Positions 1-64,000 of a stretch of 64,000 nt of DNA are shown here, piece after piece. The stretch lies in assembly GCF_029714365.1 (NCBI RefSeq), contig NZ_CP121660.1, positions 868,001 through 932,000 on the forward strand. The letters run 5' to 3'. Made by a program: the position numbers and the translations under genes. This DNA is from Sinorhizobium terangae. Lineage in GTDB: Bacteria; Pseudomonadota; Alphaproteobacteria; Rhizobiales; Rhizobiaceae. The notes beneath the pieces were generated by a model that searched no databases, was not told the DNA's origin, and saw only the letters and a list, made by a program, of their open reading frames with translations. Position 1 is the first letter of the stretch. Every line of letters begins with the position of its first letter.

Positions 1-423
1 CTTGTCGGCGCATACGGCCGCAGGGCGCAGGGCGAGTGGACGCTGGACAGCCTCTATGCGCTCTTTCCGGTTCTGAAAGAGCGGCGCAAGAGCCCGGCGA
101 TGGCCCTCTCCGGCGGCCAGCAACAAATGGTGGCGATCTGTCGGGCGCTCATGTCGAATCCGAGCGTGCTGCTTTGCGACGAGATCAGCCTCGGTCTCGC
201 GCCGGCAGTCGTGCGCGCTATCTATGCCGCCTTTCCGCGCATTCGCGCAAGCGGCGCCTCCATAGTCATCGTCGAGCAGGACATCGGCCAGGCGCTGAAA
301 GTTGCTGGCCGCGTCTACTGCATGATGGAGGGACGGATCACGCTCTCCGGCCGCGCGTCGGAGCTTGGCCATGATGAGATCCACAAGGCTTACTTCGGAG
401 CGGAGCGCCATGAACTGGCTTGA
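1..423 (+). CDS. livF: Branched-chain amino acid-type ABC transporter ATP-binding protein, LivF-like (5' end missing)
   Basis: The gene enters from the left edge; 140 residues of the C-terminal part are visible. The ABC signature (LSGGQQQM, from about visible residue 39), the Walker B segment ending DEISLGLAP and the H-loop region (IVEQDIGQAL, here Gln rather than His before Asp) fit the LivF/UrtE branch of HAAT-family ATPases, which power uptake of amino acids and, in catabolic clusters, aromatic acids. The LivF-typical 'SLGLAP' motif is intact. Its stop overlaps the following livH start by 14 bases, so translation is probably coupled. The Walker A region lies outside the window. The substrate cannot be read from the ATPase; the downstream hydroxylase and dioxygenase genes suggest an aromatic compound. 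Confidence 0.93.
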   Translation, partial: LVGAYGRRAQGEWTLDSLYALFPVLKERRKSPAMALSGGQQQMVAICRALMSNPSVLLCDEISLGLAPAVVRAIYAAFPRIRASGASIVIVEQDIGQALKVAGRVYCMMEGRITLSGRASELGHDEIHKAYFGAERHELA

Positions 424-1273
424 TACCATTCTTCAAGGCGTGCTGCTCGGCGGGCTCTACGCGCTTTTCGCTGCCGGCTTGAGCCTCGTTTTCGGAATCA
501 TGCGGCTTGTGAACCTCGCCCATGGCGACCTGATCGTGCTCGCCGCTTTCGTCATTCTTGCGCTTGTCACCGCGCTCGGCGTCAGCCCCTTCGTCGCCGC
601 GCTCATTGCTGCCCCGCTGATGTTTGCTGCCGGTTGGGCGCTGCAATATTTCCTGCTCAATCGCGCGCTCGGCAAGGACATCCTGCCGCCATTGCTCGTG
701 ACCTTCGGCCTGTCGATCGTGATCCAGAATGGACTGCTCGAAGGTTTTTCCGCCGATAGCCGCCGCGTCTCGACCGGCAGCCTCGAATCGGCATCGATCG
801 CGCTTGGCCCCGTCAATGCCGGCATCATGCCGCTGATGACCTTTCTTTCTGCGGTTGCCGTTATCGTCTGCCTCAACCAGCTGATCTATCGCACTGCCGT
901 CGGCCGCGCCTTTCGCGCCACCTCGGACGATCCGGTAACTGCAGGCCTGATGGGCATCCGCCCGCAAAGGATGTTCGCGCTTGCAACCGGCCTGGCGATG
1001 GTGGTCGTGACTATTGCAGCCCTTTATCTCGGCACGCGCGCCAATTTCGAACCGACGTCAGGACCGGCGCGGCTGATCTACGCCTTCGAGGCTGTCATCA
1101 TCGGCGGACTTGGCTCGCTCTGGGGCACGCTTGCCGGTGGCGTCATTCTGGGAATCGCGCAGACGGTCGGCGCTGCAATCAACCCCGAATGGCAGATCCT
1201 CACCGGGCATCTCGCCTTTCTCCTGGTTCTCCTTTTCAAACCGCGCGGCCTTTTCCCGCGCGCCGTGGATTGA
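410..1273 (+). CDS. livH: Branched-chain amino acid-type ABC transporter permease, LivH-like
   Basis: This 287-residue integral membrane protein starts MNWLDTILQG and carries the LivH hallmarks: the N-terminal GGLYALFAAGLSLVFGIMRLVNLAHGD region and a C-terminal EAVIIGGLGSLWGTLAGG loop, which is the contact site for the ATPase. About eight hydrophobic segments are visible. I chose the ATG at 410 because it follows a purine-rich GGAGCGGAG stretch and gives the family-typical N terminus; an upstream ATG at 365 would add a non-hydrophobic tail unlike the family. It overlaps livF and is followed nine bases later by livM, so the three form one operon with the catabolic genes downstream. Confidence 0.93.
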   Translation: MNWLDTILQGVLLGGLYALFAAGLSLVFGIMRLVNLAHGDLIVLAAFVILALVTALGVSPFVAALIAAPLMFAAGWALQYFLLNRALGKDILPPLLVTFGLSIVIQNGLLEGFSADSRRVSTGSLESASIALGPVNAGIMPLMTFLSAVAVIVCLNQLIYRTAVGRAFRATSDDPVTAGLMGIRPQRMFALATGLAMVVVTIAALYLGTRANFEPTSGPARLIYAFEAVIIGGLGSLWGTLAGGVILGIAQTVGAAINPEWQILTGHLAFLLVLLFKPRGLFPRAVD

Positions 1274-1282
1274 GGTGCATCG

Positions 1283-2368
1283 ATGTCGCTCGTCATTCCA
1301 TCCTGGCAGGTCGAAACCCGAAACAAGACGTCGGCAGCCTTCGCTCTTGCCGCGGGTGCCGCGTTGCTGCTCGCCTTTGCGGTCCCGTTCCTCGTATCGC
1401 GCGGTGTCGTCCAGGATCTGTTCTTCATCCTGACGATGCTTGTGCTCGCGCAGAACTGGAATTTGCTCGCGGGTTACGCCGGGTTGATTTCTGTCGGCCA
1501 GCAGGCCTTCGTCGGCTTCGGCGCCTATGCGATGTTCGCCTGCGTCATCCTGTTCGGTGTTGATCCACTCATTGCCATCTTGACTGCAGGCGTGCTTTCG
1601 ATGCTGCTCGCGATCCCGACCGCCTTCTTCACCTTCCGGCTTCAGGGGCCGTATTTCGCGATCGGGACCTGGGTGATCGCCGAGGTCGTCCGCCTGCTGC
1701 TGGCGCAGTGGAAAGCGCTCGGCGGCGGGACCGGAACGTCGCTGCCGCGAGAGGCGACCCGTGAGATGATCGGTGTCGGTTTGATGCGCGACGTCTTCGG
1801 CATGAAGGCGTCTGCGTCCAGCGATGCGCTGACCTATTGGATCGCGCTGATCCTGTTGGTGTCGACCATCGGCTTCGTCTACGGGCTGTTGCGCAGCAAG
1901 CAGGGGCTTGGCCTGGCGGCGGTGCGCGACAACGAGCAGGCGGCGCGGGCGGTTGGCGTGAATGCGCGACGAATGAAGGCGCTCGTCTATCTCGCCGCCT
2001 CGTTCATGACCGGCATCGCCGGCGCGCTGATCTACGTACAGAAGGCGCGCATCTCGCCGGACGCGGCCTTCTCGGTGATCGACTGGACGGCCTATGTGAT
2101 CTTCATCGTCGTGATCGGCGGCATCGGCACGGTCGAGGGGCCGATCGTCGGGGTCATTCTCTTCTTTTTCCTGCAGAATCTCCTTGCCGGCTACGGCTCT
2201 TGGTATCTCCTGATGCTGGGCCTGATCGGCATTCTCGTCATGCTTTTCGCGCCGCGCGGTCTCTGGGGCCTCTTCTCGGACCGCACCGGTATCCAGCTTT
2301 TTCCGGTTCGCCGCCTTTTGCGGGGCGGATCACTCAATCGAGCGCATAAGGGAGGGCCTCATGGCTGA
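1283..2368 (+). CDS. livM: Branched-chain amino acid-type ABC transporter permease, LivM-like
   Basis: A 361-residue membrane permease of the LivM family, the partner of LivH in the inner-membrane channel. The family motif LAQNWNLLAGYAGLISVGQQAFVGFGAY is recognisable near residues 53-80, and the EAA-like loop (VIGGIGTVEGPIVG) lies near residue 275. The length is typical for LivM. The last eight bases overlap the start of the flavin monooxygenase gene, which ties transporter and catabolic enzyme into one transcript and argues that the transporter imports the substrate of that enzyme. No periplasmic binding protein or livG is visible; they should lie left of the window. Confidence 0.92.
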   Translation: MSLVIPSWQVETRNKTSAAFALAAGAALLLAFAVPFLVSRGVVQDLFFILTMLVLAQNWNLLAGYAGLISVGQQAFVGFGAYAMFACVILFGVDPLIAILTAGVLSMLLAIPTAFFTFRLQGPYFAIGTWVIAEVVRLLLAQWKALGGGTGTSLPREATREMIGVGLMRDVFGMKASASSDALTYWIALILLVSTIGFVYGLLRSKQGLGLAAVRDNEQAARAVGVNARRMKALVYLAASFMTGIAGALIYVQKARISPDAAFSVIDWTAYVIFIVVIGGIGTVEGPIVGVILFFFLQNLLAGYGSWYLLMLGLIGILVMLFAPRGLWGLFSDRTGIQLFPVRRLLRGGSLNRAHKGGPHG

Positions 2369-4115
2369 CATCACTACGGACGTACTCATCATCGGCACCG
2401 GGCCTGCGGGATCGGCCACGGCCGCGCTGCTTTCGACCTATGGCATTGAAAACGTGGTGATCAATCGCTACCGGTGGCTCGCCAATACGCCACGCGCGCA
2501 CATCACCAATCAGCGCACGATGGAGGTTCTGCGCGATCTTGGCCGTGACGTCGAGGATGAGGCCTATATGTTCGCCGCCGAGCAGGACCTGATGGGCGAG
2601 AACGTGTTCTGTACGTCGCTTGCGGGCGAAGAGATCGGCCGCATGAAGAGCTGGGGCAAACACCCGCTGAGCCGCGCCGAGCACCAGCTGTCCTCCCCAA
2701 GCCACATGAACGACCTGCCGCAGACCTTCATGGAGCCGCTCCTGTTCAAGACCGCCTGCTCACGTGGCACGCAGGCCCGGATGTCTACGGAATACATAAG
2801 CCATCAGCAGGATGCCGACGGCGTCACGACCACGTGCGTCGACCGCTTGACCGGCAAGGAGTTCACGATCCGCTCGAAATATCTGATCGGCGCCGATGGC
2901 GGCAATTCGAAGGTCGCCGAGCATGCGGGGCTTACCTTCGAGGGCAAGATGGGCGTCGCGGGTTCGATGAATATCCTGTTCGAAGCCGATCTCTCGCGCT
3001 ATGTCGCGCATCGACCTTCGGTGCTCTATTGGGTGCTTCAGCCGGGCGCCGATGTCGGCGGCATCGGCATGGGTCTCGTGCGCATGGTTCAGCCCTGGCA
3101 CGAATGGCTGATCGTCTGGGGCTACGACATCAACCAGCCGCCGCCGGAGGTAGACGAGGCGCATGCCAAGAAGGTGGTGCGCGATCTTGTCGGGGTACCG
3201 GATCTGGAGCCGCGGATCAAACAGGTCTCCACTTGGACGGTCAACAACATGTATGCGACGACCATGTCCAACGGCCGCGTATTCTGCATGGGGGATGCGG
3301 CCCATCGCCATCCGCCCTCGAACGGGCTTGGCTCCAACACGTCCATTCAGGATGCATTCAATCTTGCCTGGAAGCTTGCCTTCGTGCTCAAGGGCAAGGC
3401 CGGCTCGAAGCTGCTCGACAGCTACGGCGCAGAGCGTGCGCCGGTTGCCAAGCAGATCGTCACCCGGGCCAACAAGTCGATCGAGGAATTCGGCCCGATC
3501 TTCAAGGCGCTCGGCCTGCTTGACTCCATTGACCCGGTGAAGATGCAGCAGAACATGGATGCCCGCTGTAACAACACAGCGGCCGCGGAAGAGCAGCGCG
3601 CAGCGATCCGCAAATCGATCGCCGACAAGGTCTATGAGTTCGATGCTCACGGTGTCGAGATGAACCAGCGTTACCGTTCCGATGCGATCGTTACCGATGG
3701 GCAGGCCGAGCCCGCCTTCACCAAGGATGCGGAACTGCATTATCAACCGACGACATGGCCGGGGGCGCGGCTGCCGCATGCATGGGTTTTCTCCGGCGAC
3801 GGGACCAAGGCCTCGACCCTGGATTTGACCGGCCACGGCAAATTCACGGTTCTGACTGGCATCGGCGGGGAGGGCTGGATCGAGGCCGCCCGCGCGGTCG
3901 GCCGCGAGCTCGGCATCGAGATCGCCGCCCACGTGATCGGGCCGCGCCAGCATTGGCAGGATTTTTCCGGCGACTGGGCGAACGCGCGCGAGGTGCGTGA
4001 CAGCGGCATCGTACTGGTGCGCCCGGATCATCACGTCTGTTGGCGCAGCGACGTCATCGCTGCGGATCCCGTCGCCGAACTCTATCGCGTGATGACGGCG
4101 ATACTCGACAAGTGA
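2361..4115 (+). CDS. FAD-dependent aromatic monooxygenase, TfdB/phenol hydroxylase family
   Basis: This 584-residue flavoprotein monooxygenase (PF01494 type) opens with an FAD-binding GTGPAG motif (residues 12-17) and has the second flavin motif with GDAAHRHPP near residue 313. Overall length and N-terminal sequence resemble 2,4-dichlorophenol 6-monooxygenase (TfdB), which hydroxylates a phenol ortho to its OH using NADPH and O2. The C-terminal thioredoxin-like region (about 450-584) is present. It lies between livM (8-base overlap) and a hydroxyquinol dioxygenase (8-base gap), so hydroxylation of resorcinol or a substituted phenol to hydroxyquinol is the likely step. That substrate is an inference from context; the family is broad. 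Confidence 0.88.
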   Translation: MADITTDVLIIGTGPAGSATAALLSTYGIENVVINRYRWLANTPRAHITNQRTMEVLRDLGRDVEDEAYMFAAEQDLMGENVFCTSLAGEEIGRMKSWGKHPLSRAEHQLSSPSHMNDLPQTFMEPLLFKTACSRGTQARMSTEYISHQQDADGVTTTCVDRLTGKEFTIRSKYLIGADGGNSKVAEHAGLTFEGKMGVAGSMNILFEADLSRYVAHRPSVLYWVLQPGADVGGIGMGLVRMVQPWHEWLIVWGYDINQPPPEVDEAHAKKVVRDLVGVPDLEPRIKQVSTWTVNNMYATTMSNGRVFCMGDAAHRHPPSNGLGSNTSIQDAFNLAWKLAFVLKGKAGSKLLDSYGAERAPVAKQIVTRANKSIEEFGPIFKALGLLDSIDPVKMQQNMDARCNNTAAAEEQRAAIRKSIADKVYEFDAHGVEMNQRYRSDAIVTDGQAEPAFTKDAELHYQPTTWPGARLPHAWVFSGDGTKASTLDLTGHGKFTVLTGIGGEGWIEAARAVGRELGIEIAAHVIGPRQHWQDFSGDWANAREVRDSGIVLVRPDHHVCWRSDVIAADPVAELYRVMTAILDK

Positions 4116-4123
4116 GGACCACT

Positions 4124-5017
4124 ATGGAAGCGCATGAACGAGGTTTTTTCACCGAAGAGAATTCCATCGAGGTCGTGACGGGCCGCAACAAGAACGCCAA
4201 GGACGCGCGGCTGAAGCAGGTGATGGAAGTCGTCATCCGCAAGCTGCACGAGGCCGTGAAGGAAATCGAGCCGACGCAGGAGGAGTGGCTGCAAGCGATC
4301 CTGTTCCTGACCAGAACGGGGCAGATGTGCAACGAGTGGCGGCAGGAGTTCATCCTGCTGTCGGACACGCTCGGCGTCTCGATGCTCGTGGATGCCATCA
4401 ACAACCGCAAGCCTTCCGGCGCCTCCGAAAGCACCGTGCTCGGCCCCTTCCACGTCAAGGGAGCTCCGGAACTTGAGATGGGCGCCAATATCTGCCTCGA
4501 CCAAAAGGGCGAGGACCTGTTCATCCAGGGGCGGATTCTCGATACCAGCGGCAACCCGATCGCCGACGCCGTGCTCGATGTCTGGCAGGCGAACGACGAG
4601 GGCTTCTACGACGTCCAGCAGCAAGGTATCCAGCCGGACTTCAACTTGCGCGGGGTGTTCCGGACCGGGCTCGACGGGCGCTACTGGTTTCGCGCGGTGA
4701 AGCCGAAATACTATCCGATCCCGAACGACGGGCCGGTGGGTCAGATGCTCGACCATCTCGGCCGCCATCCCAACCGTCCGGCCCATCTGCACTACATCAT
4801 CAAGGCCGGTGGCTTCGAGACACTGATCACGCACATCTTCGATCCGGACGACCCCTACATCAGTTCCGACGCGGTCTTCGGCGTGAAGGAAAGCCTGCTC
4901 GCTGAGTTCAAGCGGACGCACGACCCGGTGCGTGCGAAGGAATATGACTTCGAAGGCGACTTCTGGGAGGTGGAGCACGACTTCGTCTTGGCGCGCGTCG
5001 GCGAAAGAGGAAGGTGA
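4124..5017 (+). CDS. Hydroxyquinol 1,2-dioxygenase (intradiol ring cleavage)
   Basis: A 297-residue intradiol dioxygenase with the N-terminal dimerisation/linker helices (about 1-100) and the C-terminal beta-sandwich. Fe(III) ligands are visible as Tyr162, Tyr197, His221 and His223, in the contexts GFYDVQ, KPKYYPIP and RPAHLHY. The spacing and length fit hydroxyquinol (1,2,4-trihydroxybenzene) 1,2-dioxygenases rather than shorter protocatechuate 3,4-dioxygenase subunits. The product would be maleylacetate. No maleylacetate reductase is in the window, so it may lie upstream or elsewhere. The start ATG at 4124 is eight bases after the hydroxylase stop. Chlorocatechol dioxygenase is the main alternative. 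Confidence 0.9.
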   Translation: MEAHERGFFTEENSIEVVTGRNKNAKDARLKQVMEVVIRKLHEAVKEIEPTQEEWLQAILFLTRTGQMCNEWRQEFILLSDTLGVSMLVDAINNRKPSGASESTVLGPFHVKGAPELEMGANICLDQKGEDLFIQGRILDTSGNPIADAVLDVWQANDEGFYDVQQQGIQPDFNLRGVFRTGLDGRYWFRAVKPKYYPIPNDGPVGQMLDHLGRHPNRPAHLHYIIKAGGFETLITHIFDPDDPYISSDAVFGVKESLLAEFKRTHDPVRAKEYDFEGDFWEVEHDFVLARVGERGR

Positions 5018-5022
5018 GGGAG

Positions 5023-5051
5023 GCGGCAAGCCTTGGATACCGGCCTGCCGC
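5023..5051. terminator. Stem-loop between convergent operons
   Basis: A 10-bp inverted repeat (GCGGCAAGCC with GGCCTGCCGC, one G-T pair) with a 9-base loop sits in the 51-base gap between the dioxygenase stop and the stop of the opposing ATPase gene. It probably acts as a bidirectional terminator. There is no clear T tract. Confidence 0.45.
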
Positions 5052-5068
5052 TCCAGCAGTATCCCGGA

Positions 5069-6142
5069 TCAGCTCAGTCGCCGCCCGTCCGCCGCGAACA
5101 GCCGCCGCTGATTGTCGTCGACCGAAAGGGCTATCGTGCTGCCGGCATTGATTTCCGGTCCCGAGCGATATTCGGCAATGAGCGGCTGGCCATCGGCAAG
5201 CTGGCAATAGAGATACTGGGTGCCGCCGAGATATTCGGCAAAATCGACTTTTGCAGGAATGTGTTCCTCTCCGCCGTCGGTCACGAAAAGGTGCTCCGGC
5301 CTCGCTCCGAAGGAAACCTTTTCTCCGATCTGCAAGCCCTCGCCGGCGACGGGCACCGACATCTCGCTGCCCGCGACGCGGACGCGTCCATTGCCCAACC
5401 AGACGGCGTCGAGCAGGTTCATACGCGGCGAACCGATGAAGCCCGCAACGAAGATATTGGCGGGATTTTCGTAGACCTCGCGCGGCGTTCCTGCCTGCTC
5501 GATGCGGCCGTCACGCAACACGACGATCTTGTCGGCGAGCGTCATCGCCTCGGTCTGATCGTGGGTGACATAGATCATCGTATTGCCGAGCTCGCGATGA
5601 AGTCTGGCGATCTCGATGCGCATCGAAACGCGCAACTCCGCATCGAGGTTGGAAAGCGGTTCATCGAACAGAAAGACATCGGGTTTGCGCACGATCGCCC
5701 GTCCGATCGCGACGCGCTGGCGCTGGCCGCCAGAAAGCTGGCCTGGGCGACGGTCGAGCAGGTGGTCGATCTTCAGGATTGCGGAGGCGGCTTTCACGCG
5801 CGCATCGATCTCCACCGTTTCGGTGCGCGCCATCTTGAGGCCGAAGGCGAGATTTTCGCGCACACTCATGTGCGGGTAGAGGGCATAGGATTGAAAGACC
5901 ATCGCGATGCCGCGGTCGGAGGGATCGAGATCGGTGACGTTGCGACCCTTGATCTCGATCTCGCCATCGGTGACCTCCTCGAGGCCCGCAATCATGCGCA
6001 GCAACGTCGACTTGCCACAGCCGGACGGGCCGACGAAGACGACGAAAGAGCCTTCGGCAATCCTGAGGTCGATGCCATGGATGACCTCAAGGCTGCCGAA
6101 GTTCTTGCGAATATCCGTCAATACAACTCCGGTTTCATTCAT
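5069..6142 (-). CDS. Sugar ABC transporter ATP-binding protein, MalK/UgpC family
   Basis: A 357-residue CUT1-type ATPase. Walker A (GPSGCGKST, about residue 37), Q-loop (MVFQSYALYPHMS), signature (LSGGQRQRVAIGRA), Walker B (FLFDEPLSNLDAELR) and the H-loop (VTHDQTEAMTLADK) are all intact. They are followed by the C-terminal regulatory TOBE/OB domain from about residue 240. I chose the ATG at 6142; a GTG 21 bases upstream is possible. It is the last gene of the LacI-regulated GH127 operon, starting four bases after the GH127 stop, and would energise the permease pair at 8098-9902. Confidence 0.93.
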   Translation of the reverse strand: MNETGVVLTDIRKNFGSLEVIHGIDLRIAEGSFVVFVGPSGCGKSTLLRMIAGLEEVTDGEIEIKGRNVTDLDPSDRGIAMVFQSYALYPHMSVRENLAFGLKMARTETVEIDARVKAASAILKIDHLLDRRPGQLSGGQRQRVAIGRAIVRKPDVFLFDEPLSNLDAELRVSMRIEIARLHRELGNTMIYVTHDQTEAMTLADKIVVLRDGRIEQAGTPREVYENPANIFVAGFIGSPRMNLLDAVWLGNGRVRVAGSEMSVPVAGEGLQIGEKVSFGARPEHLFVTDGGEEHIPAKVDFAEYLGGTQYLYCQLADGQPLIAEYRSGPEINAGSTIALSVDDNQRRLFAADGRRLS

Positions 6143-6146
6143 GCCG

Positions 6147-8075
6147 TCACCGCCCGACTTCACCGGCGCGCAGCCAGACGAGCATTTCGCCGGGCGTGCG
6201 GTTGTCCCATAGATGGTAGGGAACGAAGCGGGCGGTCGCCTGGTTCACCTTCGGCGGCGTCGTGCGATAGAGCGTGGGTCCCCAGTCATCCGCGTTGTCA
6301 CGGGCGACGGGAATGTCGAGCGCGACTGCCCCGCGCAGCTCAGCGATTTCTGCAGTCTTTGCCTTCGAGACATCGGAACCAAGCACGATCCCGTTCAAGC
6401 CCGCGCCGTTGTCGGTTGCCTCTGCGCAATAGACGAGAGGCCCGCGCATGAGCGCGACGCGGCCAGTGTCCTGCCGCACCTGCGGATTGGCCCAGAGCGT
6501 GCGCGGCGTCAGCGGGATATCGAGCTCCACGCGGTCGCCGCTTCGCCATTCGCGCTCGATGCGAGCGTAGCCGTCGATCGTTACCTCCGAAAGATCGATC
6601 GCCTCGCCGTTCAGTTTCAATGCTGTGCCTTGCGCCCATTCGGGAATGCGCAGCGACAGCGAGAACCGCACCGGATCCTGCGTCGTGACGTCGAAGCGGA
6701 TGGCACCGTCCCAGGGATAGCGCGTCTTCTGCGCCAACTCGACCTTCACACCGCCGACTTCGAAGTGTCCCTTGCTCTCGCCGTAAAGATGGACGGCGAT
6801 TTCGTCGTCAGCGACGGCGTACATGTAGGAGCCAATGGAGGCGAGCAGCCGCGAGATGTTCGGCGGGCAGCAGGGGCAATGGTGCCAGACCCAGCGATGA
6901 TGCTTGCCCGCGCTTTCAAGCGGGTTCTCGTAGAAGAATGTCTTCCCGTCGAGCGAAAGACCGGCCATGGCGCCATTGTAGAGCGCTTGCTCCATGATGT
7001 CCGCATAGCGCCTGTTCGGGCCGCGTCCGAGCATACGGCTTGCCCAAAAGACGAGACCGACTGAGGCGCAGGTCTCTGCATAGGCGCTCTCGTTCGGAAG
7101 GTCGTAATACTCCGTGAAGCCTTCGTTCGAAGCCGCCGGCCCGATGCCGCCGGTGACATACATCTGCTTGGTCGTCAGGTCGTCCCAAAGGGTTTCGAGC
7201 GCCGAGGTGAGGGTGTCGTCGTTGTATTCGGTCGCGATGTCCGCCATGCCGGAGTAGAGATACATGGCGCGCACGGCATGGCCGACGACCTTCTTCTGCT
7301 CTCTGACCGGCAGATGCGCCTGATTGTATTCGTAGGTCTTCTGGATGAACTGCCTCGGATCGCGGCCGTCGCGGATCGCTTCCTCGGTGAAGAAATGAGG
7401 CTCTCTGCCGCGCTCGTCGATGAAGAACTTGGCGAGATCGAGATATTTCTTCTCGCCCGTGACGCGGGCAAGCTTTACGAGCGCGAGCTCGATTTCTTCA
7501 TGGCCGCAGTAGCCCGGCAACTGCCCTTCGCCATGGCCGAAGACCTTGATCATATAGTCAGCAAAGCGGCACATGACGTCGAGCAGCTTGCGCTTTCCCG
7601 TAGCCTGATAGTAGGCGACGGCTCCCTCGATCAGGTGACCGGCACAGTAGAGCTCGTGATGATCGCGAAGATTGGTCCAGCGCCGGCCGGGCTGCACCCT
7701 CTGGAACCAGGCGTTCAGGTAACCGTCCTTGTCCTGCAGCTTTTCATACATGTCGACGATCGCATCGACCCGTGCCTCGAGCCTGGCGTTGGGCTTGCGG
7801 TAGAGCGAATAGGCAATCGTCTCGATCGATTTTCCGAGGTCACTGTCCCAGAACATCTGCGTCGAGCCCGACCAGGCCTGCAGCGGGATGACGATGCCGG
7901 GGCTCGGCTGGTCGACGTCGATCGCCCTGAGCATCCCAGCCTCGACGCAGCGGTCGAGCAGGACTTCGGCGGTGGATTCGCAGATCGCGTCCTGGCGATC
8001 GCCGAAAAGCCCGTGCACTTCAACGCTCGGAACAGGGAGGGGGCGGAACTGGCGATCGTGTCGAGGTTTGTTCAT
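6147..8075 (-). CDS. Glycoside hydrolase family 127 (DUF1680), beta-L-arabinofuranosidase-like
   Basis: A 642-residue GH127 enzyme with the (alpha/alpha)6 barrel followed by beta-sandwich domains. In the characterised Bifidobacterium enzyme HypBA1 a catalytic Cys sits in a zinc site of Glu338, Cys340, Cys417 and Cys418. The matching positions here are Glu334-x-Cys336 (within AETCAS) and Cys402-Cys403 (within HCPCCPPN), so the enzyme is probably active. No signal peptide is seen, so it acts in the cytoplasm on imported oligosaccharides. It lies between the permease genes and the ATPase of the same operon, implying that the transporter brings in arabinofuranoside-containing plant cell wall or extensin-type glycans. 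Exact linkage specificity is inferred. Confidence 0.9.
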   Translation of the reverse strand: MNKPRHDRQFRPLPVPSVEVHGLFGDRQDAICESTAEVLLDRCVEAGMLRAIDVDQPSPGIVIPLQAWSGSTQMFWDSDLGKSIETIAYSLYRKPNARLEARVDAIVDMYEKLQDKDGYLNAWFQRVQPGRRWTNLRDHHELYCAGHLIEGAVAYYQATGKRKLLDVMCRFADYMIKVFGHGEGQLPGYCGHEEIELALVKLARVTGEKKYLDLAKFFIDERGREPHFFTEEAIRDGRDPRQFIQKTYEYNQAHLPVREQKKVVGHAVRAMYLYSGMADIATEYNDDTLTSALETLWDDLTTKQMYVTGGIGPAASNEGFTEYYDLPNESAYAETCASVGLVFWASRMLGRGPNRRYADIMEQALYNGAMAGLSLDGKTFFYENPLESAGKHHRWVWHHCPCCPPNISRLLASIGSYMYAVADDEIAVHLYGESKGHFEVGGVKVELAQKTRYPWDGAIRFDVTTQDPVRFSLSLRIPEWAQGTALKLNGEAIDLSEVTIDGYARIEREWRSGDRVELDIPLTPRTLWANPQVRQDTGRVALMRGPLVYCAEATDNGAGLNGIVLGSDVSKAKTAEIAELRGAVALDIPVARDNADDWGPTLYRTTPPKVNQATARFVPYHLWDNRTPGEMLVWLRAGEVGR

Positions 8076-8097
8076 GACTTCATCCGTTTGCTGGAGT

Positions 8098-8973
8098 TCA
8101 TTTGACGGCGCCGGCCATCAGCCCGCGCATGTAGTAGCGTTGCAGAAGCAGGAAGACGACGAGGCAGGGCAGGGTCATGACGGCGACGCCGGCCTGAACC
8201 GCGCCCCAGTTGACGGCGCCGAGACGACCGGCGCGCACCGCCATCATCAGCACCGGGAGCGTATATTTCTCGTTGCTCGACAAGAGCACGAGGGCTGCCA
8301 GGAATTCGTTCCAGGCATTGAGGAAAGCGAAGATCGCGACGGTCGCGATGCCCGGCAGCACCAGCGGCATCAGCACCCGAAAGAGCAGCTTGAGGTCGCG
8401 GGCACCATCGATACGGGCCGCCTCCTCGATCTCCTTCGGCACCGCATCGAAGGCATTGCGCATCATGAAGACCGAGAAGGGAAGCTGCAGCGTCACATAG
8501 ACGAGCGTCAGCCCGAACAGCGAATTGTTGAGCCCGAGCCTGGCGAGGATGATGAAGAGCGGCGTGAGGATCGACTGAAACGGGATCATCAGCGTGGCGA
8601 TGATCAAGACGAACAGCACGTTCTTCAACGGAAAGCGGTAGCGCGAGAAGCCGTAGCCGGCGAGGACGCTGACGGCGACGGTCAAGGCGACGGTTGCGAG
8701 CGACACGAGCAGTGAATTGAACGTGTGCTGCCAGACACCGGCGCCGAAGGTGTCGAGCGAGCGATAGGAGTCGAGGCTGATGCCGTTCGCCGGCCACGGC
8801 GGCAATGGCGGCAGACGGGCCTCCGTTCCGTGTCGGAACGACGCGAGCAGGGTGATGGCGAAGGGCGCCAGGAAGAAGAGCGCGATCGCCACACCCGTTG
8901 CGTGATAGGTGGATTCTGCCTGGAACGCCTTGCGCGCCCGGCGCCGGCTGGAGAGGCTCATGGAGGGGTTCAT
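8098..8973 (-). CDS. Sugar ABC transporter permease, MalG-like (CUT1)
   Basis: A 291-residue inner-membrane permease with six hydrophobic segments and the EAA loop near residue 196 (EIEEAARIDGARDLKLLFRV), which docks the ATPase. It is the second of two permeases; the first ends 11 bases upstream. The start is taken as the ATG at 8973 (MNPSMSLSSR); the ATG four codons later is also possible, as both have weak ribosome binding sites. It pairs with the permease at 8985-9902 to form the channel for the sugar delivered by the binding protein at 9969-11207. Confidence 0.92.
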   Translation of the reverse strand: MNPSMSLSSRRRARKAFQAESTYHATGVAIALFFLAPFAITLLASFRHGTEARLPPLPPWPANGISLDSYRSLDTFGAGVWQHTFNSLLVSLATVALTVAVSVLAGYGFSRYRFPLKNVLFVLIIATLMIPFQSILTPLFIILARLGLNNSLFGLTLVYVTLQLPFSVFMMRNAFDAVPKEIEEAARIDGARDLKLLFRVLMPLVLPGIATVAIFAFLNAWNEFLAALVLLSSNEKYTLPVLMMAVRAGRLGAVNWGAVQAGVAVMTLPCLVVFLLLQRYYMRGLMAGAVK

Positions 8974-8984
8974 CTTGGAAAAGG

Positions 8985-9902
8985 TCAAGGACGATCCTCC
9001 CCGACGCGAAGCAGCCGCAATTGCACGACGCTGATAACCACGAGGATAGCCAAGAGCGCGATCGAGAGAGCCGCGCCGTAGCCGAGATTGAAGGACACGA
9101 AGGACTGGTTGAAGATGTAGTAGACAACGGAGATCATCCGGTTCTGCGGCCCGCCGCTCGTCATGATGTAGAACTGGTCGAAGGCGAGAATCGAGCCTGT
9201 CACCGAAATGATCAGCGCCAGCGCAATCGTCCGGCGCATCAATGGCAAGGTGAGATAACGGAACCGCTGCCACCGACCGGCGCCGTCGATGCGGGCGGCT
9301 TCGGTCAGTTCTGATGGAATCGCTTGTAGGCCCGTGAGCAGGATGATCATCGTGAAGCCGGCGATCTTCCAGACGACCATGACGATGATCGTGAAGAAGG
9401 CGCTATCGAAAGTCGCAAGCAGATTGGGACTCTTTTCAACGAGCCCGAGCGCCTTCAGGGCAGGACCAATGAAGCCGCTGTCGACATTCGCGAGCCAAAC
9501 CCAGAGCAACGACGCCGACGCGAGACCGACGACGACAGGCAGGAAGATGATGGTGCGGTAGGCGCCGACGAAGCGACGGTGTTTCTCGACGAAGATCGCC
9601 AGCGGGAAGGCGACGGCGAAGATCGCGATCGTCACGATCACGGTGTAGTAGGTGGTGAAGCGCAGCGCCGAGACGAAGCGCGCGTCGTTCGCCATGCGGA
9701 AATAGTTGTTGAAGCCGATCCAGCGCGGCGAACCGAGCAGCGGCCAGTTGTGCAGGCTCATCCACCCGGTAAACAGCACCGGCATGACGAAGAAGACGAT
9801 GACGAGGGCCATCGCCGGGGCGATATAAAGAAGCCCGCGCCACTGCGAGCGGCGCCGTCTCCTGCGCACGGGCAATGCTTTTCCTGGGCCAGGGCCGGCC
9901 AT
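8985..9902 (-). CDS. Sugar ABC transporter permease, MalF/UgpA-like (CUT1)
   Basis: A 305-residue permease that begins with a strongly basic cytoplasmic tail (VRRRRRRSQWRG), followed by six predicted membrane helices and an EAA loop (ELTEAARIDGAGRWQRFRYL, about residue 200). The chosen start ATG at 9902 avoids a leader of about 22 residues with low-complexity content. It lies 66 bases downstream of the binding-protein gene and 11 bases before the second permease. The role is inner-membrane translocation of a mono- or oligosaccharide. Confidence 0.92.
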   Translation of the reverse strand: MAGPGPGKALPVRRRRRRSQWRGLLYIAPAMALVIVFFVMPVLFTGWMSLHNWPLLGSPRWIGFNNYFRMANDARFVSALRFTTYYTVIVTIAIFAVAFPLAIFVEKHRRFVGAYRTIIFLPVVVGLASASLLWVWLANVDSGFIGPALKALGLVEKSPNLLATFDSAFFTIIVMVVWKIAGFTMIILLTGLQAIPSELTEAARIDGAGRWQRFRYLTLPLMRRTIALALIISVTGSILAFDQFYIMTSGGPQNRMISVVYYIFNQSFVSFNLGYGAALSIALLAILVVISVVQLRLLRVGEDRP

Positions 9903-9968
9903 CGCGATTCTCCGCCTGTTCAAGAGAGGGGCCGGAGGATTGCCTTCGGCCCCGGTTCTAGCCTGCAA

Positions 9969-11207
9969 TCACTGGCCAGTATCGATGATCGACTGCATTT
10001 CCGACTGGGCGTTCGAGAATGCCCCGTCGACATCGTCGCCATAGATTGCCGCATTGGTGAACGTCGCCCAAGGGCCGTTGGCGCTGTTGATCAGATCGTT
10101 GAATTGCAGCGTGTAGGGTGTCTTGGCGACTTCGATCGCCTTGATGCCCACCTGCATGCGCGGATCGAGACCCTCAAGCACCTTGTCGGCGATATCGCCG
10201 CGGGTCGGCAGGCTGCCGTATTTCGCCATCACCTTCTGGCCGTCCATCGAATAGGTGTATTCGAGGAATTCCTTCACCGCGTCGATCTTCTTCGTGCCCT
10301 TGGTGATGACGAAGTTATCGCCGCCGGCAAAGGACGAGGTTCCGCCGTTGACGCCGGGGATCAGCGTCACGCCGAAGTTGATGTCGGGGTTTTCGGTCAC
10401 CAGCGTGCCGATGGCAAAGGCACCGATGCTTTGCTGGCCGATCTTGCCGTTCGTGAAAGTCAGAAAGTTTACGCCGTTGTCGCTGGCCGAACTCGCCGGC
10501 ACCAGGTCCTTCTTGACCATAGAGCGATAGATATCGACGGCTTTACGCATTTCCGGGGTATCGAGCGTCGCCGTCTTGCCGTCGGCGGAGAGAATGTCGG
10601 CACCCGAACCCCAGACGAGCGGGGTGAAGGTGAAGATCATGCAGCCGCCGCAGCCGCCGCCGGAGAAGTAGAAGCCATAGATATCGTCACCGAGCGCGCG
10701 GATCTTTTCGGCATTGGCTTCGATCTCCTCCCAACTGGTCGGCGCCTTTTCCGGGTCGAGGCCGGCCTTCTTGTAAAGGTCCTTGTTCCAGGCAAAGATC
10801 GAAGTCTCGACCGAAAGCGGCAGGCCGTAGATGCGGTCCTGGTAGGTACCGAGCTTGACGTGCGACGGTGAGAGCGAATTGAAGTAGGGCAGGGCCTTCG
10901 CCCAATCGGTCAGGTCCTCGAGCTGGCCGGCGGCGGCAAAGGCCGGAGTGTAGATGAGGTCGAGCGAAAGCGCGTCGGGGGCCTGCCCGCCCGCGATCGC
11001 GGTCGCATATTTCTGCACCAGTTCGGAGAACGGCACCTCCGTCATGGCGACCTGGTTCTCGTGGCTGGCATTGTAGGCCTCGACGACCTTCTTGAAGGAT
11101 TCGCCGATGCCGGAACGAACCCACATTTCGATCTTCTCGGCGGCCGACGCGCCGGACGCCAGACACAAGGTAATGATGCTCGTTGCTGCCAATAGACGCT
11201 TGATCAT
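9969..11207 (-). CDS. Periplasmic sugar-binding protein (ABC extracellular solute-binding protein family 1)
   Basis: A 412-residue family 1 solute-binding protein with a Sec signal peptide (MIKRLLAATSIITLCLASGASA, predicted cleavage after ASA at about residue 22). The mature protein has the two-lobe maltose-binding-type fold motifs, for example YGLPLSVETSIFAWNKDLYKKAGL, which places a ligand-binding aromatic and acidic face. A Gly/Cys-rich loop (SGGGCGGCM, about residue 190) is unusual. A strong ribosome binding site (GGGAGGAG) precedes the ATG at 11207. It is the first transporter gene after the LacI regulator, and is expected to bind arabinose-containing oligosaccharides given the GH127 enzyme in the operon. 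Confidence 0.92.
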   Translation of the reverse strand: MIKRLLAATSIITLCLASGASAAEKIEMWVRSGIGESFKKVVEAYNASHENQVAMTEVPFSELVQKYATAIAGGQAPDALSLDLIYTPAFAAAGQLEDLTDWAKALPYFNSLSPSHVKLGTYQDRIYGLPLSVETSIFAWNKDLYKKAGLDPEKAPTSWEEIEANAEKIRALGDDIYGFYFSGGGCGGCMIFTFTPLVWGSGADILSADGKTATLDTPEMRKAVDIYRSMVKKDLVPASSASDNGVNFLTFTNGKIGQQSIGAFAIGTLVTENPDINFGVTLIPGVNGGTSSFAGGDNFVITKGTKKIDAVKEFLEYTYSMDGQKVMAKYGSLPTRGDIADKVLEGLDPRMQVGIKAIEVAKTPYTLQFNDLINSANGPWATFTNAAIYGDDVDGAFSNAQSEMQSIIDTGQ

Positions 11208-11246
11208 GGCACTCCTCCCGTTGTGGCGCCTCCTCGCGCCGTTTCG

Positions 11247-12239
11247 TTATTCCGTGGGGCTCGCGCCCCCGCACGATTGCCGGACAACCAACCGGCACGG
11301 CAATTTCCTCACGCCCGGCTCGACGCGGTGCCCCTCTGCGAGCGCGAGCACGGTCAGGCCGGCCTCGCGGCCAAGCTCTTTCAAATCCATGTCGACGGAC
11401 GTCAGCGGCGGTCTGGTTTGTGCCGCGACGATCTCCCAGTTGTCGAAGCCGACCACCGACACATCTTCCGGGACCCTGACGCCGCGCTCGCGCAAGGCGT
11501 CCACCACGCCACGGGCGATCTGGTCGTTGCCGCAGAAGATGGCATCCGGCTTTTCGCCGGGCCGAGCCCAGATCGACCCGACGGCCTCATGACCCCAGCT
11601 TTCCGCCCAGATGCCGTAAAGGACGGGCTCGACATCGCCGGCAACGTCCCGGTAGGCGCTGGCGCGCTCCCGGACCGAGAAGAAATCCTCCGGCCCGGTG
11701 ATATGCGCGATCCGGCGGCGTCCGAGCTTTGCCAGCCATTCGACCGCAAGACGCGCGCCCTGCGCATCATCCGAGCGCAGCGTCACGCTGTTTTCGGTTC
11801 CTTCGGTAAAGGCATAGACGACCGGGACCGGCAGGCTCGACAGATCGACCGGCAAACGTCGGTCCAGGCGCTTGCCGGAGGCGATGATGCCGTCGACCTG
11901 CTTGTCGAGCATGGCCTGGACATGGATCTGCCCCAGCGCCGGATCGTCTTCGATGGCGCACAGGAATACCGAGACACCGTGATCGACCAATGCTTCCGAA
12001 ATTCCCGCCATGACCGGCAAGGTAAAACGGCCGTAGGTGTCGTTCGTCAGGAGCCCGATCGTGAAGCTGCGCTTGCTGAGCAATCCGCGCGCAAGCGCGT
12101 TCGGCCTGAAGCCGATTTCGCCCGCGATCCGCTTCACCCTCTCGCGCGTTTCGGGGCCCATGCGGCCAGTATTGTTCAGCGCCTTCGAAGCCGTTGAAAT
12201 ACTGACGCCTGCTGCCGCAGCCACGTCATGAATGGTCAC
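11247..12239 (-). CDS. LacI-family transcriptional regulator
   Basis: A 330-residue LacI/GalR repressor. The N-terminal helix-turn-helix (TIHDVAAAAGVSISTASKALNN) is followed by the hinge helix (NALARGLLSK) and a periplasmic-binding-protein-like effector domain. The start codon is GTG at 12239, giving the family-typical N terminus. It is the first gene of the operon regulator - binding protein - two permeases - GH127 - ATPase, all on the minus strand, so it very likely autoregulates the whole operon through the two palindromes at 12290-12337. The effector is probably the imported sugar or its breakdown product. Confidence 0.94.
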   Translation of the reverse strand: MTIHDVAAAAGVSISTASKALNNTGRMGPETRERVKRIAGEIGFRPNALARGLLSKRSFTIGLLTNDTYGRFTLPVMAGISEALVDHGVSVFLCAIEDDPALGQIHVQAMLDKQVDGIIASGKRLDRRLPVDLSSLPVPVVYAFTEGTENSVTLRSDDAQGARLAVEWLAKLGRRRIAHITGPEDFFSVRERASAYRDVAGDVEPVLYGIWAESWGHEAVGSIWARPGEKPDAIFCGNDQIARGVVDALRERGVRVPEDVSVVGFDNWEIVAAQTRPPLTSVDMDLKELGREAGLTVLALAEGHRVEPGVRKLPCRLVVRQSCGGASPTE

Positions 12240-12289
12240 GCGTCTGTTGGCCGGATTGTCCAGTGCAGCACCCTCCCGTAGTTAAACTA

Positions 12290-12305
12290 GAGAAAACCTT
12301 TTCTC
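12290..12305. promoter_or_regulatory. LacI-type operator 1
   Basis: GAGAAAACCTTTTCTC is an inverted repeat with perfect 7-base arms around CC, about 50 bases upstream of the LacI-family gene. With the related site at 12322 it forms a pair whose centres are 32 bp apart, close to three helical turns. Confidence 0.7.
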
Positions 12306-12321
12306 ACGCAGTCTGTCAACA

Positions 12322-12337
12322 GGAAAAAGGTTTTCTC
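12322..12337. promoter_or_regulatory. LacI-type operator 2
   Basis: GGAAAAAGGTTTTCTC differs at two positions from the reverse complement of operator 1. It overlaps the stop codon of the upstream DUF6064-like gene, so the operon promoter must lie between this point and 12240. The paired spacing suggests cooperative repressor binding. Confidence 0.6.
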
Positions 12338-13016
12338 ATCGCTCTTTGGGCGAGGTTCGGCATCGGTCAGGGATCAGCAGCAAAACTGAGACAAGGACGA
12401 TGGAGGCAATCGGGACGATTGCGCCGCGATCCTCCATCGCCGTGAGGGTCAGGCCGCTGAACCCGCACCACAGGAGCGGGATCGGCAGAAGCAGCAAGAG
12501 ACGTCGTCCTCTGATCGCCAGCACCGCGCCAAGCGTCGAGATCGCGGTCGGATCGGGCATCATGCCGAAGATTTCGGCGGCGGCCAGCGAACGCGTCGAC
12601 AACGGGGCGAGAAGCGGGTGAACCAGGAGCGCGAACAGGGCAAGAACCGACCCGCCGTAGCGGCGCCATCGGCTCACGGCGACGCAATGGTTCGGATCAA
12701 GGCTGAGAAGTGCCAGGAGCCCCGCCTGAACAAAGAACGCCATCGCTGTATAGCTCGCGCCCCAGTTTATGGTTGCATAGCGAAGCCAGAGGAACTGCCA
12801 TCCGCAAAAGATCCAGGCCACGGCCAAGGCCGGCAGAAGCGCGACCTTTGCCAAGCGCACCTCCCTGAGCACGAGAACCATGATCGCCAGCATGCCGGCC
12901 ACGAAAACGAGGTGAAGCGGCCAGAAGTCCTGATTGTAGCGCTCGATGAGGCGAACATAGACGCGTGGCGAAAACATCAGGAAATCGGCAGGGGTGTAGG
13001 TCCACCATTCCGACAT
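12336..13016 (-). CDS. DUF6064-like integral membrane protein
   Basis: A 226-residue, strongly hydrophobic protein with about six to seven membrane segments. The N terminus (SEWWTYTPADFLMFSPRVYVRLIERYN) matches my memory of the DUF6064 family, for which no function is established. It ends inside the second operator of the downstream LacI operon and is probably a separate transcription unit or the upstream end of a readthrough transcript. It is followed, in the sense of transcription, by the LacI gene. It starts 47 bases after the aldo/keto reductase stop, so it could share that gene's transcript. Role unknown. Confidence 0.7.
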   Translation of the reverse strand: MSEWWTYTPADFLMFSPRVYVRLIERYNQDFWPLHLVFVAGMLAIMVLVLREVRLAKVALLPALAVAWIFCGWQFLWLRYATINWGASYTAMAFFVQAGLLALLSLDPNHCVAVSRWRRYGGSVLALFALLVHPLLAPLSTRSLAAAEIFGMMPDPTAISTLGAVLAIRGRRLLLLLPIPLLWCGFSGLTLTAMEDRGAIVPIASIVLVSVLLLIPDRCRTSPKER

Positions 13017-13063
13017 CCATCGACCTCACGGCTCGTCCGTTCGGGGGCACTGGAGGGCGGCGG

Positions 13064-13981
13064 TCACAACGCCTCCACATAGTCGACCATGCGCCGCCGC
13101 ATCGTCTCGTCAGGCAGCACGCCGCCGCCGGCTTCGAGATTCTCGCGCACATGGTCGACGCGGGTCGTCGCCGGTATGGCGCAGGTGACGGCCGGATGCG
13201 AGATGATGAACTTGAGCAGGAACTGCGCCCAACTCCGCGCCCCGGTCTCGCCAACCCATTCGGGCAAGGGTTCGTCGTCGAGCTGCCGGATCAAGCTGCC
13301 CTGGCGGAACGGTCGGTTGACGATGACCGCGATGCCTTTCTCCCGCGCCAGGGGCAGGATGCGCTCCTCCGCCTCACGATCGAGGATGTTGTAGGTGACC
13401 TGCACGAAATCGATGGGCTCGCTCGCCATGATGCGTTCGATTTCCCGATGTCGGCGTCCTTCCGAGCTGCTGATGCCGACATAACGCAGCTGCGCCTTTG
13501 CCTTCATCTCGAACAGCATCGGCAGATGATCTTCCCAGGAAACGAGATTGTGGACCTGCATGAGATCAAATTTCTCAACGCCCCAATGGGCGCGAGAGGC
13601 TTCGATCTGTTCCGCCCCGCTTGCCGGATCGGAAATCCAGACCTTCTCGGCCGAAAACAGGCGATCGGGATATCCGAGCTTCTTAAGACCGTAGCCGATG
13701 GTCGGTTGCGAGGACCCGTACATGGGAGAGGAATCGATCATGCGTCCGCCGCCCTCGAAGAAGGCAGCCATCACGGCGGCGCACTCGTCCTTCAGCAGCG
13801 GATCATCGCCGACGTTGAAGGTGATCCAGGTTCCGAGTCCGATCGCCGGTATTTCCTCGCCACTCGACGGGATCACCTTGCGGATCGCGCCGGCAGGCTC
13901 GGCGTGCGACGAGTGACCCATCGCCGGCAATGATGCAGCCAATGCAAGTCCCTGAAGGACGCTTCGCCGTGTGAACCTCAT
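13064..13981 (-). CDS. Tat-exported aldo/keto reductase
   Basis: A 305-residue aldo/keto reductase with a twin-arginine signal (TRRSVLQGLALAASLPAMG) at the N terminus, so it is likely moved folded, with its cofactor, to the periplasm. The catalytic tetrad is visible: Asp83 (MIDSSPMYGSS), Tyr88, Lys113 (SAEKVW) and His144 (MQVHNL). The start ATG at 13981 has a near-perfect ribosome binding site (AAAGGAGGTG). NADPH is scarce in the periplasm, so exported AKRs are odd but known in rhizobia. The substrate is unknown. Confidence 0.88.
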   Translation of the reverse strand: MRFTRRSVLQGLALAASLPAMGHSSHAEPAGAIRKVIPSSGEEIPAIGLGTWITFNVGDDPLLKDECAAVMAAFFEGGGRMIDSSPMYGSSQPTIGYGLKKLGYPDRLFSAEKVWISDPASGAEQIEASRAHWGVEKFDLMQVHNLVSWEDHLPMLFEMKAKAQLRYVGISSSEGRRHREIERIMASEPIDFVQVTYNILDREAEERILPLAREKGIAVIVNRPFRQGSLIRQLDDEPLPEWVGETGARSWAQFLLKFIISHPAVTCAIPATTRVDHVRENLEAGGGVLPDETMRRRMVDYVEAL

Positions 13982-14256
13982 CGAAGCACCTCCTTTCCGC
14001 GCTGGGCAATTGACAGAGGCGAAACTGTACGCGTGACATCCGGCGAGATCATGAACCGCGACGGCCGAGGCCCGAAGCCACGAAGTCGTGATGAGAGACC
14101 GTCGGCCGGAGCGTGGGAGGCGCGTCGGGACTTTCCGCTTGTTCACGGCCACGCGAGTCCTTATTTGACGATGACCGTTACAGGCTGGAACGGGATGAGA
14201 AACTGCCTCGTCCTGCGCTCTGGCCTCCGCCCGTGCAGCCCGCTGTCTTTTGAGCA

Positions 14257-15186
14257 ATGCAACAGTTCGCCAACGCGCCGAAGAGAGAGATCGGATGGGG
14301 CATGCCGACGTCGGTTGCCCTGCATCTGACCGTCGCGTTCCTGTTGCTTTTCCAGCTGCCCGAAGCAACGCCGGAACCGGCGAAAGAGCAGAGCGTCAAC
14401 GTCGAACTGGTTCCGCCGCCGTCCCCGAAGCCGGCAGAAAAGCCGCAGACGGAGCCTGCGAAATCAACCGCCACCCCATCCGCCGCGCAGCCGCAGGTCT
14501 TCGAATCCGCGTCAGTGCGCGCCGAAGTAAAGGAAGCGCAGCGGCCGCCGCAAGGCCCGAGTGACGCACAGGACGTTCCGAAAGTCGTCGAACAGCCGAG
14601 GCCGACGGCACCGGCGACAGAGACCGCGCGCGAAATGCCTGAGCCCAAACCGGCGCCGCCGGTGCTGGCGACACCGCAACCGGATGCGGCGACCCAAGAG
14701 GGCGAGGCGGAAGCGGCGTCCCTTGAAAGCGTGCCGGTTCCCGCGCAAAAGCCACTGCCGGAAACGGCGGAGAAACAGCAGTCCTCGGAGCCGGCAGGCG
14801 CCAAAGTCGAACAGAAATCCGACGAGCTCGTGCCGGCGAAAGAACTCTTTTCGCCAAATGCGCTGTCGAACCCGCGCATCAAGCAGGCGCTTGGCAAGCT
14901 CCCCGTCAAGGCACGCGTCGCGCAGATCTGCAGCATCGAGGCGCTGGAGCAGATCCGCAACCAGAGGCCGGGTACTTTCCCGGATATGCTCGCCCGCGCC
15001 GGAACTATTTCGACTTCGGCGGTTACCGCCATAGGCAGCGCCTACCGGAGCAAGGCGAACTGGTACAACGTCGACTTCAAATGCGAGGTCGACGCCGAGG
15101 CGACATCGGTGGTTTCCTTCAGTTTTGCCATCGGTGGCGCAGTGCCGAAAAGCGAGTGGAATGCGCGCCGACTGCCGCTGAATTGA
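14257..15186 (+). CDS. TonB-like, proline-rich DUF930 domain protein
   Basis: A 309-residue protein with a short cytoplasmic start, one membrane anchor (residues 19-35, SVALHLTVAFLLLFQL), a long Pro/Glu/Ala-rich periplasmic spacer (about 36-195) and a C-terminal domain with conserved Cys residues (AQICSIEALEQIR, VDFKCEVD) that I recognise as DUF930. The architecture imitates TonB (anchor, Pro-rich stalk, folded tip), but the C-terminal domain is not the TonB fold I know. It is preceded by about 275 bases without a gene. It may span the periplasm; function unknown. Confidence 0.75.
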   Translation: MQQFANAPKREIGWGMPTSVALHLTVAFLLLFQLPEATPEPAKEQSVNVELVPPPSPKPAEKPQTEPAKSTATPSAAQPQVFESASVRAEVKEAQRPPQGPSDAQDVPKVVEQPRPTAPATETAREMPEPKPAPPVLATPQPDAATQEGEAEAASLESVPVPAQKPLPETAEKQQSSEPAGAKVEQKSDELVPAKELFSPNALSNPRIKQALGKLPVKARVAQICSIEALEQIRNQRPGTFPDMLARAGTISTSAVTAIGSAYRSKANWYNVDFKCEVDAEATSVVSFSFAIGGAVPKSEWNARRLPLN

Positions 15187-15230
15187 TGTGGGGCGGAGGT
15201 GACGGCGCGGTCGGACACTCGCGCGAAAGC

Positions 15231-15260
15231 AACAGGGCCTCCGTTTCGGGAGGCCCTGTT
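15231..15260. terminator. Strong bidirectional terminator hairpin
   Basis: A perfect 12-bp inverted repeat (AACAGGGCCTCC with GGAGGCCCTGTT) around a six-base loop (GTTTCG) lies between the DUF930 gene and the oppositely oriented permease gene that ends at 15281. It serves both strands. Confidence 0.75.
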
Positions 15261-15280
15261 TCCGGCTTACGGAGTTTGCT

Positions 15281-16054
15281 TCAGGCGGGACGCTCGCCAG
15301 CGCTCGGCCGCCATTTGATCAGCCTTTTTTCGACCACGTCGAGAAGGCTGTCGATGATCAGCACGAAGATTGCCAGTATGATGATGCCGGCAAATACGCC
15401 GACTGCATCGAAGTTTCCTTCGGCCTGAGCGATCAGGTAGCCGAGACCGGCAGAGGCGCCGAGATACTCACCTATGATGGCGCCAACGACCGCGAAGCCG
15501 ACGGAGGTGCGCAGCGAGGACAGGATCCAGCTTGCCGCGGCCGGAAAATAGACGTGGCGCAAAAGGTCCGACCGCTTTGCCCCGAGAATGCGGGCATTCG
15601 ACAGAACGACCGGGTTCACCTCACGCACGCCCTGCATGGCGTTGAAGAACGTCACGAAAAAGACGAGCGTTACGGCGAGTGCCACCTTCGACCAGAGGCC
15701 GAGACCGAGCCACAGCACGAAGATCGGCGCGAGGACGACGCGCGGGATCGCGTTCAGACCCTTGATGAATGGATCGAGAATGCGAGCCGTCCTGCGGCTA
15801 AGTCCGAGCCAGACGCCGGCAGCGACGCCAAGGCCTGTGCCGATGAGATAACCGAGCACGGTCTCTGTCAGCGTGATCGTCACATGGCGATAGAAATCGG
15901 TGTCGGTCACCCAGGATATGACCTGGTTGAAGATGTCTACCGGTGCCGGGAAGAAAAAGACATCGATCACACCGGCAGCGACGCCAAGTTGCCAGCCGCC
16001 GAGAATGACGGTCAGGAGGCAGAGCTGGATCAAACGTTCAGTCATGGCGTTCAT
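15281..16054 (-). CDS. ABC transporter permease, TauC/SsuC family
   Basis: A 257-residue permease of the nitrate/taurine/sulfonate family, with six membrane segments and an EAA-type loop (SNARILGAKRSDLLRHVYFP, about residue 155). Its start (ATG 16054) overlaps the upstream ATPase gene by 17 bases, indicating translational coupling. The operon order is galD, binding protein, ATPase, permease. Since galD handles a tricarboxylic ring-cleavage product, the transporter more likely carries an aromatic acid than a sulfonate. Confidence 0.9.
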   Translation of the reverse strand: MNAMTERLIQLCLLTVILGGWQLGVAAGVIDVFFFPAPVDIFNQVISWVTDTDFYRHVTITLTETVLGYLIGTGLGVAAGVWLGLSRRTARILDPFIKGLNAIPRVVLAPIFVLWLGLGLWSKVALAVTLVFFVTFFNAMQGVREVNPVVLSNARILGAKRSDLLRHVYFPAAASWILSSLRTSVGFAVVGAIIGEYLGASAGLGYLIAQAEGNFDAVGVFAGIIILAIFVLIIDSLLDVVEKRLIKWRPSAGERPA

Positions 16055-16868
16055 AGCTTTTCTCCACTTCGCCGCGCAGTGACGCCCAGATGTTGCGATA
16101 AAGATCCATGAAGCGTGGATCGAGCTTGATTTCCGCCACCTCGCGCGGCCGGTCGAGGTCGACCGTGAAGCTGTCGATGACGCGACTGCGCGGCCCGGCT
16201 GCCAGAACCACGACGCGGTCACCGAGCGCGATGGCCTCTTCGAGGTCATGTGTGATCATCACGACGGCGCGCCGCTCCTCCTGCCACAGGCGCAAGAGTT
16301 CATTCTGCATCAGATGACGCGTGTGGATATCAAGCGCCGAAAACGGTTCGTCCATCAGAATGACCTTTGGGCCGGTAATCAGCGCCTGGGCCATCTGGAC
16401 GCGTATGCGCTGGCCACCCGACAACTGATGCGGATAGCGGTGCTCGAAACCCTTGAGACCGACCTTGGCGAGCCAGGCCATGGATCGCTGACGACGTTCG
16501 GAAGCGTCAACGCCCTTGAACATCGGACCCAGCTCGACGTTCTCCAACGCCGTTTTCCACGGAAGCAGCGCATCCTGCTGGAAGAGATATCCGATAGCGT
16601 TCTGAACGCCTTTGACCGCCGCACCGTCGATCGAGACCGTACCGGCCGCAGGCTTCAGGAGGCCGGCGATCGCGTTGAGGATTGTGCTTTTGCCGCAGCC
16701 GGTCGGGCCGACGATCGCGAGAAATTCGCCATCGGCAACCGTGAGATTGACATCCTGAACGGCGACATAGGCGCCGAATGACATGGTGACCGCATCGATC
16801 GACACCATCGCCTTGGGCGTTTGCCCGCCGACAGCATGCGGCACGGGTTTCACGACAGCCAACGACAT
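16038..16868 (-). CDS. ABC transporter ATP-binding protein, TauB/SsuB family
   Basis: A 276-residue ATPase. Walker A (GPTGCGKST), Q-loop (YLFQQDALLPWKT, the PW being typical of this family), signature (LSGGQRIRVQMAQA), Walker B (ILMDEPFSALDIHTR) and H-loop (ITHDLEEAIAL) are complete. The start ATG at 16868 follows GAGGAGGAAGCC, a good ribosome binding site. It overlaps the permease start. It powers import with the binding protein at 16882-17883. Confidence 0.92.
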   Translation of the reverse strand: MSLAVVKPVPHAVGGQTPKAMVSIDAVTMSFGAYVAVQDVNLTVADGEFLAIVGPTGCGKSTILNAIAGLLKPAAGTVSIDGAAVKGVQNAIGYLFQQDALLPWKTALENVELGPMFKGVDASERRQRSMAWLAKVGLKGFEHRYPHQLSGGQRIRVQMAQALITGPKVILMDEPFSALDIHTRHLMQNELLRLWQEERRAVVMITHDLEEAIALGDRVVVLAAGPRSRVIDSFTVDLDRPREVAEIKLDPRFMDLYRNIWASLRGEVEKSYERHD

Positions 16869-16881
16869 GGCTTCCTCCTCA

Positions 16882-17883
16882 TCAGTTCGCGACATCGTGC
16901 GGCGCTTTGCCGACGAAGTCGTCGGTATAGGTTTTCGATAGATCGATATCCGCCGCCGCGACCTTCTCGTTGAAGCTCTTGAGAACGGCGAGCGGCGTCT
17001 TGACGTCTTCGTCGTTGAAGCGGCCGTCGGTCGAGAAGATCGCCTTCGCGTTCTCGACGGCTTTTATGTAGGTTTCTCTATCGCCCGAAATGAATTCTTT
17101 CGGGAGCTTCTCGACGATCTCCTCGGCCGAGTGATTGTTCATCCACTCCAGCGCCTTGACAGTCGCATTCGTGACCTTCTGGATCGTCTCGGGGTTCTCG
17201 TCGATGTAGTCTTGGGTGGCGTAGAGGACGGAGGTGGGATAGGTCCCGCCGTAGATTTCCTTGGCGCCCTTGTCGCTGCGCGCATCGACGAGGATCTTGC
17301 CGACGCCCTTGGCTTCGATGAAGGTCGCCGCCGGATCGTAGTTGACGAGCAGATCGATCTTGCCCTGTTCGAGTGCGGCGACGGCAGCAGAGCCGGAGCC
17401 GACGCCGATCAGCGAAACGTCATCCGCCGACAGATTGTGACGCTGCAGATAGTAGCGAACGAAGAAATCCGAGGACGATCCGGGCGAAGTGATGCCGATC
17501 TTCGCACCCTTGATGGTTTCCGGCTTTGCCGGGTCAAAGGTGGCATTCTTGCCGCCGGCAAGGACAAGGCCGGAGTTGCGCGCGAGTTGTACGAAGCCGA
17601 CGACGGCCTTGTTCTGTGACTGCATCTGAATCGTGTGGTCGTAGAAGCCTACAGCAACGTCGGTCGACCCGGCTACCAGCGCCTGCAACGTTTTCGAGCC
17701 ACCGGAGGCAAAGTTCTCGACGGTCACCTCAAGACCTTCCTGCTCGTAAAGCCCGAGACCCTGAGCGACGGGAAAGGGAAGATTGTTGAGATTGTACGAG
17801 CCGACGCTGATGCGGACCGGTTCCGCAAAGGCGGATCCGGCAAACGCAACGGTGGCCGCGAGGGCGAGCATGAGCTTACGCAT
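16882..17883 (-). CDS. Periplasmic substrate-binding protein, NMT1/SsuA-like
   Basis: A 333-residue binding protein with a clear Sec signal peptide (MRKLMLALAATVAFAGSAFA, cleavage after about residue 20) and an NMT1/SsuA-like fold (LPFPVAQGLGLYEQEGLEVTVENFASGGSKTLQALVAGSTDVAVG). This family binds sulfonates, nitrate, pyrimidines, phthalate and other aromatic acids. It lies directly downstream of galD and starts the three-gene transporter. The gap to galD is 47 bases. An aromatic acid ligand is inferred from the galD link only. Confidence 0.9.
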   Translation of the reverse strand: MRKLMLALAATVAFAGSAFAEPVRISVGSYNLNNLPFPVAQGLGLYEQEGLEVTVENFASGGSKTLQALVAGSTDVAVGFYDHTIQMQSQNKAVVGFVQLARNSGLVLAGGKNATFDPAKPETIKGAKIGITSPGSSSDFFVRYYLQRHNLSADDVSLIGVGSGSAAVAALEQGKIDLLVNYDPAATFIEAKGVGKILVDARSDKGAKEIYGGTYPTSVLYATQDYIDENPETIQKVTNATVKALEWMNNHSAEEIVEKLPKEFISGDRETYIKAVENAKAIFSTDGRFNDEDVKTPLAVLKSFNEKVAAADIDLSKTYTDDFVGKAPHDVAN

Positions 17884-17930
17884 GATTGTTCCTCCAGGTT
17901 ACGTGGCGCCCTCCCGGCAGCCACTTCAAA

Positions 17931-19013
17931 TTATGCCGCGCAAAACAGGCGCTTGGTAGGCTTCGCGAAAACCTGCCCCTCGAACAGGCGTCGCGCGGTT
18001 CGCAAGATGCCGGCGACGATCTTTCCGTCCCTCTCTTGCAGCTTCACATCGAGGTGGCCGCTTGGGTGTTCGATCGACAGTACAAGCGGTGGCGCGCGCA
18101 CGCCGGTCAACCGGGAAGCCACGGTGTTCTTGGCGATGCAGGCCGTGGCTATTCCGACGGCGCCCGTGGTGGCAAGCGAGGGATGACATTGGTGCGGCAT
18201 GAAGTACCGAACATTGATGTCGCCGTTGCCCTTGGACTTGCTGACCAACACTGGCTTCGGGGTGACCTGATCGCTTACGTCGCCCATGCCCATGCGCCGG
18301 CCGGCCTCCATCCTTAACGCTTCGATCCGGCCGAGCGCAGCCTTGTCGGCATTGAGTTCTGCGGCCGTTTCGTTTCCCGTTGCGCCGATCGCCTCCGCAT
18401 CAAAAAGGACCATGGGCATGGCGCAGTCGATGCAGGTCACCGCGATGCCGTCGATGTATTCGAGGGATTGTCCGGTCGGGAACAATTTTCCGGTCCGCGC
18501 TCCGGCCGCGTCCATGAATGTCAGCGCGATTGGTGCGGCCTTGCCGGGGACACCGTCGATCGATGCGTCGCCAAGATAGGCGACCCTGCCGTCCGGCGTC
18601 GGAACCTCTGCCTCGATCAGCTTGCCGGTGTTCACATTGTGAATACGGACGACGGTCGTTGCGCCTCGCGCTAAAACTAATCCTGCTTCGATCGAGAAGG
18701 GGCCGACGGCGGCGAGCATATTGCCGCAGTTCGGCGAGGTGTCGACCATCTGCTGATCGACGCGCACCTGCGCAAAAAGATAATCGACGTCGGCGCCGGG
18801 GACGGTGGGGGGACCGATGATTGCGACTTTGCTGGTGACCGGATTGCCGCCACCGATGCCGTCTATCTGCAGGGGATGGCCCGAGCCCATCACCGAAAGC
18901 AGGATCTGGTCCCGCTCGGCCTGGTCCGCCGGCAGATCCGACGCGAGAAAGAACGGACCTTTGGAGGTGCCGCCTCTCATCAAGACGCAGGGTACGGAAA
19001 TCAGGTCGTTCAT
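17931..19013 (-). CDS. galD: 4-Oxalomesaconate tautomerase (GalD/PrpF family)
   Basis: A 360-residue PrpF-family isomerase. The N terminus (PCVLMRGGTSKGPFFLASDLP) and the Cys-containing motif (VDTSPNCGNMLAAVGPFSIE, about residue 95) match GalD of Pseudomonas putida, which converts the keto and enol forms of 4-oxalomesaconate in gallate and protocatechuate 4,5-cleavage pathways. Start ATG 19013; a TTG two codons upstream is possible. It is divergent from a LysR gene 111 bases away and heads the TauABC-like transporter operon. LigJ (52611) and an RraA-type aldolase (50276) elsewhere in the window supply the next steps. Methylaconitate isomerase PrpF is the main alternative. Confidence 0.85.
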   Translation of the reverse strand: MNDLISVPCVLMRGGTSKGPFFLASDLPADQAERDQILLSVMGSGHPLQIDGIGGGNPVTSKVAIIGPPTVPGADVDYLFAQVRVDQQMVDTSPNCGNMLAAVGPFSIEAGLVLARGATTVVRIHNVNTGKLIEAEVPTPDGRVAYLGDASIDGVPGKAAPIALTFMDAAGARTGKLFPTGQSLEYIDGIAVTCIDCAMPMVLFDAEAIGATGNETAAELNADKAALGRIEALRMEAGRRMGMGDVSDQVTPKPVLVSKSKGNGDINVRYFMPHQCHPSLATTGAVGIATACIAKNTVASRLTGVRAPPLVLSIEHPSGHLDVKLQERDGKIVAGILRTARRLFEGQVFAKPTKRLFCAA

Positions 19014-19063
19014 CGCCAAAATCCACGAGACTTATGTTTACGCCGTATCAATGATCGGCTTTA

Positions 19064-19102
19064 TTGCATTTAGCGGCAGCACGATTGATATGTGAAATGC
19101 AA
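19064..19102. promoter_or_regulatory. Inverted repeat in the galD-lysR divergent promoter
   Basis: Arms TTGCATTT (19064-19071) and AAATGCAA (19095-19102) are perfect complements with centres 31 bp apart, in the 111-base region between galD and the divergent LysR gene. The spacing, three helical turns, suits a LysR-type dimer of dimers. Confidence 0.55.
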
Positions 19103-19124
19103 ATTTTTGGAGTATTGATCCGAT

Positions 19125-20060
19125 ATGAGCATCAATTGCGAGATCCTCGACCTGAGGGCATTTCTGAGCGTGGTGGAACTGGAAGGCTTCCACAGGGCGG
19201 CAGAGGCGCTCAATGTTTCGCAACCGGCCCTGAGCCGCCGCATCCAGAAGCTGGAGATGGCAATCGGTGCGCCCCTGCTGGAGCGCACGACGCGGCATGT
19301 CTCGCCGACGGCACTCGGAACGGAGCTGATACCGCTGGTGCGTCGCATGCTCGAGGAATTCGATGGGTCGCTCTTTGCCGTCAGGGACGTCGGTGTGCAA
19401 CGAAGCGGCCTGGTGACGATCGCGTGCCTGCCGACGGCGGCCTTCTACTTTCTTCCCACTGTCATCAGGCAATTCAATGCCGAGTATCCAAACATCCGGT
19501 TTCGAATTCTCGACCTTCCGGCGACCGACGGCCTGCAGGCGGTGGCGCGGGGCGAGGTCGAATTCGGCATCAACATCATGGGCACCTCCGACCCCGACCT
19601 GATCTTCGATCGGCTGGTGGAAGATCCCTTCGTGCTCGCGGCACGCAAGGACCATCCACTCGCCGGCAGGCAAGAGGTTGGCTGGAGCGATCTGGAACCG
19701 TTCCGGCTGATCACTGTGCACCGGTCGAGCGGCAACAGAACGCTGCTCGACGCCGCGCTTGCGCGATCCAACATCAAGCTGCGCTGGTTCTACGAGGTCA
19801 CGCATCTTTCGACCTCGCTGGGGCTCGTCGAAGCCGGTCTCGGTATTTCCGTGCTACCGCAAATGGCCACGCCGCAGGGCGATCACCCCTTCCTCGTAAC
19901 CCGACCGATCCGCACTCCCGAAATTTCCCGAACGATCGGCGTCGTTAGGCGTCGGGGCGGGACGCTCTCTCCCGCCGCCGAGCGCTTTCTCGACATGTTG
20001 ATCGGGACATGGAGAGTCGAATGCCGTCAACCCGAAGATCGGCCCCCCGCGACCTCCTAA
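19125..20060 (+). CDS. LysR-family transcriptional regulator (likely regulator of galD operon)
   Basis: A 311-residue LysR regulator with the N-terminal winged helix (LRAFLSVVELEGFHRAAEALNVSQPALSRRIQKLE) and an effector-binding domain resembling those of aromatic-catabolism regulators. It is transcribed away from galD and its transporter, the classic LysR layout, so it probably activates that operon in response to a pathway intermediate. The ATG at 19125 gives the usual N terminus. It could also affect the sugar transporter downstream, but that starts 223 bases later with its own strong ribosome binding site. Confidence 0.93.
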   Translation: MSINCEILDLRAFLSVVELEGFHRAAEALNVSQPALSRRIQKLEMAIGAPLLERTTRHVSPTALGTELIPLVRRMLEEFDGSLFAVRDVGVQRSGLVTIACLPTAAFYFLPTVIRQFNAEYPNIRFRILDLPATDGLQAVARGEVEFGINIMGTSDPDLIFDRLVEDPFVLAARKDHPLAGRQEVGWSDLEPFRLITVHRSSGNRTLLDAALARSNIKLRWFYEVTHLSTSLGLVEAGLGISVLPQMATPQGDHPFLVTRPIRTPEISRTIGVVRRRGGTLSPAAERFLDMLIGTWRVECRQPEDRPPATS

Positions 20061-20283
20061 TTGCGTAAGGTGTCATCTAAGTTGTCGCTAATGTTGTGCT
20101 TATGAGGAAAGCGCGCAGTGTGATAAAATTATACTCGGGAGCAATTCCGGCTTAGGGAGGCGCCGGAAATTTTCAATCTGCCGTAACGCGCTTCGAAGCA
20201 GCGTCTCCGTCATGCCGGATAGGGTGGGGTCCCCCTTTCGAAAAAGCGGCCTCTGAATAACAACTCGGAATGGGAGGTGTATG

Positions 20284-21543
20284 ATGGTTCGTAAACTGTT
20301 TCTCACCTTGGCTGCCGCGGCGTCCGCGCTCGCGATCAGCGGTGCCGCATGGGCCGATATCACGGTCCTCGTGCCATCCGGCAGCGAAGGCGACGGCCTG
20401 AGAGCCGCGGCCGCAGACTACGCGAAGATGAAGGGCACCAAGGTGGAGACCGTCCAGGCGCCCTATGCCAACGTTTTCGAACAAGGGGCCAATGCCGGCG
20501 CCACCAAGTCCGGGGTCTTCGATATCATCCTGATGGACGATCCTTGGATTCCGTTTTTTGCCGAAAACGGGCATCTGGAGGACCTGACGCCCTACTTCAA
20601 GAAGGCCGGACTGGAAGGACCGGACAACGATTTCCTGTCGAAGTCGCTGGCGATCTGCCGCAACCCCTACAATTCCGGGCCCTATGTCTGCCTGCCCTAT
20701 GTGGGAAATGCGCAGATGTTCTTCTATGACGCCGCCAAGTACAAGGAAGCCGGCGTTGACGCCCCGAAAACCTGGGACGACGTGCTGAAGGCGAGCAAAA
20801 AGCTGACCGAAGACGGCGGCGGCCGCTATTTCGGCTATGTTTTCCGCGGTGGGCAGGGCAACCCGGTCGTTGCCGATTTCATGCCTATCTTCTGGTCCTA
20901 TGGCGCCGATCTCTTCAATGCCGATCGGAGCAAGGTCACGATCGACACGCCGGAAGGTGCCGCCGCCATGAAGATGTTCATGGCGTTGCGCGATGTCTCG
21001 CCGAAGGGGGTCGAGAGCTACAACGCCAACGAGGTCGGCACGGCGCTTGCCGCAGGGACCTCCGCTTCGTCGATCAACTGGCCGAACTGGGTCGCGACCT
21101 TTGAGGATCCGAGCCAGTCGAAGATGGTTGGCAAGATCTCCTATACTGCTATTCCAGCCGGAACGAAGCCGGGCAGTTCGGAAATCGGCCATTGGACCAT
21201 GGGCATCATGTCGGCATCGAAGAACAAGCAGGAAGCCTTCGACTTCATGCTTTGGGCAACGTCGCCCGAGCAGATCAAGATTTCCGCCGAGCGCGGCAAT
21301 CCGCCCGTCCGGGCCTCGGTTTTCACCGATCCTGAACTGACCAAGCAGGAGAAATTCCGGCACTATCCGGTGCTGATGGAGGCGATCCAGGCTTCGACCC
21401 CGCGTCCGCGCCATCCGAAATGGCCGGAGATCGAAAATGCCTTTGGGATCGAACTCTCGAAGGCGGTCGCCGGCACCATCACGCCGGAGGAGGCGCTGAA
21501 GAACGCGCAGGCGGCGGTCGAGCAGATCACCGGCCTCAAATAG
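20284..21543 (+). CDS. Periplasmic sugar-binding protein (ABC extracellular solute-binding protein family 1)
   Basis: A 419-residue CUT1-type binding protein with a Sec signal peptide (MVRKLFLTLAAAASALAISGAAWA, cleavage near residue 24). Two consecutive ATGs are present at 20281 and 20284; the second is six bases from GGGAGG and fits better. The mature protein has the family 1 fold (DIILMDDPWIPFFAENGHLEDL and PYVGNAQMFFYDAAKYKEAG). It begins an operon with two permeases, an ATPase, an FGE-fold protein and a beta-propeller protein. Ligand unknown; the extra genes suggest a polyol or sugar derivative rather than a common monosaccharide. Confidence 0.92.
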   Translation: MVRKLFLTLAAAASALAISGAAWADITVLVPSGSEGDGLRAAAADYAKMKGTKVETVQAPYANVFEQGANAGATKSGVFDIILMDDPWIPFFAENGHLEDLTPYFKKAGLEGPDNDFLSKSLAICRNPYNSGPYVCLPYVGNAQMFFYDAAKYKEAGVDAPKTWDDVLKASKKLTEDGGGRYFGYVFRGGQGNPVVADFMPIFWSYGADLFNADRSKVTIDTPEGAAAMKMFMALRDVSPKGVESYNANEVGTALAAGTSASSINWPNWVATFEDPSQSKMVGKISYTAIPAGTKPGSSEIGHWTMGIMSASKNKQEAFDFMLWATSPEQIKISAERGNPPVRASVFTDPELTKQEKFRHYPVLMEAIQASTPRPRHPKWPEIENAFGIELSKAVAGTITPEEALKNAQAAVEQITGLK

Positions 21544-21555
21544 CCGGAGTTCTCA

Positions 21556-21581
21556 CGAGCGGGGCTTTCGGGCCCCGTTCG
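21556..21581 (+). terminator. Stem-loop between binding protein and permease genes
   Basis: A 10-bp stem (CGAGCGGGGC with GCCCCGTTCG, one G-T pair) with a six-base loop lies 12 bases after the binding-protein stop. Such hairpins commonly stabilise the upstream mRNA or partly terminate, so that binding protein exceeds permease. Confidence 0.55.
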
Positions 21582-21623
21582 CGTCGGGATTCGAGGTCGA
21601 TAAGAGGTCTGCAGGAGAGACGG

Positions 21624-22547
21624 ATGTTGAAATCCGCGGACGGCACATTGACCGCACAGTCTCAACCAGGTGGCGGGCTGGAGCGGTGGGCAGAGCGCCA
21701 TCTGCGCTACCTGATGCTTGCGCCGACAGTTTCGATATTGCTGGCGCTGACGATCTTCCCGAGCCTCTACATGTTCTATGCGGCGGTTCACAGGATCAGC
21801 CCGAACCCCGATCTGCCGTGGGAGTTCGTCGGTACGGGCAATTTTGCACGGCTGCTTTCGGACGCGCAGTTTCATGTCGCGCTCCGCAACACCATCGTCT
21901 TTACCGTGGTGGCAGTCACGGTCGAATTTCTGCTCGGCCTCGGCCTCGCCCTGCTACTCGACAAGTTCATCCGCCGGCTGACGTTTCTGAAAACCGTGCT
22001 GATGATCCCGATGATGCTGCCGCCGATTGCGGTCGCCATCACCTGGAAGCTGATCTACGAGCCGCAATTCGGCGTACTGAACGAAATCATGTACCGCCTC
22101 GGTCTTCCCTTGCAGGCATGGGCGGGCGACGTGAACCTCGCGATGTTCTCGATCATTGTTGCCGACGTCTGGCAGTGGACTCCGTTCATATTTCTCCTGA
22201 TGCTCGCGGGCCTGGCGAGCCTGCCGGTGGAGCCCTACGAGGCGGCCGCGCTCGACGGCGCTTCGTCCTGGCGACAGTTCTGGGACCTGACGCTTCCCTT
22301 CCTGAAGCCGGTGATCGCCATCGCGCTGCTGCTGCGGGTCATGGATGCGCTGCGCCTCTTCGACCTGGTCTTCATCCTGACCGGTGGAGGTCCGGCCGAT
22401 CGCACCAAGGTGCTGAGTCTTTACATCTATCAGGTCGCTTACCGTTTCGCCGACCCCGGCTATGCGGCCGCGATATCGCTGTTCGTGCTGTTCGTGACGA
22501 TCGTTCTCAGCACCTGGTTCATGAAACGCATGCGGCTGGCGGATTGA
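21624..22547 (+). CDS. Sugar ABC transporter permease, MalF/UgpA-like
   Basis: A 307-residue permease with six hydrophobic segments and an EAA loop (EPYEAAALDGASSWRQFWDLTLP, about residue 206). The start ATG at 21624 follows GCAGGAGAGACGG. It pairs with the permease five bases downstream. Function: inner-membrane channel for the substrate of the binding protein at 20284-21543. Confidence 0.93.
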   Translation: MLKSADGTLTAQSQPGGGLERWAERHLRYLMLAPTVSILLALTIFPSLYMFYAAVHRISPNPDLPWEFVGTGNFARLLSDAQFHVALRNTIVFTVVAVTVEFLLGLGLALLLDKFIRRLTFLKTVLMIPMMLPPIAVAITWKLIYEPQFGVLNEIMYRLGLPLQAWAGDVNLAMFSIIVADVWQWTPFIFLLMLAGLASLPVEPYEAAALDGASSWRQFWDLTLPFLKPVIAIALLLRVMDALRLFDLVFILTGGGPADRTKVLSLYIYQVAYRFADPGYAAAISLFVLFVTIVLSTWFMKRMRLAD

Positions 22548-22552
22548 AGACG

Positions 22553-23419
22553 ATGGCGACGAGAACCCTCCATAGACGCAGCCGTACGAGAGAGGTGCTC
22601 ACGCGTCTCACGGCCTATCTCGCGATCGTGGTCGCATTGATCCTGACGCTCTTCCCGATCTATTGGATCGCCGCCAATTCCTTCAAGTTCGACATCGACA
22701 TTTTCGCCGTGCCACCGGAATGGCTGCCGCGCAACCCGACGTTGAAGCATTACAACGAGGCCTTCATCCAGCGTCCTTTCCTGCGCTACGCGCTGAACAG
22801 CTTCCTCGTCGCGGTCGGGACGACGATCGTCTCGGTGGTTTTCGGCACCATGGCGGGTTATGCCCTGGCGCGGTTCAATTATCCGTGGCAGTGGCGCAAG
22901 CAGATCTCGTTCTGGATTCTTTCGACACGCATGATGCCGCCGATCGTCAGCATCATTCCGCTCTACCTGTTCTTCAACTACTTCGACATGCTGAACACGA
23001 AGTCGGCGCTCGTGATCGCCTACACCGCCTTCAACCTGCCGTTTGCGACCTGGATGATGAAGAGCTATTTCCAGGACCTCCCGGTCGAACTGGAGGAGGC
23101 CGCGGTCGTCGACGGCGACACCCGCTGGGGCGCCTTCCTCCATGTGGCCTTGCCGCTTGCCCGGCCGGGGCTTGCCGCGACCGCCATCTTCTGCCTGATC
23201 ATTTCATGGAACGAGTTCCTGCTGTCCCTCATCATTACACTGACCGAGCAGTCGCAGACGCTGCCGATCGGCATTGCCGGGCGGGTGACACAGTACAACA
23301 CCTATTGGGGCGAGATCAGCGCCGCCGGTTTCATGGCCTGCGTGCCGATCGTCATCTTCGCCTTCATCGTCCAAAAGCATCTTGTCCGGGGGCTCTCCCT
23401 TGGGGCTGTCAAGGGTTGA
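22553..23419 (+). CDS. Sugar ABC transporter permease, MalG-like
   Basis: A 288-residue permease with a basic N-terminal tail (TRTLHRRSRTRE), six predicted membrane helices and an EAA motif (ELEEAAVVDGDTRWGAFLHVALP, about residue 183). It is placed five bases after the first permease and three bases before the ATPase, so it is clearly in the same operon. Confidence 0.93.
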   Translation: MATRTLHRRSRTREVLTRLTAYLAIVVALILTLFPIYWIAANSFKFDIDIFAVPPEWLPRNPTLKHYNEAFIQRPFLRYALNSFLVAVGTTIVSVVFGTMAGYALARFNYPWQWRKQISFWILSTRMMPPIVSIIPLYLFFNYFDMLNTKSALVIAYTAFNLPFATWMMKSYFQDLPVELEEAAVVDGDTRWGAFLHVALPLARPGLAATAIFCLIISWNEFLLSLIITLTEQSQTLPIGIAGRVTQYNTYWGEISAAGFMACVPIVIFAFIVQKHLVRGLSLGAVKG

Positions 23420-23422
23420 GCC

Positions 23423-24484
23423 ATGGCGTCGGTCACCTTCAAGAACGTCTCGAAGAAGTTCGGCGAGTTCGTTGCAATCACGGATTTTAACCTCGAGATC
23501 AGGGACAGGGAGTTCCTCGTCCTGCTCGGTCCTTCCGGCTGCGGCAAGACGACGACCATGCGCATGGTCGCGGGGCTCGAGGAGGCGACGTCGGGCGACA
23601 TCTACATCGACGCCGACCGCATCAACGGCGTGCTGCCCAAGTATCGTGATGTGGCGATGGTGTTCCAGTCCTATGCGCTCTATCCGCACCTGACCGTCGA
23701 GCAGAATATCGGCTATCCGCTGAAAATCCGCAAAGTTCCGCCGGCCGAAAGCAAGCAGCGGATTGTCGAGGTGGCGCGGCGCGTGGAGCTCGACGGCCTG
23801 TTGTCCCGTCTTCCTAGAGAGCTTTCCGGCGGCCAGCGACAGCGCGTGGCGCTTGCGCGCGCGATCGTGCGCACCCCGCGCGTCTTCCTGATGGACGAGC
23901 CGCTTTCCAATCTCGATGCCAAGCTCCGGACGCAGATGCGCTCGGAACTGAAGCATCTGCAGCACGAGCTCAAGGTCACGACGATCTATGTCACCCATGA
24001 CCAGATAGAGGCAATGACGCTCGCCGACCGTGTCGCAGTGATGAACAAGGGCGTGATCGAGCAGCTTGGGACGCCAAGGGAAATCTACAACGATCCGCGC
24101 ACGCTTTTCGTTGCCGGTTTTATCGGCTCGCCTTCGATGAACCTCATCCCGGGGGAGGTGCGGGACGGCGTTTTTGTGAGTGCTGGTCTGAGGGTCGGGG
24201 GGCTCGGCCGCGTGAGCCTTGCGCGCGCCGTTCTCGGCGTCCGCGCGGAGGACGTCCATGCCGCTCGCGCCGACGATCCCGACGTCAATCTGGTTGCGCC
24301 GATCTACTCTGTCGAACTCACCGGCGACAGTACCCTCGTCAGCCTGCGGCTCGGCGCAAAACTCATGACGCTTCGGGCCGACAAGAATTTTGCCGGCCAG
24401 ATCGACCAGCGGATCGGCGTCAAGGTCGCGGCGGATCGGGTGTTTCTGTTCGACGGGGAGACACAAGCCCGTGTCGATGTCTGA
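23423..24484 (+). CDS. Sugar ABC transporter ATP-binding protein, MalK/UgpC family
   Basis: A 353-residue CUT1 ATPase with Walker A (GPSGCGKTT), Q-loop (MVFQSYALYPHLT), signature (LSGGQRQRVALARA), Walker B (FLMDEPLSNLDAKLR), H-loop (VTHDQIEAMTLADR) and a C-terminal TOBE-type domain. Its stop overlaps the start of the FGE-fold gene by eight bases. It is full length with all catalytic residues. Confidence 0.94.
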   Translation: MASVTFKNVSKKFGEFVAITDFNLEIRDREFLVLLGPSGCGKTTTMRMVAGLEEATSGDIYIDADRINGVLPKYRDVAMVFQSYALYPHLTVEQNIGYPLKIRKVPPAESKQRIVEVARRVELDGLLSRLPRELSGGQRQRVALARAIVRTPRVFLMDEPLSNLDAKLRTQMRSELKHLQHELKVTTIYVTHDQIEAMTLADRVAVMNKGVIEQLGTPREIYNDPRTLFVAGFIGSPSMNLIPGEVRDGVFVSAGLRVGGLGRVSLARAVLGVRAEDVHAARADDPDVNLVAPIYSVELTGDSTLVSLRLGAKLMTLRADKNFAGQIDQRIGVKVAADRVFLFDGETQARVDV

Positions 24485-25238
24485 TCTTTGCGCCGCGGCA
24501 CTCCTCCTTGCTTTCACACCTCACGCGGCTGCCGCCGATGCCGGACCGATCGCCGGCAATCCGCTGATCGGCATTCCCGCCGGTCCGTTTGTGTTCGGTC
24601 GCGACGATGGTCCCGAGAACGAGCGGCCGCGCCGCGTGCTCGACGGACAGGCCTTCGCCATCAACCGCACGGAGATCACCAATCGCCAATATCGCCGCTT
24701 CGTCGAGGAAACCGGTCATCGCTCGGCCTTCTACGCCAATCACCCCGCGCTCGGGCTGGATGACAGGCCGGTGGTCGGCGTGAGTTGGGGAGACGCGACA
24801 GCCTTCTGCCGTCACTACGGCCTATCTTTGCCGTCGGAGCGGCAATATGAGAGAGCCGCGCGGGGGGCAAACGGAGCGGCGTTTCCGTGGGGCGAGCATG
24901 GTAACGTGGTGCCGGCGAATTTTGGCACCGACGACTGCTGTTCCGGCGACGCGCGCGACGGCTATCCGATGACGGCGCCGGCGGACGCCTTTGCCGATGG
25001 CGCAAGCGAAGAAGGCGTCCTCAATCTCGTCGGCAATGTCTGGGAATGGACGAGCGACATCTACGCACCTTACGAGGGCAATGCCTCGGGAGAGAGCGCC
25101 GGGCAATACCGCGTACTTCGCGGCGGCTCCTGGAACAGCGATCCGAGCCACCTTACCACGACCTATCGCCTCGCCTATGATCCGGAATTCCGATTTGCAG
25201 CCAATGGCGGCTTTCGATGCGTTCGCTCCGAACCCTGA
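24477..25238 (+). CDS. Secreted FGE/sulfatase-modifying-factor-fold protein lacking catalytic cysteines
   Basis: A 253-residue FGE-sulfatase domain protein (PF03781 type) with a Sec signal (SDLCAAALLLAFTPHAAAADA). Family motifs are clear: IPAGPFVFG, INRTEITNRQYRRFVEETGH, VVGVSWGDATAFCRH, SERQYERAARG, NLVGNVWEWTSD and RGGSWNSD. In true formylglycine-generating enzymes two Cys follow the RGGS motif in the Cu-binding active site. Here the segment after RGGSW up to the final GGFRCV contains no Cys, so it is unlikely to make formylglycine. It is translationally coupled to the ATPase (8-base overlap) and to the beta-propeller gene (22-base overlap). Possible role: periplasmic ligand binding or a different oxidase. 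No sulfatase gene is nearby. Confidence 0.85.
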   Translation: MSDLCAAALLLAFTPHAAAADAGPIAGNPLIGIPAGPFVFGRDDGPENERPRRVLDGQAFAINRTEITNRQYRRFVEETGHRSAFYANHPALGLDDRPVVGVSWGDATAFCRHYGLSLPSERQYERAARGANGAAFPWGEHGNVVPANFGTDDCCSGDARDGYPMTAPADAFADGASEEGVLNLVGNVWEWTSDIYAPYEGNASGESAGQYRVLRGGSWNSDPSHLTTTYRLAYDPEFRFAANGGFRCVRSEP

Positions 25239-26221
25239 TCACGGTGGCCGGTCTTCTGTTCCTCGCAGCCGGGGCCGCCGCCGATCCCGTGGTCGCCCCC
25301 GGCTATAGGCTGGAAACACTCAGCAAACCAGGCGCGGCTTTTTCCGGCCTTTCGCGCGACGGGGGGACACTGCTCGTCACCGATCTTGCCAGTGGCCGGC
25401 TCCAGCGGCGCGAGGCCGACGGCAAGCTCGTGGCCTTCGGTCCGGCTTTTCCTCACGGTCTCGACGTGATCGGCGACCCGACCGGCCCCTATCGCGTCGT
25501 GCGCGTTGGCGATGCTCTTGTCGTGGCTCAGGGGTGGACGCCGGTCGATGCCGGCGAAGGCCCGCTTGACCATGCCCTCGTGGCGATCGGTGACGACGGC
25601 AACACCCGCGCAATCAGCGCCGATTTCTGGAATCCGTTCGACTTCGCCGTCGCGAATGGAACCTATTACGTCATCGACTCGGCGCGAAACAGTGTCGAAC
25701 GCATGCAGGCGGATGGTCGCAAGCAAACGCTCATGACCTTTCGCCGCCTGAAGCAGGAAACGACGGCATTGCAGCAACTTTCGCCGACGGAGTTCACGGA
25801 CGAGAGCTACGAAGTCGATGCGGTGCCGACCGGCATCGCCCTTCGCGACGGGCGCATTCATGTCGCGCTGTTCGGTGGATTTCCCTTCCTCGACGGCGCG
25901 GGAAAGGTCGTGTCAGCTCCAGAGACAGGCGGAGCAGCGTCGCCGCGGGTCGATGTCGAGGACCTGAACGCGCCGGTGGCGATCGCCTTCGACACGGATG
26001 GCGGCATGCTCGTCCTCGAACATGGCCGCTATGAGCAGAAGGAAGGTTTTCTGAAGGGCAGCGGCCGATTGCTCAAACTCGATAAGACGACGGGCACCCG
26101 GCAGACCGTTCTCGAGGGCCTGACACGACCGGTGGCGGTCCTTGTCTGGGACGAGCGGCGGCTTATCGTCTCCGAACTCGCCGGCAATCTCCATTTCCTG
26201 ACGCGGGAATCGAGGCCATGA
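25217..26221 (+). CDS. Secreted beta-propeller (NHL/SMP-30-like) protein
   Basis: A 334-residue exported protein with a Sec signal (MRSLRTLITVAGLLFLAAGAAA) and repeating segments of the pattern 'D-x-G-x-hydrophobic-x-V-x-D' (GGTLLVTDLASGRLQRREADG, NGTYYVIDSARNSVERMQADG, GGMLVLEHGRYEQ), typical of a six-bladed propeller such as SMP-30, NHL or ScyD families. It overlaps the FGE-fold gene by 22 bases and ends 13 bases before the convergent transporter operon. A role in sensing or hydrolysing (lactonase-like) the sugar in the periplasm is plausible but not shown. Confidence 0.72.
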   Translation: MRSLRTLITVAGLLFLAAGAAADPVVAPGYRLETLSKPGAAFSGLSRDGGTLLVTDLASGRLQRREADGKLVAFGPAFPHGLDVIGDPTGPYRVVRVGDALVVAQGWTPVDAGEGPLDHALVAIGDDGNTRAISADFWNPFDFAVANGTYYVIDSARNSVERMQADGRKQTLMTFRRLKQETTALQQLSPTEFTDESYEVDAVPTGIALRDGRIHVALFGGFPFLDGAGKVVSAPETGGAASPRVDVEDLNAPVAIAFDTDGGMLVLEHGRYEQKEGFLKGSGRLLKLDKTTGTRQTVLEGLTRPVAVLVWDERRLIVSELAGNLHFLTRESRP

Positions 26222-26234
26222 CGTCGATGAGCAT

Positions 26235-27017
26235 TCAGGCGTTTCTTGCCCGATCAGCCGTGATCGCCTGCTCGCGCGTCCCCGAAACGATGATCTCCAG
26301 CACCTCGTGCTCATCGGTGTTCTTGATGTAGCGGTCGCCGACATATTCGCCGCGCTTCAGCACCATGACGCGATCGCCGACGGCGAAAATGTCGACGAGG
26401 CGGTGGGAGATAATGATCTGGGCGACGCCCTGCCGCTTCAGTTCGAGCATCGTCTCAAGCAGCCGCTCAGTCGCCATCACCGAGAGGTTGGCTGTCGGTT
26501 CGTCGAGGATCACCACGCGCGGCTCGAACGAGATCGCTCGGGCGATCGCCACCGATTGCTGGCGGCCACCCGACAGGCTCTCGACCTTCTGATAGACCGA
26601 GTTCACGTCCACCTTGAGGCGCTTTAACACGCTGTCGGCTTCCGCATACATGCGCCGTCGGTCGACGAAGAGCCCACGCCGCGGCCAGCGACCGAGAAAG
26701 ATATTCTGGCCGACGTCCATGTTTCCGCAAAGGGCGAAGTCCTGGTAGATCATCTCGATGCCCGCCGCGCGGCTTTCATGCGGGCTCTTGAAATAGACCT
26801 GCTCGCCGGCAACGAGAATCTCGCCCGCGTCACGTTGATAGGCGCCGGTCAGGATCTTCATCAGCGTCGACTTGCCGGCCGAGTTGTCGCCGACGAGGCC
26901 GAGGATTTCGCCCGGGTAGAGCACGAGATCGACGCTGCGGAGCGCCTGCACCGCACCGAAGGCCTTTTCGATGCCGCGCATCTCTACGAGCGGAGGACTT
27001 CTGGGGGTATCAGGCAT
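26235..27017 (-). CDS. Ribose/fructose-type ABC transporter ATP-binding protein (FrcA-like, single domain)
   Basis: A 260-residue ATPase of the CUT2 group in the single-domain form seen in FrcA, rather than the duplicated RbsA. Walker A (GDNSAGKST), Q-loop (MIYQDFALCGNMDV), signature (LSGGRQQSVAIARA), Walker B (VILDEPTANLSV) and H-loop (ISHRLVDIFAVGDR) are present. The family-typical 'DEPTANLSV' supports CUT2. Start ATG 27017 overlaps the stop of the fused permease gene by eight bases, so translation is coupled. Confidence 0.92.
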   Translation of the reverse strand: MPDTPRSPPLVEMRGIEKAFGAVQALRSVDLVLYPGEILGLVGDNSAGKSTLMKILTGAYQRDAGEILVAGEQVYFKSPHESRAAGIEMIYQDFALCGNMDVGQNIFLGRWPRRGLFVDRRRMYAEADSVLKRLKVDVNSVYQKVESLSGGRQQSVAIARAISFEPRVVILDEPTANLSVMATERLLETMLELKRQGVAQIIISHRLVDIFAVGDRVMVLKRGEYVGDRYIKNTDEHEVLEIIVSGTREQAITADRARNA

Positions 27018-29262
27018 GGCTGGTCTCCGGCGCTCGCTGGCGCGCCATGCGCTCGCGCAAGCGGCCAAACAGGTTGGCCTGGCGGACCCAGATGTCGACC
27101 AGCACCGCGATGATCAGGATGCCGCCAATGAAGACGTTGATCCAATGCTGCGGCATGCTGAAGCCCTGCACATTCAGTTGCAACAGCGCCCGCACGAGCG
27201 TGATCACGGCCGCGCCGGCGAGCGCGCCGATCATCGTGCCGTAGCCCCCGAAGATCGAACCGCCACCGATGATGACCGCGGCGATCGCATCGAGCTCACG
27301 GAACTGGCCGGCCACCGGGTTGAAGCTGCGGAAATAGGCGACGTTGATGATCCCGGCCATGGTCGCGCAGAGAGCGGCCAGAAGAAGCGAAAGGAAGCGC
27401 ACCCGATTGGTGTTGATGCCGGCATAGGCGGCGGCGCGGATGTTGCCGCCGGTGGCATAAACCTTCTGGCCGAACGGTGTGTAGGCAAGGACGACGCCGG
27501 CGACGAGCGCGACGAGGAGCATCCAGATCGTTTGCACGCTCACGACCTGGGCGATTGCGCGCAACAACCCTTCCGGCAGCACGATCCGCATGTGGAGGAG
27601 AATGTCGTTTACCTTGCGGCCCAGCAGGTTGTAGCCCTCGGGCCAGCCCGTCAACTGCTGGCCGGCGACGAACCAGGCGGCGAGGCCGCGGGCGATGTAG
27701 AACATGCCGAGCGTGGCGATGAAGGCCGGCAGCTTGAAGCCGACGGTGACGACGGCATTGACGAGGCCGGCCGCCATACCCGCTAGAAGACCCATCGTCA
27801 CGGCGGTGACGGGATCGGCGCCGAGCACCTTCAGGAAATAGGCCGCGGTACTGCCGGCGAGCGCGAGCACCGCGCCGACCGAAAGGTCGATGTCGCCGGC
27901 GGCGATGACATAGACGAGCCCGACTGTGATCAGTGCCAGTTCGGTATAATTGAGCAGGATCGCGAAAGTGTTGGAGAGGTGCCACCAGTAGTCGGGACGC
28001 AAGGCAACACCCGTCAGCCACAGGAGGACAGCCAGGATGATGGCGAGCGCATCGCGGCGGGCGAAGAAGCGGCCGAATGCCGTCGCCGACACTTCAATGT
28101 CGGTCGCCATCGCTCCCTTGGTCTGGACGCCCTCCAATGCCACGCCGCCGATCTCGTAGGCCGGCGGCGGCGGCTGGCCGCGCAGCCACGCCCAGAACCG
28201 GCCAGCAAGCTGACGACGAATGAGATGAGGCTCGATCAGCACGGCGATGACGAGCAGGAGCCCGAGGAACACGAGTACAGCGCCCGCCGGCAAGGTGTAT
28301 CGGGCATTGACGGCGATGCTCTCGCCGTCGATCACGACGGTTCGCGTGATCGACCAGCCCTCGCGCAGCACCTTGTCGATCAGGACGACCACGGCGGTGC
28401 CGAGGCAGGAGCCGATCACGCGGCCGCGCCCACCAAGGATCGACGCCCCGCCAATGATGACGGAGGCGATGACGGTAAGCTCCCAGGTAACGCCGTAGAG
28501 AGGCGTCACGCCCTTGTCCTGAGCGGCCGAGAGCAGTGCTGCAAGGGTCGCCGAGAGCGACGAGATCAGATAGGCCCGGATGCGCACCCAACTGGTCGGG
28601 ATGCCGGCATAGATCGCCGCCTGTTCGTTGCCGCCGGTGGCGAAGGTCTCGTAGCCCCAGCGGGTCTTGCCGAGCACAAGCGCACCGACCACGGCGACAA
28701 CAGCGAAGATGACGATCTGGTTGTTGAAGCCGAGGACGTTGCTCTCACCGAGGTGGAAGAAGAGCGGGTAATCCTTTGCTTTGCCTGAGTAATAGATCGC
28801 CTGGCCGTGCGTCAGTGCCAGCACGAAGCCGCGGCCGATGAAAAGCATCGTCAATGTGGCGATGAATGCCGGCACCTTGAGGATCGTGACGAGTGTGCCG
28901 TTGACGAGTCCGATCAGGGTGCCGAGGAGCACGCAGAGGATCACCGACGTTGCGATATCGAGATCAAGAAAGCTCGGCGCGAAGAGCCGGGCAAAAATCA
29001 CGGCGATCAGCCCGTAGGTCGAGCCGACTGACAGGTCGAGATCCTTGTTGGCGATGACGAAGGTCATTCCGACCGCGATGATCCCGACGCGGGACGTGTC
29101 ACGCAAAAGCGCGTGAAGGGCCCCTGTCGACCCGAAGAAGGCCGGATTGACAAGCGCCCCACCGAAATAGAGCAGGGCGAGGAAGATCAGGAGACCAACT
29201 TCCCAGCCGCCGAAAAGCTGCGGTGGTGCACGGCCGAGCGATGTCGTCGTCGTGAGCGCCAT
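27010..29262 (-). CDS. Fused double permease of a CUT2 sugar ABC transporter
   Basis: A 750-residue protein made of two complete RbsC/FrcB-type permease domains in tandem, each about 330 residues. Each has the motif VGMTFVIANKDLDLSVGS or VGLVYVIAAGDIDLSVGA near its start, KVPAFIATLTMLFIGRG or KLPAFIATLGMFYIARG in the middle, and VIASVIIGGASILGGRGR or AIAAVIIGGGSIFGGYGT near its end. A Pro-rich linker (RGQPPPPAYEIGG) joins them at about residue 380. The family usually works as a homodimer or heterodimer of separate proteins, so this is a covalent heterodimer. It stands between the binding protein and the ATPase in one operon. The start is the ATG at 29262. Confidence 0.9.
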   Translation of the reverse strand: MALTTTTSLGRAPPQLFGGWEVGLLIFLALLYFGGALVNPAFFGSTGALHALLRDTSRVGIIAVGMTFVIANKDLDLSVGSTYGLIAVIFARLFAPSFLDLDIATSVILCVLLGTLIGLVNGTLVTILKVPAFIATLTMLFIGRGFVLALTHGQAIYYSGKAKDYPLFFHLGESNVLGFNNQIVIFAVVAVVGALVLGKTRWGYETFATGGNEQAAIYAGIPTSWVRIRAYLISSLSATLAALLSAAQDKGVTPLYGVTWELTVIASVIIGGASILGGRGRVIGSCLGTAVVVLIDKVLREGWSITRTVVIDGESIAVNARYTLPAGAVLVFLGLLLVIAVLIEPHLIRRQLAGRFWAWLRGQPPPPAYEIGGVALEGVQTKGAMATDIEVSATAFGRFFARRDALAIILAVLLWLTGVALRPDYWWHLSNTFAILLNYTELALITVGLVYVIAAGDIDLSVGAVLALAGSTAAYFLKVLGADPVTAVTMGLLAGMAAGLVNAVVTVGFKLPAFIATLGMFYIARGLAAWFVAGQQLTGWPEGYNLLGRKVNDILLHMRIVLPEGLLRAIAQVVSVQTIWMLLVALVAGVVLAYTPFGQKVYATGGNIRAAAYAGINTNRVRFLSLLLAALCATMAGIINVAYFRSFNPVAGQFRELDAIAAVIIGGGSIFGGYGTMIGALAGAAVITLVRALLQLNVQGFSMPQHWINVFIGGILIIAVLVDIWVRQANLFGRLRERMARQRAPETSHA

Positions 29263-29334
29263 AGGGTCCCTATCGGTCGGTCCTTGCCAACGGAGGCGGG
29301 AGAGACGCACCCTCCCGCCATTGCACAAATGCTC

Positions 29335-29433
29335 CTACAGCGCCGCGCGCCTTATCAGACGCGCAAAGAAGCGGCTGTAGCACTTTGAATCGCTGCATGT
29401 TTTTACCTTTAGTTCGGATGAGGAAACATGCAG
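29335..29433. repeat. RIME-type mosaic palindromic repeat, complete copy
   Basis: Two palindromes in tandem: one from CTACAGCGCCGCGCG to GCGGCTGTAG (29335-29380), one from CTGCATGT to AACATGCAG (29393-29433). The first half recurs at 39493 and both halves, inverted and degenerate, at 62364. The pattern fits the Rhizobium-specific intergenic mosaic elements. It lies between the binding-protein and permease genes of the operon. Confidence 0.75.
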
Positions 29434-29440
29434 TGCAGCC

Positions 29441-30523
29441 TCAGTTCTCGAAGCGCTTGCCGACCTTCGCGACCGTATCCTTCGTCACGAGCTGGGCGCG
29501 TGTGTCGAGATTGGCGGCCGAGATGCCACGGTCGATCTGCAGGTAAAGCTGCATCACCGGCCAGAAGCCCTGCAGGAACGGTTGCTGCCCGAGCGAGCCG
29601 GTCAGGTTGCCGGCAGCGATGCCTTCCTGCTGGGCCGGACCAAGGTCGAAACCAAAGGCGCAGAACTTGTTTGTCCACCCCTTCTGTTCAACGGCCTTGA
29701 CCAGCGGCGGTGTGAAGACGTTGTTGGCGGTAAAGGCGCCGACCACGTCACCGCGCGACTCGAAAAGCGACACAAGCGCGTTGACCGGATCGTTCGGGTT
29801 TGTATCGATGCCGACGTTCTCCGGACCGGCATCGACCTTGAAGGTGTCGAGCTTGCCGGCATCCTTCAGCGTCTTGACGATTGCGTTGAAGGCGGCGGTA
29901 ACGCGGTTGTTGACCTCGATATTGCCCATCGCGGTCGACGACGGCAGCAGAATCGACCCGGACGTGGCGCCGCTGTCGAGCACGCATTTGGCCAGCGCCT
30001 CACCGCCGATCGCGGCAGCCGAAGCGTCCTGGCCGGTATGGCTGATGCTGCTGCGGTTAACGATCGTGCCGTCGAAGGAATTGGTCGTGGCGACCGGAAT
30101 GCCTGAGGCCTCGGCGGCCTTGACGATGTCGTTATAGGCCCCGGCCTGCGGCGTCGTCATGATGATCCCGTCGATCGTCGGATCCTGCACGATCTGGTTC
30201 AGGATCTCGATTTCGCGGGCGGGATCGTCCACCGGCGACTCGGAGCCGAGCAACAGGATGTTGGCGCCGATCATGTTGCCGGCGACCTTGGCCCCGACAT
30301 AGACCGGATCGAAGAAGCCGTTGCCGGCCGTGTGGGTGACGATGGCAAAAGTCAGATGGCCGTCGGCCGAATGGAAATTCTTCGTTTCTGGCGCTTCCTT
30401 GGCCGCTTCATCGAAGTTGTAGCCGCCGACTGCCTTTTCGACGCTGCCGGATTGGGCAAAGCTGTTTTGGGCGCAAAGAGATAACGCCGCGACCGACGCC
30501 GCGTACAGTAGAACTCGCCTCAT
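29441..30523 (-). CDS. Periplasmic sugar-binding protein (CUT2, periplasmic-binding type 1)
   Basis: A 360-residue binding protein with a Sec signal (MRRVLLYAASVAALSLCAQNSFA) and a ribose/LacI-type fold: FAIVTHTAGNGFFDPVYVGAK, EIEILNQIVQDPTIDGIIMTTP and ASGIPVATTNSFD. It contains a long N-terminal extension before the first strand. It starts the transporter operon; an inverted repeat TGGTGA-AC-TCACCA about 120 bases upstream is a candidate operator. Ligand unknown, most likely a monosaccharide or polyol. Confidence 0.91.
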   Translation of the reverse strand: MRRVLLYAASVAALSLCAQNSFAQSGSVEKAVGGYNFDEAAKEAPETKNFHSADGHLTFAIVTHTAGNGFFDPVYVGAKVAGNMIGANILLLGSESPVDDPAREIEILNQIVQDPTIDGIIMTTPQAGAYNDIVKAAEASGIPVATTNSFDGTIVNRSSISHTGQDASAAAIGGEALAKCVLDSGATSGSILLPSSTAMGNIEVNNRVTAAFNAIVKTLKDAGKLDTFKVDAGPENVGIDTNPNDPVNALVSLFESRGDVVGAFTANNVFTPPLVKAVEQKGWTNKFCAFGFDLGPAQQEGIAAGNLTGSLGQQPFLQGFWPVMQLYLQIDRGISAANLDTRAQLVTKDTVAKVGKRFEN

Positions 30524-30643
30524 GTTGGTCCTCCCTTGTGGTCAAGGGTCGGAAGCCGTTCGGGCGGATGTAACGAGAGGGTCCGAAAAGCTTCCTCCCA
30601 TTTGCCAAGATGCTAATATTCTGCGCATTCCGGTCGAAGTAAA

Positions 30644-30657
30644 TGGTGAACTCACCA
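30644..30657. promoter_or_regulatory. Putative operator TGGTGA-AC-TCACCA
   Basis: A perfect 6-base inverted repeat with a 2-base spacer, flanked by A/T, lies in the region upstream of the CUT2 binding-protein gene (start 30523). It looks like a GntR-type site, but no GntR gene is in the window. Confidence 0.4.
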
Positions 30658-30771
30658 AATTGTCGTATTTATTAGGCCGGTTCGCGTTCGATGATCGGTA
30701 CGGGTGATAACGTCTTGCGCTGTCGACGCCGGCGGGGCGCACCCATCGCCGGCCTCGACTGCCCCCAAACT

Positions 30772-31788
30772 TCAATGCGGGGAAAGCCCGAACAGCGCCT
30801 GAGCATTGCGGAAGCAGATCTTTTCGAGATCCTCCTTGGGCAGGTCGAGGCTGTTCAGGATTCTCAGCGTGTCGCGGATATAGCCCGGGCCCTTTTCCGG
30901 ATCGAATGGCGAGTCGGACGCAAAGAGGATGCGGTCGCTGCCGTAGAATTCGAGACCGCAGAGCGTCGCCGCGCGCGAGCCGAATACTGCGGTGTCGGCA
31001 TAGAAATCCTTGAAATAGTCGAGCGGGCGCTTCTTCAGCCGCTTGAGCACGAGCGACAGGTCCTCGTCCGAGGTCCGCTTGCCGAGCTGGTCCCAGCCGG
31101 GACCGACACGCCCTTCGAAATAGGGGACCATTGCCCCCATGTGATGGGCGAGAACCTTGAGAGCCGGAAGCCGGTCCATGAAGCCGGAAAAGACGAGGCG
31201 GGCCATGGCAGCGCTGGTCTCGTAGGGCCAGCCGAAGGTCCACCAGATCTCGTATTTCGATTTGTCCTCCGTCGCATAGTCCGGCATGGACGAGGTCCGG
31301 GACGGGTGGAGCAGCACAGGCTTGCCGTGGCGGGCAGCGGCTTCGAAGATCGGAAAAAAGCGCTCCTCGTCGAGCGGCGCGCCGTTGACGTTGGTGTGGA
31401 TCTGCAGGCCGTTCGCGCCGAGTTCGGTGAAGGCGCGCTCGGCTTCCCTGACGGCCGCTTCGGGAGCGTTCATCGGGAGTGCGGCGACGAAGCCGGCGAA
31501 CCGCTCCGGGTGCTTCTCGACGAGTTCCGCCAGGCCGTCATTGCCGAGCTTGGCAAACTCGGTTGCCAGTTCCGGACCGCCCATGGCTTCGAGCGGCGGC
31601 ATGCCGAGCGAAAGGATCTGCGTATAGTCCCTGAACTCGTCCATGACGCGGAAGCGAGCCTCCAGGTCGTAGATACAGGGGATGCCCTGCATCCTGCGGC
31701 CGATGTCCTTGCCGGCCCCGTCGAGCTGTTGGATCCTTTGCCACAGCGCTTTCGGGAAAAAGTGATTGAACGCATCGATGTAGTGCAT
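30772..31788 (-). CDS. Amidohydrolase family protein (ACMSD-type decarboxylase/hydrolase)
   Basis: A 338-residue member of the amidohydrolase 2 family (PF04909). The usual HxH metal motif near the N terminus is altered (FNHFFP, residues 7-12). VLLHPSRTS, LAHHMGAMVPYFEGR and FASDSPFDPEKG are visible in order and give further metal-binding His and Asp. The family includes gamma-resorcylate, 5-carboxyvanillate and ACMS decarboxylases and the LigI and LigJ hydrolases. It is the third gene of an operon with a decarboxylase-like protein and a class II aldolase. A non-oxidative decarboxylase or hydrolase of an aromatic-acid intermediate is the best guess; the exact substrate is not readable. Confidence 0.82.
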   Translation of the reverse strand: MHYIDAFNHFFPKALWQRIQQLDGAGKDIGRRMQGIPCIYDLEARFRVMDEFRDYTQILSLGMPPLEAMGGPELATEFAKLGNDGLAELVEKHPERFAGFVAALPMNAPEAAVREAERAFTELGANGLQIHTNVNGAPLDEERFFPIFEAAARHGKPVLLHPSRTSSMPDYATEDKSKYEIWWTFGWPYETSAAMARLVFSGFMDRLPALKVLAHHMGAMVPYFEGRVGPGWDQLGKRTSDEDLSLVLKRLKKRPLDYFKDFYADTAVFGSRAATLCGLEFYGSDRILFASDSPFDPEKGPGYIRDTLRILNSLDLPKEDLEKICFRNAQALFGLSPH

Positions 31789-31828
31789 CGTCTTCCTCTT
31801 GGTGCGATTTGCTGGTGGGTGCCGATGA

Positions 31829-32521
31829 TCAGCCGCGCTTCAGGCGCCGGACGAGATAGGCGAAAGTGGCCTTGAACATTTCTTCGCGGAACATGTGCCG
31901 GCGCTTCGCCTTGATATCCTCCGGCTTGCCGAGCGCCTTGGCGCCGCCCGCCGCCTCGACCCAAAGCTGCATCATGCAGGCGGTTTCGAGCGAAAGCGCT
32001 AGGTAGATCGCCTGTTCGATGCTGGCGGCGGCGGTGACGATGCCGTGGTTCTGGAGCAGCATGGCGCCGTGGCCGCCGAGTGTCGCGGCAACCGCGCGGC
32101 CGCGTTCGGCCGTGGTGATCAGCTCGGTCGTCTCGGAAAAGACGGGCAGCCCTTCCGAGAAGATCGACCCGGCATGGCCGATCGCCTGCAATGGCTTGCC
32201 GAGTGCGGAGAAGCTGACGGCGTAGGGCGCATGCGTGTGGACCACGGCATTGATGTCGGACCGCGCCTTCAGCACCTCCGAATGGATGTAGACCTCGTTG
32301 TGGCGGCCGAGATCACCGGCGATCTTCTCGCCGTCGAGGCCGACGGTGATGAGGTTGTCGAGCGTGATTTCCTCAAGGCCGATCTTCGAGGCCTTCATGT
32401 AGAAGCGATCCGGCGCATCCGGCACGCGCACGGAGATATGGCCGCGCGTCCAGTCGCCCTGTCCGGCCTGTTCGAGGATCTTGCCGGCCTCGACCATTCT
32501 CTGTTTCACGTCCTCATGCAT
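31829..32521 (-). CDS. Class II aldolase/adducin family protein
   Basis: A 230-residue class II aldolase/adducin protein. The zinc-binding motif (EVYIHSEVLKARSDINAVVHTHAP, about residues 73-96) and the distal His in LLQNHGIVTAA are visible. Members cleave or decarboxylate hydroxyacids (fuculose-1-phosphate aldolase, HMG-type aldolases, 3,4-dihydroxyphthalate 2-decarboxylase). The last is attractive because the neighbour at 32607 is decarboxylase-like and a Rieske oxygenase is nearby. Start ATG 32521. It lies 40 bases upstream of the amidohydrolase in transcription order. Confidence 0.83.
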   Translation of the reverse strand: MHEDVKQRMVEAGKILEQAGQGDWTRGHISVRVPDAPDRFYMKASKIGLEEITLDNLITVGLDGEKIAGDLGRHNEVYIHSEVLKARSDINAVVHTHAPYAVSFSALGKPLQAIGHAGSIFSEGLPVFSETTELITTAERGRAVAATLGGHGAMLLQNHGIVTAAASIEQAIYLALSLETACMMQLWVEAAGGAKALGKPEDIKAKRRHMFREEMFKATFAYLVRRLKRG

Positions 32522-32606
32522 CGTCTTTTGCTCCGATGGCTCATTGCTCAGGAAAGGATTACCGCTCGGGAGGGCTGCTCCGCCCGGGTCTTGCAGGTCG
32601 CAGGCG

Positions 32607-33596
32607 CTACACACGGTGCTTGTCCCCCCGCTTGCGACCCTGAGACACGTCGAGGAAAAGCTCGGAGAGCGGCACCTTGCGATCGATCAGGCCCTGTTCG
32701 TGGGCATAGCCGACAACGGTTTCGAGCGTCTTGCGGTTCTGGCCGTCGAGCCCGTAGGCCCACGGATCGTCGCCGAGAATTTCCTGCTGCTCCTCCCAGG
32801 CTTCGCGGTACCAGGCGAGCGGCACGATGCGCGGGTTTTCCATTCGCCGCATGGCGATGCGTTTCGCCTCGTTGAACGCCTGATATAGATTGATCGGCAC
32901 CCACGGATGGCGCTCGACAATCTCGGGCCGAATGCCGAGAACATGCATGATGGGGAAAATGCCGGTCCGCTTGTAATAGGCGATCTCCTCCCGCTTGTAG
33001 TCGGGGAAGAGCCGGCCGACGCGGGGATCGCGCCTAACGATGGGCTCGATCAGGTCGGGATGGAGGAGCGCGTCGATCTCGCCGTCGAGCAGCATCTGTT
33101 CGACCGACTTGTCGTCGGGCAGGCGGTGAAGCCGGAGCCCTTCCGGCGGCATGAAATCGACATCCTCGTCGAGTTCGGCATACCAATCGATCGATTTGTG
33201 CGGGACGCCATACTCGCTTTCGAGAACTCCGCGCAGCCAGAGCGTCGCGGTGACGAGATAGCTCTTCACGCCGACCTTGCGGCCGATCAGATCCTTCGGT
33301 TCGCGGATTCCGCTTCGGGTGTTGGTGAAGATGAAGCCGTGTCGGAAGCGGCGATGCAGGAAGACCGGGATTGCCGCGAAGGGCAGACCCCGTGTCTTCG
33401 CGGCGATGTAGGACGACAGCGACACCTCGGCAACGTCGAATTCGCCGTTCCTCAGAAAACGCCAGTGACGCGTCGTCGAATCCATCTCGGTCAGGATCGT
33501 CAGTTCGATCCCGTCCGGCCGTACGTCTCCCTCTTTCAGTGCCCGCACGATCTCGTAATCGCCGCAGGCGAGCGTCAGCTCGATCTTCTTCGTCAT
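32607..33596 (-). CDS. 4,5-Dihydroxyphthalate decarboxylase-like / NMT1-fold protein, paralogue A
   Basis: A 329-residue protein of the family named after 4,5-dihydroxyphthalate decarboxylase (Pht5), whose fold resembles periplasmic binding proteins. Markers are FDVAEVSLSSYIAA (residues 53-66), GIREPKDLIGRKVGV (about 96) and YYKRTGIFPIMH (about 206). No signal peptide, so cytoplasmic. It is the first gene of the operon with the class II aldolase and the amidohydrolase, divergent from the MhpA-like hydroxylase. Two paralogues occur at 45940 and 53710. Decarboxylation of a hydroxylated phthalate is the family annotation; it is not proven here. Confidence 0.8.
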   Translation of the reverse strand: MTKKIELTLACGDYEIVRALKEGDVRPDGIELTILTEMDSTTRHWRFLRNGEFDVAEVSLSSYIAAKTRGLPFAAIPVFLHRRFRHGFIFTNTRSGIREPKDLIGRKVGVKSYLVTATLWLRGVLESEYGVPHKSIDWYAELDEDVDFMPPEGLRLHRLPDDKSVEQMLLDGEIDALLHPDLIEPIVRRDPRVGRLFPDYKREEIAYYKRTGIFPIMHVLGIRPEIVERHPWVPINLYQAFNEAKRIAMRRMENPRIVPLAWYREAWEEQQEILGDDPWAYGLDGQNRKTLETVVGYAHEQGLIDRKVPLSELFLDVSQGRKRGDKHRV

Positions 33597-33687
33597 CCGT
33601 TCCTCCCCACCTCATGCGAGCCCTGCGGCATCAGCGAACGCACCATGCGCCAAACGCGATTGGAATGTCCAGCAAAATCTCACTATT

Positions 33688-33702
33688 TCTCGTAATATGA
33701 GA
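33688..33702. promoter_or_regulatory. Palindrome in the divergent promoter region 33597-33849
   Basis: TCTCGTA-A-TATGAGA is a 15-base inverted repeat with one mismatch, in the AT-rich part of the 253-base region between the decarboxylase-like gene and the divergent hydroxylase. It could bind one of the IclR or LysR regulators of the island. Confidence 0.4.
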
Positions 33703-33849
33703 TCTTATGATTTTCCATTTGACGGATGAAATAATCTGAAAGTACAAGTCACGCATCCTGTCGAACAGCGCTTCCGGCATCGTGGCTATGAGCGGGGCGA
33801 GTGCGCCAGATCCGGTTGGGTCGTCAACAAATGGTGATGGAATCTTAGC

Positions 33850-35463
33850 ATGCGCGAAACGGATGTCCTTATTGTCGGTGCCGGACCTGTCGGGCTGACG
33901 CTTGCGATCGATCTCGGCCAAAGGGGCGTGCGCTGCACACTGATCGAGAAGAAGGCGGCGCCGGAGTTCCTGCCTAAGATGGAGCGCTGCAATGCGCGAA
34001 CAATGGAGATATTCCGGCGCATGGGGCTTTCCGAGCGGATCAGGGCGGCCGGCCTGGACGCGTCGATCCCGATGGACGTCTATGTCGTACTTGCGATGAA
34101 CGAGCCGCCGCTCTTGCGGTTGCCTTATCCGTCGGTTGCCGAGTCCCTGGCGGAGATCGCGCGGAGCACAGATGCCTCGCAGCCGCTCGAAGCCTATCAA
34201 CTCATTTCGCAATATACGCTGGAGCCGCTGCTGAAATCGGTCGCCGAGAGCCTGCCGAGCGTCACCGTGCGTTATGGCTGCGAATTCCTGTCGCTCGAAC
34301 AGGACGGAGGCGGCGTGACTGCCCGGACCGCGGATGCGACGGGTGCGATCGAGCATTTCCGCGCCAAGTACCTGGTCGGTTGCGACGGCGGCGGGAGCCC
34401 CGTACGCAAGCAGCTCGGCATCAAACTGCGCGGCGAGGGGAACCTTCTGCATCTGCGCCAGGCGCTCTATTACAGCGAAACGCTTTATGACCGCATTCCG
34501 ATCGGGGAAGGCCCCGGGCGCGGGCGGCACTATCATGTCGCCGACGGGCAGGCGACGTTCCTTATCATGCAGGATTCGACCAAACACTGGACGCTGCATG
34601 CCGTCGTCGAACGTGACGAGGATATGGCCGAGCAGTTCGAAAAGGCCGTCGGCACGCCGGTCGACTATACGATGCTCTATGTCGGGCAATGGAAGCAGAA
34701 CCTGCTTCTGGCGGATCACTACGGCGCCGGACGGGTCTTCCTCGCGGGAGACGCGGCACACCTCGTGATACCGACCGGGGGCCTTGGCATGAACACCGGC
34801 GTCGGTGACGCCGTCGATCTCGGCTGGAAGCTTGCGGCGGTGCTGCAGGGCTGGGGCGGACCCAACCTGTTGCGCTCCTACGAGATCGAACGACGGCAGG
34901 TGGGTGATCGGAATGTCGGCGCCTCGCGTTATGCCTCGCTCGGCCGACGCAAGTGGCGCTCTGAGTACCGGCCGGACATCCGCGACGCGACGCCGGCGGG
35001 CCTGGCGACACGCGACAATCTCGCGCGTGTCGCAGACGTCGAGCAGCGCAAGACCAACGAGATGATCGGCGCCGAGCTCGGTTATCGTTATGTCGGCTCT
35101 CCTGTCATCACCGATGAGCCCGGAGGACCGGAACACCTCTTCCGCGAGTACCATCCGACCACCTGGCCCGGCGCCCGGCTGCCGCATCTCTGGCTCGACA
35201 ACGGCGAGCCGGTGCAGGACCGCATCGGCCAAGGCTATATGTTGCTGAGGCTCGGTGGCACGGGCGCCGACGACGGCGCTCTCGGCAAGGCTTTTCGCGC
35301 TCGTGGCGTGCCGTTCGGGACGATCGATATTGCGGAGCAGAGGGCGCGCGATATCTATGGTTACAATCTCATCCTCGTGCGCCCCGATATGCATGTCGTC
35401 TGGCGTGGGAACCAGGCGCCGGAGGACGCGGCTGCACTGGCGGCCATGGTGACAGGCCACTGA
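33850..35463 (+). CDS. FAD-dependent aromatic hydroxylase, MhpA-like
   Basis: A 537-residue flavoprotein monooxygenase (PF01494). The FAD motif GAGPVGLTLA (residues 11-20) and the second flavin motif GDAAHLVIPTGGLGMNTGVGDAVDLGWKL (near residue 300) are intact. Length and composition resemble MhpA, 3-(3-hydroxyphenyl)propionate hydroxylase, and pentachlorophenol-type hydroxylases. It stands alone on the plus strand, divergent from the decarboxylase-like operon, and is followed by a strong hairpin. It may hydroxylate a decarboxylated phenolic acid. A weak ribosome binding site precedes the ATG at 33850. Confidence 0.87.
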   Translation: MRETDVLIVGAGPVGLTLAIDLGQRGVRCTLIEKKAAPEFLPKMERCNARTMEIFRRMGLSERIRAAGLDASIPMDVYVVLAMNEPPLLRLPYPSVAESLAEIARSTDASQPLEAYQLISQYTLEPLLKSVAESLPSVTVRYGCEFLSLEQDGGGVTARTADATGAIEHFRAKYLVGCDGGGSPVRKQLGIKLRGEGNLLHLRQALYYSETLYDRIPIGEGPGRGRHYHVADGQATFLIMQDSTKHWTLHAVVERDEDMAEQFEKAVGTPVDYTMLYVGQWKQNLLLADHYGAGRVFLAGDAAHLVIPTGGLGMNTGVGDAVDLGWKLAAVLQGWGGPNLLRSYEIERRQVGDRNVGASRYASLGRRKWRSEYRPDIRDATPAGLATRDNLARVADVEQRKTNEMIGAELGYRYVGSPVITDEPGGPEHLFREYHPTTWPGARLPHLWLDNGEPVQDRIGQGYMLLRLGGTGADDGALGKAFRARGVPFGTIDIAEQRARDIYGYNLILVRPDMHVVWRGNQAPEDAAALAAMVTGH

Positions 35464-35471
35464 ACGGCAAA

Positions 35472-35500
35472 TGCCGCGAAGCCTCGGAGGCTTCGCGGCA
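35472..35500. terminator. Bidirectional terminator hairpin
   Basis: A perfect 13-bp inverted repeat (TGCCGCGAAGCCT with AGGCTTCGCGGCA) around CGG lies between the convergent hydroxylase (stop 35463) and the EutA-like gene (stop 35528). Confidence 0.75.
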
Positions 35501-35527
35501 GGCGTAGACAGCGGTCGATTGCTGCGC

Positions 35528-37036
35528 TCAGTCGCGGTCGAAAGCTTCATGGCCGAGACCGAGGCTCGGGAAGACCAGCGACTTGATCACCACCGGTACG
35601 GCGCCGGACGTTTCGAGCATTGCGCCGATGTCGATGAAATCGAACTCGTCGAGCTTGATGCCGTCGATGGAGACGAGTTTCGAGATGCCGGCCTCCAGTT
35701 TGCAGTGCATTCCGACAAGGCCGCCGATATCGCCTTCACCGACGAGGATCAGCGGATGACCGCCTTGAAGGATCGGCGCCAGGCCTTCGACGATGCCCCG
35801 ACAGAAATCGTCGAGGCGCCGATAGCTCGCCGAGCCTTCCCATTCGTAGCAGACGGCCACCGCACTCTCTCCGTCTGTGAGGTCGAGCCGCGCCAGGCTC
35901 TCCCGCACCGCTTCGGCGATGGCGGCCGCATCGATCTCTTCACCGAAGGCGAGCGCCGGCTTGATGACCGGCACGTTGCGCACCGGTAGTATGTCGAGCG
36001 GATCGACGAAGATCGTGCTGCCGCTCACCTGCACCGTATATTGCGAGGCGCCGACGACGGTTGCGCGGATGCCCTGTTGGGGGCGCTCCAGCCGCGGAGA
36101 CCAGTTCGCCAGGCGCTGTCGAAGTTCCACGGCAAGAAGGGGACCGAGGTCGCTGAAATCCTGTTCCGCATCCGCATAGAGGAATTCGGAAACACCGCCC
36201 GAGATCATCACGACGTCGGGCGGGGTACCGGCCGGCAAAGGAGGCAATCGATGGAGGTCAGCGGTTTCCCGCCGCATCTCGCCCCCCTGCATGGCCTCGA
36301 ACAGCACGTCGACCATCGACGCTGCGATGCGTTGAGCATCCTCGGCCGTCAATATGGCGCCGAGGTCGACTGCGACCCCCGCACGACGCGCAAAATAATA
36401 GCCTGCCTCTTCGATCCGCGTGATGCGACGATCGGCGTCGAAGGCGATGACGCGCGCGCCGACATCGATGGCGCTGATATTCCGGATCGCGCCGTTTTCG
36501 CAGAGCGCGAGCTTCGACGTGCCGCCGCCGATATCGACGTTCAGCACCCGCTCGCGTGTGCCGGAACGCGCAACCGCGCCCGCGCCGAAGGCGGCGAGCG
36601 TCGTTTCCAGCCCATCTCCGGCGCTGACGACGACGAACTTTCCGGTCTGGGCGGAGAAGATCTCGCCGATCGCGCGCGCGTTGCGGCGGCGGACCGCGAC
36701 GCCGGTGAGGATGAGAGCACCGGTGTCGATCGCGTCCGGCCTGAGACCGGCTGCCTCGTATTGCTCGGCAATAAACGCGCCGAGTGCCTCCGCATCGATC
36801 TCGTTGTCGCCCGCATAAGGCGTCAGCAAGACCTCGGACTGATGCAGCAGCGTGCGCTCCACCACCATGTAGCGCGTATCGAGCCGCTCGAGCACGATAC
36901 GCGAAAAGGCAAGGTGAGAGGTCGACGAACCAATGTCGATACCGACACTGGTCAGCCGGATCTCGTCTTCGAGTTCCATGCTGCGGCCGACATTCGAAAA
37001 GAATATTCGGCCGCCCTGTTCTTCTTCCTCTGACAT
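35528..37036 (-). CDS. EutA-family reactivating-factor ATPase, copy 1 (no EutBC nearby)
   Basis: A 502-residue protein matching EutA, the ethanolamine ammonia-lyase reactivase of the Hsp70/actin ATPase fold, along its whole length (E. coli EutA is about 467 residues). Phosphate loops are VGIDIGSSTSHLAFSR (near 31) and LNVDIGGGTSKLAL (near 170), the adenosine-type motif is ISGGVSEF (near 276), and the C-terminal motif is VVGASQYTVQVSGSTI. The start ATG 37036 gives an acidic N-terminal leader. It lies 11 bases after the bicupin stop, so the two are one operon. There are no EutB, EutC or other B12-dependent enzyme genes in the window. The natural client may therefore be the bicupin or another aromatic enzyme; this is an inference. 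Confidence 0.88.
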   Translation of the reverse strand: MSEEEEQGGRIFFSNVGRSMELEDEIRLTSVGIDIGSSTSHLAFSRIVLERLDTRYMVVERTLLHQSEVLLTPYAGDNEIDAEALGAFIAEQYEAAGLRPDAIDTGALILTGVAVRRRNARAIGEIFSAQTGKFVVVSAGDGLETTLAAFGAGAVARSGTRERVLNVDIGGGTSKLALCENGAIRNISAIDVGARVIAFDADRRITRIEEAGYYFARRAGVAVDLGAILTAEDAQRIAASMVDVLFEAMQGGEMRRETADLHRLPPLPAGTPPDVVMISGGVSEFLYADAEQDFSDLGPLLAVELRQRLANWSPRLERPQQGIRATVVGASQYTVQVSGSTIFVDPLDILPVRNVPVIKPALAFGEEIDAAAIAEAVRESLARLDLTDGESAVAVCYEWEGSASYRRLDDFCRGIVEGLAPILQGGHPLILVGEGDIGGLVGMHCKLEAGISKLVSIDGIKLDEFDFIDIGAMLETSGAVPVVIKSLVFPSLGLGHEAFDRD

Positions 37037-37047
37037 CACTTCGCCAA

Positions 37048-38286
37048 TCAGACGACCGTCGACATCTTCTTGGTCGTGTCGGCCGGCTTCTCGTACCATT
37101 CCGGCTTCATGCGGATATCCACGCCGTTCCGCTTGAGATGCGCCTCGTATTCGTTGCGGATGAAGGGATCTTCCATCCAGTAGGGGATGGCGGTGCCGCC
37201 CTCATTGACGTCAATCGCCGTATAGTCGGTATGCTTTTCGCCAGGTGCGCCCGGATCGCGGCCGGGGTTGTGCGGGCCGAACCAGGCCATCAGCCGGAAG
37301 GGCTCCTTGGAGACGCTGAAGTGCTGGTGGTACCAGCGGGCGCCGCCGGGTGCCGCCGTCACCATGCCGAACGGGCCGTAGTCGAGGCGACGCACCTTGT
37401 CGGCGTGGCCGTCCTTCCAGGGGTTGACACCGTATTGTTCCGGCCAGGTATAGGTATAGCCTTCGCCCTTCAGGCAGATCAGGATCGCCGCCGAGGTGTG
37501 GGCGTGCGCCTTGGAATAGCGGCCGTTCTCGTGCTGACCGATCCAGTAATAGAAGGTATTGTTGGTCATGAAAGGCTCGACGCGGCGGTAGCCGGGCGAG
37601 CGGCGGTTATCGAGCGGCAGTTCGCAGTTGACGGCGTCCGGCAGGAAGTTCGTCCGCCGCATGGCGAGACCACGCACAGGATCGGGCTCGATCTCTTCGC
37701 GATATTTGTAGAAGTCATCGGCGCCCGAAAAGCGGTCGCGGAAGACGTAAGGGTTGTTGAAGACTGCGTCGACGTTCTGGAGTTGGTTGAGCACGTTCGG
37801 CGCCGTGGTGCCGCCGAGCAGCAGCGCCGGGCTGTTGGTGGCATTGACGATGCGGTGCCAGGCATTCATCGGGATGGAGAACATGGAGCCCTCCTGCCAC
37901 TCGAAGACATGCTTGCGGCCTTCGCCCTCGAGCCAGACCTCGGTGGAGCCGCGTCCTTCGACCACGATGTAGATTTCCTCATACATGTGCTTCTCGGGAT
38001 TGAGCGCGCCGGCGGCGGGAATCTCAACGAGGTGGCAGCCCCATTTGGTTTCAGTGCCGTAGAGTTGGATATAAGTGCCGTTGCCGCCCGTCCGCTTCCA
38101 CGGCTTCAACGGCAGATTCTTCACGCTCGAAACACCGAGATCGCGAAAGACCGGAATGCCTTCCTCTTCCATGAACTGGTCATAGGGCGTCGGCTGCTTC
38201 TTGAATTCGCCGAAGCCAGCCTTCTTGGTGCCGGCGGGCTCGTGCCAATGCGTACCGGTGCCGCCGCCAAGTGGGTCCTGATGCAT
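37048..38286 (-). CDS. Bicupin protein, copy 1 (putative non-haem metal dioxygenase)
   Basis: A 412-residue protein with two cupin domains. The first (about 90-190) has EKHMYEEIYIVVEGRGSTEVW and NAWHRIVN; the second (about 245-345) has KAHAHTSAAILICLKGEGYTYTW and RWYHQHFSVS. His and Glu at these places can bind iron or manganese as in gentisate or homogentisate dioxygenases, but the overall sequence is not one I can assign to a known enzyme. A good ribosome binding site (GAGGAGAC) precedes the ATG at 38286. It is in an operon with the EutA-like gene and downstream of an IclR gene. A second bicupin with the same partner is at 61078. Confidence 0.82.
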   Translation of the reverse strand: MHQDPLGGGTGTHWHEPAGTKKAGFGEFKKQPTPYDQFMEEEGIPVFRDLGVSSVKNLPLKPWKRTGGNGTYIQLYGTETKWGCHLVEIPAAGALNPEKHMYEEIYIVVEGRGSTEVWLEGEGRKHVFEWQEGSMFSIPMNAWHRIVNATNSPALLLGGTTAPNVLNQLQNVDAVFNNPYVFRDRFSGADDFYKYREEIEPDPVRGLAMRRTNFLPDAVNCELPLDNRRSPGYRRVEPFMTNNTFYYWIGQHENGRYSKAHAHTSAAILICLKGEGYTYTWPEQYGVNPWKDGHADKVRRLDYGPFGMVTAAPGGARWYHQHFSVSKEPFRLMAWFGPHNPGRDPGAPGEKHTDYTAIDVNEGGTAIPYWMEDPFIRNEYEAHLKRNGVDIRMKPEWYEKPADTTKKMSTVV

Positions 38287-38413
38287 TCCTGTCTCCTCTC
38301 GGTTGTCGCAGTCGGGCAGGGCGAGCCGCGCTCGCGCCGGGGAAGCGTGTCTGCTCCGGATTGCCCGTTTCAGCCAAACGCTAACAGACGGAGGGAATGA
38401 CGGTAGTGCGTTT

Positions 38414-38434
38414 TCGGAAAGGCCTCCTTTCCGA
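38414..38434. promoter_or_regulatory. Palindrome upstream of bicupin 1
   Basis: Arms TCGGAAAGG and CCTTTCCGA are perfect complements separated by CCT, 128 bases upstream of the bicupin start. A similar arrangement occurs at 60991 upstream of bicupin 2, with the flank CCGAAAAC shared on the coding strand. It may be an IclR-type operator. Confidence 0.55.
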
Positions 38435-38493
38435 TCCGATCGAAAGTCTGCGCGGACATTGGCAAGCAGAGAGGGCGCGTACTGCGTCGCTTC

Positions 38494-39243
38494 TCAGCTG
38501 CGCGCGACGGTTTTGGAAATGATGCCGGCGCAGAACAAGACCCGCTCGGCGACGTCTTCGATCATTTTCGGGTTGGTGCGGGAGTCCCGGAGAGTCAGGC
38601 TGAGACTGCCGAGAATTTCCGAACGGCTGTCGAAGACGGGCGCCGCCACACCGGTGACCCCGGGGGTCACATCGCCAGTCGTGCTCACCCAGCCTCGCTG
38701 CCGGTGTTCCCTTAGCGCGGCCTTGACTTCCTTCAGTGTCGTGCCAAGGCCGGCAGCGGCGAATTGTTCCGGTACCAGGCCATAGAACTTGCGCAACTGA
38801 TGGTCGGGCAGATAGGCGAGGATTCCGAGCGATGCTGCGCCGTGAAGGAGCGACCGCCTGCGTCCGCGCTCGTAGTTGCTGTGGATCGTATCCGTGCCGC
38901 TTTCCTGGTGGACACAAAGCACGTCGAACCGGTATCGGCGGCAGAGGAGGGCGATGCCGCGAAACTCGCTGGCAAGCTCTTCCATCACCGGCCGCGCCGC
39001 CCGGATGAGCACGTCGCCCGTCCGTATCTTGTAATCGAGCTCGACGATCCGCGGCCCGAGCATGTAGCCGACCGAGGGCAGCGAAGTGAGAAGGCCCGCG
39101 TCCGTTAGCGTTTTCAAATAGCGATAGAGCGTCGAACGGGTATAGCCGAGCCGTTCATGCATCTCATCGAACGTCACGGCGACGGCGTCCTCGCCGCTGT
39201 CGAAAAGATCGAGGATGCCGAGCATCTTCTCATGGCTGTTCAC
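38494..39243 (-). CDS. IclR-family transcriptional regulator
   Basis: A 249-residue IclR regulator with the winged helix-turn-helix at residues 1-60 (MLGILDLFDSG, FDEMHERLGYTRSTLYRYLKTLTDAGLL) and the C-terminal effector domain (ASLGILAYLPDHQLRKF, GVTGVAAPVFDSRSEILGSLSLT). It is 207 bases upstream of the bicupin-EutA-like pair and on the same strand, so it likely controls them. IclR proteins commonly sense aromatic acids. Its own upstream region contains a partial RIME element. Confidence 0.92.
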   Translation of the reverse strand: MNSHEKMLGILDLFDSGEDAVAVTFDEMHERLGYTRSTLYRYLKTLTDAGLLTSLPSVGYMLGPRIVELDYKIRTGDVLIRAARPVMEELASEFRGIALLCRRYRFDVLCVHQESGTDTIHSNYERGRRRSLLHGAASLGILAYLPDHQLRKFYGLVPEQFAAAGLGTTLKEVKAALREHRQRGWVSTTGDVTPGVTGVAAPVFDSRSEILGSLSLTLRDSRTNPKMIEDVAERVLFCAGIISKTVARS

Positions 39244-39557
39244 GCGACGGACTCCCGAAGGTCAGCAGAACGGGAAGCGGAAAAGAGGAAAGATCGCGGA
39301 GACAGGCCGATTGATGACGACATCGATACTTGTACTCGAAGCTTAAACGGCGCGGGTGGCTCGTTCTGCGCGACGGACCGGAGATTACCTGTCCGTCAAT
39401 GTGGGATTCGCGCGCATTTTGGGCCAGCCCATCGCTTCCATCAAGCGGCAATTTGAGAGGCCGTGCCGCCCGGCCTCGTTGAGGTTTCTTGGCCACAGCG
39501 CCGCGCGTCTTTTGAGACGCGCGAAGGACGCTGTAGCATTTTGAATTGCTGCCTGGT
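39244..39557. other. Gene-free interval with half a RIME element
   Basis: These 314 bases separate the IclR gene from the class II aldolase gene. The right part holds the first palindrome of the mosaic repeat (39493-39552). The left part should hold the promoter of the IclR gene; I see no clear -35/-10 pair and no protein-coding frame with a ribosome binding site. Confidence 0.5.
39493..39552. repeat. RIME-type repeat, first palindrome plus start of the second
   Basis: CCACAGCGCCGCGCGTC through GGACGCTGTAG matches the first palindrome at 29335; the following GAATTGCTGC is the junction to a second palindrome that is missing. The copy ends five bases from the aldolase stop and may act as its terminator. 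Confidence 0.65.
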
Positions 39558-40328
39558 TCAGGCGGCCGCGTTCCACGCTTCGGGGAAGATGCCGTCCCGG
39601 ATGGCGCCGCGTGCGTAATAGCTCCAGAGCTTGCGGATGTGATGCCCACGCCTGAAACCATGGGAGAAGGACTCGATTTCGGCTTCGGTCAGCGGCTTCA
39701 CCTTGCCGATCGCAGCGGCGCGATAGGCGGCCTCGGCGTTCTCGACGAGATGAACCGAATCGATGAAGACGCCGCGCACCGTTTCGGCGGTGACGATCTG
39801 CCCGTGCGCGCGGATCTGCATGGCGTGGTGCGGTCCAAGGGTCGCGACGATGCCCCGTCCCCTTTCGGCATCATCCACATGGGCGGGATCCGGATGAACC
39901 GGGATCCCGCTCTTCCAGCGGATCGCATGGTTCTTGAAGGGCAGCAGCGGGACGTCCTCGACCAGCGTGAAGACGTTGGTCACGTCGTGGTGGAAGTGCG
40001 CGATCGAATTGACGTCCGCCCTTGCGCGATAAATCTCACAATGAAGGAATACCTCGGAAGGCGGTTTGACGCTCGAGGGGCCGGACACGACCTTGCCGTC
40101 AAGGTCGCAGACGAGGAGATCGTCGGGAGACACTTCCGCACGGCTCTTCTCCTGCGGCTGGATCAGGAAGGTCACGCCTCCCGGCAAGCGCGCGCTGACA
40201 TGGCCACTATACTCCAGTATTTTCAGGCTGTTGAGCAAACGTGTGCTCATCGCCACATTGAGCCGCAGGGACGCCTCGGATGGTGCGTCCGCTGCCGCCG
40301 CGCTGTCGCTTTTTCCATGAACCTGCAT
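39558..40328 (-). CDS. Class II aldolase/adducin family protein (second copy)
   Basis: A 256-residue class II aldolase/adducin protein, longer and diverged from the one at 31829. The metal site is VFLHCEIYRARADVNSIAHFHHDVTNVF (about 105-132), in which the first His of the HTH motif is a HFHH variant, and QIRAHGQIVTAE supplies the third His. Start ATG 40328 with ribosome binding site CGGAGGAAC. It lies downstream of the Rieske ferredoxin gene (97-base gap) on the same strand. It may act on a dihydroxylated aromatic acid, as 3,4-dihydroxyphthalate decarboxylases do; substrate unproven. Confidence 0.8.
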   Translation of the reverse strand: MQVHGKSDSAAAADAPSEASLRLNVAMSTRLLNSLKILEYSGHVSARLPGGVTFLIQPQEKSRAEVSPDDLLVCDLDGKVVSGPSSVKPPSEVFLHCEIYRARADVNSIAHFHHDVTNVFTLVEDVPLLPFKNHAIRWKSGIPVHPDPAHVDDAERGRGIVATLGPHHAMQIRAHGQIVTAETVRGVFIDSVHLVENAEAAYRAAAIGKVKPLTEAEIESFSHGFRRGHHIRKLWSYYARGAIRDGIFPEAWNAAA

Positions 40329-40338
40329 GCGTTCCTCC

Positions 40339-40359
40339 GTGAGATTGAATAAATCCCAC
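40339..40359. promoter_or_regulatory. Palindrome upstream of class II aldolase gene
   Basis: GTGAGATT and AATCCCAC form an inverted repeat with one mismatch around GAATA, directly upstream of the aldolase ribosome binding site. The word AATCTCAC also appears at 33676 in another promoter region of the island. Speculative operator. Confidence 0.3.
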
Positions 40360-40425
40360 AATATACGACTTTATCGTTTCCGCAAGCGCGCCAGATCATC
40401 ACTCACCGGCCGCGCCTGAGGCGCG

Positions 40426-40743
40426 TCAGACCTCGATCGTCACGTTCTCGTTCTCGATCACGACCTTGTAGGTCTTGATCGGAATCATGCAGGGCGGCGT
40501 GACCACTTCGCCCGTGCGGATGTCGAACGCGCCGTTGTGGAAGTCGCACTCGATCGTGTGGCCGTCGAGATAGCCTTCGGAAAGCGAACCCGGGCCGTGC
40601 GTGCACAGGTCGTCGGTAACGTAGAACACGCCATTGACGTTGAAGACGGCGAGCGTGAGGTCGCCTTCCTCAACCCGTATCGCGCTGTCCCAGTCGACGT
40701 CACTCGTGGAACACAGCCTGATTCTGGTGCTTGCCTCGGCCAT
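40426..40743 (-). CDS. Rieske [2Fe-2S] ferredoxin of a ring-hydroxylating oxygenase system
   Basis: A 105-residue Rieske ferredoxin with the cluster ligands Cys47-x-His49 (CTHGPGSL) and Cys66-x2-His69 (CDFHNGAF). The size is that of separate oxygenase ferredoxins such as BphF and NdoA. The start ATG 40743 has ribosome binding site GGAGGAGCC. It is divergent from the Rieske oxygenase at 40965 and would carry electrons from the reductase at 43770 to it. The presence of a Rieske ferredoxin plus a plant-ferredoxin-type reductase makes this a three-component system. Confidence 0.92.
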   Translation of the reverse strand: MAEASTRIRLCSTSDVDWDSAIRVEEGDLTLAVFNVNGVFYVTDDLCTHGPGSLSEGYLDGHTIECDFHNGAFDIRTGEVVTPPCMIPIKTYKVVIENENVTIEV

Positions 40744-40823
40744 TCCTGGCTCCTCCTTCGTTGCTTTGCGGGCCCGCTTGACGGGGCGGTCATCAGATTG
40801 TACGTTGCTTAAAAAGAAACAGC

Positions 40824-40840
40824 GTTCCGTATAAAGGAAC
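40824..40840. promoter_or_regulatory. IclR-like box, copy 1
   Basis: GTTCCGTATAAAGGAAC is a 17-base near-palindrome in the divergent promoter of the Rieske ferredoxin and oxygenase genes. Its reverse complement (GTTCCTTTATACGGAAC) differs at one base from the site at 54601. The GTTCC/GGAAC pattern resembles IclR-family operators. Confidence 0.65.
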
Positions 40841-40882
40841 ACGAAGAAAATACCTGATCGGTCGAGAACGTCAACCCGAAAT

Positions 40883-40915
40883 TCGGAAAAGCCGCGGGAC
40901 GGTCGGAAAAAGGCG
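40883..40915. promoter_or_regulatory. Two direct half-sites of the bicupin palindrome
   Basis: TCGGAAAAGCCG (40883-40894) and TCGGAAAAAGGCG (40903-40915) repeat 20 bases apart, upstream of the Rieske oxygenase gene. The second resembles the reverse complement of the right arm of the palindrome at 60991 (CGCCTTTTCCGA), with one extra A. Confidence 0.4.
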
Positions 40916-40964
40916 ATGCAAATCCGCGCACCGCGCAGGCGGTCCGCAACATGGAGGAAGTGAA

Positions 40965-42251
40965 ATGCTCAGGAAGGAACAGAACGATCTGCTAACGCAG
41001 ACAGGCCCCGGCACTCCGATGGGCGACATGTTTCGCTGTTATTGGATCCCGGCGCTGCTCGCCGAGGAACTGCCGGACAACGACTGCGCGCCGGTCCGTG
41101 TGAAGCTCCTGAGCGAACGCCTGCTCGCCTTCCGCGACAGCGAAGGCCGCTACGGCCTAATCGACGAATTCTGCGCCCACCGCGGCGTCTCACTGTGGTT
41201 CGGCCGCAATGAGCAGGGCGGCCTGCGCTGCCCTTACCATGGCTGGAAATACGACCACACCGGCCAGTGCGTCGAAGTTCCTTCGGAGCCGAAGGAAAGC
41301 GGTTATTGCGGCAAGATCAAGCTGAAGTCCTATCCGCTGATCAAGATCGGCGACATTCTCTGGACCTATATGGGGCCGGCCGAAAAGCAGCCTCCGCATC
41401 CTGAATGGGAATTCGCGCTCGTTCCCTCGGAACAGACCTTCACGTCGAAGCGCTGGCAGGAGTGCAACTGGCTGCAGGCCATGGAAGGTGGCATCGACTC
41501 CAGCCACGTGTCCTGGCTCCACAGCGGCAATCTCAACAGCGACCCGCTCTTCAAGGGCGCGCGCGGCAACAAGTACAACATGTCCGATGCGAGACCCTTC
41601 TTCGAGGTGACCGACAACGAGGGTGGTCTGTTCATCGGCGCTCGGCGCAATGCCGAAGAAGGCCACTACTACTGGCGCGTCACGCCGTGGGTCATGCCGT
41701 CGTTCACGATGGTGCCGCCGCGCGGCGACCATCCGGTTCACGGGCACTTCTGGATCCCGATCGACGACGAGAACTGCTGGGCCTGGAGCTTCGACTATCA
41801 CCCGGTGCGTGCGCTGACGACGGAGGAGCGCGGGGCGATGAAGGCCGGAAAAGGCATCCACGTCGCCTATGTGCCCGGAACCTACCGGCCGCTCGCCAAC
41901 AAGGACAATGATTATCTCATGGACCGCGAGGCCCAGCGCAAGGGCATCACCTATTCCGGCGTCGAAGGCATCGCCATGCAGGACGCCTCGCTGCAGGAAA
42001 GCATGGGTCCGATCGTCGATCGCAGCAAGGAAAACCTGGTGTCGACCGACAACGGCATCATCATGGCGCGCCATCGTCTGTTGAAGGCCGCCCGCGCCCT
42101 GCGCGACAAGGGCGTTGTTCCCCCTGGCGTCGATCCGGCGCATCACCGCGTCCGCTCGGCGGCGATCGTGCTGCCCGTCGACAAGTCCTATGTCGATGTC
42201 GCCGAAGAGGCGCTGACCGTGATCGAAGGCAAGGCGCCGACCAGCGTTTGA
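40965..42251 (+). CDS. Rieske non-haem iron oxygenase, phthalate 4,5-dioxygenase-like alpha subunit
   Basis: A 428-residue Rieske oxygenase with the cluster motif Cys70-x-His72 (CAHRGVSLWFG) and Cys89-x2-His92 (CPYHGW), and mononuclear iron ligands His181 and His186 with the bridging Asp178 (GGIDSSHVSWLHSG). It resembles the group of phthalate 4,5-dioxygenase oxygenase components (about 430-450 residues, alpha-only trimers). That group usually uses an FMN reductase, but here a Rieske ferredoxin and an NAD(P)H reductase are nearby. Ribosome binding site GGAGGAAG precedes the ATG at 40965. Substrate probably a phthalate or other aromatic acid. Confidence 0.9.
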   Translation: MLRKEQNDLLTQTGPGTPMGDMFRCYWIPALLAEELPDNDCAPVRVKLLSERLLAFRDSEGRYGLIDEFCAHRGVSLWFGRNEQGGLRCPYHGWKYDHTGQCVEVPSEPKESGYCGKIKLKSYPLIKIGDILWTYMGPAEKQPPHPEWEFALVPSEQTFTSKRWQECNWLQAMEGGIDSSHVSWLHSGNLNSDPLFKGARGNKYNMSDARPFFEVTDNEGGLFIGARRNAEEGHYYWRVTPWVMPSFTMVPPRGDHPVHGHFWIPIDDENCWAWSFDYHPVRALTTEERGAMKAGKGIHVAYVPGTYRPLANKDNDYLMDREAQRKGITYSGVEGIAMQDASLQESMGPIVDRSKENLVSTDNGIIMARHRLLKAARALRDKGVVPPGVDPAHHRVRSAAIVLPVDKSYVDVAEEALTVIEGKAPTSV

Positions 42252-42322
42252 GGCTGCAGCCATCATGGTGAGCCCCGGCGCGATGCGCCGGGGATGCTGC
42301 CGCATCAATGAGGAGAAATGTC

Positions 42323-42844
42323 ATGCAACTCGGACTGAGCGAAAGTGCGCGCTTCGCCACTGCGGAGGAAGCCCGTTTCCGTATCGAATACCCGAATTCC
42401 AGCCCACGCAAGTCGCGTGTCATCGCCCTGGATGAGCCGAGTTTGGCGCTGCTCAGCACCCTTGCCGACATGTCGTGGAGCGGGGCGCATTTTTTGCGCT
42501 ACGTGGGTGCAAAGGGCGCAACCGATTCGCTCCACATGCTGCCGGTCGACGCGGTTTTGGAGGACCTTGAAGGCAGGACTGTCAGTCTCGCCGACGAGAT
42601 CGCCGATGCCGATATCATCGTCATGATAACGACGGCCGGCACTGCAGCGGATGCCGCTGAAGTGATCGGCAATGCCTGCTTCGTCCGCAACAAGCTGACA
42701 ACCGGCCTGGTGCGCAACGCCGACAGTGTCTCGGCGGAAGATCTTGCGCGCACGCTGACGACCATGCGTCCTTTCGCGGCAATGCTCGTGATCTCCAACG
42801 GAGACGAATATGTCGGCGAAATGCTGAGCGCGCTCAGGGTTTGA
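42323..42844 (+). CDS. Conserved hypothetical protein in the Rieske oxygenase operon
   Basis: A 173-residue soluble protein that I do not recognise. It has a Rossmann-like middle (ADIIVMITTAGTAADAAEVIGNACFVRNKLTTGLV) with a T-T-A-G-T phosphate-type loop, and no signal peptide or cysteine-rich motif. Start ATG 42323 is preceded by AGGAGA. It lies 71 bases after the oxygenase gene and 83 bases before an IclR gene, all on the plus strand. It could be an accessory factor of the oxygenase or bind a nucleotide; I have no evidence for either. Confidence 0.8.
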   Translation: MQLGLSESARFATAEEARFRIEYPNSSPRKSRVIALDEPSLALLSTLADMSWSGAHFLRYVGAKGATDSLHMLPVDAVLEDLEGRTVSLADEIADADIIVMITTAGTAADAAEVIGNACFVRNKLTTGLVRNADSVSAEDLARTLTTMRPFAAMLVISNGDEYVGEMLSALRV

Positions 42845-42881
42845 GATCAGCAGGGTGGTGATGTGAGACCATGACAACTGT

Positions 42882-42900
42882 GTTATGGACGAGCCGTAAC
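42882..42900. promoter_or_regulatory. Inverted repeat upstream of the second IclR gene
   Basis: GTTATGG and CCGTAAC, one mismatch, around ACGAG, 28 bases before the IclR start at 42928. It may be an autoregulatory site. Confidence 0.4.
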
Positions 42901-42927
42901 TCTCGCGATGAAACGGACAATCACGTC

Positions 42928-43767
42928 ATGAACGCACCCACCAAACCACCCGCGCGCGGAGGAAAAGGCCCCGCCGGCAAGCGCAACCGCCTCTCATCGG
43001 TCACGACGGCGATCCGTCTCCTGAAGGCTTTCTCGGAGGATGAGGCCGAGATCGGCGTCAGTGCGCTGGCGCAAAGGCTGAAGGTCGCAAAGAGCACGGT
43101 CCATCGTCTGGCGGTGACGCTCGTGACCGAGGGCTTGCTCGAGCAGAACCCGCAAACGGAGCGCTATCGGCTTGGGGTCGGGCTCTTCGCTCTCGGTACA
43201 CTTGTCCGCCGGCGCATGGATCTTTCGAACGAGGCGAGGCCCTACCTGTTCGACCTGCGCAAGCTGACGGGCGAAACAATTATTCTGGGCGTCCCCTCGG
43301 ATGGAGAGGTGATGCACGTCTACGATCTGGAAAGCCCGCAGGCCCTGGCGATGAAGTCCGACCTCGGTGCGCGCAAGCCCGCCCATTGCAGCGCCGTCGG
43401 GCGCGCGATCTTCGCCTTTGCGCCGGAGCAGGCGGTCGAGCGCATGCTGGCTGGGCCGCTGCAGCGGCGAACGGCGAAGACAGTTACCGATCCGGTGCGC
43501 CTGAAGGAGATGCTGGCCGAGGTCCGCCAGCGGGGCTTTGCCATCGAAGACGAGGAAAGCGAACCCGGAATCCGGGGCATTGCTGCCCCGGTGCGCGATT
43601 CGACCGGCGCCGTCGTTGGCGCCGTTGGCATCGCAGGTCCATTGCAGCGGCTGTCCCTTGAGGTGCTTGAAGGCTTTTCGCCTGCGCTTCTCGAAGCGGT
43701 CGCCGCCATTTCATCCCGCCTCGGTTACACGGCGGCCTTTCGAGAGAGATACGACCTAGGGAGTTGA
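42928..43767 (+). CDS. IclR-family transcriptional regulator (second)
   Basis: A 279-residue IclR protein with a Lys/Arg-rich N-terminal tail (residues 1-25), the winged helix (LSSVTTAIRLLKAFSEDEAEIGVSALAQRLKVAKSTVHRLAVTL, about 23-65) and effector domain (AHCSAVGRAIFAF, EDEESEPGIRGIAAPVRDSTGAVVGAVGI). The chosen ATG is at 42928; a start at 42871 would add 19 residues. It is followed two bases later by the reductase gene, so it is co-transcribed with the electron-transfer component it may regulate. Candidate target: the GTTCC-type boxes at 40824 and 54601. Confidence 0.92.
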   Translation: MNAPTKPPARGGKGPAGKRNRLSSVTTAIRLLKAFSEDEAEIGVSALAQRLKVAKSTVHRLAVTLVTEGLLEQNPQTERYRLGVGLFALGTLVRRRMDLSNEARPYLFDLRKLTGETIILGVPSDGEVMHVYDLESPQALAMKSDLGARKPAHCSAVGRAIFAFAPEQAVERMLAGPLQRRTAKTVTDPVRLKEMLAEVRQRGFAIEDEESEPGIRGIAAPVRDSTGAVVGAVGIAGPLQRLSLEVLEGFSPALLEAVAAISSRLGYTAAFRERYDLGS

Positions 43768-43769
43768 AC

Positions 43770-44771
43770 ATGCCGGCAATTGCACTCAAGGGAAGCGATG
43801 TCCAATGGACTTGCGGAGATGGCGACACGATCATGCGCTCGGCTTTGCGCGCGGGCCTCGGCTTTCCCTATGAATGCAATGTCGGCTCCTGCGGCAACTG
43901 CCGTTTCGATCTTCTCGAAGGCGAGATCGAGGAACTGCGTCCCGATGCGCCCGGTCTCAGCGATCGCGATCGGGAGCGCGGCCGCCGGCTCGGCTGCCAG
44001 GCTCGCCCGCTGACGGATTGTGTCGTAAAGCTCCGGCTGATGCCGCAGTATGAAAGCCACTTCCCGCCCGTGCGGCAGCAGGCGGAACTGATCGAAGTGC
44101 GCGACATCACGCACGACATCCGCGAGTTTCGCTTCCGGCTGGACAGGCCGGTCCGCTTTCTCGCCGGCCAATATGCCTTGCTCGATCTGCCCGGCGTCAC
44201 GGGTAACCGCGCCTATTCTATGGCCAATACGGACAACGACGCGGGCGAATGGCATTTCCAGATCCGCCGTGTGCCGAACGGGGCCGCGACGGGCAAGCTC
44301 TTCGACGACCTTGCGGTCGGCGATCGCATCGGTGTCGACGGTCCCTACGGAATGGCCTACCTGCGGGCCGAATCGGACCGCGATATCATCTGTCTTGCCG
44401 GCGGTTCCGGTCTTTCGCCGATGATATCGGTTACTCGCGCCGCCGCGGCGACGCCGCTCCTGGCTGGACGGCGGATCGACTTCATCTACGGCGGACGGAC
44501 GGCTCGCGACATCTGCGGCAAGGACATACTGGCCGAACTTCCCGGTTTCGGCTCCAATATCCACTACCATCCCATCGTTTCCAGTGACGACGAGGCCTGG
44601 GATGGCCATTGCGGCTTCGTGCACGAGCTGGCGGCAAAGCTCTTCTCCGATCGCCTTCCCGAATGCGAGGTCTATTTTGCCGGTCCTCCGCTGATGGGTC
44701 AGGCGATCCAGAAGATGCTGATTGACCTCGGCGTTCCGCCGGCCCAGGTTCATTTCGACCAGTTCTACTGA
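43770..44771 (+). CDS. Plant-type [2Fe-2S] ferredoxin-NAD(P)H reductase of an oxygenase system
   Basis: A 333-residue reductase with an N-terminal [2Fe-2S] domain (Cys36, Cys41, Cys44, Cys76; ECNVGSCGNC and GCQARP), then an FAD-binding domain (NRAYSMANTDND) and an NAD domain (CLAGGSGLSPMISVTRAA; EVYFAGPPLMGQA). This matches the BenC/XylZ/CarAd type. It passes electrons from NAD(P)H to the Rieske ferredoxin at 40426. ATG 43770 follows AGGGAG. The gene ends 21 bases before the LysR gene. Confidence 0.92.
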   Translation: MPAIALKGSDVQWTCGDGDTIMRSALRAGLGFPYECNVGSCGNCRFDLLEGEIEELRPDAPGLSDRDRERGRRLGCQARPLTDCVVKLRLMPQYESHFPPVRQQAELIEVRDITHDIREFRFRLDRPVRFLAGQYALLDLPGVTGNRAYSMANTDNDAGEWHFQIRRVPNGAATGKLFDDLAVGDRIGVDGPYGMAYLRAESDRDIICLAGGSGLSPMISVTRAAAATPLLAGRRIDFIYGGRTARDICGKDILAELPGFGSNIHYHPIVSSDDEAWDGHCGFVHELAAKLFSDRLPECEVYFAGPPLMGQAIQKMLIDLGVPPAQVHFDQFY

Positions 44772-44792
44772 CGGTGAAAGGCGCGCATCAGA

Positions 44793-45758
44793 ATGCTTGG
44801 ACATGCAATGAAGCTCCGCCAGCTTGCCTACTTCGTCAAGGTCGTCGAAGTGGGCAACATTACGCGGGCGGCAGAGCAGCTCAATCTCGCCCAGACCGCG
44901 CTTGGCATCCAGATCCGCAATCTCGAGGACGCCCTGCAGATCCAGTTGCTCGACCGCCATTCGCGCGGCGTGAGCGCAACGCCCGCAGGCATGCTGCTTT
45001 ACGAGCGCTCGATTGAAATTCTGCAACGGCTCGAGGAGACGCGCCGAGACCTGATCGCGCTCGGCGGCGAGCGGGTGCGCATAAGGTTTGGCGCAACGCC
45101 GAGCATTCTCAAGCTGATCGGCACGGAACTGCTCGTCGCCGCCAATGCGCAACTTCCCGGCATCGCGCTCCATGTCGTGGAGGAATTGAGCTTCGTGCTG
45201 GCCGATGCACTCGAGCGCGGCGAACTCGACTATGTGCTTGCTTACGACATAGAGGAAAACCCGGGTATCAGGCGTGTCGCGCTGATGGAGGAGGACCTCC
45301 TTCATGTGTCGGCGGCAAACGGCGGGGAGCAGGGCGGCGATATTTCCTTCCGGCAAGCGGTCGCCGGCGATCTCGCCCTGGTTTCGAACCGCGACATCAT
45401 CTGGCGGCGGGTGCACGAAACGGCCTCGCGCCTCTCCGTCGACGTCAAGATCACCTATCAGGTTCAATCGAACGAGGCGATCAAGGCGCTGGTCCTGCAC
45501 GGCGTTGCGCAAAGCATCATGCCCTATGGGATCGTGGCGGAGGAGATCAAGACGGGCCAGATCATCGGGCGGCGCGTTGACCGGCCCGGTGTCAAGCGGA
45601 CGTTGTTTCTCGCTCATCCGGCCCATAGGGGGGTCGCGGATGAGAAGCCTTTCCTTGCGTTCATCGACAAGATGGTCGACCGGCTGATGGCCGAGGTCGG
45701 GTCTTACGCGCACCCGATCGATCGCCTGGTTCCGATGGAGCAAGCGGATTCTCTTTGA
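44793..45758 (+). CDS. LysR-family regulator, nitrogen assimilation/CbbR-like group
   Basis: A 321-residue LysR regulator; the classic start MKLRQLAYFVKVVEVGNITRAAEQLNLAQTALGIQIRNLE suggests the ATG at 44808, but an ATG at 44793 has a slightly better-placed GAAAGG stretch. The rest is a normal effector domain (ATPSILKLIGTELL, PYGIVAEEIKTGQI). It lies directly after the reductase gene and before the decarboxylase-like gene at 45940, which it may regulate. Both the helix-turn-helix and the effector domain look complete. Confidence 0.92.
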   Translation: MLGHAMKLRQLAYFVKVVEVGNITRAAEQLNLAQTALGIQIRNLEDALQIQLLDRHSRGVSATPAGMLLYERSIEILQRLEETRRDLIALGGERVRIRFGATPSILKLIGTELLVAANAQLPGIALHVVEELSFVLADALERGELDYVLAYDIEENPGIRRVALMEEDLLHVSAANGGEQGGDISFRQAVAGDLALVSNRDIIWRRVHETASRLSVDVKITYQVQSNEAIKALVLHGVAQSIMPYGIVAEEIKTGQIIGRRVDRPGVKRTLFLAHPAHRGVADEKPFLAFIDKMVDRLMAEVGSYAHPIDRLVPMEQADSL

Positions 45759-45939
45759 GCAAGCCAATAGGTTTTATCTTGGACATTTCGGCCCTCGCAT
45801 TCGATGATCGACGCAGATTGGAGATGTGAAAAAGGCGGGACACGGCGGAGGAGCCGTCCAGGATTTTTGCTTGTAAGTCGCGGACTTGCGCTCGGCCAAA
45901 CCAGGCTTTCCTGACCCCGGTAGTGCTAGGGAGACTATT

Positions 45940-46935
45940 CTGACTTCGTCGCTTCGCTTATCGTTCGGTTGTTGGAACTACGACCGGACACGCCCCCTCA
46001 TGGACAGAACGGTCGCACCAGACGGGATCGATCTCGTCTATCTCAACATGCCGGTGGAAGAGACTTTCTTTCGCATGCTGCGCCATCGGGAATTCGACAT
46101 CGCGGAGATGTCGCTTTCCTCCTACGTCATGTCTTGTTTCGCGGAAACGCGTCCGTTCGTGGCGATTCCGGTTTTCCCATCCCGCTATTTCAGGCATTCG
46201 TCGATCTACGTGAACGCCGCTTCGGGCATTCGCGAGCCGAAGGATCTAATCGGCAAACGTGTCGGGACGCCCGAGTACCAGATGACCGCACCGGTCTGGA
46301 TACGCGGCATCCTTTCCGACGAGTATGGCGTCAAGGTCGATGACGTCACCTACTACGCTGGTGGGGAAGAGCAGCCGAACCGGCCGGAAAAGCTCCCGCT
46401 CAACCTGCCGGGCCATATCCGCGTCAACCGCATCGGTCCGACGCAGACGCTTTCGGCCATGTTGCGCGACGGCGAGATCGACGCGCTCTACACAGCCAGG
46501 AAGCCCTCTTCCTATGAGGGGCCGACCGGTCGTGTCCGGCGCCTCTTCGAGAACTTCGTCGAGATCGAGCGGGCTTATTTCAAGCGGACCGGCATCTTTC
46601 CGATCATGCATACGATCGTCATCCGGCGGGAGGTCTACGAGGCGCACCGCTGGATCGCGCAATCGCTCTACAAGGCCTTTGCCGAGGCGCAGGCGCGCGT
46701 CTACCGCGAGCTCGAGGAGACGGCGGCGCTGAAGGTCATGCTGCCTTGGCTGAATGCACATGTCGAGGAGGCGCGTCGGCTTATGGGTGACGATTACTGG
46801 AGCTACGGCTTCAAAGAAAATCGGGAGACGCTTGAGACGTTTCTCCGCTACTCCTACGAGCAGGGGTTGTCGAAGCGGAAGCTTTGCGCGGAGGATATTT
46901 TCGCACCGGAGACGATGGAGAGTTTCGTCATCTAG
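45940..46935 (+). CDS. 4,5-Dihydroxyphthalate decarboxylase-like / NMT1-fold protein, paralogue B
   Basis: A 331-residue protein similar end to end to paralogue A: FDIAEMSLSSYVM, GIREPKDLIGKRVGTP, YFKRTGIFPIMH and SYGFKENRETLE. There is no in-frame ATG near the start: the first Met corresponds to about residue 21. The CTG at 45940 lies seven bases after AGGGA and aligns with Met1 of paralogue A, so a CTG start is proposed; an upstream TTG at 45886 would add 18 residues. It is downstream of the LysR gene, separated by about 180 bases. Role as for paralogue A: probably decarboxylation of a hydroxyphthalate; unproven. Confidence 0.78.
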   Translation: MTSSLRLSFGCWNYDRTRPLMDRTVAPDGIDLVYLNMPVEETFFRMLRHREFDIAEMSLSSYVMSCFAETRPFVAIPVFPSRYFRHSSIYVNAASGIREPKDLIGKRVGTPEYQMTAPVWIRGILSDEYGVKVDDVTYYAGGEEQPNRPEKLPLNLPGHIRVNRIGPTQTLSAMLRDGEIDALYTARKPSSYEGPTGRVRRLFENFVEIERAYFKRTGIFPIMHTIVIRREVYEAHRWIAQSLYKAFAEAQARVYRELEETAALKVMLPWLNAHVEEARRLMGDDYWSYGFKENRETLETFLRYSYEQGLSKRKLCAEDIFAPETMESFVI

Positions 46936-47127
46936 GGCCGAGAGGATCTTGTTTGGCGATACCGGCCAAACGCAGATTTGTTGAACCCGCTTAAGGCATT
47001 AGCGGGAACCTTGGGAAACGCCCACCCTGTCATGCAATGGCTGCATGGCAGGGCTGTTGGCGTTGGTCTTCTTATAGTTGCACGGCAGGATTATATTTTA
47101 TCCGTATGCAACGGAGAAAAGATCGAA

Positions 47128-47331
47128 ATGACAGCGCTCGCAGCACGTCGTCCCGCCAATACAGAATGGGTTCGCAGCATGTTCGGCGGGTTTATGGAGG
47201 GCATGAGCCTGTTCAGCGCGGCGCATGAGTGCGCGATGGCGACGAGAGAGCGCCGCCGCCCGTCCGCAGCAGCGCTCAACACGCTCGGTATCGATGATGC
47301 TGCCTTCGGCCGCACCATCAGGCGTCGCTAA
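47128..47331 (+). CDS. Small conserved protein of unknown function
   Basis: A 67-residue ORF starting MTALAARRPANTEWVRSMFGGF, with a Met/Phe-rich amphipathic middle (FMEGMSLFSAAHECAMATRERRR) and a basic end. A ribosome binding site (CGGAGAAAAG) stands nine bases before the ATG at 47128, and an AT-rich segment (TTATATTTTAT) lies upstream. Codon use matches the rest of the window. I do not recognise a family; it is shorter than DUF1127 proteins with similar basic C termini. The upstream segment 47025-47053 also contains an imperfect hairpin. Confidence 0.55.
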   Translation: MTALAARRPANTEWVRSMFGGFMEGMSLFSAAHECAMATRERRRPSAAALNTLGIDDAAFGRTIRRR

Positions 47332-47474
47332 CGCTAATACCGGAGGAGCTACGCATCGCTGGCGCTGCTTTCTGAACCGGCTCGCGAACCAGCCCGTGCT
47401 CTGCAGATGAGCGGCTGCAGCGCGGAAGTGATTCCAGCGATTAGCGCCGCACACATTGTTCCGAAGACATGAAG

Positions 47475-47499
47475 ACGGGCCGCTCCGCGAGCAGCCCGT
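47475..47499. terminator. Terminator-like hairpin
   Basis: ACGGGC and GCCCGT form a short stem, extended imperfectly by GCTC/GAGC, followed by TTATTGTTT on the plus strand. It lies between the small ORF (+) and the HupE gene (-). Confidence 0.45.
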
Positions 47500-47546
47500 T
47501 TATTGTTTGTAGCCTTAATAAGGACCTGCCTTTGCAGGAGCCGTCC

Positions 47547-48143
47547 TTAGAGGACGCCGGTCATGATGCCTAGGCCGGCGAGGGCCATGGCGCTGCCACC
47601 GAGCTGCGTCGCGACATGGGATTTGACGCCGACGCGTCCAAGGACGAAACCCAAGCCGATGCCGGCGACATGCAGCAATGCAGTCGCAGCCATGAAGCCG
47701 AGCGCGTATTGAAGGCCCGAAGCATCCATCGGCATTTCCGCGCCGTGGGCATGACCGTGGAAGATTGCGAAGAGGCTGACGACGCCCATTGCAACGGCCG
47801 TCGGCGGGTTCCAGCGAAGCGCGACCGCAAGGCCAAGCACGATTACAGACGCCGCGATGCCGATTTCGACAAACGGCACGGCGATGCCTTCGATTCCCAG
47901 GGCGCCACCTGCGGCCATCATCAGCACGAAGCTTGCCGGAACGAGCCAGAGAGCGCGTCCGCCGATGATGGAGGCGAATGTGCCGGCGGCGACCATGGCG
48001 AGGATGTGGTCCAGGCCGCCGACCGGGTGCATGAAGCCGTGTGCCAGGCTGCCTGCCGCGCCGACGCCGGGGTGGGCATGGGCTACAGCCGGGAGGGCTG
48101 CTGCGGCCAATGCCAGCAGACCGCTTTTGATTGCTGCTTTCAT
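47547..48143 (-). CDS. hupE: HupE/UreJ family metal permease
   Basis: A 198-residue membrane protein with a signal-like first segment (MKAAIKSGLLALAAAALPAVAHAHPG) and about six membrane helices. The family motif HPVGGLDHILAMVAAG (His-Pro-x2-Gly-x-Asp-His) is intact, as are the downstream FHGHAHGAEMP His residues that bind Ni or Co. HupE/UreJ proteins transport nickel or cobalt for hydrogenase, urease or B12 enzymes. No such enzyme is in the window and no B12 riboswitch is visible upstream. It is divergent from a LysR gene 165 bases away. Confidence 0.88.
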   Translation of the reverse strand: MKAAIKSGLLALAAAALPAVAHAHPGVGAAGSLAHGFMHPVGGLDHILAMVAAGTFASIIGGRALWLVPASFVLMMAAGGALGIEGIAVPFVEIGIAASVIVLGLAVALRWNPPTAVAMGVVSLFAIFHGHAHGAEMPMDASGLQYALGFMAATALLHVAGIGLGFVLGRVGVKSHVATQLGGSAMALAGLGIMTGVL

Positions 48144-48248
48144 CTTTCAGTTCCCTTGATGTTGCGAACGATTTTGCAGATGCCAACCGCTCGGTACCTG
48201 TGCGGATCTCATTGGGGGCGAACCTGCTACGTTGACAATCAACCATCT

Positions 48249-48286
48249 ACGCACGAAAGTAAATTTTAATCTCTTTACGTGTGCGT
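48249..48286. promoter_or_regulatory. Inverted repeat in the hupE-lysR divergent promoter
   Basis: ACGCAC (48249-48254) and GTGCGT (48281-48286) flank an AT-rich core in the divergent promoter region. LysR proteins commonly bind such sites. Confidence 0.4.
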
Positions 48287-48308
48287 TAAGTTTTTTTATG
48301 CTCCCCGC

Positions 48309-49244
48309 ATGAAAAACATCACGTTTCGGCAGTTGAGGTCGATACGAGCGATCGAGGCGCACGGCAAGGTCGTCGGCGCTGCAAAAGCGCTCGGATTGAC
48401 CGCTCCGGCCGTCACCTTGCAGTTGAAGCAGATCGAGGCGGAAGCCGGCGTGCCGCTGTTCGAGCGCATGGCCCATGGAATGTTTCCGACGGAAGCCGGA
48501 CACGCGGTTTTGGCTGCCGCGCGCGATATCGAAGAGCGCCTTTCACTGCTGGGAACGGAGCTTGACGCCTTCAAGGGCGTGAAGCGCGGGCACATTGCCG
48601 TTGGCGCGGTTTCGACGGTCAAGTACTTCGCAAAGCCGATGGTCGCCGCGTTTTCGAGCGCCTATCCCGACATCGACCTCGAGCTCTTCATCGACCGCCG
48701 CACCGAAACGGTCGAGCGTTTGAAGAACAGAACGATCGACGTCGCGCTGCTCGGGCGCCCGCCGCGGGAGTTCTCGGTGCGCGCGGCCGTCTTCGGCGAG
48801 CATTCGCTGGTCGTCGTCAGCGCACCCAATCATCCGCTTGCCAAGCGTCAGGCTATTTCGAAGGCGGAAATTGCGCGCGAGCATTTTTTCCTGCGCAGCC
48901 CGGATTCCGCGACTCGCAATTTCTTCGACCGGTTCATGAGCGAAATTCCGGGAAGAGCCGATGGCCCCAATACCGAGATGGAGTCGATTGAGGATATCAA
49001 ACGGGCGGTGATGGCGGATACCAGCGTGGCCTTTCTTGCCGCGCACAGCGTCGCTGCCGAGGTTCAGGCAGGCGAACTGACAATCCTCGATGTCGTAGGT
49101 CTGCCGATCCGCCGGCAATGGTTCGCCGTCAGCCGGACCGATCGCGCGATGACGCCGGTCATTGCAGCGTTCGAGGAGTTTCTCGCGACCCAGGGGAAGG
49201 AGTTCCTGCCGGACCTCTTGGCCGCGGAGGATGCGGCCCCCTGA
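48309..49244 (+). CDS. LysR-family transcriptional regulator, CbbR-like
   Basis: A 311-residue LysR protein starting MKNITFRQLRSIRAIEAHGKVVGAAKALGLTAPAVTLQLKQIE, with an effector domain resembling CbbR (FAKPMVAAFSSAYPDIDLELFIDRRTETVERL). It is divergent from hupE and upstream of the alpha/beta hydrolase, which runs the other way and ends 24 bases after it. No RuBisCO genes are in the window. Its target could be hupE. Confidence 0.92.
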   Translation: MKNITFRQLRSIRAIEAHGKVVGAAKALGLTAPAVTLQLKQIEAEAGVPLFERMAHGMFPTEAGHAVLAAARDIEERLSLLGTELDAFKGVKRGHIAVGAVSTVKYFAKPMVAAFSSAYPDIDLELFIDRRTETVERLKNRTIDVALLGRPPREFSVRAAVFGEHSLVVVSAPNHPLAKRQAISKAEIAREHFFLRSPDSATRNFFDRFMSEIPGRADGPNTEMESIEDIKRAVMADTSVAFLAAHSVAAEVQAGELTILDVVGLPIRRQWFAVSRTDRAMTPVIAAFEEFLATQGKEFLPDLLAAEDAAP

Positions 49245-49268
49245 TCGTCGGGACCGCTTTGAAGCTTC

Positions 49269-50138
49269 TTATTGGCCGTTGCGCGACTTTTCCGTCTGGC
49301 GGAGAAAATCGATCACGCGCGCGTTGGTGGCGGCGGATGTTTGCTCCGAGACGGGAACGTCCCAGTATTGCGATCCGGGGATGCATTCCTGGAGGTACCG
49401 CGCGGCCGATGTCGCGTGGGAGGCGTCGGCTCCGGGGATAATCAGCGTCGGAATGTTCAGGCGCAGCAGGTCCTCCGGTTCGGCGCCGGGCGAGGTATCC
49501 CTGTCGAGCAGAGTTCTCGGCATGCCCGCGAGGATCGCCTTGTAGTGATCGACATTCTGCCGGACATAGCGCTCCGCGAACTCCGGATCGTGCCTGAGAA
49601 CCGAGACCCAGGGGCCGCCGCGAGGATCGGCGCCAAAGGCCTTGTTGCTCTCTTTCGCCAGCGCGACGACCGCCTCCAGGCCGTTCTGGCGGACGAAGGC
49701 CAGGTGTTCGGCAAAGCGCTGATGGCCCGCGATGCGGTAACGGGCGCCACCGACCGGCCAGAAGAGCACCATGCCGAGCACGGATTCGGGAAGCTCGGCT
49801 GCAAACGCGGCGACGACGCTGCAGCCCATGCAGCCGCCCATCAGATAGGCCTTGTCGATGCCGAGATGGTCGAGCAGGCCTCTACCCTGCCTGACATAAT
49901 CCGACCAGGTCACCCGCTCGACGCGGCCGCCGGACTGGCCGGTTTCGCGCCGGTCGAAGGTGATGCAGGTGAAGTGCTGAGGCAGCTGTTCCAGGAACTG
50001 GATCTCGGCATAGATGCCCTGCGTCCGCCATTTCTCGATGGTCGCATCGAAGCCGCCGGGCGAATACATCAGCAGCGGTGGCCCCGAACCAATTAATTCA
50101 TAGCGCGTTGCGATGCCGTCGATCGTTGTCATTGCCAT
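49269..50138 (-). CDS. Alpha/beta hydrolase with a Cys in the nucleophile elbow
   Basis: A 289-residue alpha/beta hydrolase (FDRRETGQSGG at strand beta4, nucleophile elbow in LMGGCMGCSVVAA at about residues 95-107). The usual G-x-S-x-G has Cys in place of the catalytic Ser (G-G-C-M-G), as in dienelactone hydrolases. The acid and His positions are likely in IIPGADASHATS. A strong ribosome binding site (GGAGGATTGAAT) precedes the ATG at 50138. It lies downstream of the RraA-type aldolase gene (137 bases) on the same strand. It could hydrolyse a lactone or a ring-cleavage product. Confidence 0.85.
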   Translation of the reverse strand: MAMTTIDGIATRYELIGSGPPLLMYSPGGFDATIEKWRTQGIYAEIQFLEQLPQHFTCITFDRRETGQSGGRVERVTWSDYVRQGRGLLDHLGIDKAYLMGGCMGCSVVAAFAAELPESVLGMVLFWPVGGARYRIAGHQRFAEHLAFVRQNGLEAVVALAKESNKAFGADPRGGPWVSVLRHDPEFAERYVRQNVDHYKAILAGMPRTLLDRDTSPGAEPEDLLRLNIPTLIIPGADASHATSAARYLQECIPGSQYWDVPVSEQTSAATNARVIDFLRQTEKSRNGQ

Positions 50139-50275
50139 ATTCAATCCTCCTCGAAACGGCACATCATTCTTTTCAAAGCCGCTTGGCATAACCGCGCCTG
50201 CGGACCGTGCTTTGGAAGGCACGGTGACGCCTCGGACCAAGTGGCTCCTGAACGTGTAGCGCCCGGCAGGGCGCA

Positions 50276-50953
50276 TCAAACGCCCCCGCAGCCGAGCTTC
50301 TTCAGGCTTTCGTCCACCCAGAGCTTCGGGTCGAGTTTGCCAGCGAGCGTGTTGGCGAGCGTTTTCGCCTCCGCCTCGTTCTTGGCCTTCGCCTTGGTAT
50401 AGACGTCCTCCACCGCGTCGAACGGTACGCAGACGAGGCCATCGTCGTCGCCGAGCATCAGATCGCCCGGCTCGATGATCATTCCGCCAAGGGAGATCGG
50501 AACGTTGATCTCGCCCGGTCCGTCCTTGTAGGGGCCGCGGTGGGTGATGCCGGCGGCGAAGACCGGGAAGGTATTGGTCTTGATCCAGCCATAGTCCCTG
50601 ACAGCGCCATTGATCACGACGCCGGTGACGCCGATCGCCCTTGCATGGGACAGCATGAGCTCGCCGACGAGAGCGTTGGTGAGATCCCCGCCGGCATCGA
50701 CGACGATGACGTCGCCGGGGCCGGCCATCAGCAGCGCCTTGTGAATCATCAGATTGTCGCCCGGTCGCGTCTTGACCGTGAAGGCGGCGCCGGCAAGCAC
50801 GCCGGAGGCATGGAGCGGCCTGAGGGCTGCCCCGCCGGCCGTCATGCGGGACATGACGTCGCTGACGTTCGCCACCGGCAGTTCGAGAAACTTTTCGACC
50901 ATCGTCGCGCTGACGCGACGTCGGCGTTCGAGGATCCTGAATCCGAGTGTCAT
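50276..50953 (-). CDS. RraA-family protein, putative 4-hydroxy-4-methyl-2-oxoglutarate/4-carboxy-4-hydroxy-2-oxoadipate aldolase
   Basis: A 225-residue RraA-family protein. The fold contains the metal- and substrate-binding Arg-Asp pair (INGAVRDYGWIKTNTFPVF, about residue 115) and the conserved GDLMLGDDDGLVCVP loop. HMG/CHA aldolases such as LigK of the protocatechuate 4,5-cleavage pathway belong here and make pyruvate plus oxaloacetate. GalD (17931) and LigJ (52611) in the window support that role. Start ATG 50953 has ribosome binding site GGGAGGAAC. Being an RNase E inhibitor (true RraA) is unlikely in this context. Confidence 0.85.
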   Translation of the reverse strand: MTLGFRILERRRRVSATMVEKFLELPVANVSDVMSRMTAGGAALRPLHASGVLAGAAFTVKTRPGDNLMIHKALLMAGPGDVIVVDAGGDLTNALVGELMLSHARAIGVTGVVINGAVRDYGWIKTNTFPVFAAGITHRGPYKDGPGEINVPISLGGMIIEPGDLMLGDDDGLVCVPFDAVEDVYTKAKAKNEAEAKTLANTLAGKLDPKLWVDESLKKLGCGGV

Positions 50954-50982
50954 CTGCCTGTTCCTCCCTCGTTCGCTACGGC

Positions 50983-52092
50983 TCACATCCACGGCATCAG
51001 CGATGCGTGAATGACATCGGGCACGCCCTGTCCTCCGACGGACTTGATTGCCAAGTCAGCGTCCTTGAGGCCGAAGCGGTGCGTGGTGATTTTTTCGAGC
51101 GGGAAGCGGTTAGATGCGATCTGCTCCAGCGCCAGCTCGCAGGCGAGATAGCTGTGACCGCGCGCACTCTTGATGGTGATCGCCTTGGTCGTCACCTTCT
51201 CGAGCGGGAAGTTCGGGAACTCCTTCATCTCGCCCTGGACGAGAATGGTGCCCGCCTTTCGCTTCAACGCCTCCACGCCGAGGAGGATCGGGATCGTGCC
51301 GGCGCCGGCCGTGCAGTCGAGCGAGATGTCGACGCCCTTGCCGCCGGTGATCTCCATGATGCGTTGAAGCGGATCTTCCTTCTGCACATCGATAACGTAG
51401 TCGGCGCCAAGCGTTTTCGCGACCTCCAGGCGGGCCGCGTCCTTCGAGGTTCCGGTGACGATGATCAGCGATGCGCCCGCCTGCTTGCACACAACCGTCT
51501 GCGACAGGCCTTGCTGACCCGGTCCCTGGATCAGAACGGTGGAGTTGTAGCCAACGCCTGCGTCGAAGAGCGACCATTCCACGCCATTCGCCATAGGCGT
51601 GACGAGACCGGCAAGCTCCGGCGTCACGCCCTTCGGCACCCGGTGCACGACCGCGTTCCAAGGCAGGTAGACATATTGTGCGAAACCGCCCCAGAGATGC
51701 GGCGCGCGTTCCGCCGAGGTGTAGCCGTAACGGATGCCATCCGGATTGTTGCGCCAGTCGGTGTTCTCGCAATGGCGGTATTGACCCTGGTGACACCATT
51801 GGCACTTGCCGCACATGACATAGTGCTCGACGAAGACGAGGTCGCCTTCCCTGAAGCCTTTGCGACGTGTGAACTCGCGGCCGGCCTTGGCGATATAGCC
51901 GATGTTCTCATGGCCCATGATGGTGGGGGCATTGTTGGGTGGGCTCTTGAAGAGCTTCACGTCCGTGCCGCAGATACCGGCAACTTCCATTTTCAGAAGT
52001 GCGGCATCCTCCGGGATGTCCGGCATGGGAAATTCCCGCATTTCCATCTTGCCCGGACCGGTGCGGACCGCCGCGAGGACCTGTTCCGTCAT
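50983..52092 (-). CDS. Zinc-dependent medium-chain alcohol dehydrogenase
   Basis: A 369-residue MDR-superfamily dehydrogenase. The catalytic zinc motif (GICGTDVKLFK and GHENIGYI), the structural zinc Cys cluster (CGKCQWCHQGQYRHC) and the NAD(P) motif (VLIQGPGQQGLSQ) are complete. It is the first gene of the operon with the RraA-type aldolase (29-base gap) and alpha/beta hydrolase. It may oxidise an alcohol or semialdehyde intermediate. The small plus-strand gene at 52254 separates it from the LigJ gene. Confidence 0.9.
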   Translation of the reverse strand: MTEQVLAAVRTGPGKMEMREFPMPDIPEDAALLKMEVAGICGTDVKLFKSPPNNAPTIMGHENIGYIAKAGREFTRRKGFREGDLVFVEHYVMCGKCQWCHQGQYRHCENTDWRNNPDGIRYGYTSAERAPHLWGGFAQYVYLPWNAVVHRVPKGVTPELAGLVTPMANGVEWSLFDAGVGYNSTVLIQGPGQQGLSQTVVCKQAGASLIIVTGTSKDAARLEVAKTLGADYVIDVQKEDPLQRIMEITGGKGVDISLDCTAGAGTIPILLGVEALKRKAGTILVQGEMKEFPNFPLEKVTTKAITIKSARGHSYLACELALEQIASNRFPLEKITTHRFGLKDADLAIKSVGGQGVPDVIHASLMPWM

Positions 52093-52175
52093 CTCTTTTT
52101 TCCTTTCGATTGCTGCCGGTCCGGCCTCATGCACGGCATGGTGTTCCGGTCCGGCGGGTTTTTCCGAATTCGTTT

Positions 52176-52205
52176 TTGACAGGCGCGACCGCGGCGCCCT
52201 AATGT
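52176..52205 (+). promoter_or_regulatory. Sigma-70-type promoter for the small Cys-rich gene
   Basis: TTGACA (52176-52181) and TAATGT (52200-52205) are separated by 18 bases and lie about 50 bases before the start at 52254. Confidence 0.55.
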
Positions 52206-52253
52206 AGAGAGCGATCGCCCCAGGCTAGGTGCCGGCACGACTGGTTCAAAATC

Positions 52254-52547
52254 ATGCTGAAGACCGCCGCTTCGAAACCCGAACATCTCGCCGCCATCCG
52301 CCAGGTGAAGGCCTGGACGCGCGAACGCTTCGCGCTTGCCGACGATGTCGCGATCATGGTGTCGGAGATCGCGTGCGGTCTGCCGGGGTGCCCGCCGCTC
52401 GAAACGGTGGTCGCCTTCTGGACGGCGCCAGACCGGCGTCACCAGTTCAAGGTCTTCAAACGCGCCGTCGAAGTTCGGGAGGACGATCTGCCGCCGTCCT
52501 GGATGAAGAACGCGATCATCTCGGACGAAGACGCGTCCTGCTGCTGA
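52254..52547 (+). CDS. Small conserved protein with Cys motifs, unknown function
   Basis: A 97-residue ORF with a helical N terminus (PEHLAAIRQVKAWTRERFAL), then MVSEIACGLPGCPPLETVVAFWT and a C-terminal SWMKNAI...ASCC. The Cys-x4-Cys-Pro-Pro and the terminal Cys-Cys suggest metal binding. I have seen similar small proteins in proteobacteria without an assigned function. It has a good promoter but a weak ribosome binding site, and it is transcribed opposite to both flanking operons. Confidence 0.7.
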   Translation: MLKTAASKPEHLAAIRQVKAWTRERFALADDVAIMVSEIACGLPGCPPLETVVAFWTAPDRRHQFKVFKRAVEVREDDLPPSWMKNAIISDEDASCC

Positions 52548-52610
52548 TGCGGCCCAACTGGGGGCCGGCGGGCAGCGGCGGATGATCGGTGAAACGCCTC
52601 CCATGACGTG

Positions 52611-53651
52611 TCACGCCGCCCGCGCCGGCCGCCCGCGCTTTGCGAGCTGGGCATCGAGCCTCGGATAGACGCGGCGGGCATTGCCTTCGAAGATCTTGTA
52701 GCGGCTTTCCTCGTCGAGCGTTTGAAGCTGGTCGATGTAGCGCTTCGTGTCGTCGTAGTGGTGCCCGGTCTCGGGATCGATGCCCTTGACCGCGCCGAGC
52801 ATCTCGGAGGCGAAGAGAATGTTGTCGACCGGGATGACCTTGGCCATCAGCTCGATGCCGGGATAGTGATAGACGCAGGTGTCGAAGAAGACGTTGTTCA
52901 GAAGGTGCTCCGAAAGCAGCGGCTTCTTCATCTCCTGGGCAAGCCCGCGATAGCGGCCCCAATGGAACGGCACCGCCCCACCGCCGTGTGGAATGACGAA
53001 CTTCAGCGTCGGGAAATCCTTGAAGAGGTCCCCCTGGATCAGCTGCATGAAGGCGGTCGTGTCGCCGTTGATGTAGTGCGCGCCGGTATGGTGGAAACAC
53101 GGATTGCACGAGGATGTCACGTGGATCATCGCCGGCACCTCGAGCTCGCAGAGCTTCTCATAGAGCGGGTACCACTGTCGGTCGGTGAGCGGCGGATCGG
53201 TCCAATAGCCGCCCGATGGATCGGGATTGAGATTGACGCCGACGAAACCGAGCTCGTGGACGATACGCTCAAGCTCGGGAATGCAGTTCTTCGGCGGCGC
53301 GCCCGGATGTTGCGGCAATTGTCCGACCGCGGCGAAATTGTCGGGCAGCAGGCTGCAGATTCGATGGATCAGGTCGTTCGACATCGCCGACCATTGCATG
53401 CTGATGGCTTCGGTTCCAACGTGATGGGCCATACCGGCGGCGCGCGGCGAGAAGATCGTCACGTCGCTTCCGCGCTCCTTCTGGAGCTTGAGCTGCGGTT
53501 CGACCGATTTCATGAGCACTTCGTCGGTGATGCCGAGATCCGACGAGAGCGGCCGGCGCATCGGGTCCGCGAGACCGGCGAGCTGCTTGTCCCTGAACTG
53601 GTGGAGCGCCTGCGGCTCTGTCGTGTAGTGTCCGTGAATGTCGATGATCAT
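52611..53651 (-). CDS. ligJ: 4-Oxalomesaconate hydratase (LigJ-like amidohydrolase)
   Basis: A 346-residue zinc amidohydrolase. The N-terminal metal motif HGHYT (His6, His8), the HVTSS, IPHGGGAVPFHWGR and FASEMLG segments occur in family order. Length and N terminus (MIIDIHGHYTTEPQALHQFR) fit LigJ of Sphingobium SYK-6, which hydrates 4-oxalomesaconate to 4-carboxy-4-hydroxy-2-oxoadipate, the substrate of the LigK aldolase. Start ATG 53651. The decarboxylase-like gene at 53710 lies upstream in the same direction (58 bases), so the two are probably an operon. Confidence 0.86.
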   Translation of the reverse strand: MIIDIHGHYTTEPQALHQFRDKQLAGLADPMRRPLSSDLGITDEVLMKSVEPQLKLQKERGSDVTIFSPRAAGMAHHVGTEAISMQWSAMSNDLIHRICSLLPDNFAAVGQLPQHPGAPPKNCIPELERIVHELGFVGVNLNPDPSGGYWTDPPLTDRQWYPLYEKLCELEVPAMIHVTSSCNPCFHHTGAHYINGDTTAFMQLIQGDLFKDFPTLKFVIPHGGGAVPFHWGRYRGLAQEMKKPLLSEHLLNNVFFDTCVYHYPGIELMAKVIPVDNILFASEMLGAVKGIDPETGHHYDDTKRYIDQLQTLDEESRYKIFEGNARRVYPRLDAQLAKRGRPARAA

Positions 53652-53709
53652 GGCGGCATCCTTGTGCTGCAATCGCGAGGGCGGACCTCGTCCGTCACTT
53701 CCTCAAGCC

Positions 53710-54576
53710 TCAAATCGAAGGGAAAAGTTCATCCACGTCATAGACGCGGGGCGTGATCTGCTGCTCGGCCGAATAGTTAAAGGCGAGCTGCAGCGACCGG
53801 CGGTTTTCCTCAAGCCCGTAAGGCGGAGGCGGTGCCGCGCCGTCGGCCTCGGCCACACGACGCGCCTCGTCGAACAATTCCATCAGCTCCCCGGCGAGCC
53901 ACGGGTGCTCTTCCATCAGAGCAGTCTTGACCGTCAGGACGTGGTTGATCGGAACGATGCCGCTCGCGGCAATCCAGTCCTTCGCAGCCTTCTCGGCATC
54001 GGGAACGACGCTGCGGATCCCCGCCGGATCGACTTCGCGTTCGCCCATGATCGCGGAAAGCTCGCCTGCGAGCATCAGTGGCCGCAGAGCCATCGTCGAT
54101 TGATTGCGTACCGCGATGGCCGGGTCGTCGTATTCTTCAAGATGCGCATCCTCCATGGTGACCCAGGTGATGCTGTTGAGGTCGACGCCATATTCGTGCT
54201 GCAGGATGCCACGGACCCAGACGCCGGACGTCTGCGCATAGGCACGCACGCCGACCTTCGTGTTTTCGAGATCACGCGGCCCATCGACCTTTGATTCGTC
54301 GGGACAGACGAGATTGGTATGCGGCAGCCGGCTCCAGAGTGGCACCGCAAGGCCGGTGATCGGCTTCCCATAGTGGTGTGCCAAGAGATGCGTGACGATC
54401 GCCATTTCCGAAAGATCGAGGTCGCCGCCGCGCACCATCGTGCGGAACGCCTTGGGCAGCGGGTCGAATTCCTGGAACTCGAGCGTTACCCGGCTGGATC
54501 GCACCCTGCCATCCTTCAGGGGCTTGACGTGGTCGTGTTTCCCGACCGCTGTCCGCAAAACCAATGTTTCGGCCAC
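53710..54576 (-). CDS. 4,5-Dihydroxyphthalate decarboxylase-like / NMT1-fold protein, paralogue C (diverged)
   Basis: A 288-residue relative of the paralogues at 32607 and 45940, shorter and more diverged. It retains DLSEMAIVTHLLA, GPRDLENTKVGVRAYAQTSGVWVRGIL and ASGIVPINHVLTV. The start codon is GTG at 54576 with GGGAGG about 12 bases upstream. The IclR-like box at 54601 lies at the expected promoter position. It is upstream of LigJ in the same operon. A binding or decarboxylase role is possible; cytoplasmic, without signal peptide. Confidence 0.75.
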   Translation of the reverse strand: MAETLVLRTAVGKHDHVKPLKDGRVRSSRVTLEFQEFDPLPKAFRTMVRGGDLDLSEMAIVTHLLAHHYGKPITGLAVPLWSRLPHTNLVCPDESKVDGPRDLENTKVGVRAYAQTSGVWVRGILQHEYGVDLNSITWVTMEDAHLEEYDDPAIAVRNQSTMALRPLMLAGELSAIMGEREVDPAGIRSVVPDAEKAAKDWIAASGIVPINHVLTVKTALMEEHPWLAGELMELFDEARRVAEADGAAPPPPYGLEENRRSLQLAFNYSAEQQITPRVYDVDELFPSI

Positions 54577-54600
54577 TTGCGTGCTTACCTCCCAACCTGT

Positions 54601-54617
54601 GTTCCTTTATGCGGAAC
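54601..54617. promoter_or_regulatory. IclR-like box, copy 2
   Basis: GTTCCTTTATGCGGAAC matches the reverse complement of the box at 40824 at 16 of 17 positions. It lies 25 bases upstream of the GTG start of the decarboxylase-like gene that leads the LigJ operon. Confidence 0.65.
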
Positions 54618-54739
54618 GACGTTCTGATTTAAGTATCATACTGTGAATCACCCTCGGGTCAATCGCGCCCGGCAGAATTTTATCTTTCGTCAGGTTCGGG
54701 GATGCAGCCGCAGCCAATCCGGAGACGGACAGCCTCCGC

Positions 54740-54758
54740 CGCGGCCGGTGAGGCCGCG
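54740..54758 (-). terminator. Hairpin after the chromate transporter genes
   Basis: CGCGGCC and GGCCGCG are perfect complements around GGTGA, 29 bases past the stop of the chromate transporter gene on the minus strand. No T tract. Confidence 0.45.
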
Positions 54759-54786
54759 ACTCGACACGCATGGGCTTGCGATAGGG

Positions 54787-55326
54787 TCAGGCCATTCCGG
54801 CCAGACTCAGCAGAAAATAGCTGACACCCACAACTCCAAGGAGCGGATAGGGGCCGGTCTTCGTCGTCAGCAAGACGGCAATCGCGCCAAGCGATGTAGC
54901 CAGTTCGAGCGGCGTGAACCTGGCCGACTGGCCGACGGCGAAAACGCCGGCGAAAATCAGGCCGACGGCAACGGGCGCGAGGCCCTTCTCCGCGGCAATC
55001 GCCCAGGCCGAGTGGCGATGGCGCTGCCAATAGCTGCCCAGAATGCAGAGCAGGATGGACGAGGGAATGAATATCGCCAGCGTTGCGAGCACTGCCCCCC
55101 ACAGTCCGCTGACCTCCCATCCGATCAGCGCCACGATCAAGGTGCCGGGGCCGGGGGCTGCACGCGAAATGGCGTAGAGATCGGTAAACTGCGGGCCGCT
55201 CAGCAGATGCAGGATATCGACGGTCTGATGCTGGAGGCTCGCCACGATCGTCTGGCCCCCGCCGAAGGAAACCAGGGACAGCGGGATACAGAGGAGAATC
55301 AGATTGAGCAGCTTGTCGTCACCCAC
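54787..55326 (-). CDS. chrA: Chromate transporter, C-terminal-half-type subunit (CHR family)
   Basis: A 179-residue membrane protein with about six segments, of the short-chain CHR family. The motif SLVSFGGGQTIVAS and ISRAAPGPGTLIVALIGWEVSGLWGA are visible. It starts with GTG at 55326, overlapping the stop of the partner gene by eight bases (GTGGGTGA), with ribosome binding site GGGAG. The two short subunits together make up one ChrA-like transporter, which exports chromate or transports sulfate-like anions. Confidence 0.87.
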   Translation of the reverse strand: MGDDKLLNLILLCIPLSLVSFGGGQTIVASLQHQTVDILHLLSGPQFTDLYAISRAAPGPGTLIVALIGWEVSGLWGAVLATLAIFIPSSILLCILGSYWQRHRHSAWAIAAEKGLAPVAVGLIFAGVFAVGQSARFTPLELATSLGAIAVLLTTKTGPYPLLGVVGVSYFLLSLAGMA

Positions 55327-55906
55327 GTGCTTTCTCCCGTTCAATCCAGAATGTGGCAGCAACGCTGACGGGTATGGCGCCCGCGACGACGGCGACCAGC
55401 GACCAGCGCATAACGCCGACCATCAGGAAGACGGCCACCGCCATCGCAATAGGCAGCGCATGTCCTTTCAGCCGGCGGGCGGTCTTGATACCCATCGTCA
55501 ATGACGAGGCGATGCCAACGCAGGCAAGTCCACGCAACACCGCCTGCGCCTCGGGATGGGACCTGAGCTGCTGGTAGACGACGCTCATGGTCAGGATCAC
55601 CCCAAAGGCGGGAAGCACCATGCCGAAAAGTGCGATGCAGGCGCCGGCGACGCCGCGCAGTTTAAGGCCGATATAGACGGCTAGGTTGACCGGATTGGCG
55701 CCCGGCATGATCTGGGCGACGGTCAGCGTCTTGAGGAACTCGTCGTCGGTCAGCCAGCCGCGGCGTTCGACGATCTCGCGATGGGTCCAGCCCGCCATTC
55801 CCCCACCGAAAGAGGAGGCGCCGAGCCGCAGAAACGAAGCGAGAAGGGCAAGAGAGGTCACATTCTCTTCCCTCTCCATACCGATGTCGCCGACGGGTTT
55901 GTCCAT
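55319..55906 (-). CDS. chrA: Chromate transporter, N-terminal-half-type subunit (CHR family)
   Basis: A 195-residue CHR-family membrane protein (FLRLGASSFGGGMAGWTHREIVERRGWLTDDEFLKTLTVAQIMPGANPVNLAVYIG), with six membrane segments. Start ATG 55906 has a CGGAGTA ribosome binding site; an ATG nine codons later is possible. Its stop overlaps the next gene. The two-gene form is common in proteobacteria and works as a heterodimer. Substrate could be chromate, but many CHR members remain untested. Confidence 0.88.
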   Translation of the reverse strand: MDKPVGDIGMEREENVTSLALLASFLRLGASSFGGGMAGWTHREIVERRGWLTDDEFLKTLTVAQIMPGANPVNLAVYIGLKLRGVAGACIALFGMVLPAFGVILTMSVVYQQLRSHPEAQAVLRGLACVGIASSLTMGIKTARRLKGHALPIAMAVAVFLMVGVMRWSLVAVVAGAIPVSVAATFWIEREKARG

Positions 55907-56503
55907 TGGTACTCCGATAGCCGCAATCTCCCCTCGGCTGCCCGAAGCCGCGGGAGAGCAATGAATAGAGATGCGATTGGCGCGGCGCGCTTGCCCTGCG
56001 CGCATGTGAGCATTGGAATGCTAGTGGCGTAAGCCACGGAAAGTCCATGCCATTTCGCCTTAGCTGCGCACTAAGAAAAATTTATCGACGCGTTCCCCTC
56101 TGTGCAGAGCACGTCCAACGGGCGTGCCAGCTGAAGCCTGTCCCGCCTGACGAGGTCCCAACCAGAATGGGTCGGAATGGTCGTCCCGATGCAGATTATC
56201 ATCTCCTAAAGAAACAAAATCACGGTGATATCAAATCGATAAACGTGTGGTTGCGCATGGCTGCAGCGGCGCGCTTGATCAGCGCGCAAATTTCTGTCCG
56301 CGCGAAAACTACTGGACTAATCATAATTTTTTGCTTTGGACAAAGGTCCCGGTGATGACACTAATGAAACCACGCAATAGGCAGGGGGCAGCGCGAGTGA
56401 TGGCAATCGCCCTTGTCTACAGGAGGAGTTCGCAAGTGATTGCCCGATGGAGCCGCGATTTGATCGGCGGGAACTCCATTCTACGGGAGGATTGGAACCA
56501 GAA
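55907..56503. other. Long gene-free interval upstream of the tctA operon
   Basis: About 600 bases between the divergent chromate-transporter and tctA genes. It is locally AT-richer (CATAATTTTTTGCTTTGG near 56322) than the genes, and contains a hairpin with arms GCGCGCT and AGCGCGC (56269-56287) around TGATC. A frame at 56047-56355 has no ribosome binding site or recognisable family and is not called. It should hold the tct promoter; no clear -35/-10 pair is visible. Confidence 0.5.
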
Positions 56504-58015
56504 ATGATCGAGACTATGTTCGGGGCGCTCTTCAATCTTGTGAGCACCCCCCACACCATGGGTCTCATGCTGATCGCGGTCGTCTTCGGACTGCTCGTCG
56601 GCGTGACGCCTGGGATCGGAGGCAAGCTCTCCATCGCCATGGCGATTCCCTTCGTCTATGGCATGGACATGGTGGCGGGCGCCGTTTTCCTGCTGACCAT
56701 GCACGCCGTCAACGGCACCAGCGGCCAGATATCGAGTATCATGTTCGGCATCCCCGGTGACGGTGACGATGCGGCAACCACGCTTGACGGCTATCCCCTC
56801 GCCAAGCAGGGGCAGGCGGCCCGCGCACTCGGCGCCAGTATTACCGCCTCAGGTGTCGGCGGCATCATCGGCGCGGTCGTTTTCGCGATCATGATTCCGG
56901 TGCTGGAACCGGTCATCCTGATGTTCAGCCCCGCCGAGTTCTTCCTGATTGCCCTTCTCGGCATCAGTTTCATCGCGTTTCTCGCGAGCGGCAGCAAGAT
57001 CGTCAAAGGCCTGATCGTCGGCTTTTACGGTCTCATGCTGTCGACTGTCGGCATGGATCCGATCACCGGTACGCCGCGCTATGCGGGCGACATGCTTTTC
57101 CTGTGGGACGGCGTCAGCCTCGTGACCGCTGTGCTTGCCATGTTCGCCGTGCCGGAAATGCTTTCGCTGGCCACCAAGGGCGGTTCGATCTCGGCCGTGC
57201 CGATGGACAAGGCCTTCTCCTATCGTCAGCTGTTTTCCGGCGTCATGGAAGTCCCGCGTCACTGGTGGCTCGTGGTCCGCACCTCTGTCATCGGCTCCGT
57301 CATCGGGATGATCCCCGGTCTCGGCGGCTCGACTGCGGCATGGCTCTGCTATGGCCATGCGGTGCAGAGTTCGAAGACACCGGAGCGCTTCGGCAAGGGT
57401 GCGATCGAGGGCGTCATCGCGCCGGAAACCGCCAGCAACGGCAAGGAAGGCGGCTCTCTGCTTCCGACCCTCTTCTTCGGCATTCCCGGCAGCTCCGGCA
57501 TGGCCGTGCTGCTCGGTGCCTTCCTCATCCTCGGCATCCAGCCGGGCGCGATGATGGTCACCAAGCATCTCGATCTGGTCTGGACGCTGATCTGGGCGCT
57601 GGTCGTGGGCAACCTCATTGCTGTTGCCATGCTGCTTGTCGTCTGTCGGTGGCTCGCGGTTCTGACCTTCGTCAATGGCCGCATGCTGGCCCCATTCATC
57701 CTCGTCTTCGTGACGATCGGGTGCTTCGTCAGCGATGTGCAGTGGCAGAACCTCGTGGTGCTCGTGCTCTTCAGCGCGATCGGCTATGGCTTCCAGCGGG
57801 CCGGCTGGCCGCGCTCGCCCTTCGTCATCGGCCTTGTTCTCGGCGGCCAGGCGGAAGCGTCGCTGCATCAGGCGCTGCAGCTGTGGGGTTACTCCTTCTT
57901 CCTGCGCCCGCTGTCGCTGGTCCTCATCAGCATGATCGTCGCGCTGATGGTCTACGCCTTCTACCGCAATTTCCGGCCCGGCAATCGCCAGCCTAGCGTG
58001 GAGATAAACACGTGA
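56504..58015 (+). CDS. tctA: Tripartite tricarboxylate transporter large membrane subunit TctA
   Basis: A 503-residue TctA-family membrane protein with 10-12 helices. The family motifs GVTPGIGGKLSIAMAIPFVYG (about 31-51), FGIPGDGDDAATTLDGYPLA and GAIEGVIAPETASNGKEGGSLLPTLFFGIPGSSGMAVLLGA are present. Start ATG 56504 comes after GGGAGGATTGGAACCAGAA; an earlier in-frame ATG at 56447 is less likely. It starts the tctA-tctB-tctC-tctC operon. Substrates of the family include citrate, but also aromatic acids and terephthalate; the latter fits this window. Confidence 0.92.
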   Translation: MIETMFGALFNLVSTPHTMGLMLIAVVFGLLVGVTPGIGGKLSIAMAIPFVYGMDMVAGAVFLLTMHAVNGTSGQISSIMFGIPGDGDDAATTLDGYPLAKQGQAARALGASITASGVGGIIGAVVFAIMIPVLEPVILMFSPAEFFLIALLGISFIAFLASGSKIVKGLIVGFYGLMLSTVGMDPITGTPRYAGDMLFLWDGVSLVTAVLAMFAVPEMLSLATKGGSISAVPMDKAFSYRQLFSGVMEVPRHWWLVVRTSVIGSVIGMIPGLGGSTAAWLCYGHAVQSSKTPERFGKGAIEGVIAPETASNGKEGGSLLPTLFFGIPGSSGMAVLLGAFLILGIQPGAMMVTKHLDLVWTLIWALVVGNLIAVAMLLVVCRWLAVLTFVNGRMLAPFILVFVTIGCFVSDVQWQNLVVLVLFSAIGYGFQRAGWPRSPFVIGLVLGGQAEASLHQALQLWGYSFFLRPLSLVLISMIVALMVYAFYRNFRPGNRQPSVEINT

Positions 58016-58539
58016 AGAACCTTTCCTTCAGCACATGGCTCACCGTCGTCATGCTCGCCTTCTTCATCGTCATGGTGGGGCTGTCGATGGAATTTCCGGC
58101 CAAGGCGCGCTTCATGCCCCTGATCGTCGGTCTGCCGGCCATCGCGCTCTGCCTCGTCCAACTCGGCATCGATTTGATGCCGACGTCGAAGAGTGCATTC
58201 CACGGTGCGCCGCAGGCCGGTCTGGCACAGCAGGCCGGTCTGGAGCCGGAACTGCCGGAATTCGGACCGCACACGGTCTCGCAGGAAATCCTGATGTGGG
58301 TCTATTTCGTGGCCTTTGTCGCCGGAATCCTCACCTTCGGGTTCTATGTGAGCGTGCCTGTGTTGCTGCTGACGTTCCTTCGCCGGGAAGCCGAAGCGTC
58401 GTGGCGGTTCGCGTTCTCGTTGGCGGCAGTCGCGACGCTGGTGCTCTACCTGATGTTCGGCGCGCTGCTGCAGATCCAGCTTCATCCGGGCGTCGTAACG
58501 CCGTGGCTGGTGCAAACGATCGGGATCGGAGCAGCCTGA
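58012..58539 (+). CDS. tctB: Tripartite tricarboxylate transporter small membrane subunit TctB
   Basis: A 175-residue protein with four predicted membrane helices (for example LTVVMLAFFIVMVGLSMEFPAKARFMPLIVGLPAIALCLV), the size and pattern of TctB. The GTG start overlaps the tctA stop by four bases (GTGA). The cytoplasmic loop (residues 55-95) is acidic. Confidence 0.88.
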   Translation: MKNLSFSTWLTVVMLAFFIVMVGLSMEFPAKARFMPLIVGLPAIALCLVQLGIDLMPTSKSAFHGAPQAGLAQQAGLEPELPEFGPHTVSQEILMWVYFVAFVAGILTFGFYVSVPVLLLTFLRREAEASWRFAFSLAAVATLVLYLMFGALLQIQLHPGVVTPWLVQTIGIGAA

Positions 58540-58738
58540 CCAGGATCCGCGAGGAGGCGGTTCGAAAAGAAAGCGCGCCTTCGGGCGCGCGCAAAAAGAA
58601 ACACCAAGTGCACTGCAAGGATGGTTTCACGTTGGCAGCGCCTCCGTGAGCGGGTTTGGTTTGTCGCTTGCAGATGTTGTCGGAAATCAGGTGTCCGCAA
58701 GAGCGGCAGCTTACGCCGAAAGGCAAAGGGAGGAATTA

Positions 58739-59743
58739 ATGGGAATTCAAACACTTCGCATCGCGGTATCGGGCGCTGCGATCCTGTCGGCATTATGGCC
58801 CGGTCTCGCCCTGGCCGAGGATGGCGTTGAGTTCTTCAACGGCAAGACCGTCAACTACATAGTCGCGACGGCGCCGGGCGGTGTGTACGACACCAACGGA
58901 CGTCTCGTTGCACAATACATGCAGAAATACCTGCCGGGTTCGACCTTCGTCGTGCAGAACATGCCGGGTGCCGGGCACCTGCTGGGCACGAACTACATCT
59001 ATGCCTCCGAACCGGATGGCCTGACCTTCGGCACCTTCAATACCGGGCTGCTCTACGGTCAGCTCAGCGGCGACCAGAACATCAAGTTCGACCTGACGAA
59101 GATGTCCTGGATCGGCAAGGTCGCATCCGACCCGCGGATCATTCTCGTCACCAAGGAGTCGGGGATCGAGAGCTACGAACAGCTGAAGGCCCTGAAGGAG
59201 CCGATCAAGTTCGCGACGGCCGGAAAGGGAAGCGCCTCGATGATCGAGGCGACCATGTTCGTCAATGCGCTCAAGCTGCCGATCCAGGTGGTCTCCGGCT
59301 ATAACGGCAACGAGGACCAGCTCGCGATGATGCGGGGTGAGGTCCAGGGTGTCATCGGATCCCGGTCGGAATTTCAGCAGTTCGTCGATGAGGGCAAGGG
59401 CCGCTTCATCGCGCAGGTCGGCGGTACCGAGACGGATGTACCGCAGCTCTCCTCGATGGTCGACGACGTGACAGCAAAGCAGGTCGTCGCCCTGATCGAG
59501 TCGCAAAGCGGAATCTCGCGCCTTTCGGCTGGCCCGGCCGGAATTCCGGAGGATCGCCTGAAGGCTCTCCGGGACGCCTATAAGGCCGCCACGTCTGATC
59601 CGGAATTCATCGAGAAAGCGCGTGCACTCGGTCTCCCGGTTGATCCCGCGGTTGGCGACGAGGTCGGGACGCGGGTTAACAAGGCGTTGGACCAGGCGCC
59701 GGAGGTCATCAACGTACTGAAAGAGGCGCTGAGCGAAGGCTGA
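58739..59743 (+). CDS. tctC: Tripartite tricarboxylate transporter binding protein TctC, copy 1
   Basis: A 334-residue Bug-type periplasmic binding protein with signal peptide (IQTLRIAVSGAAILSALWPGLALA) and family motifs VNYIVATAPGGVYDTNGRLVAQYM, VVQNMPGAGHLLGTNYIY and GIPEDRLKALRDAY. The ribosome binding site (AGGGAGGAATTA) is strong. It is followed 38 bases later by a close paralogue. It captures a di- or tricarboxylate or aromatic acid for TctAB. Confidence 0.9.
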   Translation: MGIQTLRIAVSGAAILSALWPGLALAEDGVEFFNGKTVNYIVATAPGGVYDTNGRLVAQYMQKYLPGSTFVVQNMPGAGHLLGTNYIYASEPDGLTFGTFNTGLLYGQLSGDQNIKFDLTKMSWIGKVASDPRIILVTKESGIESYEQLKALKEPIKFATAGKGSASMIEATMFVNALKLPIQVVSGYNGNEDQLAMMRGEVQGVIGSRSEFQQFVDEGKGRFIAQVGGTETDVPQLSSMVDDVTAKQVVALIESQSGISRLSAGPAGIPEDRLKALRDAYKAATSDPEFIEKARALGLPVDPAVGDEVGTRVNKALDQAPEVINVLKEALSEG

Positions 59744-59781
59744 TGCGCGCAATCTCAAGCTTCAACTGGGAGGAAAATACA

Positions 59782-60789
59782 ATGAAATGGCATTCAATTC
59801 GCATGGCTGCTTGCGCGACCGCGGCTTTGCTTACGATCTCGACGACCGGCGCTTGGGCGCAGGAAGGTAAGGAGTTCTTCAACGGCAAGACGGTCAATTA
59901 CATCGTCGCGACCGGACCGGGCGGCGGTTACGACACCAATGGCCGTCTCGTGGCGCAGTTCATGCAGAAATATCTGCCGGGCTCGACCTTCGTCGTCCAG
60001 AACATGCCCGGTGCCGGTCACCTGATCGGAGCGAACTATATTTACGCTTCCGAGCCGGATGGCCTGACTTTCGGTACCTTCAACACCGGCCTCATCTACG
60101 GGCAGCTCGGCGGTGACCCTGGTATCAAGTTCGACCTCGCGGAAATGTCCTGGATCGGAAAGGTCTCTTCCGACCCGCGCGTGATCGTCGTGAGCAAGGA
60201 TTCCGGCATCGAGAGCTACGAACAGCTCAAGGCTCTGAAGGAGCCGATCCGGTTTGCTTCCGCCGGTGTCGGCAGCGCCTCGACGATCGAGACCACGATG
60301 CTGGTCAACGCGCTCCACCTGCCGATCCAGATCGTTTCCGGCTACAACGGCAGCGACGACCAACTCGCCTTGCGCCGCGGCGAAGTGCAGGGGATCATCG
60401 CCTCGCGTTCCTCCTTCCAGCAGTTCGTGGACGAGGGCAATGGCCGCTTCATCGCCCAGATCGGCGGTTCGCAGACGGACGTGCCGCAGCTCTCCTCGCT
60501 GGTCGACGATCAGGATGCTCAGAAGGTGATTGCGCTGGTGGCATCGCAAAGCAACATTTCTCGCCTGACGGCAGGTCCTGCCGGTATTCCTGAAGACCGG
60601 CTGAAGGCGTTGCGTGACGCCTACGCTGCCGCGACAACCGATCCGGAGTTCCTGGAGAAGGCGAAGTCGCTCAGCCTGCCGGTGGACCCAAAGGTCGGCG
60701 AAGAGGTTGCGGAAACGGTCAAGACGGCACTGGATCAGAAACCCGAAGTCGTCGAGTTTCTGAAAGAGACCCTTCTGTCGCGCAACTGA
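59782..60789 (+). CDS. tctC: Tripartite tricarboxylate transporter binding protein TctC, copy 2
   Basis: A 335-residue protein nearly colinear with the preceding TctC (about three quarters identical by eye over the mature part), with its own signal peptide (MKWHSIRMAACATAALLTISTTGAWA) and ribosome binding site (GGGAGGAAAAT). It shares VNYIVATGPGGGYDTNGRLVAQFM and the C-terminal GIPEDRLKALRDAY. Substitutions cluster in the variable ligand region, so the two may have different specificity or simply raise dosage. The operon ends here with a strong hairpin. Confidence 0.9.
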   Translation: MKWHSIRMAACATAALLTISTTGAWAQEGKEFFNGKTVNYIVATGPGGGYDTNGRLVAQFMQKYLPGSTFVVQNMPGAGHLIGANYIYASEPDGLTFGTFNTGLIYGQLGGDPGIKFDLAEMSWIGKVSSDPRVIVVSKDSGIESYEQLKALKEPIRFASAGVGSASTIETTMLVNALHLPIQIVSGYNGSDDQLALRRGEVQGIIASRSSFQQFVDEGNGRFIAQIGGSQTDVPQLSSLVDDQDAQKVIALVASQSNISRLTAGPAGIPEDRLKALRDAYAAATTDPEFLEKAKSLSLPVDPKVGEEVAETVKTALDQKPEVVEFLKETLLSRN

Positions 60790-60802
60790 GCCTTGCGGCT
60801 TG

Positions 60803-60828
60803 ACGGGCGGCGGTTTGCCGCCGCCCGT
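60803..60828 (+). terminator. Terminator hairpin after tctC
   Basis: A perfect 11-bp stem (ACGGGCGGCGG with CCGCCGCCCGT) with loop TTTG, 14 bases after the tctC stop. Confidence 0.75.
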
Positions 60829-60888
60829 TCCCCTGGCGATGCCAGAACTTGGGCGCGATCGATGCCTTGCGCGATATGCCGCCGCCCT

Positions 60889-60914
60889 CCCTTAAATCGG
60901 AACCGATTTAAGGG
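60889..60914. repeat. Palindrome CCCTTAAATCGG-AA-CCGATTTAAGGG
   Basis: Perfect 12-bp arms around AA. The words TTAAATCGG and CCGATTTAA are like the inner part of the second RIME palindrome in rhizobia, so it may be a RIME fragment or a second terminator. Confidence 0.5.
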
Positions 60915-60990
60915 TAAACTATCCGCCAATTCAACGCGTTACGTAGGCTTCTTTCCCGCCCGAGAGGGGGTGCGGCGCTCGGCAGTGGTG

Positions 60991-61011
60991 TCGGGAAAAC
61001 GCCTTTTCCGA
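60991..61011. promoter_or_regulatory. Palindrome upstream of bicupin 2
   Basis: TCGGGAAAA and CTTTTCCGA, interrupted by CGC, lie 67 bases before the bicupin start. The flank GCCTTTTCCGAAAAC matches the coding-strand flank of the palindrome at 38414 with one base inserted. Confidence 0.5.
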
Positions 61012-61077
61012 AAACACGCTACCGATACCGCCCCAAAAGACTCATAGTTCGCGCCGACTGCGGAACGACAAAGCCAA

Positions 61078-62319
61078 ATGAAAGTGAACCAGATGGCCAG
61101 TACTGTTGATACAAAGCCGCTCAGTGGTGAACCGGTTGCGGTTCCTGATCCCGGCAATACCAAGTTCCTCGTAGATCCTTATAAGGATTGGTCCAAGGGC
61201 GAAGGTATCCCGATCCATTTTGATCTCGGACATGACCTGCTCGCGCTCGAAACCGGCCCGTGGGATCGCTACGATGCGCGCGGCTGCTTCGCGCATACCC
61301 ATGGCATGGGCGACTTCATGGCGAACTACGTCATCGAAGTGTTGCCCGGCCGCAAGACACGCCCGGTCAAGCATCTTTACGAAGCCTTCTTCTATGTCCT
61401 CTCAGGCTATGGTTCGACGACTGTATGGCTTCCGAACGGCGAGGTCCGCACCTTCGAGTGGGGGCCGAAGGCGCTGTTTGCCATCCCGTTGAACTGCCTC
61501 TACCAGTTCAACAACGGTTCGGGTGTCGATACGGTGCGCCTCTCCTGCACCAACAATGCGCCGCTGACGATCAACCTCTACCACAACCTCGATTTCGTCT
61601 TTGACAACGATTTCGCCTTCAAGGACCGCATCGGCCAAACCAAGCATTTCGAAGGCGAGGGCGCGCTTTATTCCTACGGCCTGGAATCGGCGCGAAAGGT
61701 GCAGAACATCTGGGAAACCAACTTCGTCCACGATCTGACAAGCTTCAAGCTCTATGAATTCGAGGGGCGCGGCAAGGGCTCGCTCAACGTCAATTTCGTG
61801 CTGGCTGACGGAACGATGCATTCCCACGTTTCGCAAATGCCGGTCGGTCGCTACAAGAAGGCCCACCGCCACGCCGCCGGAACGCACGTGCACGCCGTCG
61901 ACGGCGAGGGCTACTCGCTGATGTGGTACGAGGGAGACTCCGAGTTCAAGGAGATCCCGTGGCGCCACGGCTTCATGTATACGCCGCCGTTCTGGATGTA
62001 CCATCAGCATTTCAACACCTGCGACCAGCCGGCGCGTTATGTCGCCTGCAGTCTCGGCAGCCGGCGTTACCCGTTCATCTCGCTGCGGCGCAAGAGTGCG
62101 GAAGGCGGCGGAGCGACTTCGGTCAAGGACGGCGGACGGCAGATCGAATACGAGGATCAGGATCCGCGCGTGCATCGCAAGTTCCTCGAGGAACTGCAGA
62201 AGACCGGTGTTCCGTCGGCCATGGGCGACATCTTCGACGAAGCGGCCATCATGGCCCTGCCGAAGGAGAGCCTGACGGGCGTTATCCAGACGCCGATCCT
62301 TGCCGGTCCGGCGACGTAA
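61078..62319 (+). CDS. Bicupin protein, copy 2 (putative non-haem metal dioxygenase)
   Basis: A 413-residue two-cupin protein distantly related to the one at 37048. Domain 1 has VKHLYEAFFYVLSGYGSTTVW; the downstream His seen in copy 1 (NAWHRIVN) is replaced (NCLYQFNN). Domain 2 has KAHRHAAGTHVHAVDGEGYSLMW and MYHQHFNT, so its metal site looks complete. Start ATG 61078 has a weak ribosome binding site, and an ATG at 61093 is also possible. It is followed by the second EutA-like gene after a RIME element. Ring-cleaving dioxygenase activity is a hypothesis. Confidence 0.82.
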   Translation: MKVNQMASTVDTKPLSGEPVAVPDPGNTKFLVDPYKDWSKGEGIPIHFDLGHDLLALETGPWDRYDARGCFAHTHGMGDFMANYVIEVLPGRKTRPVKHLYEAFFYVLSGYGSTTVWLPNGEVRTFEWGPKALFAIPLNCLYQFNNGSGVDTVRLSCTNNAPLTINLYHNLDFVFDNDFAFKDRIGQTKHFEGEGALYSYGLESARKVQNIWETNFVHDLTSFKLYEFEGRGKGSLNVNFVLADGTMHSHVSQMPVGRYKKAHRHAAGTHVHAVDGEGYSLMWYEGDSEFKEIPWRHGFMYTPPFWMYHQHFNTCDQPARYVACSLGSRRYPFISLRRKSAEGGGATSVKDGGRQIEYEDQDPRVHRKFLEELQKTGVPSAMGDIFDEAAIMALPKESLTGVIQTPILAGPAT

Positions 62320-62363
62320 GACGGGGGCAGGGAGTGAAGCCGGGTCGGGGGTCGGCTTCACTC

Positions 62364-62459
62364 CATGATTCCTTAAACAGGAGCCGCTCTAAGGACAAAA
62401 TCATGCGGCAGTTCATGGTGTTACAGCGTCTTTGCGGGTTGATACGCGCGGCGCTGTAG
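62364..62459. repeat. RIME-type mosaic repeat, inverted and degenerate copy
   Basis: Read on the minus strand, the element at 29335 is recovered: CTACAGCGCCGCGCG, then GACGCTGTAAC, then TTGTCCTTAGAGC to TTTAAGG. It sits between the bicupin and EutA-like genes of copy 2, like a mobile insertion in the operon. Confidence 0.6.
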
Positions 62460-62474
62460 AGAAGGAGGAGTTGC

Positions 62475-63980
62475 GTGCACGATCTCGATTTCGACCACGA
62501 GCATGACAATCTGTCTGACAGCGAACGTCAGCAGATCGCGGATTGGCTGTGGAAGCAGGAAACCGTCGACCTGTTGACGGTCGGCATCGATATCGGCAGT
62601 TCCACCTCTCACCTCTTGTTTGCAAATGTCGTCCTGCGGCGAGAGACGGACGATCTTTCCAGCCGGTTCGTGGTCGTCGACCGGCGGGTGGTCTGGCGCT
62701 CGCCGATCCTGCTCACGCCATTTCTGCCGGACGGGACGATCGACGCGCACGAATTGCGGCACTTTTTCCAGCACTGCTATCACGATGCCGGTTACAAGCG
62801 CAGCCACATCGACACCGGCGCCGTCATCCTGACCGGCGAGGCGATCAAGCGAAAGAACGCGCGCGCGATCGACGAGATCTTTGCAAACGAGTCCGGCCGC
62901 TTCGTCTGTGCGACCGCCGGCCACAAGCTCGAATGCATGCTCGCGGCCCATGGTTCGGGTGCCACGGCGCTCTCGAAGAAAAGGGATGCCTGTGGCCTGC
63001 ACGTCGATATCGGCGGCGGCACGACAAAGCTTGCCCTGATCGACAAGGGAGAAATCATAAGCGTCGCGGCCTTCGCCGTCGGCGGGCGATTGCTGGCACA
63101 GGATAGCCAGGGTACCTGGTCGCGCGTTGACGATTCTGCCCGGATCGTTGCCGAGGAACTTGGGCTTGGTACGGATCCCGCGACGATTGCCAGCGCCGAG
63201 AACCGCCGCGCTGTTGCAAAGCGCCTGGCTGCGGCCGCGGTTGATGAGATTCTCGGGGAGCCGCTCGACGCGCTTGGCGAGCGCCTTCTCCTGACAGAGC
63301 CTCTCGAACGGCCGGTCCAGCCCACCTACATCACCTTTTCCGGTGGCGTCTCCGAATACATTTTCGACTACGAGCAGAATGACCATGGCGATATAGCGCG
63401 CGATCTCGCCAGCGAGATCGTGGCGCAGCTCAAGCCGCTGATCGAGATACCGATCGTCGATGCCGGGCAACGCATTCGCGCGACCGTCATCGGCGCCTCG
63501 CAATTTACCGTCCAGGTGAGCGGCAAGACGCTCTACATGAATGGTGCCGAAGCCTTGCCGAAGCACAACATCCCGGTGGTTCATCTCGGGAAGGCGCTTT
63601 CCGAAGATATCGATCCGGAGGAAATCGCCGCTGCATTCCGTGAGAGTGCCGGCAGGCAGGATCACGATGTTTCCGCGGTGACGGCGCTCGCTTTCTCGTG
63701 GACCGGGACACCGGACTACCAACGCTTGCTCGCCATGGCCAAGGCGATCAAGATGGTTGCCGCGCCAGAAGGCGAGCGCAAGGAGTTACTGGTGCTGATG
63801 ATCGACGGCGACGTCGGCCAGACGATCGGCCGCATCCTCGATCGGGAGCTCGGCATCCAGTCTCACCTGATTTCCATCGACGGCGTGCGGCTCAAGGATC
63901 TGGATTTCGTCGATCTCGGCGAGTTTATGAACCCGCCGGGGGTTATTCCCGTTGTTATCAAGTCGCTGCTCTTTTCTTGA
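62475..63980 (+). CDS. EutA-family reactivating-factor ATPase, copy 2 (no EutBC nearby)
   Basis: A 501-residue EutA-like protein with the same layout as copy 1: VGIDIGSSTSHLLFANVV, HVDIGGGTTKLALIDKG, FSGGVSEYIF, VIGASQFTVQVSGKTLY and GVIPVVIKSLLFS at the end. The N terminus carries an extra charged HDLDFDHEHDNLSDSERQQ. The start is GTG at 62475 with ribosome binding site AAGGAGGAG. It is preceded by bicupin 2. No ammonia-lyase gene is within the window. ATPase function and client are inferred. Confidence 0.88.
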   Translation: MHDLDFDHEHDNLSDSERQQIADWLWKQETVDLLTVGIDIGSSTSHLLFANVVLRRETDDLSSRFVVVDRRVVWRSPILLTPFLPDGTIDAHELRHFFQHCYHDAGYKRSHIDTGAVILTGEAIKRKNARAIDEIFANESGRFVCATAGHKLECMLAAHGSGATALSKKRDACGLHVDIGGGTTKLALIDKGEIISVAAFAVGGRLLAQDSQGTWSRVDDSARIVAEELGLGTDPATIASAENRRAVAKRLAAAAVDEILGEPLDALGERLLLTEPLERPVQPTYITFSGGVSEYIFDYEQNDHGDIARDLASEIVAQLKPLIEIPIVDAGQRIRATVIGASQFTVQVSGKTLYMNGAEALPKHNIPVVHLGKALSEDIDPEEIAAAFRESAGRQDHDVSAVTALAFSWTGTPDYQRLLAMAKAIKMVAAPEGERKELLVLMIDGDVGQTIGRILDRELGIQSHLISIDGVRLKDLDFVDLGEFMNPPGVIPVVIKSLLFS

Positions 63981-64000
63981 ATTGTCCCCGGCGCAGAGTT

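Follow-up and report, generated by a model that had tools for sequence, protein, structure and literature searches.

EutA-family ATPases paired with bicupins in Sinorhizobium terangae and other bacteria: putative activators of a metal-binding enzyme outside the B12 group

The closest described relative of the ATPases analyzed here is EutA, the reactivase of ethanolamine ammonia-lyase (EutBC), and the records examined annotate EutA as a reactivase of B12 enzymes. The gentisate and salicylate 1,2-dioxygenases (for example, PDB 3bu7 and 2phd) are bicupins; we know of none that has a EutA-like partner, nor of an ATPase partner for Ni-quercetinase. The nickel NTPases and chaperones HypB, UreG and UreE have histidine-rich ends, and HypB is a G3E GTPase, whereas the EutA family has what we take to be the ASKHA fold. 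Ni-quercetinase, a cupin dioxygenase with nickel as its likely native metal, would be comparable in these respects to the putative dioxygenases described below and differs in its 3His/1Glu site (PMC4416304). Among the matches listed, a search of the open-access literature returned no paper in which bicupins or nickel were connected to the EutA family. The available excerpt of a paper on riboflavin catabolism contained no EutA (PMC12746152). The EutA of a paper on arylmalonate decarboxylase was, in the excerpt available, an ectoine enzyme (PMC4996985).

The window, the whole 64-kb stretch that was analyzed, contains two pairs of bicupin and EutA-like genes. The type 1 pair, copy 1, lies on the minus strand. 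Its bicupin (37048-38286, 412 amino acids) is followed by the EutA-family ATPase (35528-37036, 502 amino acids, ATG start at 37036) with a stop-to-start gap of 11 bases, and the coordinates confirm the gene order and spacing given in the initial annotation. The second pair that it placed at 61078-63980 is present and of the same kind, but the spacing is not that of copy 1. The type 2 bicupin (61078-62319, plus strand, 413 amino acids) and the type 2 EutA-family ATPase (62475-63980, plus strand, 501 amino acids, GTG start) are 155 bases apart.

Both ATPases are members of the EutA family over their full length. The Pfam EutA model (PF06277) matched copies 1 and 2 with E values of 4.1e-114 and 2.8e-106, and the full-length scores of 382.5 and 356.7 bits are above the curated cut-off of 27. 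The phosphate loops DIGSST and DIGGGT, the nucleotide-binding motifs shared with EutA, are intact, as had been read from the sequence initially. Furthermore, 56 positions are fixed in five EutBC-linked EutA, and a second group of 32 EutA retains them at a frequency of 94% or more; the divergent EutA of genome G475 was omitted from both groups. The window copies are 32-36% identical to the four phylum-sample EutA that are linked to EutBC, and they fall below the NCBI EutA equivalog cut-offs, with a best score of 315.6 against 598 bits. Bicupin-type and EutBC-linked EutA lie on opposite sides of a tree branch with a support of 83/95. The EutBC-linked proteins adjoin EutBC, whereas those of the window adjoin a bicupin, and one subtype has histidine-rich ends. 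The sequence of EutA 1 had no match in the PDB at E 0.001, and no relative was found in the viral contigs searched. The third EutA match in the window genome scored 27.4 bits and is regarded as a cross-hit, caused by a different protein that shares the fold.

The Pfam Cupin_2 model matched the N-terminal half of the bicupins only (E = 3.3e-10 for copy 1 and 2e-06 for copy 2). Residues H261, H263, H320, H322, E103 and N148 of copy 1 are invariant in a 70-row alignment (A1). The HxH motif is found in 29 and the HQH motif in all 31 bicupin rows, a set that includes both window copies and from which two partial sequences were dropped; the EutA of the two bicupins that have lost HxH persists. The bicupin is predicted to be a metal-dependent enzyme whose C-terminal cupin carries the one intact metal site (HxH ... 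HQH); the N-terminal cupin keeps only a partial site. When the C-terminal domain of bicupin 2 was compared with the PDB, it matched gentisate 1,2-dioxygenase 3bu7 (E = 1.2e-5), whose HxH and HxH motifs align with it, so that bicupin 2 weakly resembles gentisate dioxygenase in sequence. The bicupin profile gave weak PDB matches to auxin-binding protein 1 (7.9e-4) and to 3bu7 (0.0015). The sequence of bicupin 1 had no match in the PDB at E 0.001. Its C-terminal domain returned no dioxygenase, only glucose-6-phosphate isomerase at E 0.64, and the dioxygenase link of bicupin 1 comes from its motifs, from copy 2 and from the weak profile match. Moreover, the window bicupins fall far below the equivalog cut-offs of the gentisate and salicylate dioxygenases, scoring 20.6 and 25.7 bits against a cut-off of 650 for 5-aminosalicylate 1,2-dioxygenase.

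If the two EutA-like proteins served ethanolamine ammonia-lyase, a fused EutBC would have to be reactivated in trans. As to the initial claim that the 64 kb hold no EutB, EutC or other B12 enzyme, the window has no EutB, and there is no B12 enzyme among the 50 window frames run through Pfam. The same replicon, however, carries one fused EutB-EutC gene (785 amino acids; G000:C2:751159-753516). This nearest EutB ends 114 kb short of the window, at a distance of 150 kb from copy 1. Reactivation in trans would fit the observation that the window genome has no full-length EutA besides the two window copies, and in G475 a related fused EutBC is directly adjoined by EutA. In the tree, however, that EutA falls outside the bicupin group and has a very long branch. 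The initial annotation had named use of these proteins by a eutBC pair close to the window as a finding that would speak against its reading; the distant fused gene goes half way towards this, but 9 of the 12 bicupin-EutA genomes have no EutB. Moreover, EutB was found in 18 of 240 alphaproteobacterial genomes (the class sample), and 17 of these are without full-length EutA, the exception being the window genome (G000). A EutBC that works without EutA is also known: in Salmonella, the Acinetobacter EutBC had no need of it (PMC9426561). Service to EutBC is considered very unlikely, and gene content shows the bicupin-EutA pairing to be independent of EutBC in most genomes.

In the class sample, full-length EutA occurs in six genomes and the bicupin family in seven, and all six EutA genomes have a bicupin (Fisher 2.8e-11 over the 240 genomes, with G226 counted as EutA-less). 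The seventh bicupin genome, G226, has a EutA start fragment beside the bicupin at a contig end. These EutA counts comprise full-length matches only; partial matches of at most 33 bits, which make up most of the 180 class genomes with a match, were left out as cross-hits. The class and order samples together gave 26 EutA loci, in which the neighbour is a bicupin in 22 cases, UbiD in two, EutBC in one and none of these in one. The adjacency first noted in the window is thus conserved in other genomes, mostly independently of EutBC. In the named loci close to copy 1, the bicupin is directly upstream in 16 of 17, the 17th being a EutA fragment without a bicupin, and four Rhizobium/Rhizobiales loci have bicupin2-EutA2-bicupin1-EutA1 in a row.

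The distances among EutA and among bicupins correlate over 28 pairs (r = 0.905), with none of 9,999 permutations as high, and the true pairing was the best among 3,072 within-genome partner swaps of the 28 pairs. These sequence comparisons show that a EutA and the bicupin next to it have diverged in step. That the pairing goes beyond chance is confirmed by the tests of co-occurrence and of swapped partners. Catabolic islands account for many of the loci, and some of these carry two pairs, as would be expected if both genes merely traveled together on such islands without joint action. This is highly improbable, since partner-specific co-divergence within genomes and co-occurrence at the genome level would be hard to explain. 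The partnership is well supported, and a predicted ATP-using helper is kept beside a predicted metal-binding enzyme outside the B12 group in several bacterial groups; the biochemistry of the partnership we infer.

Instead of activating the bicupin, the EutA-like protein might form a two-component enzyme with it and supply the ATP-using subunit, in the manner of the hydantoinase/oxoprolinase or acetone carboxylase kind; the strict pairing, the co-divergence and the short gaps seen in many loci would fit this equally well. Additionally, EutA copy 2 has a weak, sub-threshold match to Pfam Hydantoinase_A (E = 0.043). Such an enzyme is nevertheless rather unlikely, given that the EutA match spans the full length, that a second type of enzyme would have to be assumed for the UbiD-type operons, and that bicupins outnumber EutA in several genomes (at least seven against two in G113), so that not every bicupin has a EutA of its own.

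Around copy 1, Pfam identified on the minus strand an IclR-type regulator (38494-39243), a class II aldolase/adducin family enzyme (39558-40361) and a Rieske ferredoxin (40426-40842). On the plus strand it identified an FAD-dependent aromatic-ring hydroxylase (33850-35463), a Rieske oxygenase with a LigXa-type C-terminal domain (40965-42251), a second IclR-type regulator (42871-43767), a Fer2/FAD/NAD reductase presumably serving the Rieske system (43764-44771) and a LysR-type regulator (44793-45758). Beside the Rieske oxygenase lies a conserved protein of unassigned function (42308-42844, plus strand) that recurs in 7 of the 34 loci or window segments under comparison. A relative of 4,5-dihydroxyphthalate decarboxylase (32607-33596, minus strand) matched PDB 9jp7 with E = 3.4e-59, and a second decarboxylase-like relative of the same cluster (45886-46935, plus strand) has no Pfam match. 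Further Pfam assignments on the minus strand were a class II aldolase (31829-32614), two Amidohydrolase_2 family enzymes (30772-31788 and 52611-53672) and an RraA-like aldolase (50276-50992). Upstream of copy 2, on the plus strand, are TctA of a tripartite tricarboxylate transporter (56447-58015, by Pfam) and two tandem proteins grouped in one family (58646-60789), which are presumably the solute-binding TctC.

The bicupin or a neighbouring iron enzyme had initially been proposed as the client of the ATPase. Reactivation or metallation of the bicupin is still the best guess. The neighbouring iron enzyme is less supported: the Rieske oxygenase is present in just 7 of the 34 loci or segments, and the metal genes that recur next to EutA are of the nickel/cobalt type. 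A general role in reactivating Rieske oxygenases was rejected because many loci are without one. Alternatively, the clients could be other operon enzymes (UbiD, Rieske oxygenase or the dihydroxyphthalate-decarboxylase-like proteins), with the bicupin as an accessory metal- or substrate-binding protein. Decarboxylase-like genes recur in 13 of the 34 loci or segments, and in one EutA subclade UbiD takes the place of the bicupin as neighbour: in family f105, UbiD is upstream of EutA in 10 of 28 loci examined, most of which have a small monocupin at the opposite flank. However, UbiD adjacency was seen in this one family only, and many loci lack the Rieske and decarboxylase genes, co-divergence having been tested with the bicupin alone. 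This alternative is judged unlikely. Nonetheless, the UbiD neighbours in f105 and one class-sample EutA (L044) without a bicupin, UbiD or EutBC partner suggest that the client of the EutA-like ATPase may be broader.

On balance, each pair probably forms a dedicated module of a metal-dependent bicupin of the gentisate/salicylate dioxygenase type and a EutA-like, ATP-driven activator. The best reading is that the ATPase would activate or reactivate, and possibly metallate, the dioxygenase-like bicupin. The bicupin, which may be iron-dependent, would cleave the ring as part of a pathway that handles carboxylated aromatic acids. Its EutA-like partner would bind the bicupin and use ATP to open it, allowing metal to be inserted or a spent centre to be replaced, by analogy with EutA acting on the B12 cofactor of EutBC. 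Weighing against this reading are the surplus of bicupins over EutA, the two bicupins that lost HxH beside a persisting EutA, and the absence of a dioxygenase match for the C-terminal domain of bicupin 1 in the PDB. If true, ATP-driven repair or metallation extends to a metalloenzyme without B12, and the mechanism of EutA-type ATPases becomes testable on a two-protein system. Many annotations would be misleading if most alphaproteobacterial EutA have a bicupin as their client, a situation suggested by 22 of the 26 loci sampled.

The surroundings of EutA in some bacteria hint at a helper role in the bicupin getting or keeping its metal, perhaps nickel. NicO genes lie within 10 kb of EutA in 4 of 17 cases against 0.21 expected; two of these four matches are below Pfam's cut-off, and with matches over the cut-off only, the count is 2 of 12 against 0.15 expected (P = 0.01). 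NixA and NikR stand beside EutA in all four Phyllobacterium loci. Nickel genes near EutA were found in Phyllobacterium, in G210 and its kin and in G523, and below the Pfam cut-off in G398 and G409; nickel-type genes near EutA are absent from 8 of 12 sampled genomes, including that of the window, and from the window itself. Like HypB, UreG and UreE, type-3 EutA combine a predicted NTPase with histidine-rich ends; each of the 120 homologues listed has between 7 and 41 histidines at the C-terminus. Tails with at least six histidines are found in 120 of 120 type-3 and 0 of 120 type-1 EutA among the homologues listed. These gene neighbours and the tails of relatives, and hardly the window itself, suggest nickel or cobalt as the metal. 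A more specific proposal, put forward tentatively, is that EutA ATPases outside ethanolamine metabolism may insert and repair the nickel or cobalt of a family of bicupin dioxygenases that depend on one of these metals. Maturation of the metal centre would then be based on an ASKHA ATPase rather than a G3E GTPase, and a sub-branch would have switched to UbiD-type operons. Neither window EutA has a long histidine tail; copy 1 has no histidine-rich end, and copy 2 has a short N-terminal His/Asp-rich motif, HDLDFDHEHD.

The window holds two pairs made up of a bicupin gene and a gene of the EutA family, otherwise known as the reactivase of the B12 enzyme EutBC. The copy 1 bicupin gene (37048-38286, minus strand) is followed after 11 bases by its EutA-family gene (35528-37036, minus strand). 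In copy 2, on the plus strand, the bicupin gene (61078-62319) is followed after 155 bases by an EutA-family gene with a GTG start (62475-63980). Both EutA proteins gave full-length Pfam matches (E = 4.1e-114 for copy 1 and 2.8e-106 for copy 2), and both score well under the NCBI equivalog cut-offs for ethanolamine ammonia-lyase reactivase. Identity is 31-32% between the two bicupins and 40% between the two EutA proteins; the copy 1 and copy 2 kinds are called here type 1 and type 2, and a His-tailed EutA subtype type 3, names of our own coinage.

The initial annotation was right that EutB is absent from the 64 kb window, which spans C2:868001-932000 of genome G000; a fused EutB-EutC of 785 aa, the single EutB of this genome, does occur elsewhere on the same replicon (C2:751159-753516; L005:1285-3642), with 114 kb to the window, 150 kb to copy 1 and 176 kb to copy 2. 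Its N-terminal stretch reads, in our judgement, as twin-arginine-like. No EutA was found near this fusion, and the genome has two full-length EutA genes, both inside the window. A similar fusion in genome G475 (locus L087) has EutA directly upstream.

The pairing was evaluated in samples of sequenced genomes, in which gene starts are rough. In the class sample (240 genomes), full-length EutA was present in 6 genomes (15 genes), and the bicupin (profile A1, E <= 1e-15) in 7, namely all six EutA genomes and G226. The latter is 70% complete; its bicupin begins at base 227 of the contig, and an EutA start fragment (26 bits) occupies bases 8-127, on the same strand of this contig. EutB (E <= 1e-20) was found in 18 genomes of this sample and overlapped with full-length EutA only in G000. 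The 17 others fit the Acinetobacter EutBC that works without EutA, as passages of PMC9426561 describe it. The order sample (297 genomes) had 11 EutA genes in 8 genomes, 7 of them new. When EutA homologues were scored for cupin adjacency without eutBC, as had been proposed, the bicupin adjoined 22 of the 26 EutA genes of the two samples, and EutB was missing from 9 of the 12 genomes with bicupin-type EutA; it is present in G000, in G296 at 765 kb and in G420 on a different contig. The remaining neighbours were UbiD (L037 and L043) and the fused EutBC of G475 (L087), and one gene (L044) had none of the three. Contig ends cut L048, counted among the 22, and L040. The adjacency scores come from two bicupin queries, plus a third for loci of the alphaproteobacterial family f105, and could therefore miss remote cupins. 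The bicupin is directly upstream in 16 of 17 named loci that are close to copy 1. In the phylum sample (398 genomes), EutA occurred in 6 genomes including G000 and G475, and EutB directly adjoins all four other EutA genes; EutC and EutB adjoin EutA at two haloarchaeal plasmid loci inspected. At one locus (L042:4287-9431), a single EutA follows three tandem bicupins.

The two partners have diverged together. For 28 EutA-bicupin pairs, which include 5 of the 17 named loci, the distance matrices correlated with r = 0.905, a value reached by none of 9,999 permutations, and the nearest relative was the same for both proteins in 22 pairs. Swaps of partners were confined to the 10 genomes with two or three pairs, which removes the species' shared ancestry, and the real arrangement was the best of 3,072. 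Four Rhizobium/Rhizobiales loci have the order bicupin2-EutA2-bicupin1-EutA1.

In an EutA tree of 38 rows, the EutBC-linked rows form one side of a branch with support of 83/95, under the usual threshold, and the placement of the long-branched G475 row is unsure. Two UbiD-linked rows (100/100) nest within the type-2 bicupin group (98/96); therefore, the neighbour likely changed from bicupin to UbiD. EutA was found in 12 of 13 genomes of family f105, where 28 EutA loci (from 39 match rows; 3 are common to the class sample) have as neighbour a bicupin in 16 cases, UbiD in 10 and neither in 2, one of these near a contig end. The f105 UbiD-EutA operon is a second, non-B12 context of EutA. Such operons (L037, L043, L108, L112, L114, L116, L117, L120, L124, L126, L127 and L129) are in most cases followed by a NicO-type gene and by a monocupin; G104 and G869 have UbiD-EutA-monocupin without the NicO-type gene, and the locus of G876 is cut.

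In the C-terminal cupin of the bicupin, HxH is conserved in 29 and HQH in all of 31 sequences, each window copy being counted once. The copy 2 bicupin aligns in this cupin with gentisate 1,2-dioxygenase (PDB 3bu7, E = 1.2e-5), and four more gentisate dioxygenase sequences match it at E = 0.05-0.12; the copy 1 bicupin alone gave no gentisate dioxygenase match in PDB sequence searches. Catabolic genes surround the pairs: a Rieske oxygenase with ferredoxin and reductase, an FAD hydroxylase, class II and RraA-like aldolases, amidohydrolases and a tripartite tricarboxylate transporter. The window also encodes relatives of 4,5-dihydroxyphthalate decarboxylase (PDB 9jp7, E = 3.4e-59). Since no other ring-cleavage dioxygenase was present among 50 window frames run through Pfam, the bicupin appears to be the best candidate for that role in the neighbourhood. 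Two bicupins (L038:6688-7914 and L046:9477-10709) have lost HxH and kept their EutA partner; a non-metal or changed function is possible for them. A protein of roughly 178 aa with no Pfam match (window 42308-42844; L050, L055, L056, L080, L082, L083) stands directly behind a LigXa-type Rieske oxygenase at all 7 places found. A PrpF-family protein (17931-19019, E = 2.4e-122) is perhaps a tautomerase or isomerase of a carboxylated-aromatic lower pathway.

According to passages of PMC5821096, EutA strips damaged cofactor from EutBC using ATP. An analogous role for the EutA of the bicupin would be to open up the cupin so that its metal can be loaded or exchanged. Portions of two further papers report that NTP hydrolysis can be required in nickel insertion, as HypB shows (PMC7055735), and that a cupin dioxygenase, quercetinase, can use nickel (PMC4416304).

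Neighbouring genes and histidine-rich tails point to a metal, nickel or cobalt judging by the neighbours; zinc is a possible alternative, and the metal may serve different enzymes, such as the aldolases. A Phyllobacterium zundukense locus has the bicupin, EutA, a HoxN/HupN/NixA nickel/cobalt transporter on the opposite strand and NikR, and the same transporter and NikR genes occur at three more Phyllobacterium loci. In f105 UbiD-type operons of 8 genomes (G210, G870, G871, G872, G874, G875, G877 and G878), the gene immediately after EutA is of the NicO type. Across 12 sampled genomes, 4 of 17 NicO matches (G210, G398, G409, G523) lie within 10 kb of EutA, where 0.21 were expected (Poisson, 7e-5; 1.3e-3 with G409 and G523 counted once); those in G398 and G409 fall under Pfam's cut-off, and with matches over the cut-off only, 2 of 12 remain, where 0.15 were expected (P = 0.01). 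No NicO match lay within 10 kb of EutA in 8 of the 12 genomes, G000 included. G409 and G523 have CobW-type genes placed between their two pairs. Furthermore, the 120 top-scoring homologues of type-3 EutA, out of about 7,000 matches, all carry 7-41 histidines (median 25) in a C-terminal tail, and 6-10 histidines lie within the 60 residues preceding the ATPase core; the tails of the type-1 homologues, likewise the 120 top-scoring of about 7,000 matches, have at most 2. Type-2 EutA, window copy 2 included, has a short HDLxFxH-like start.
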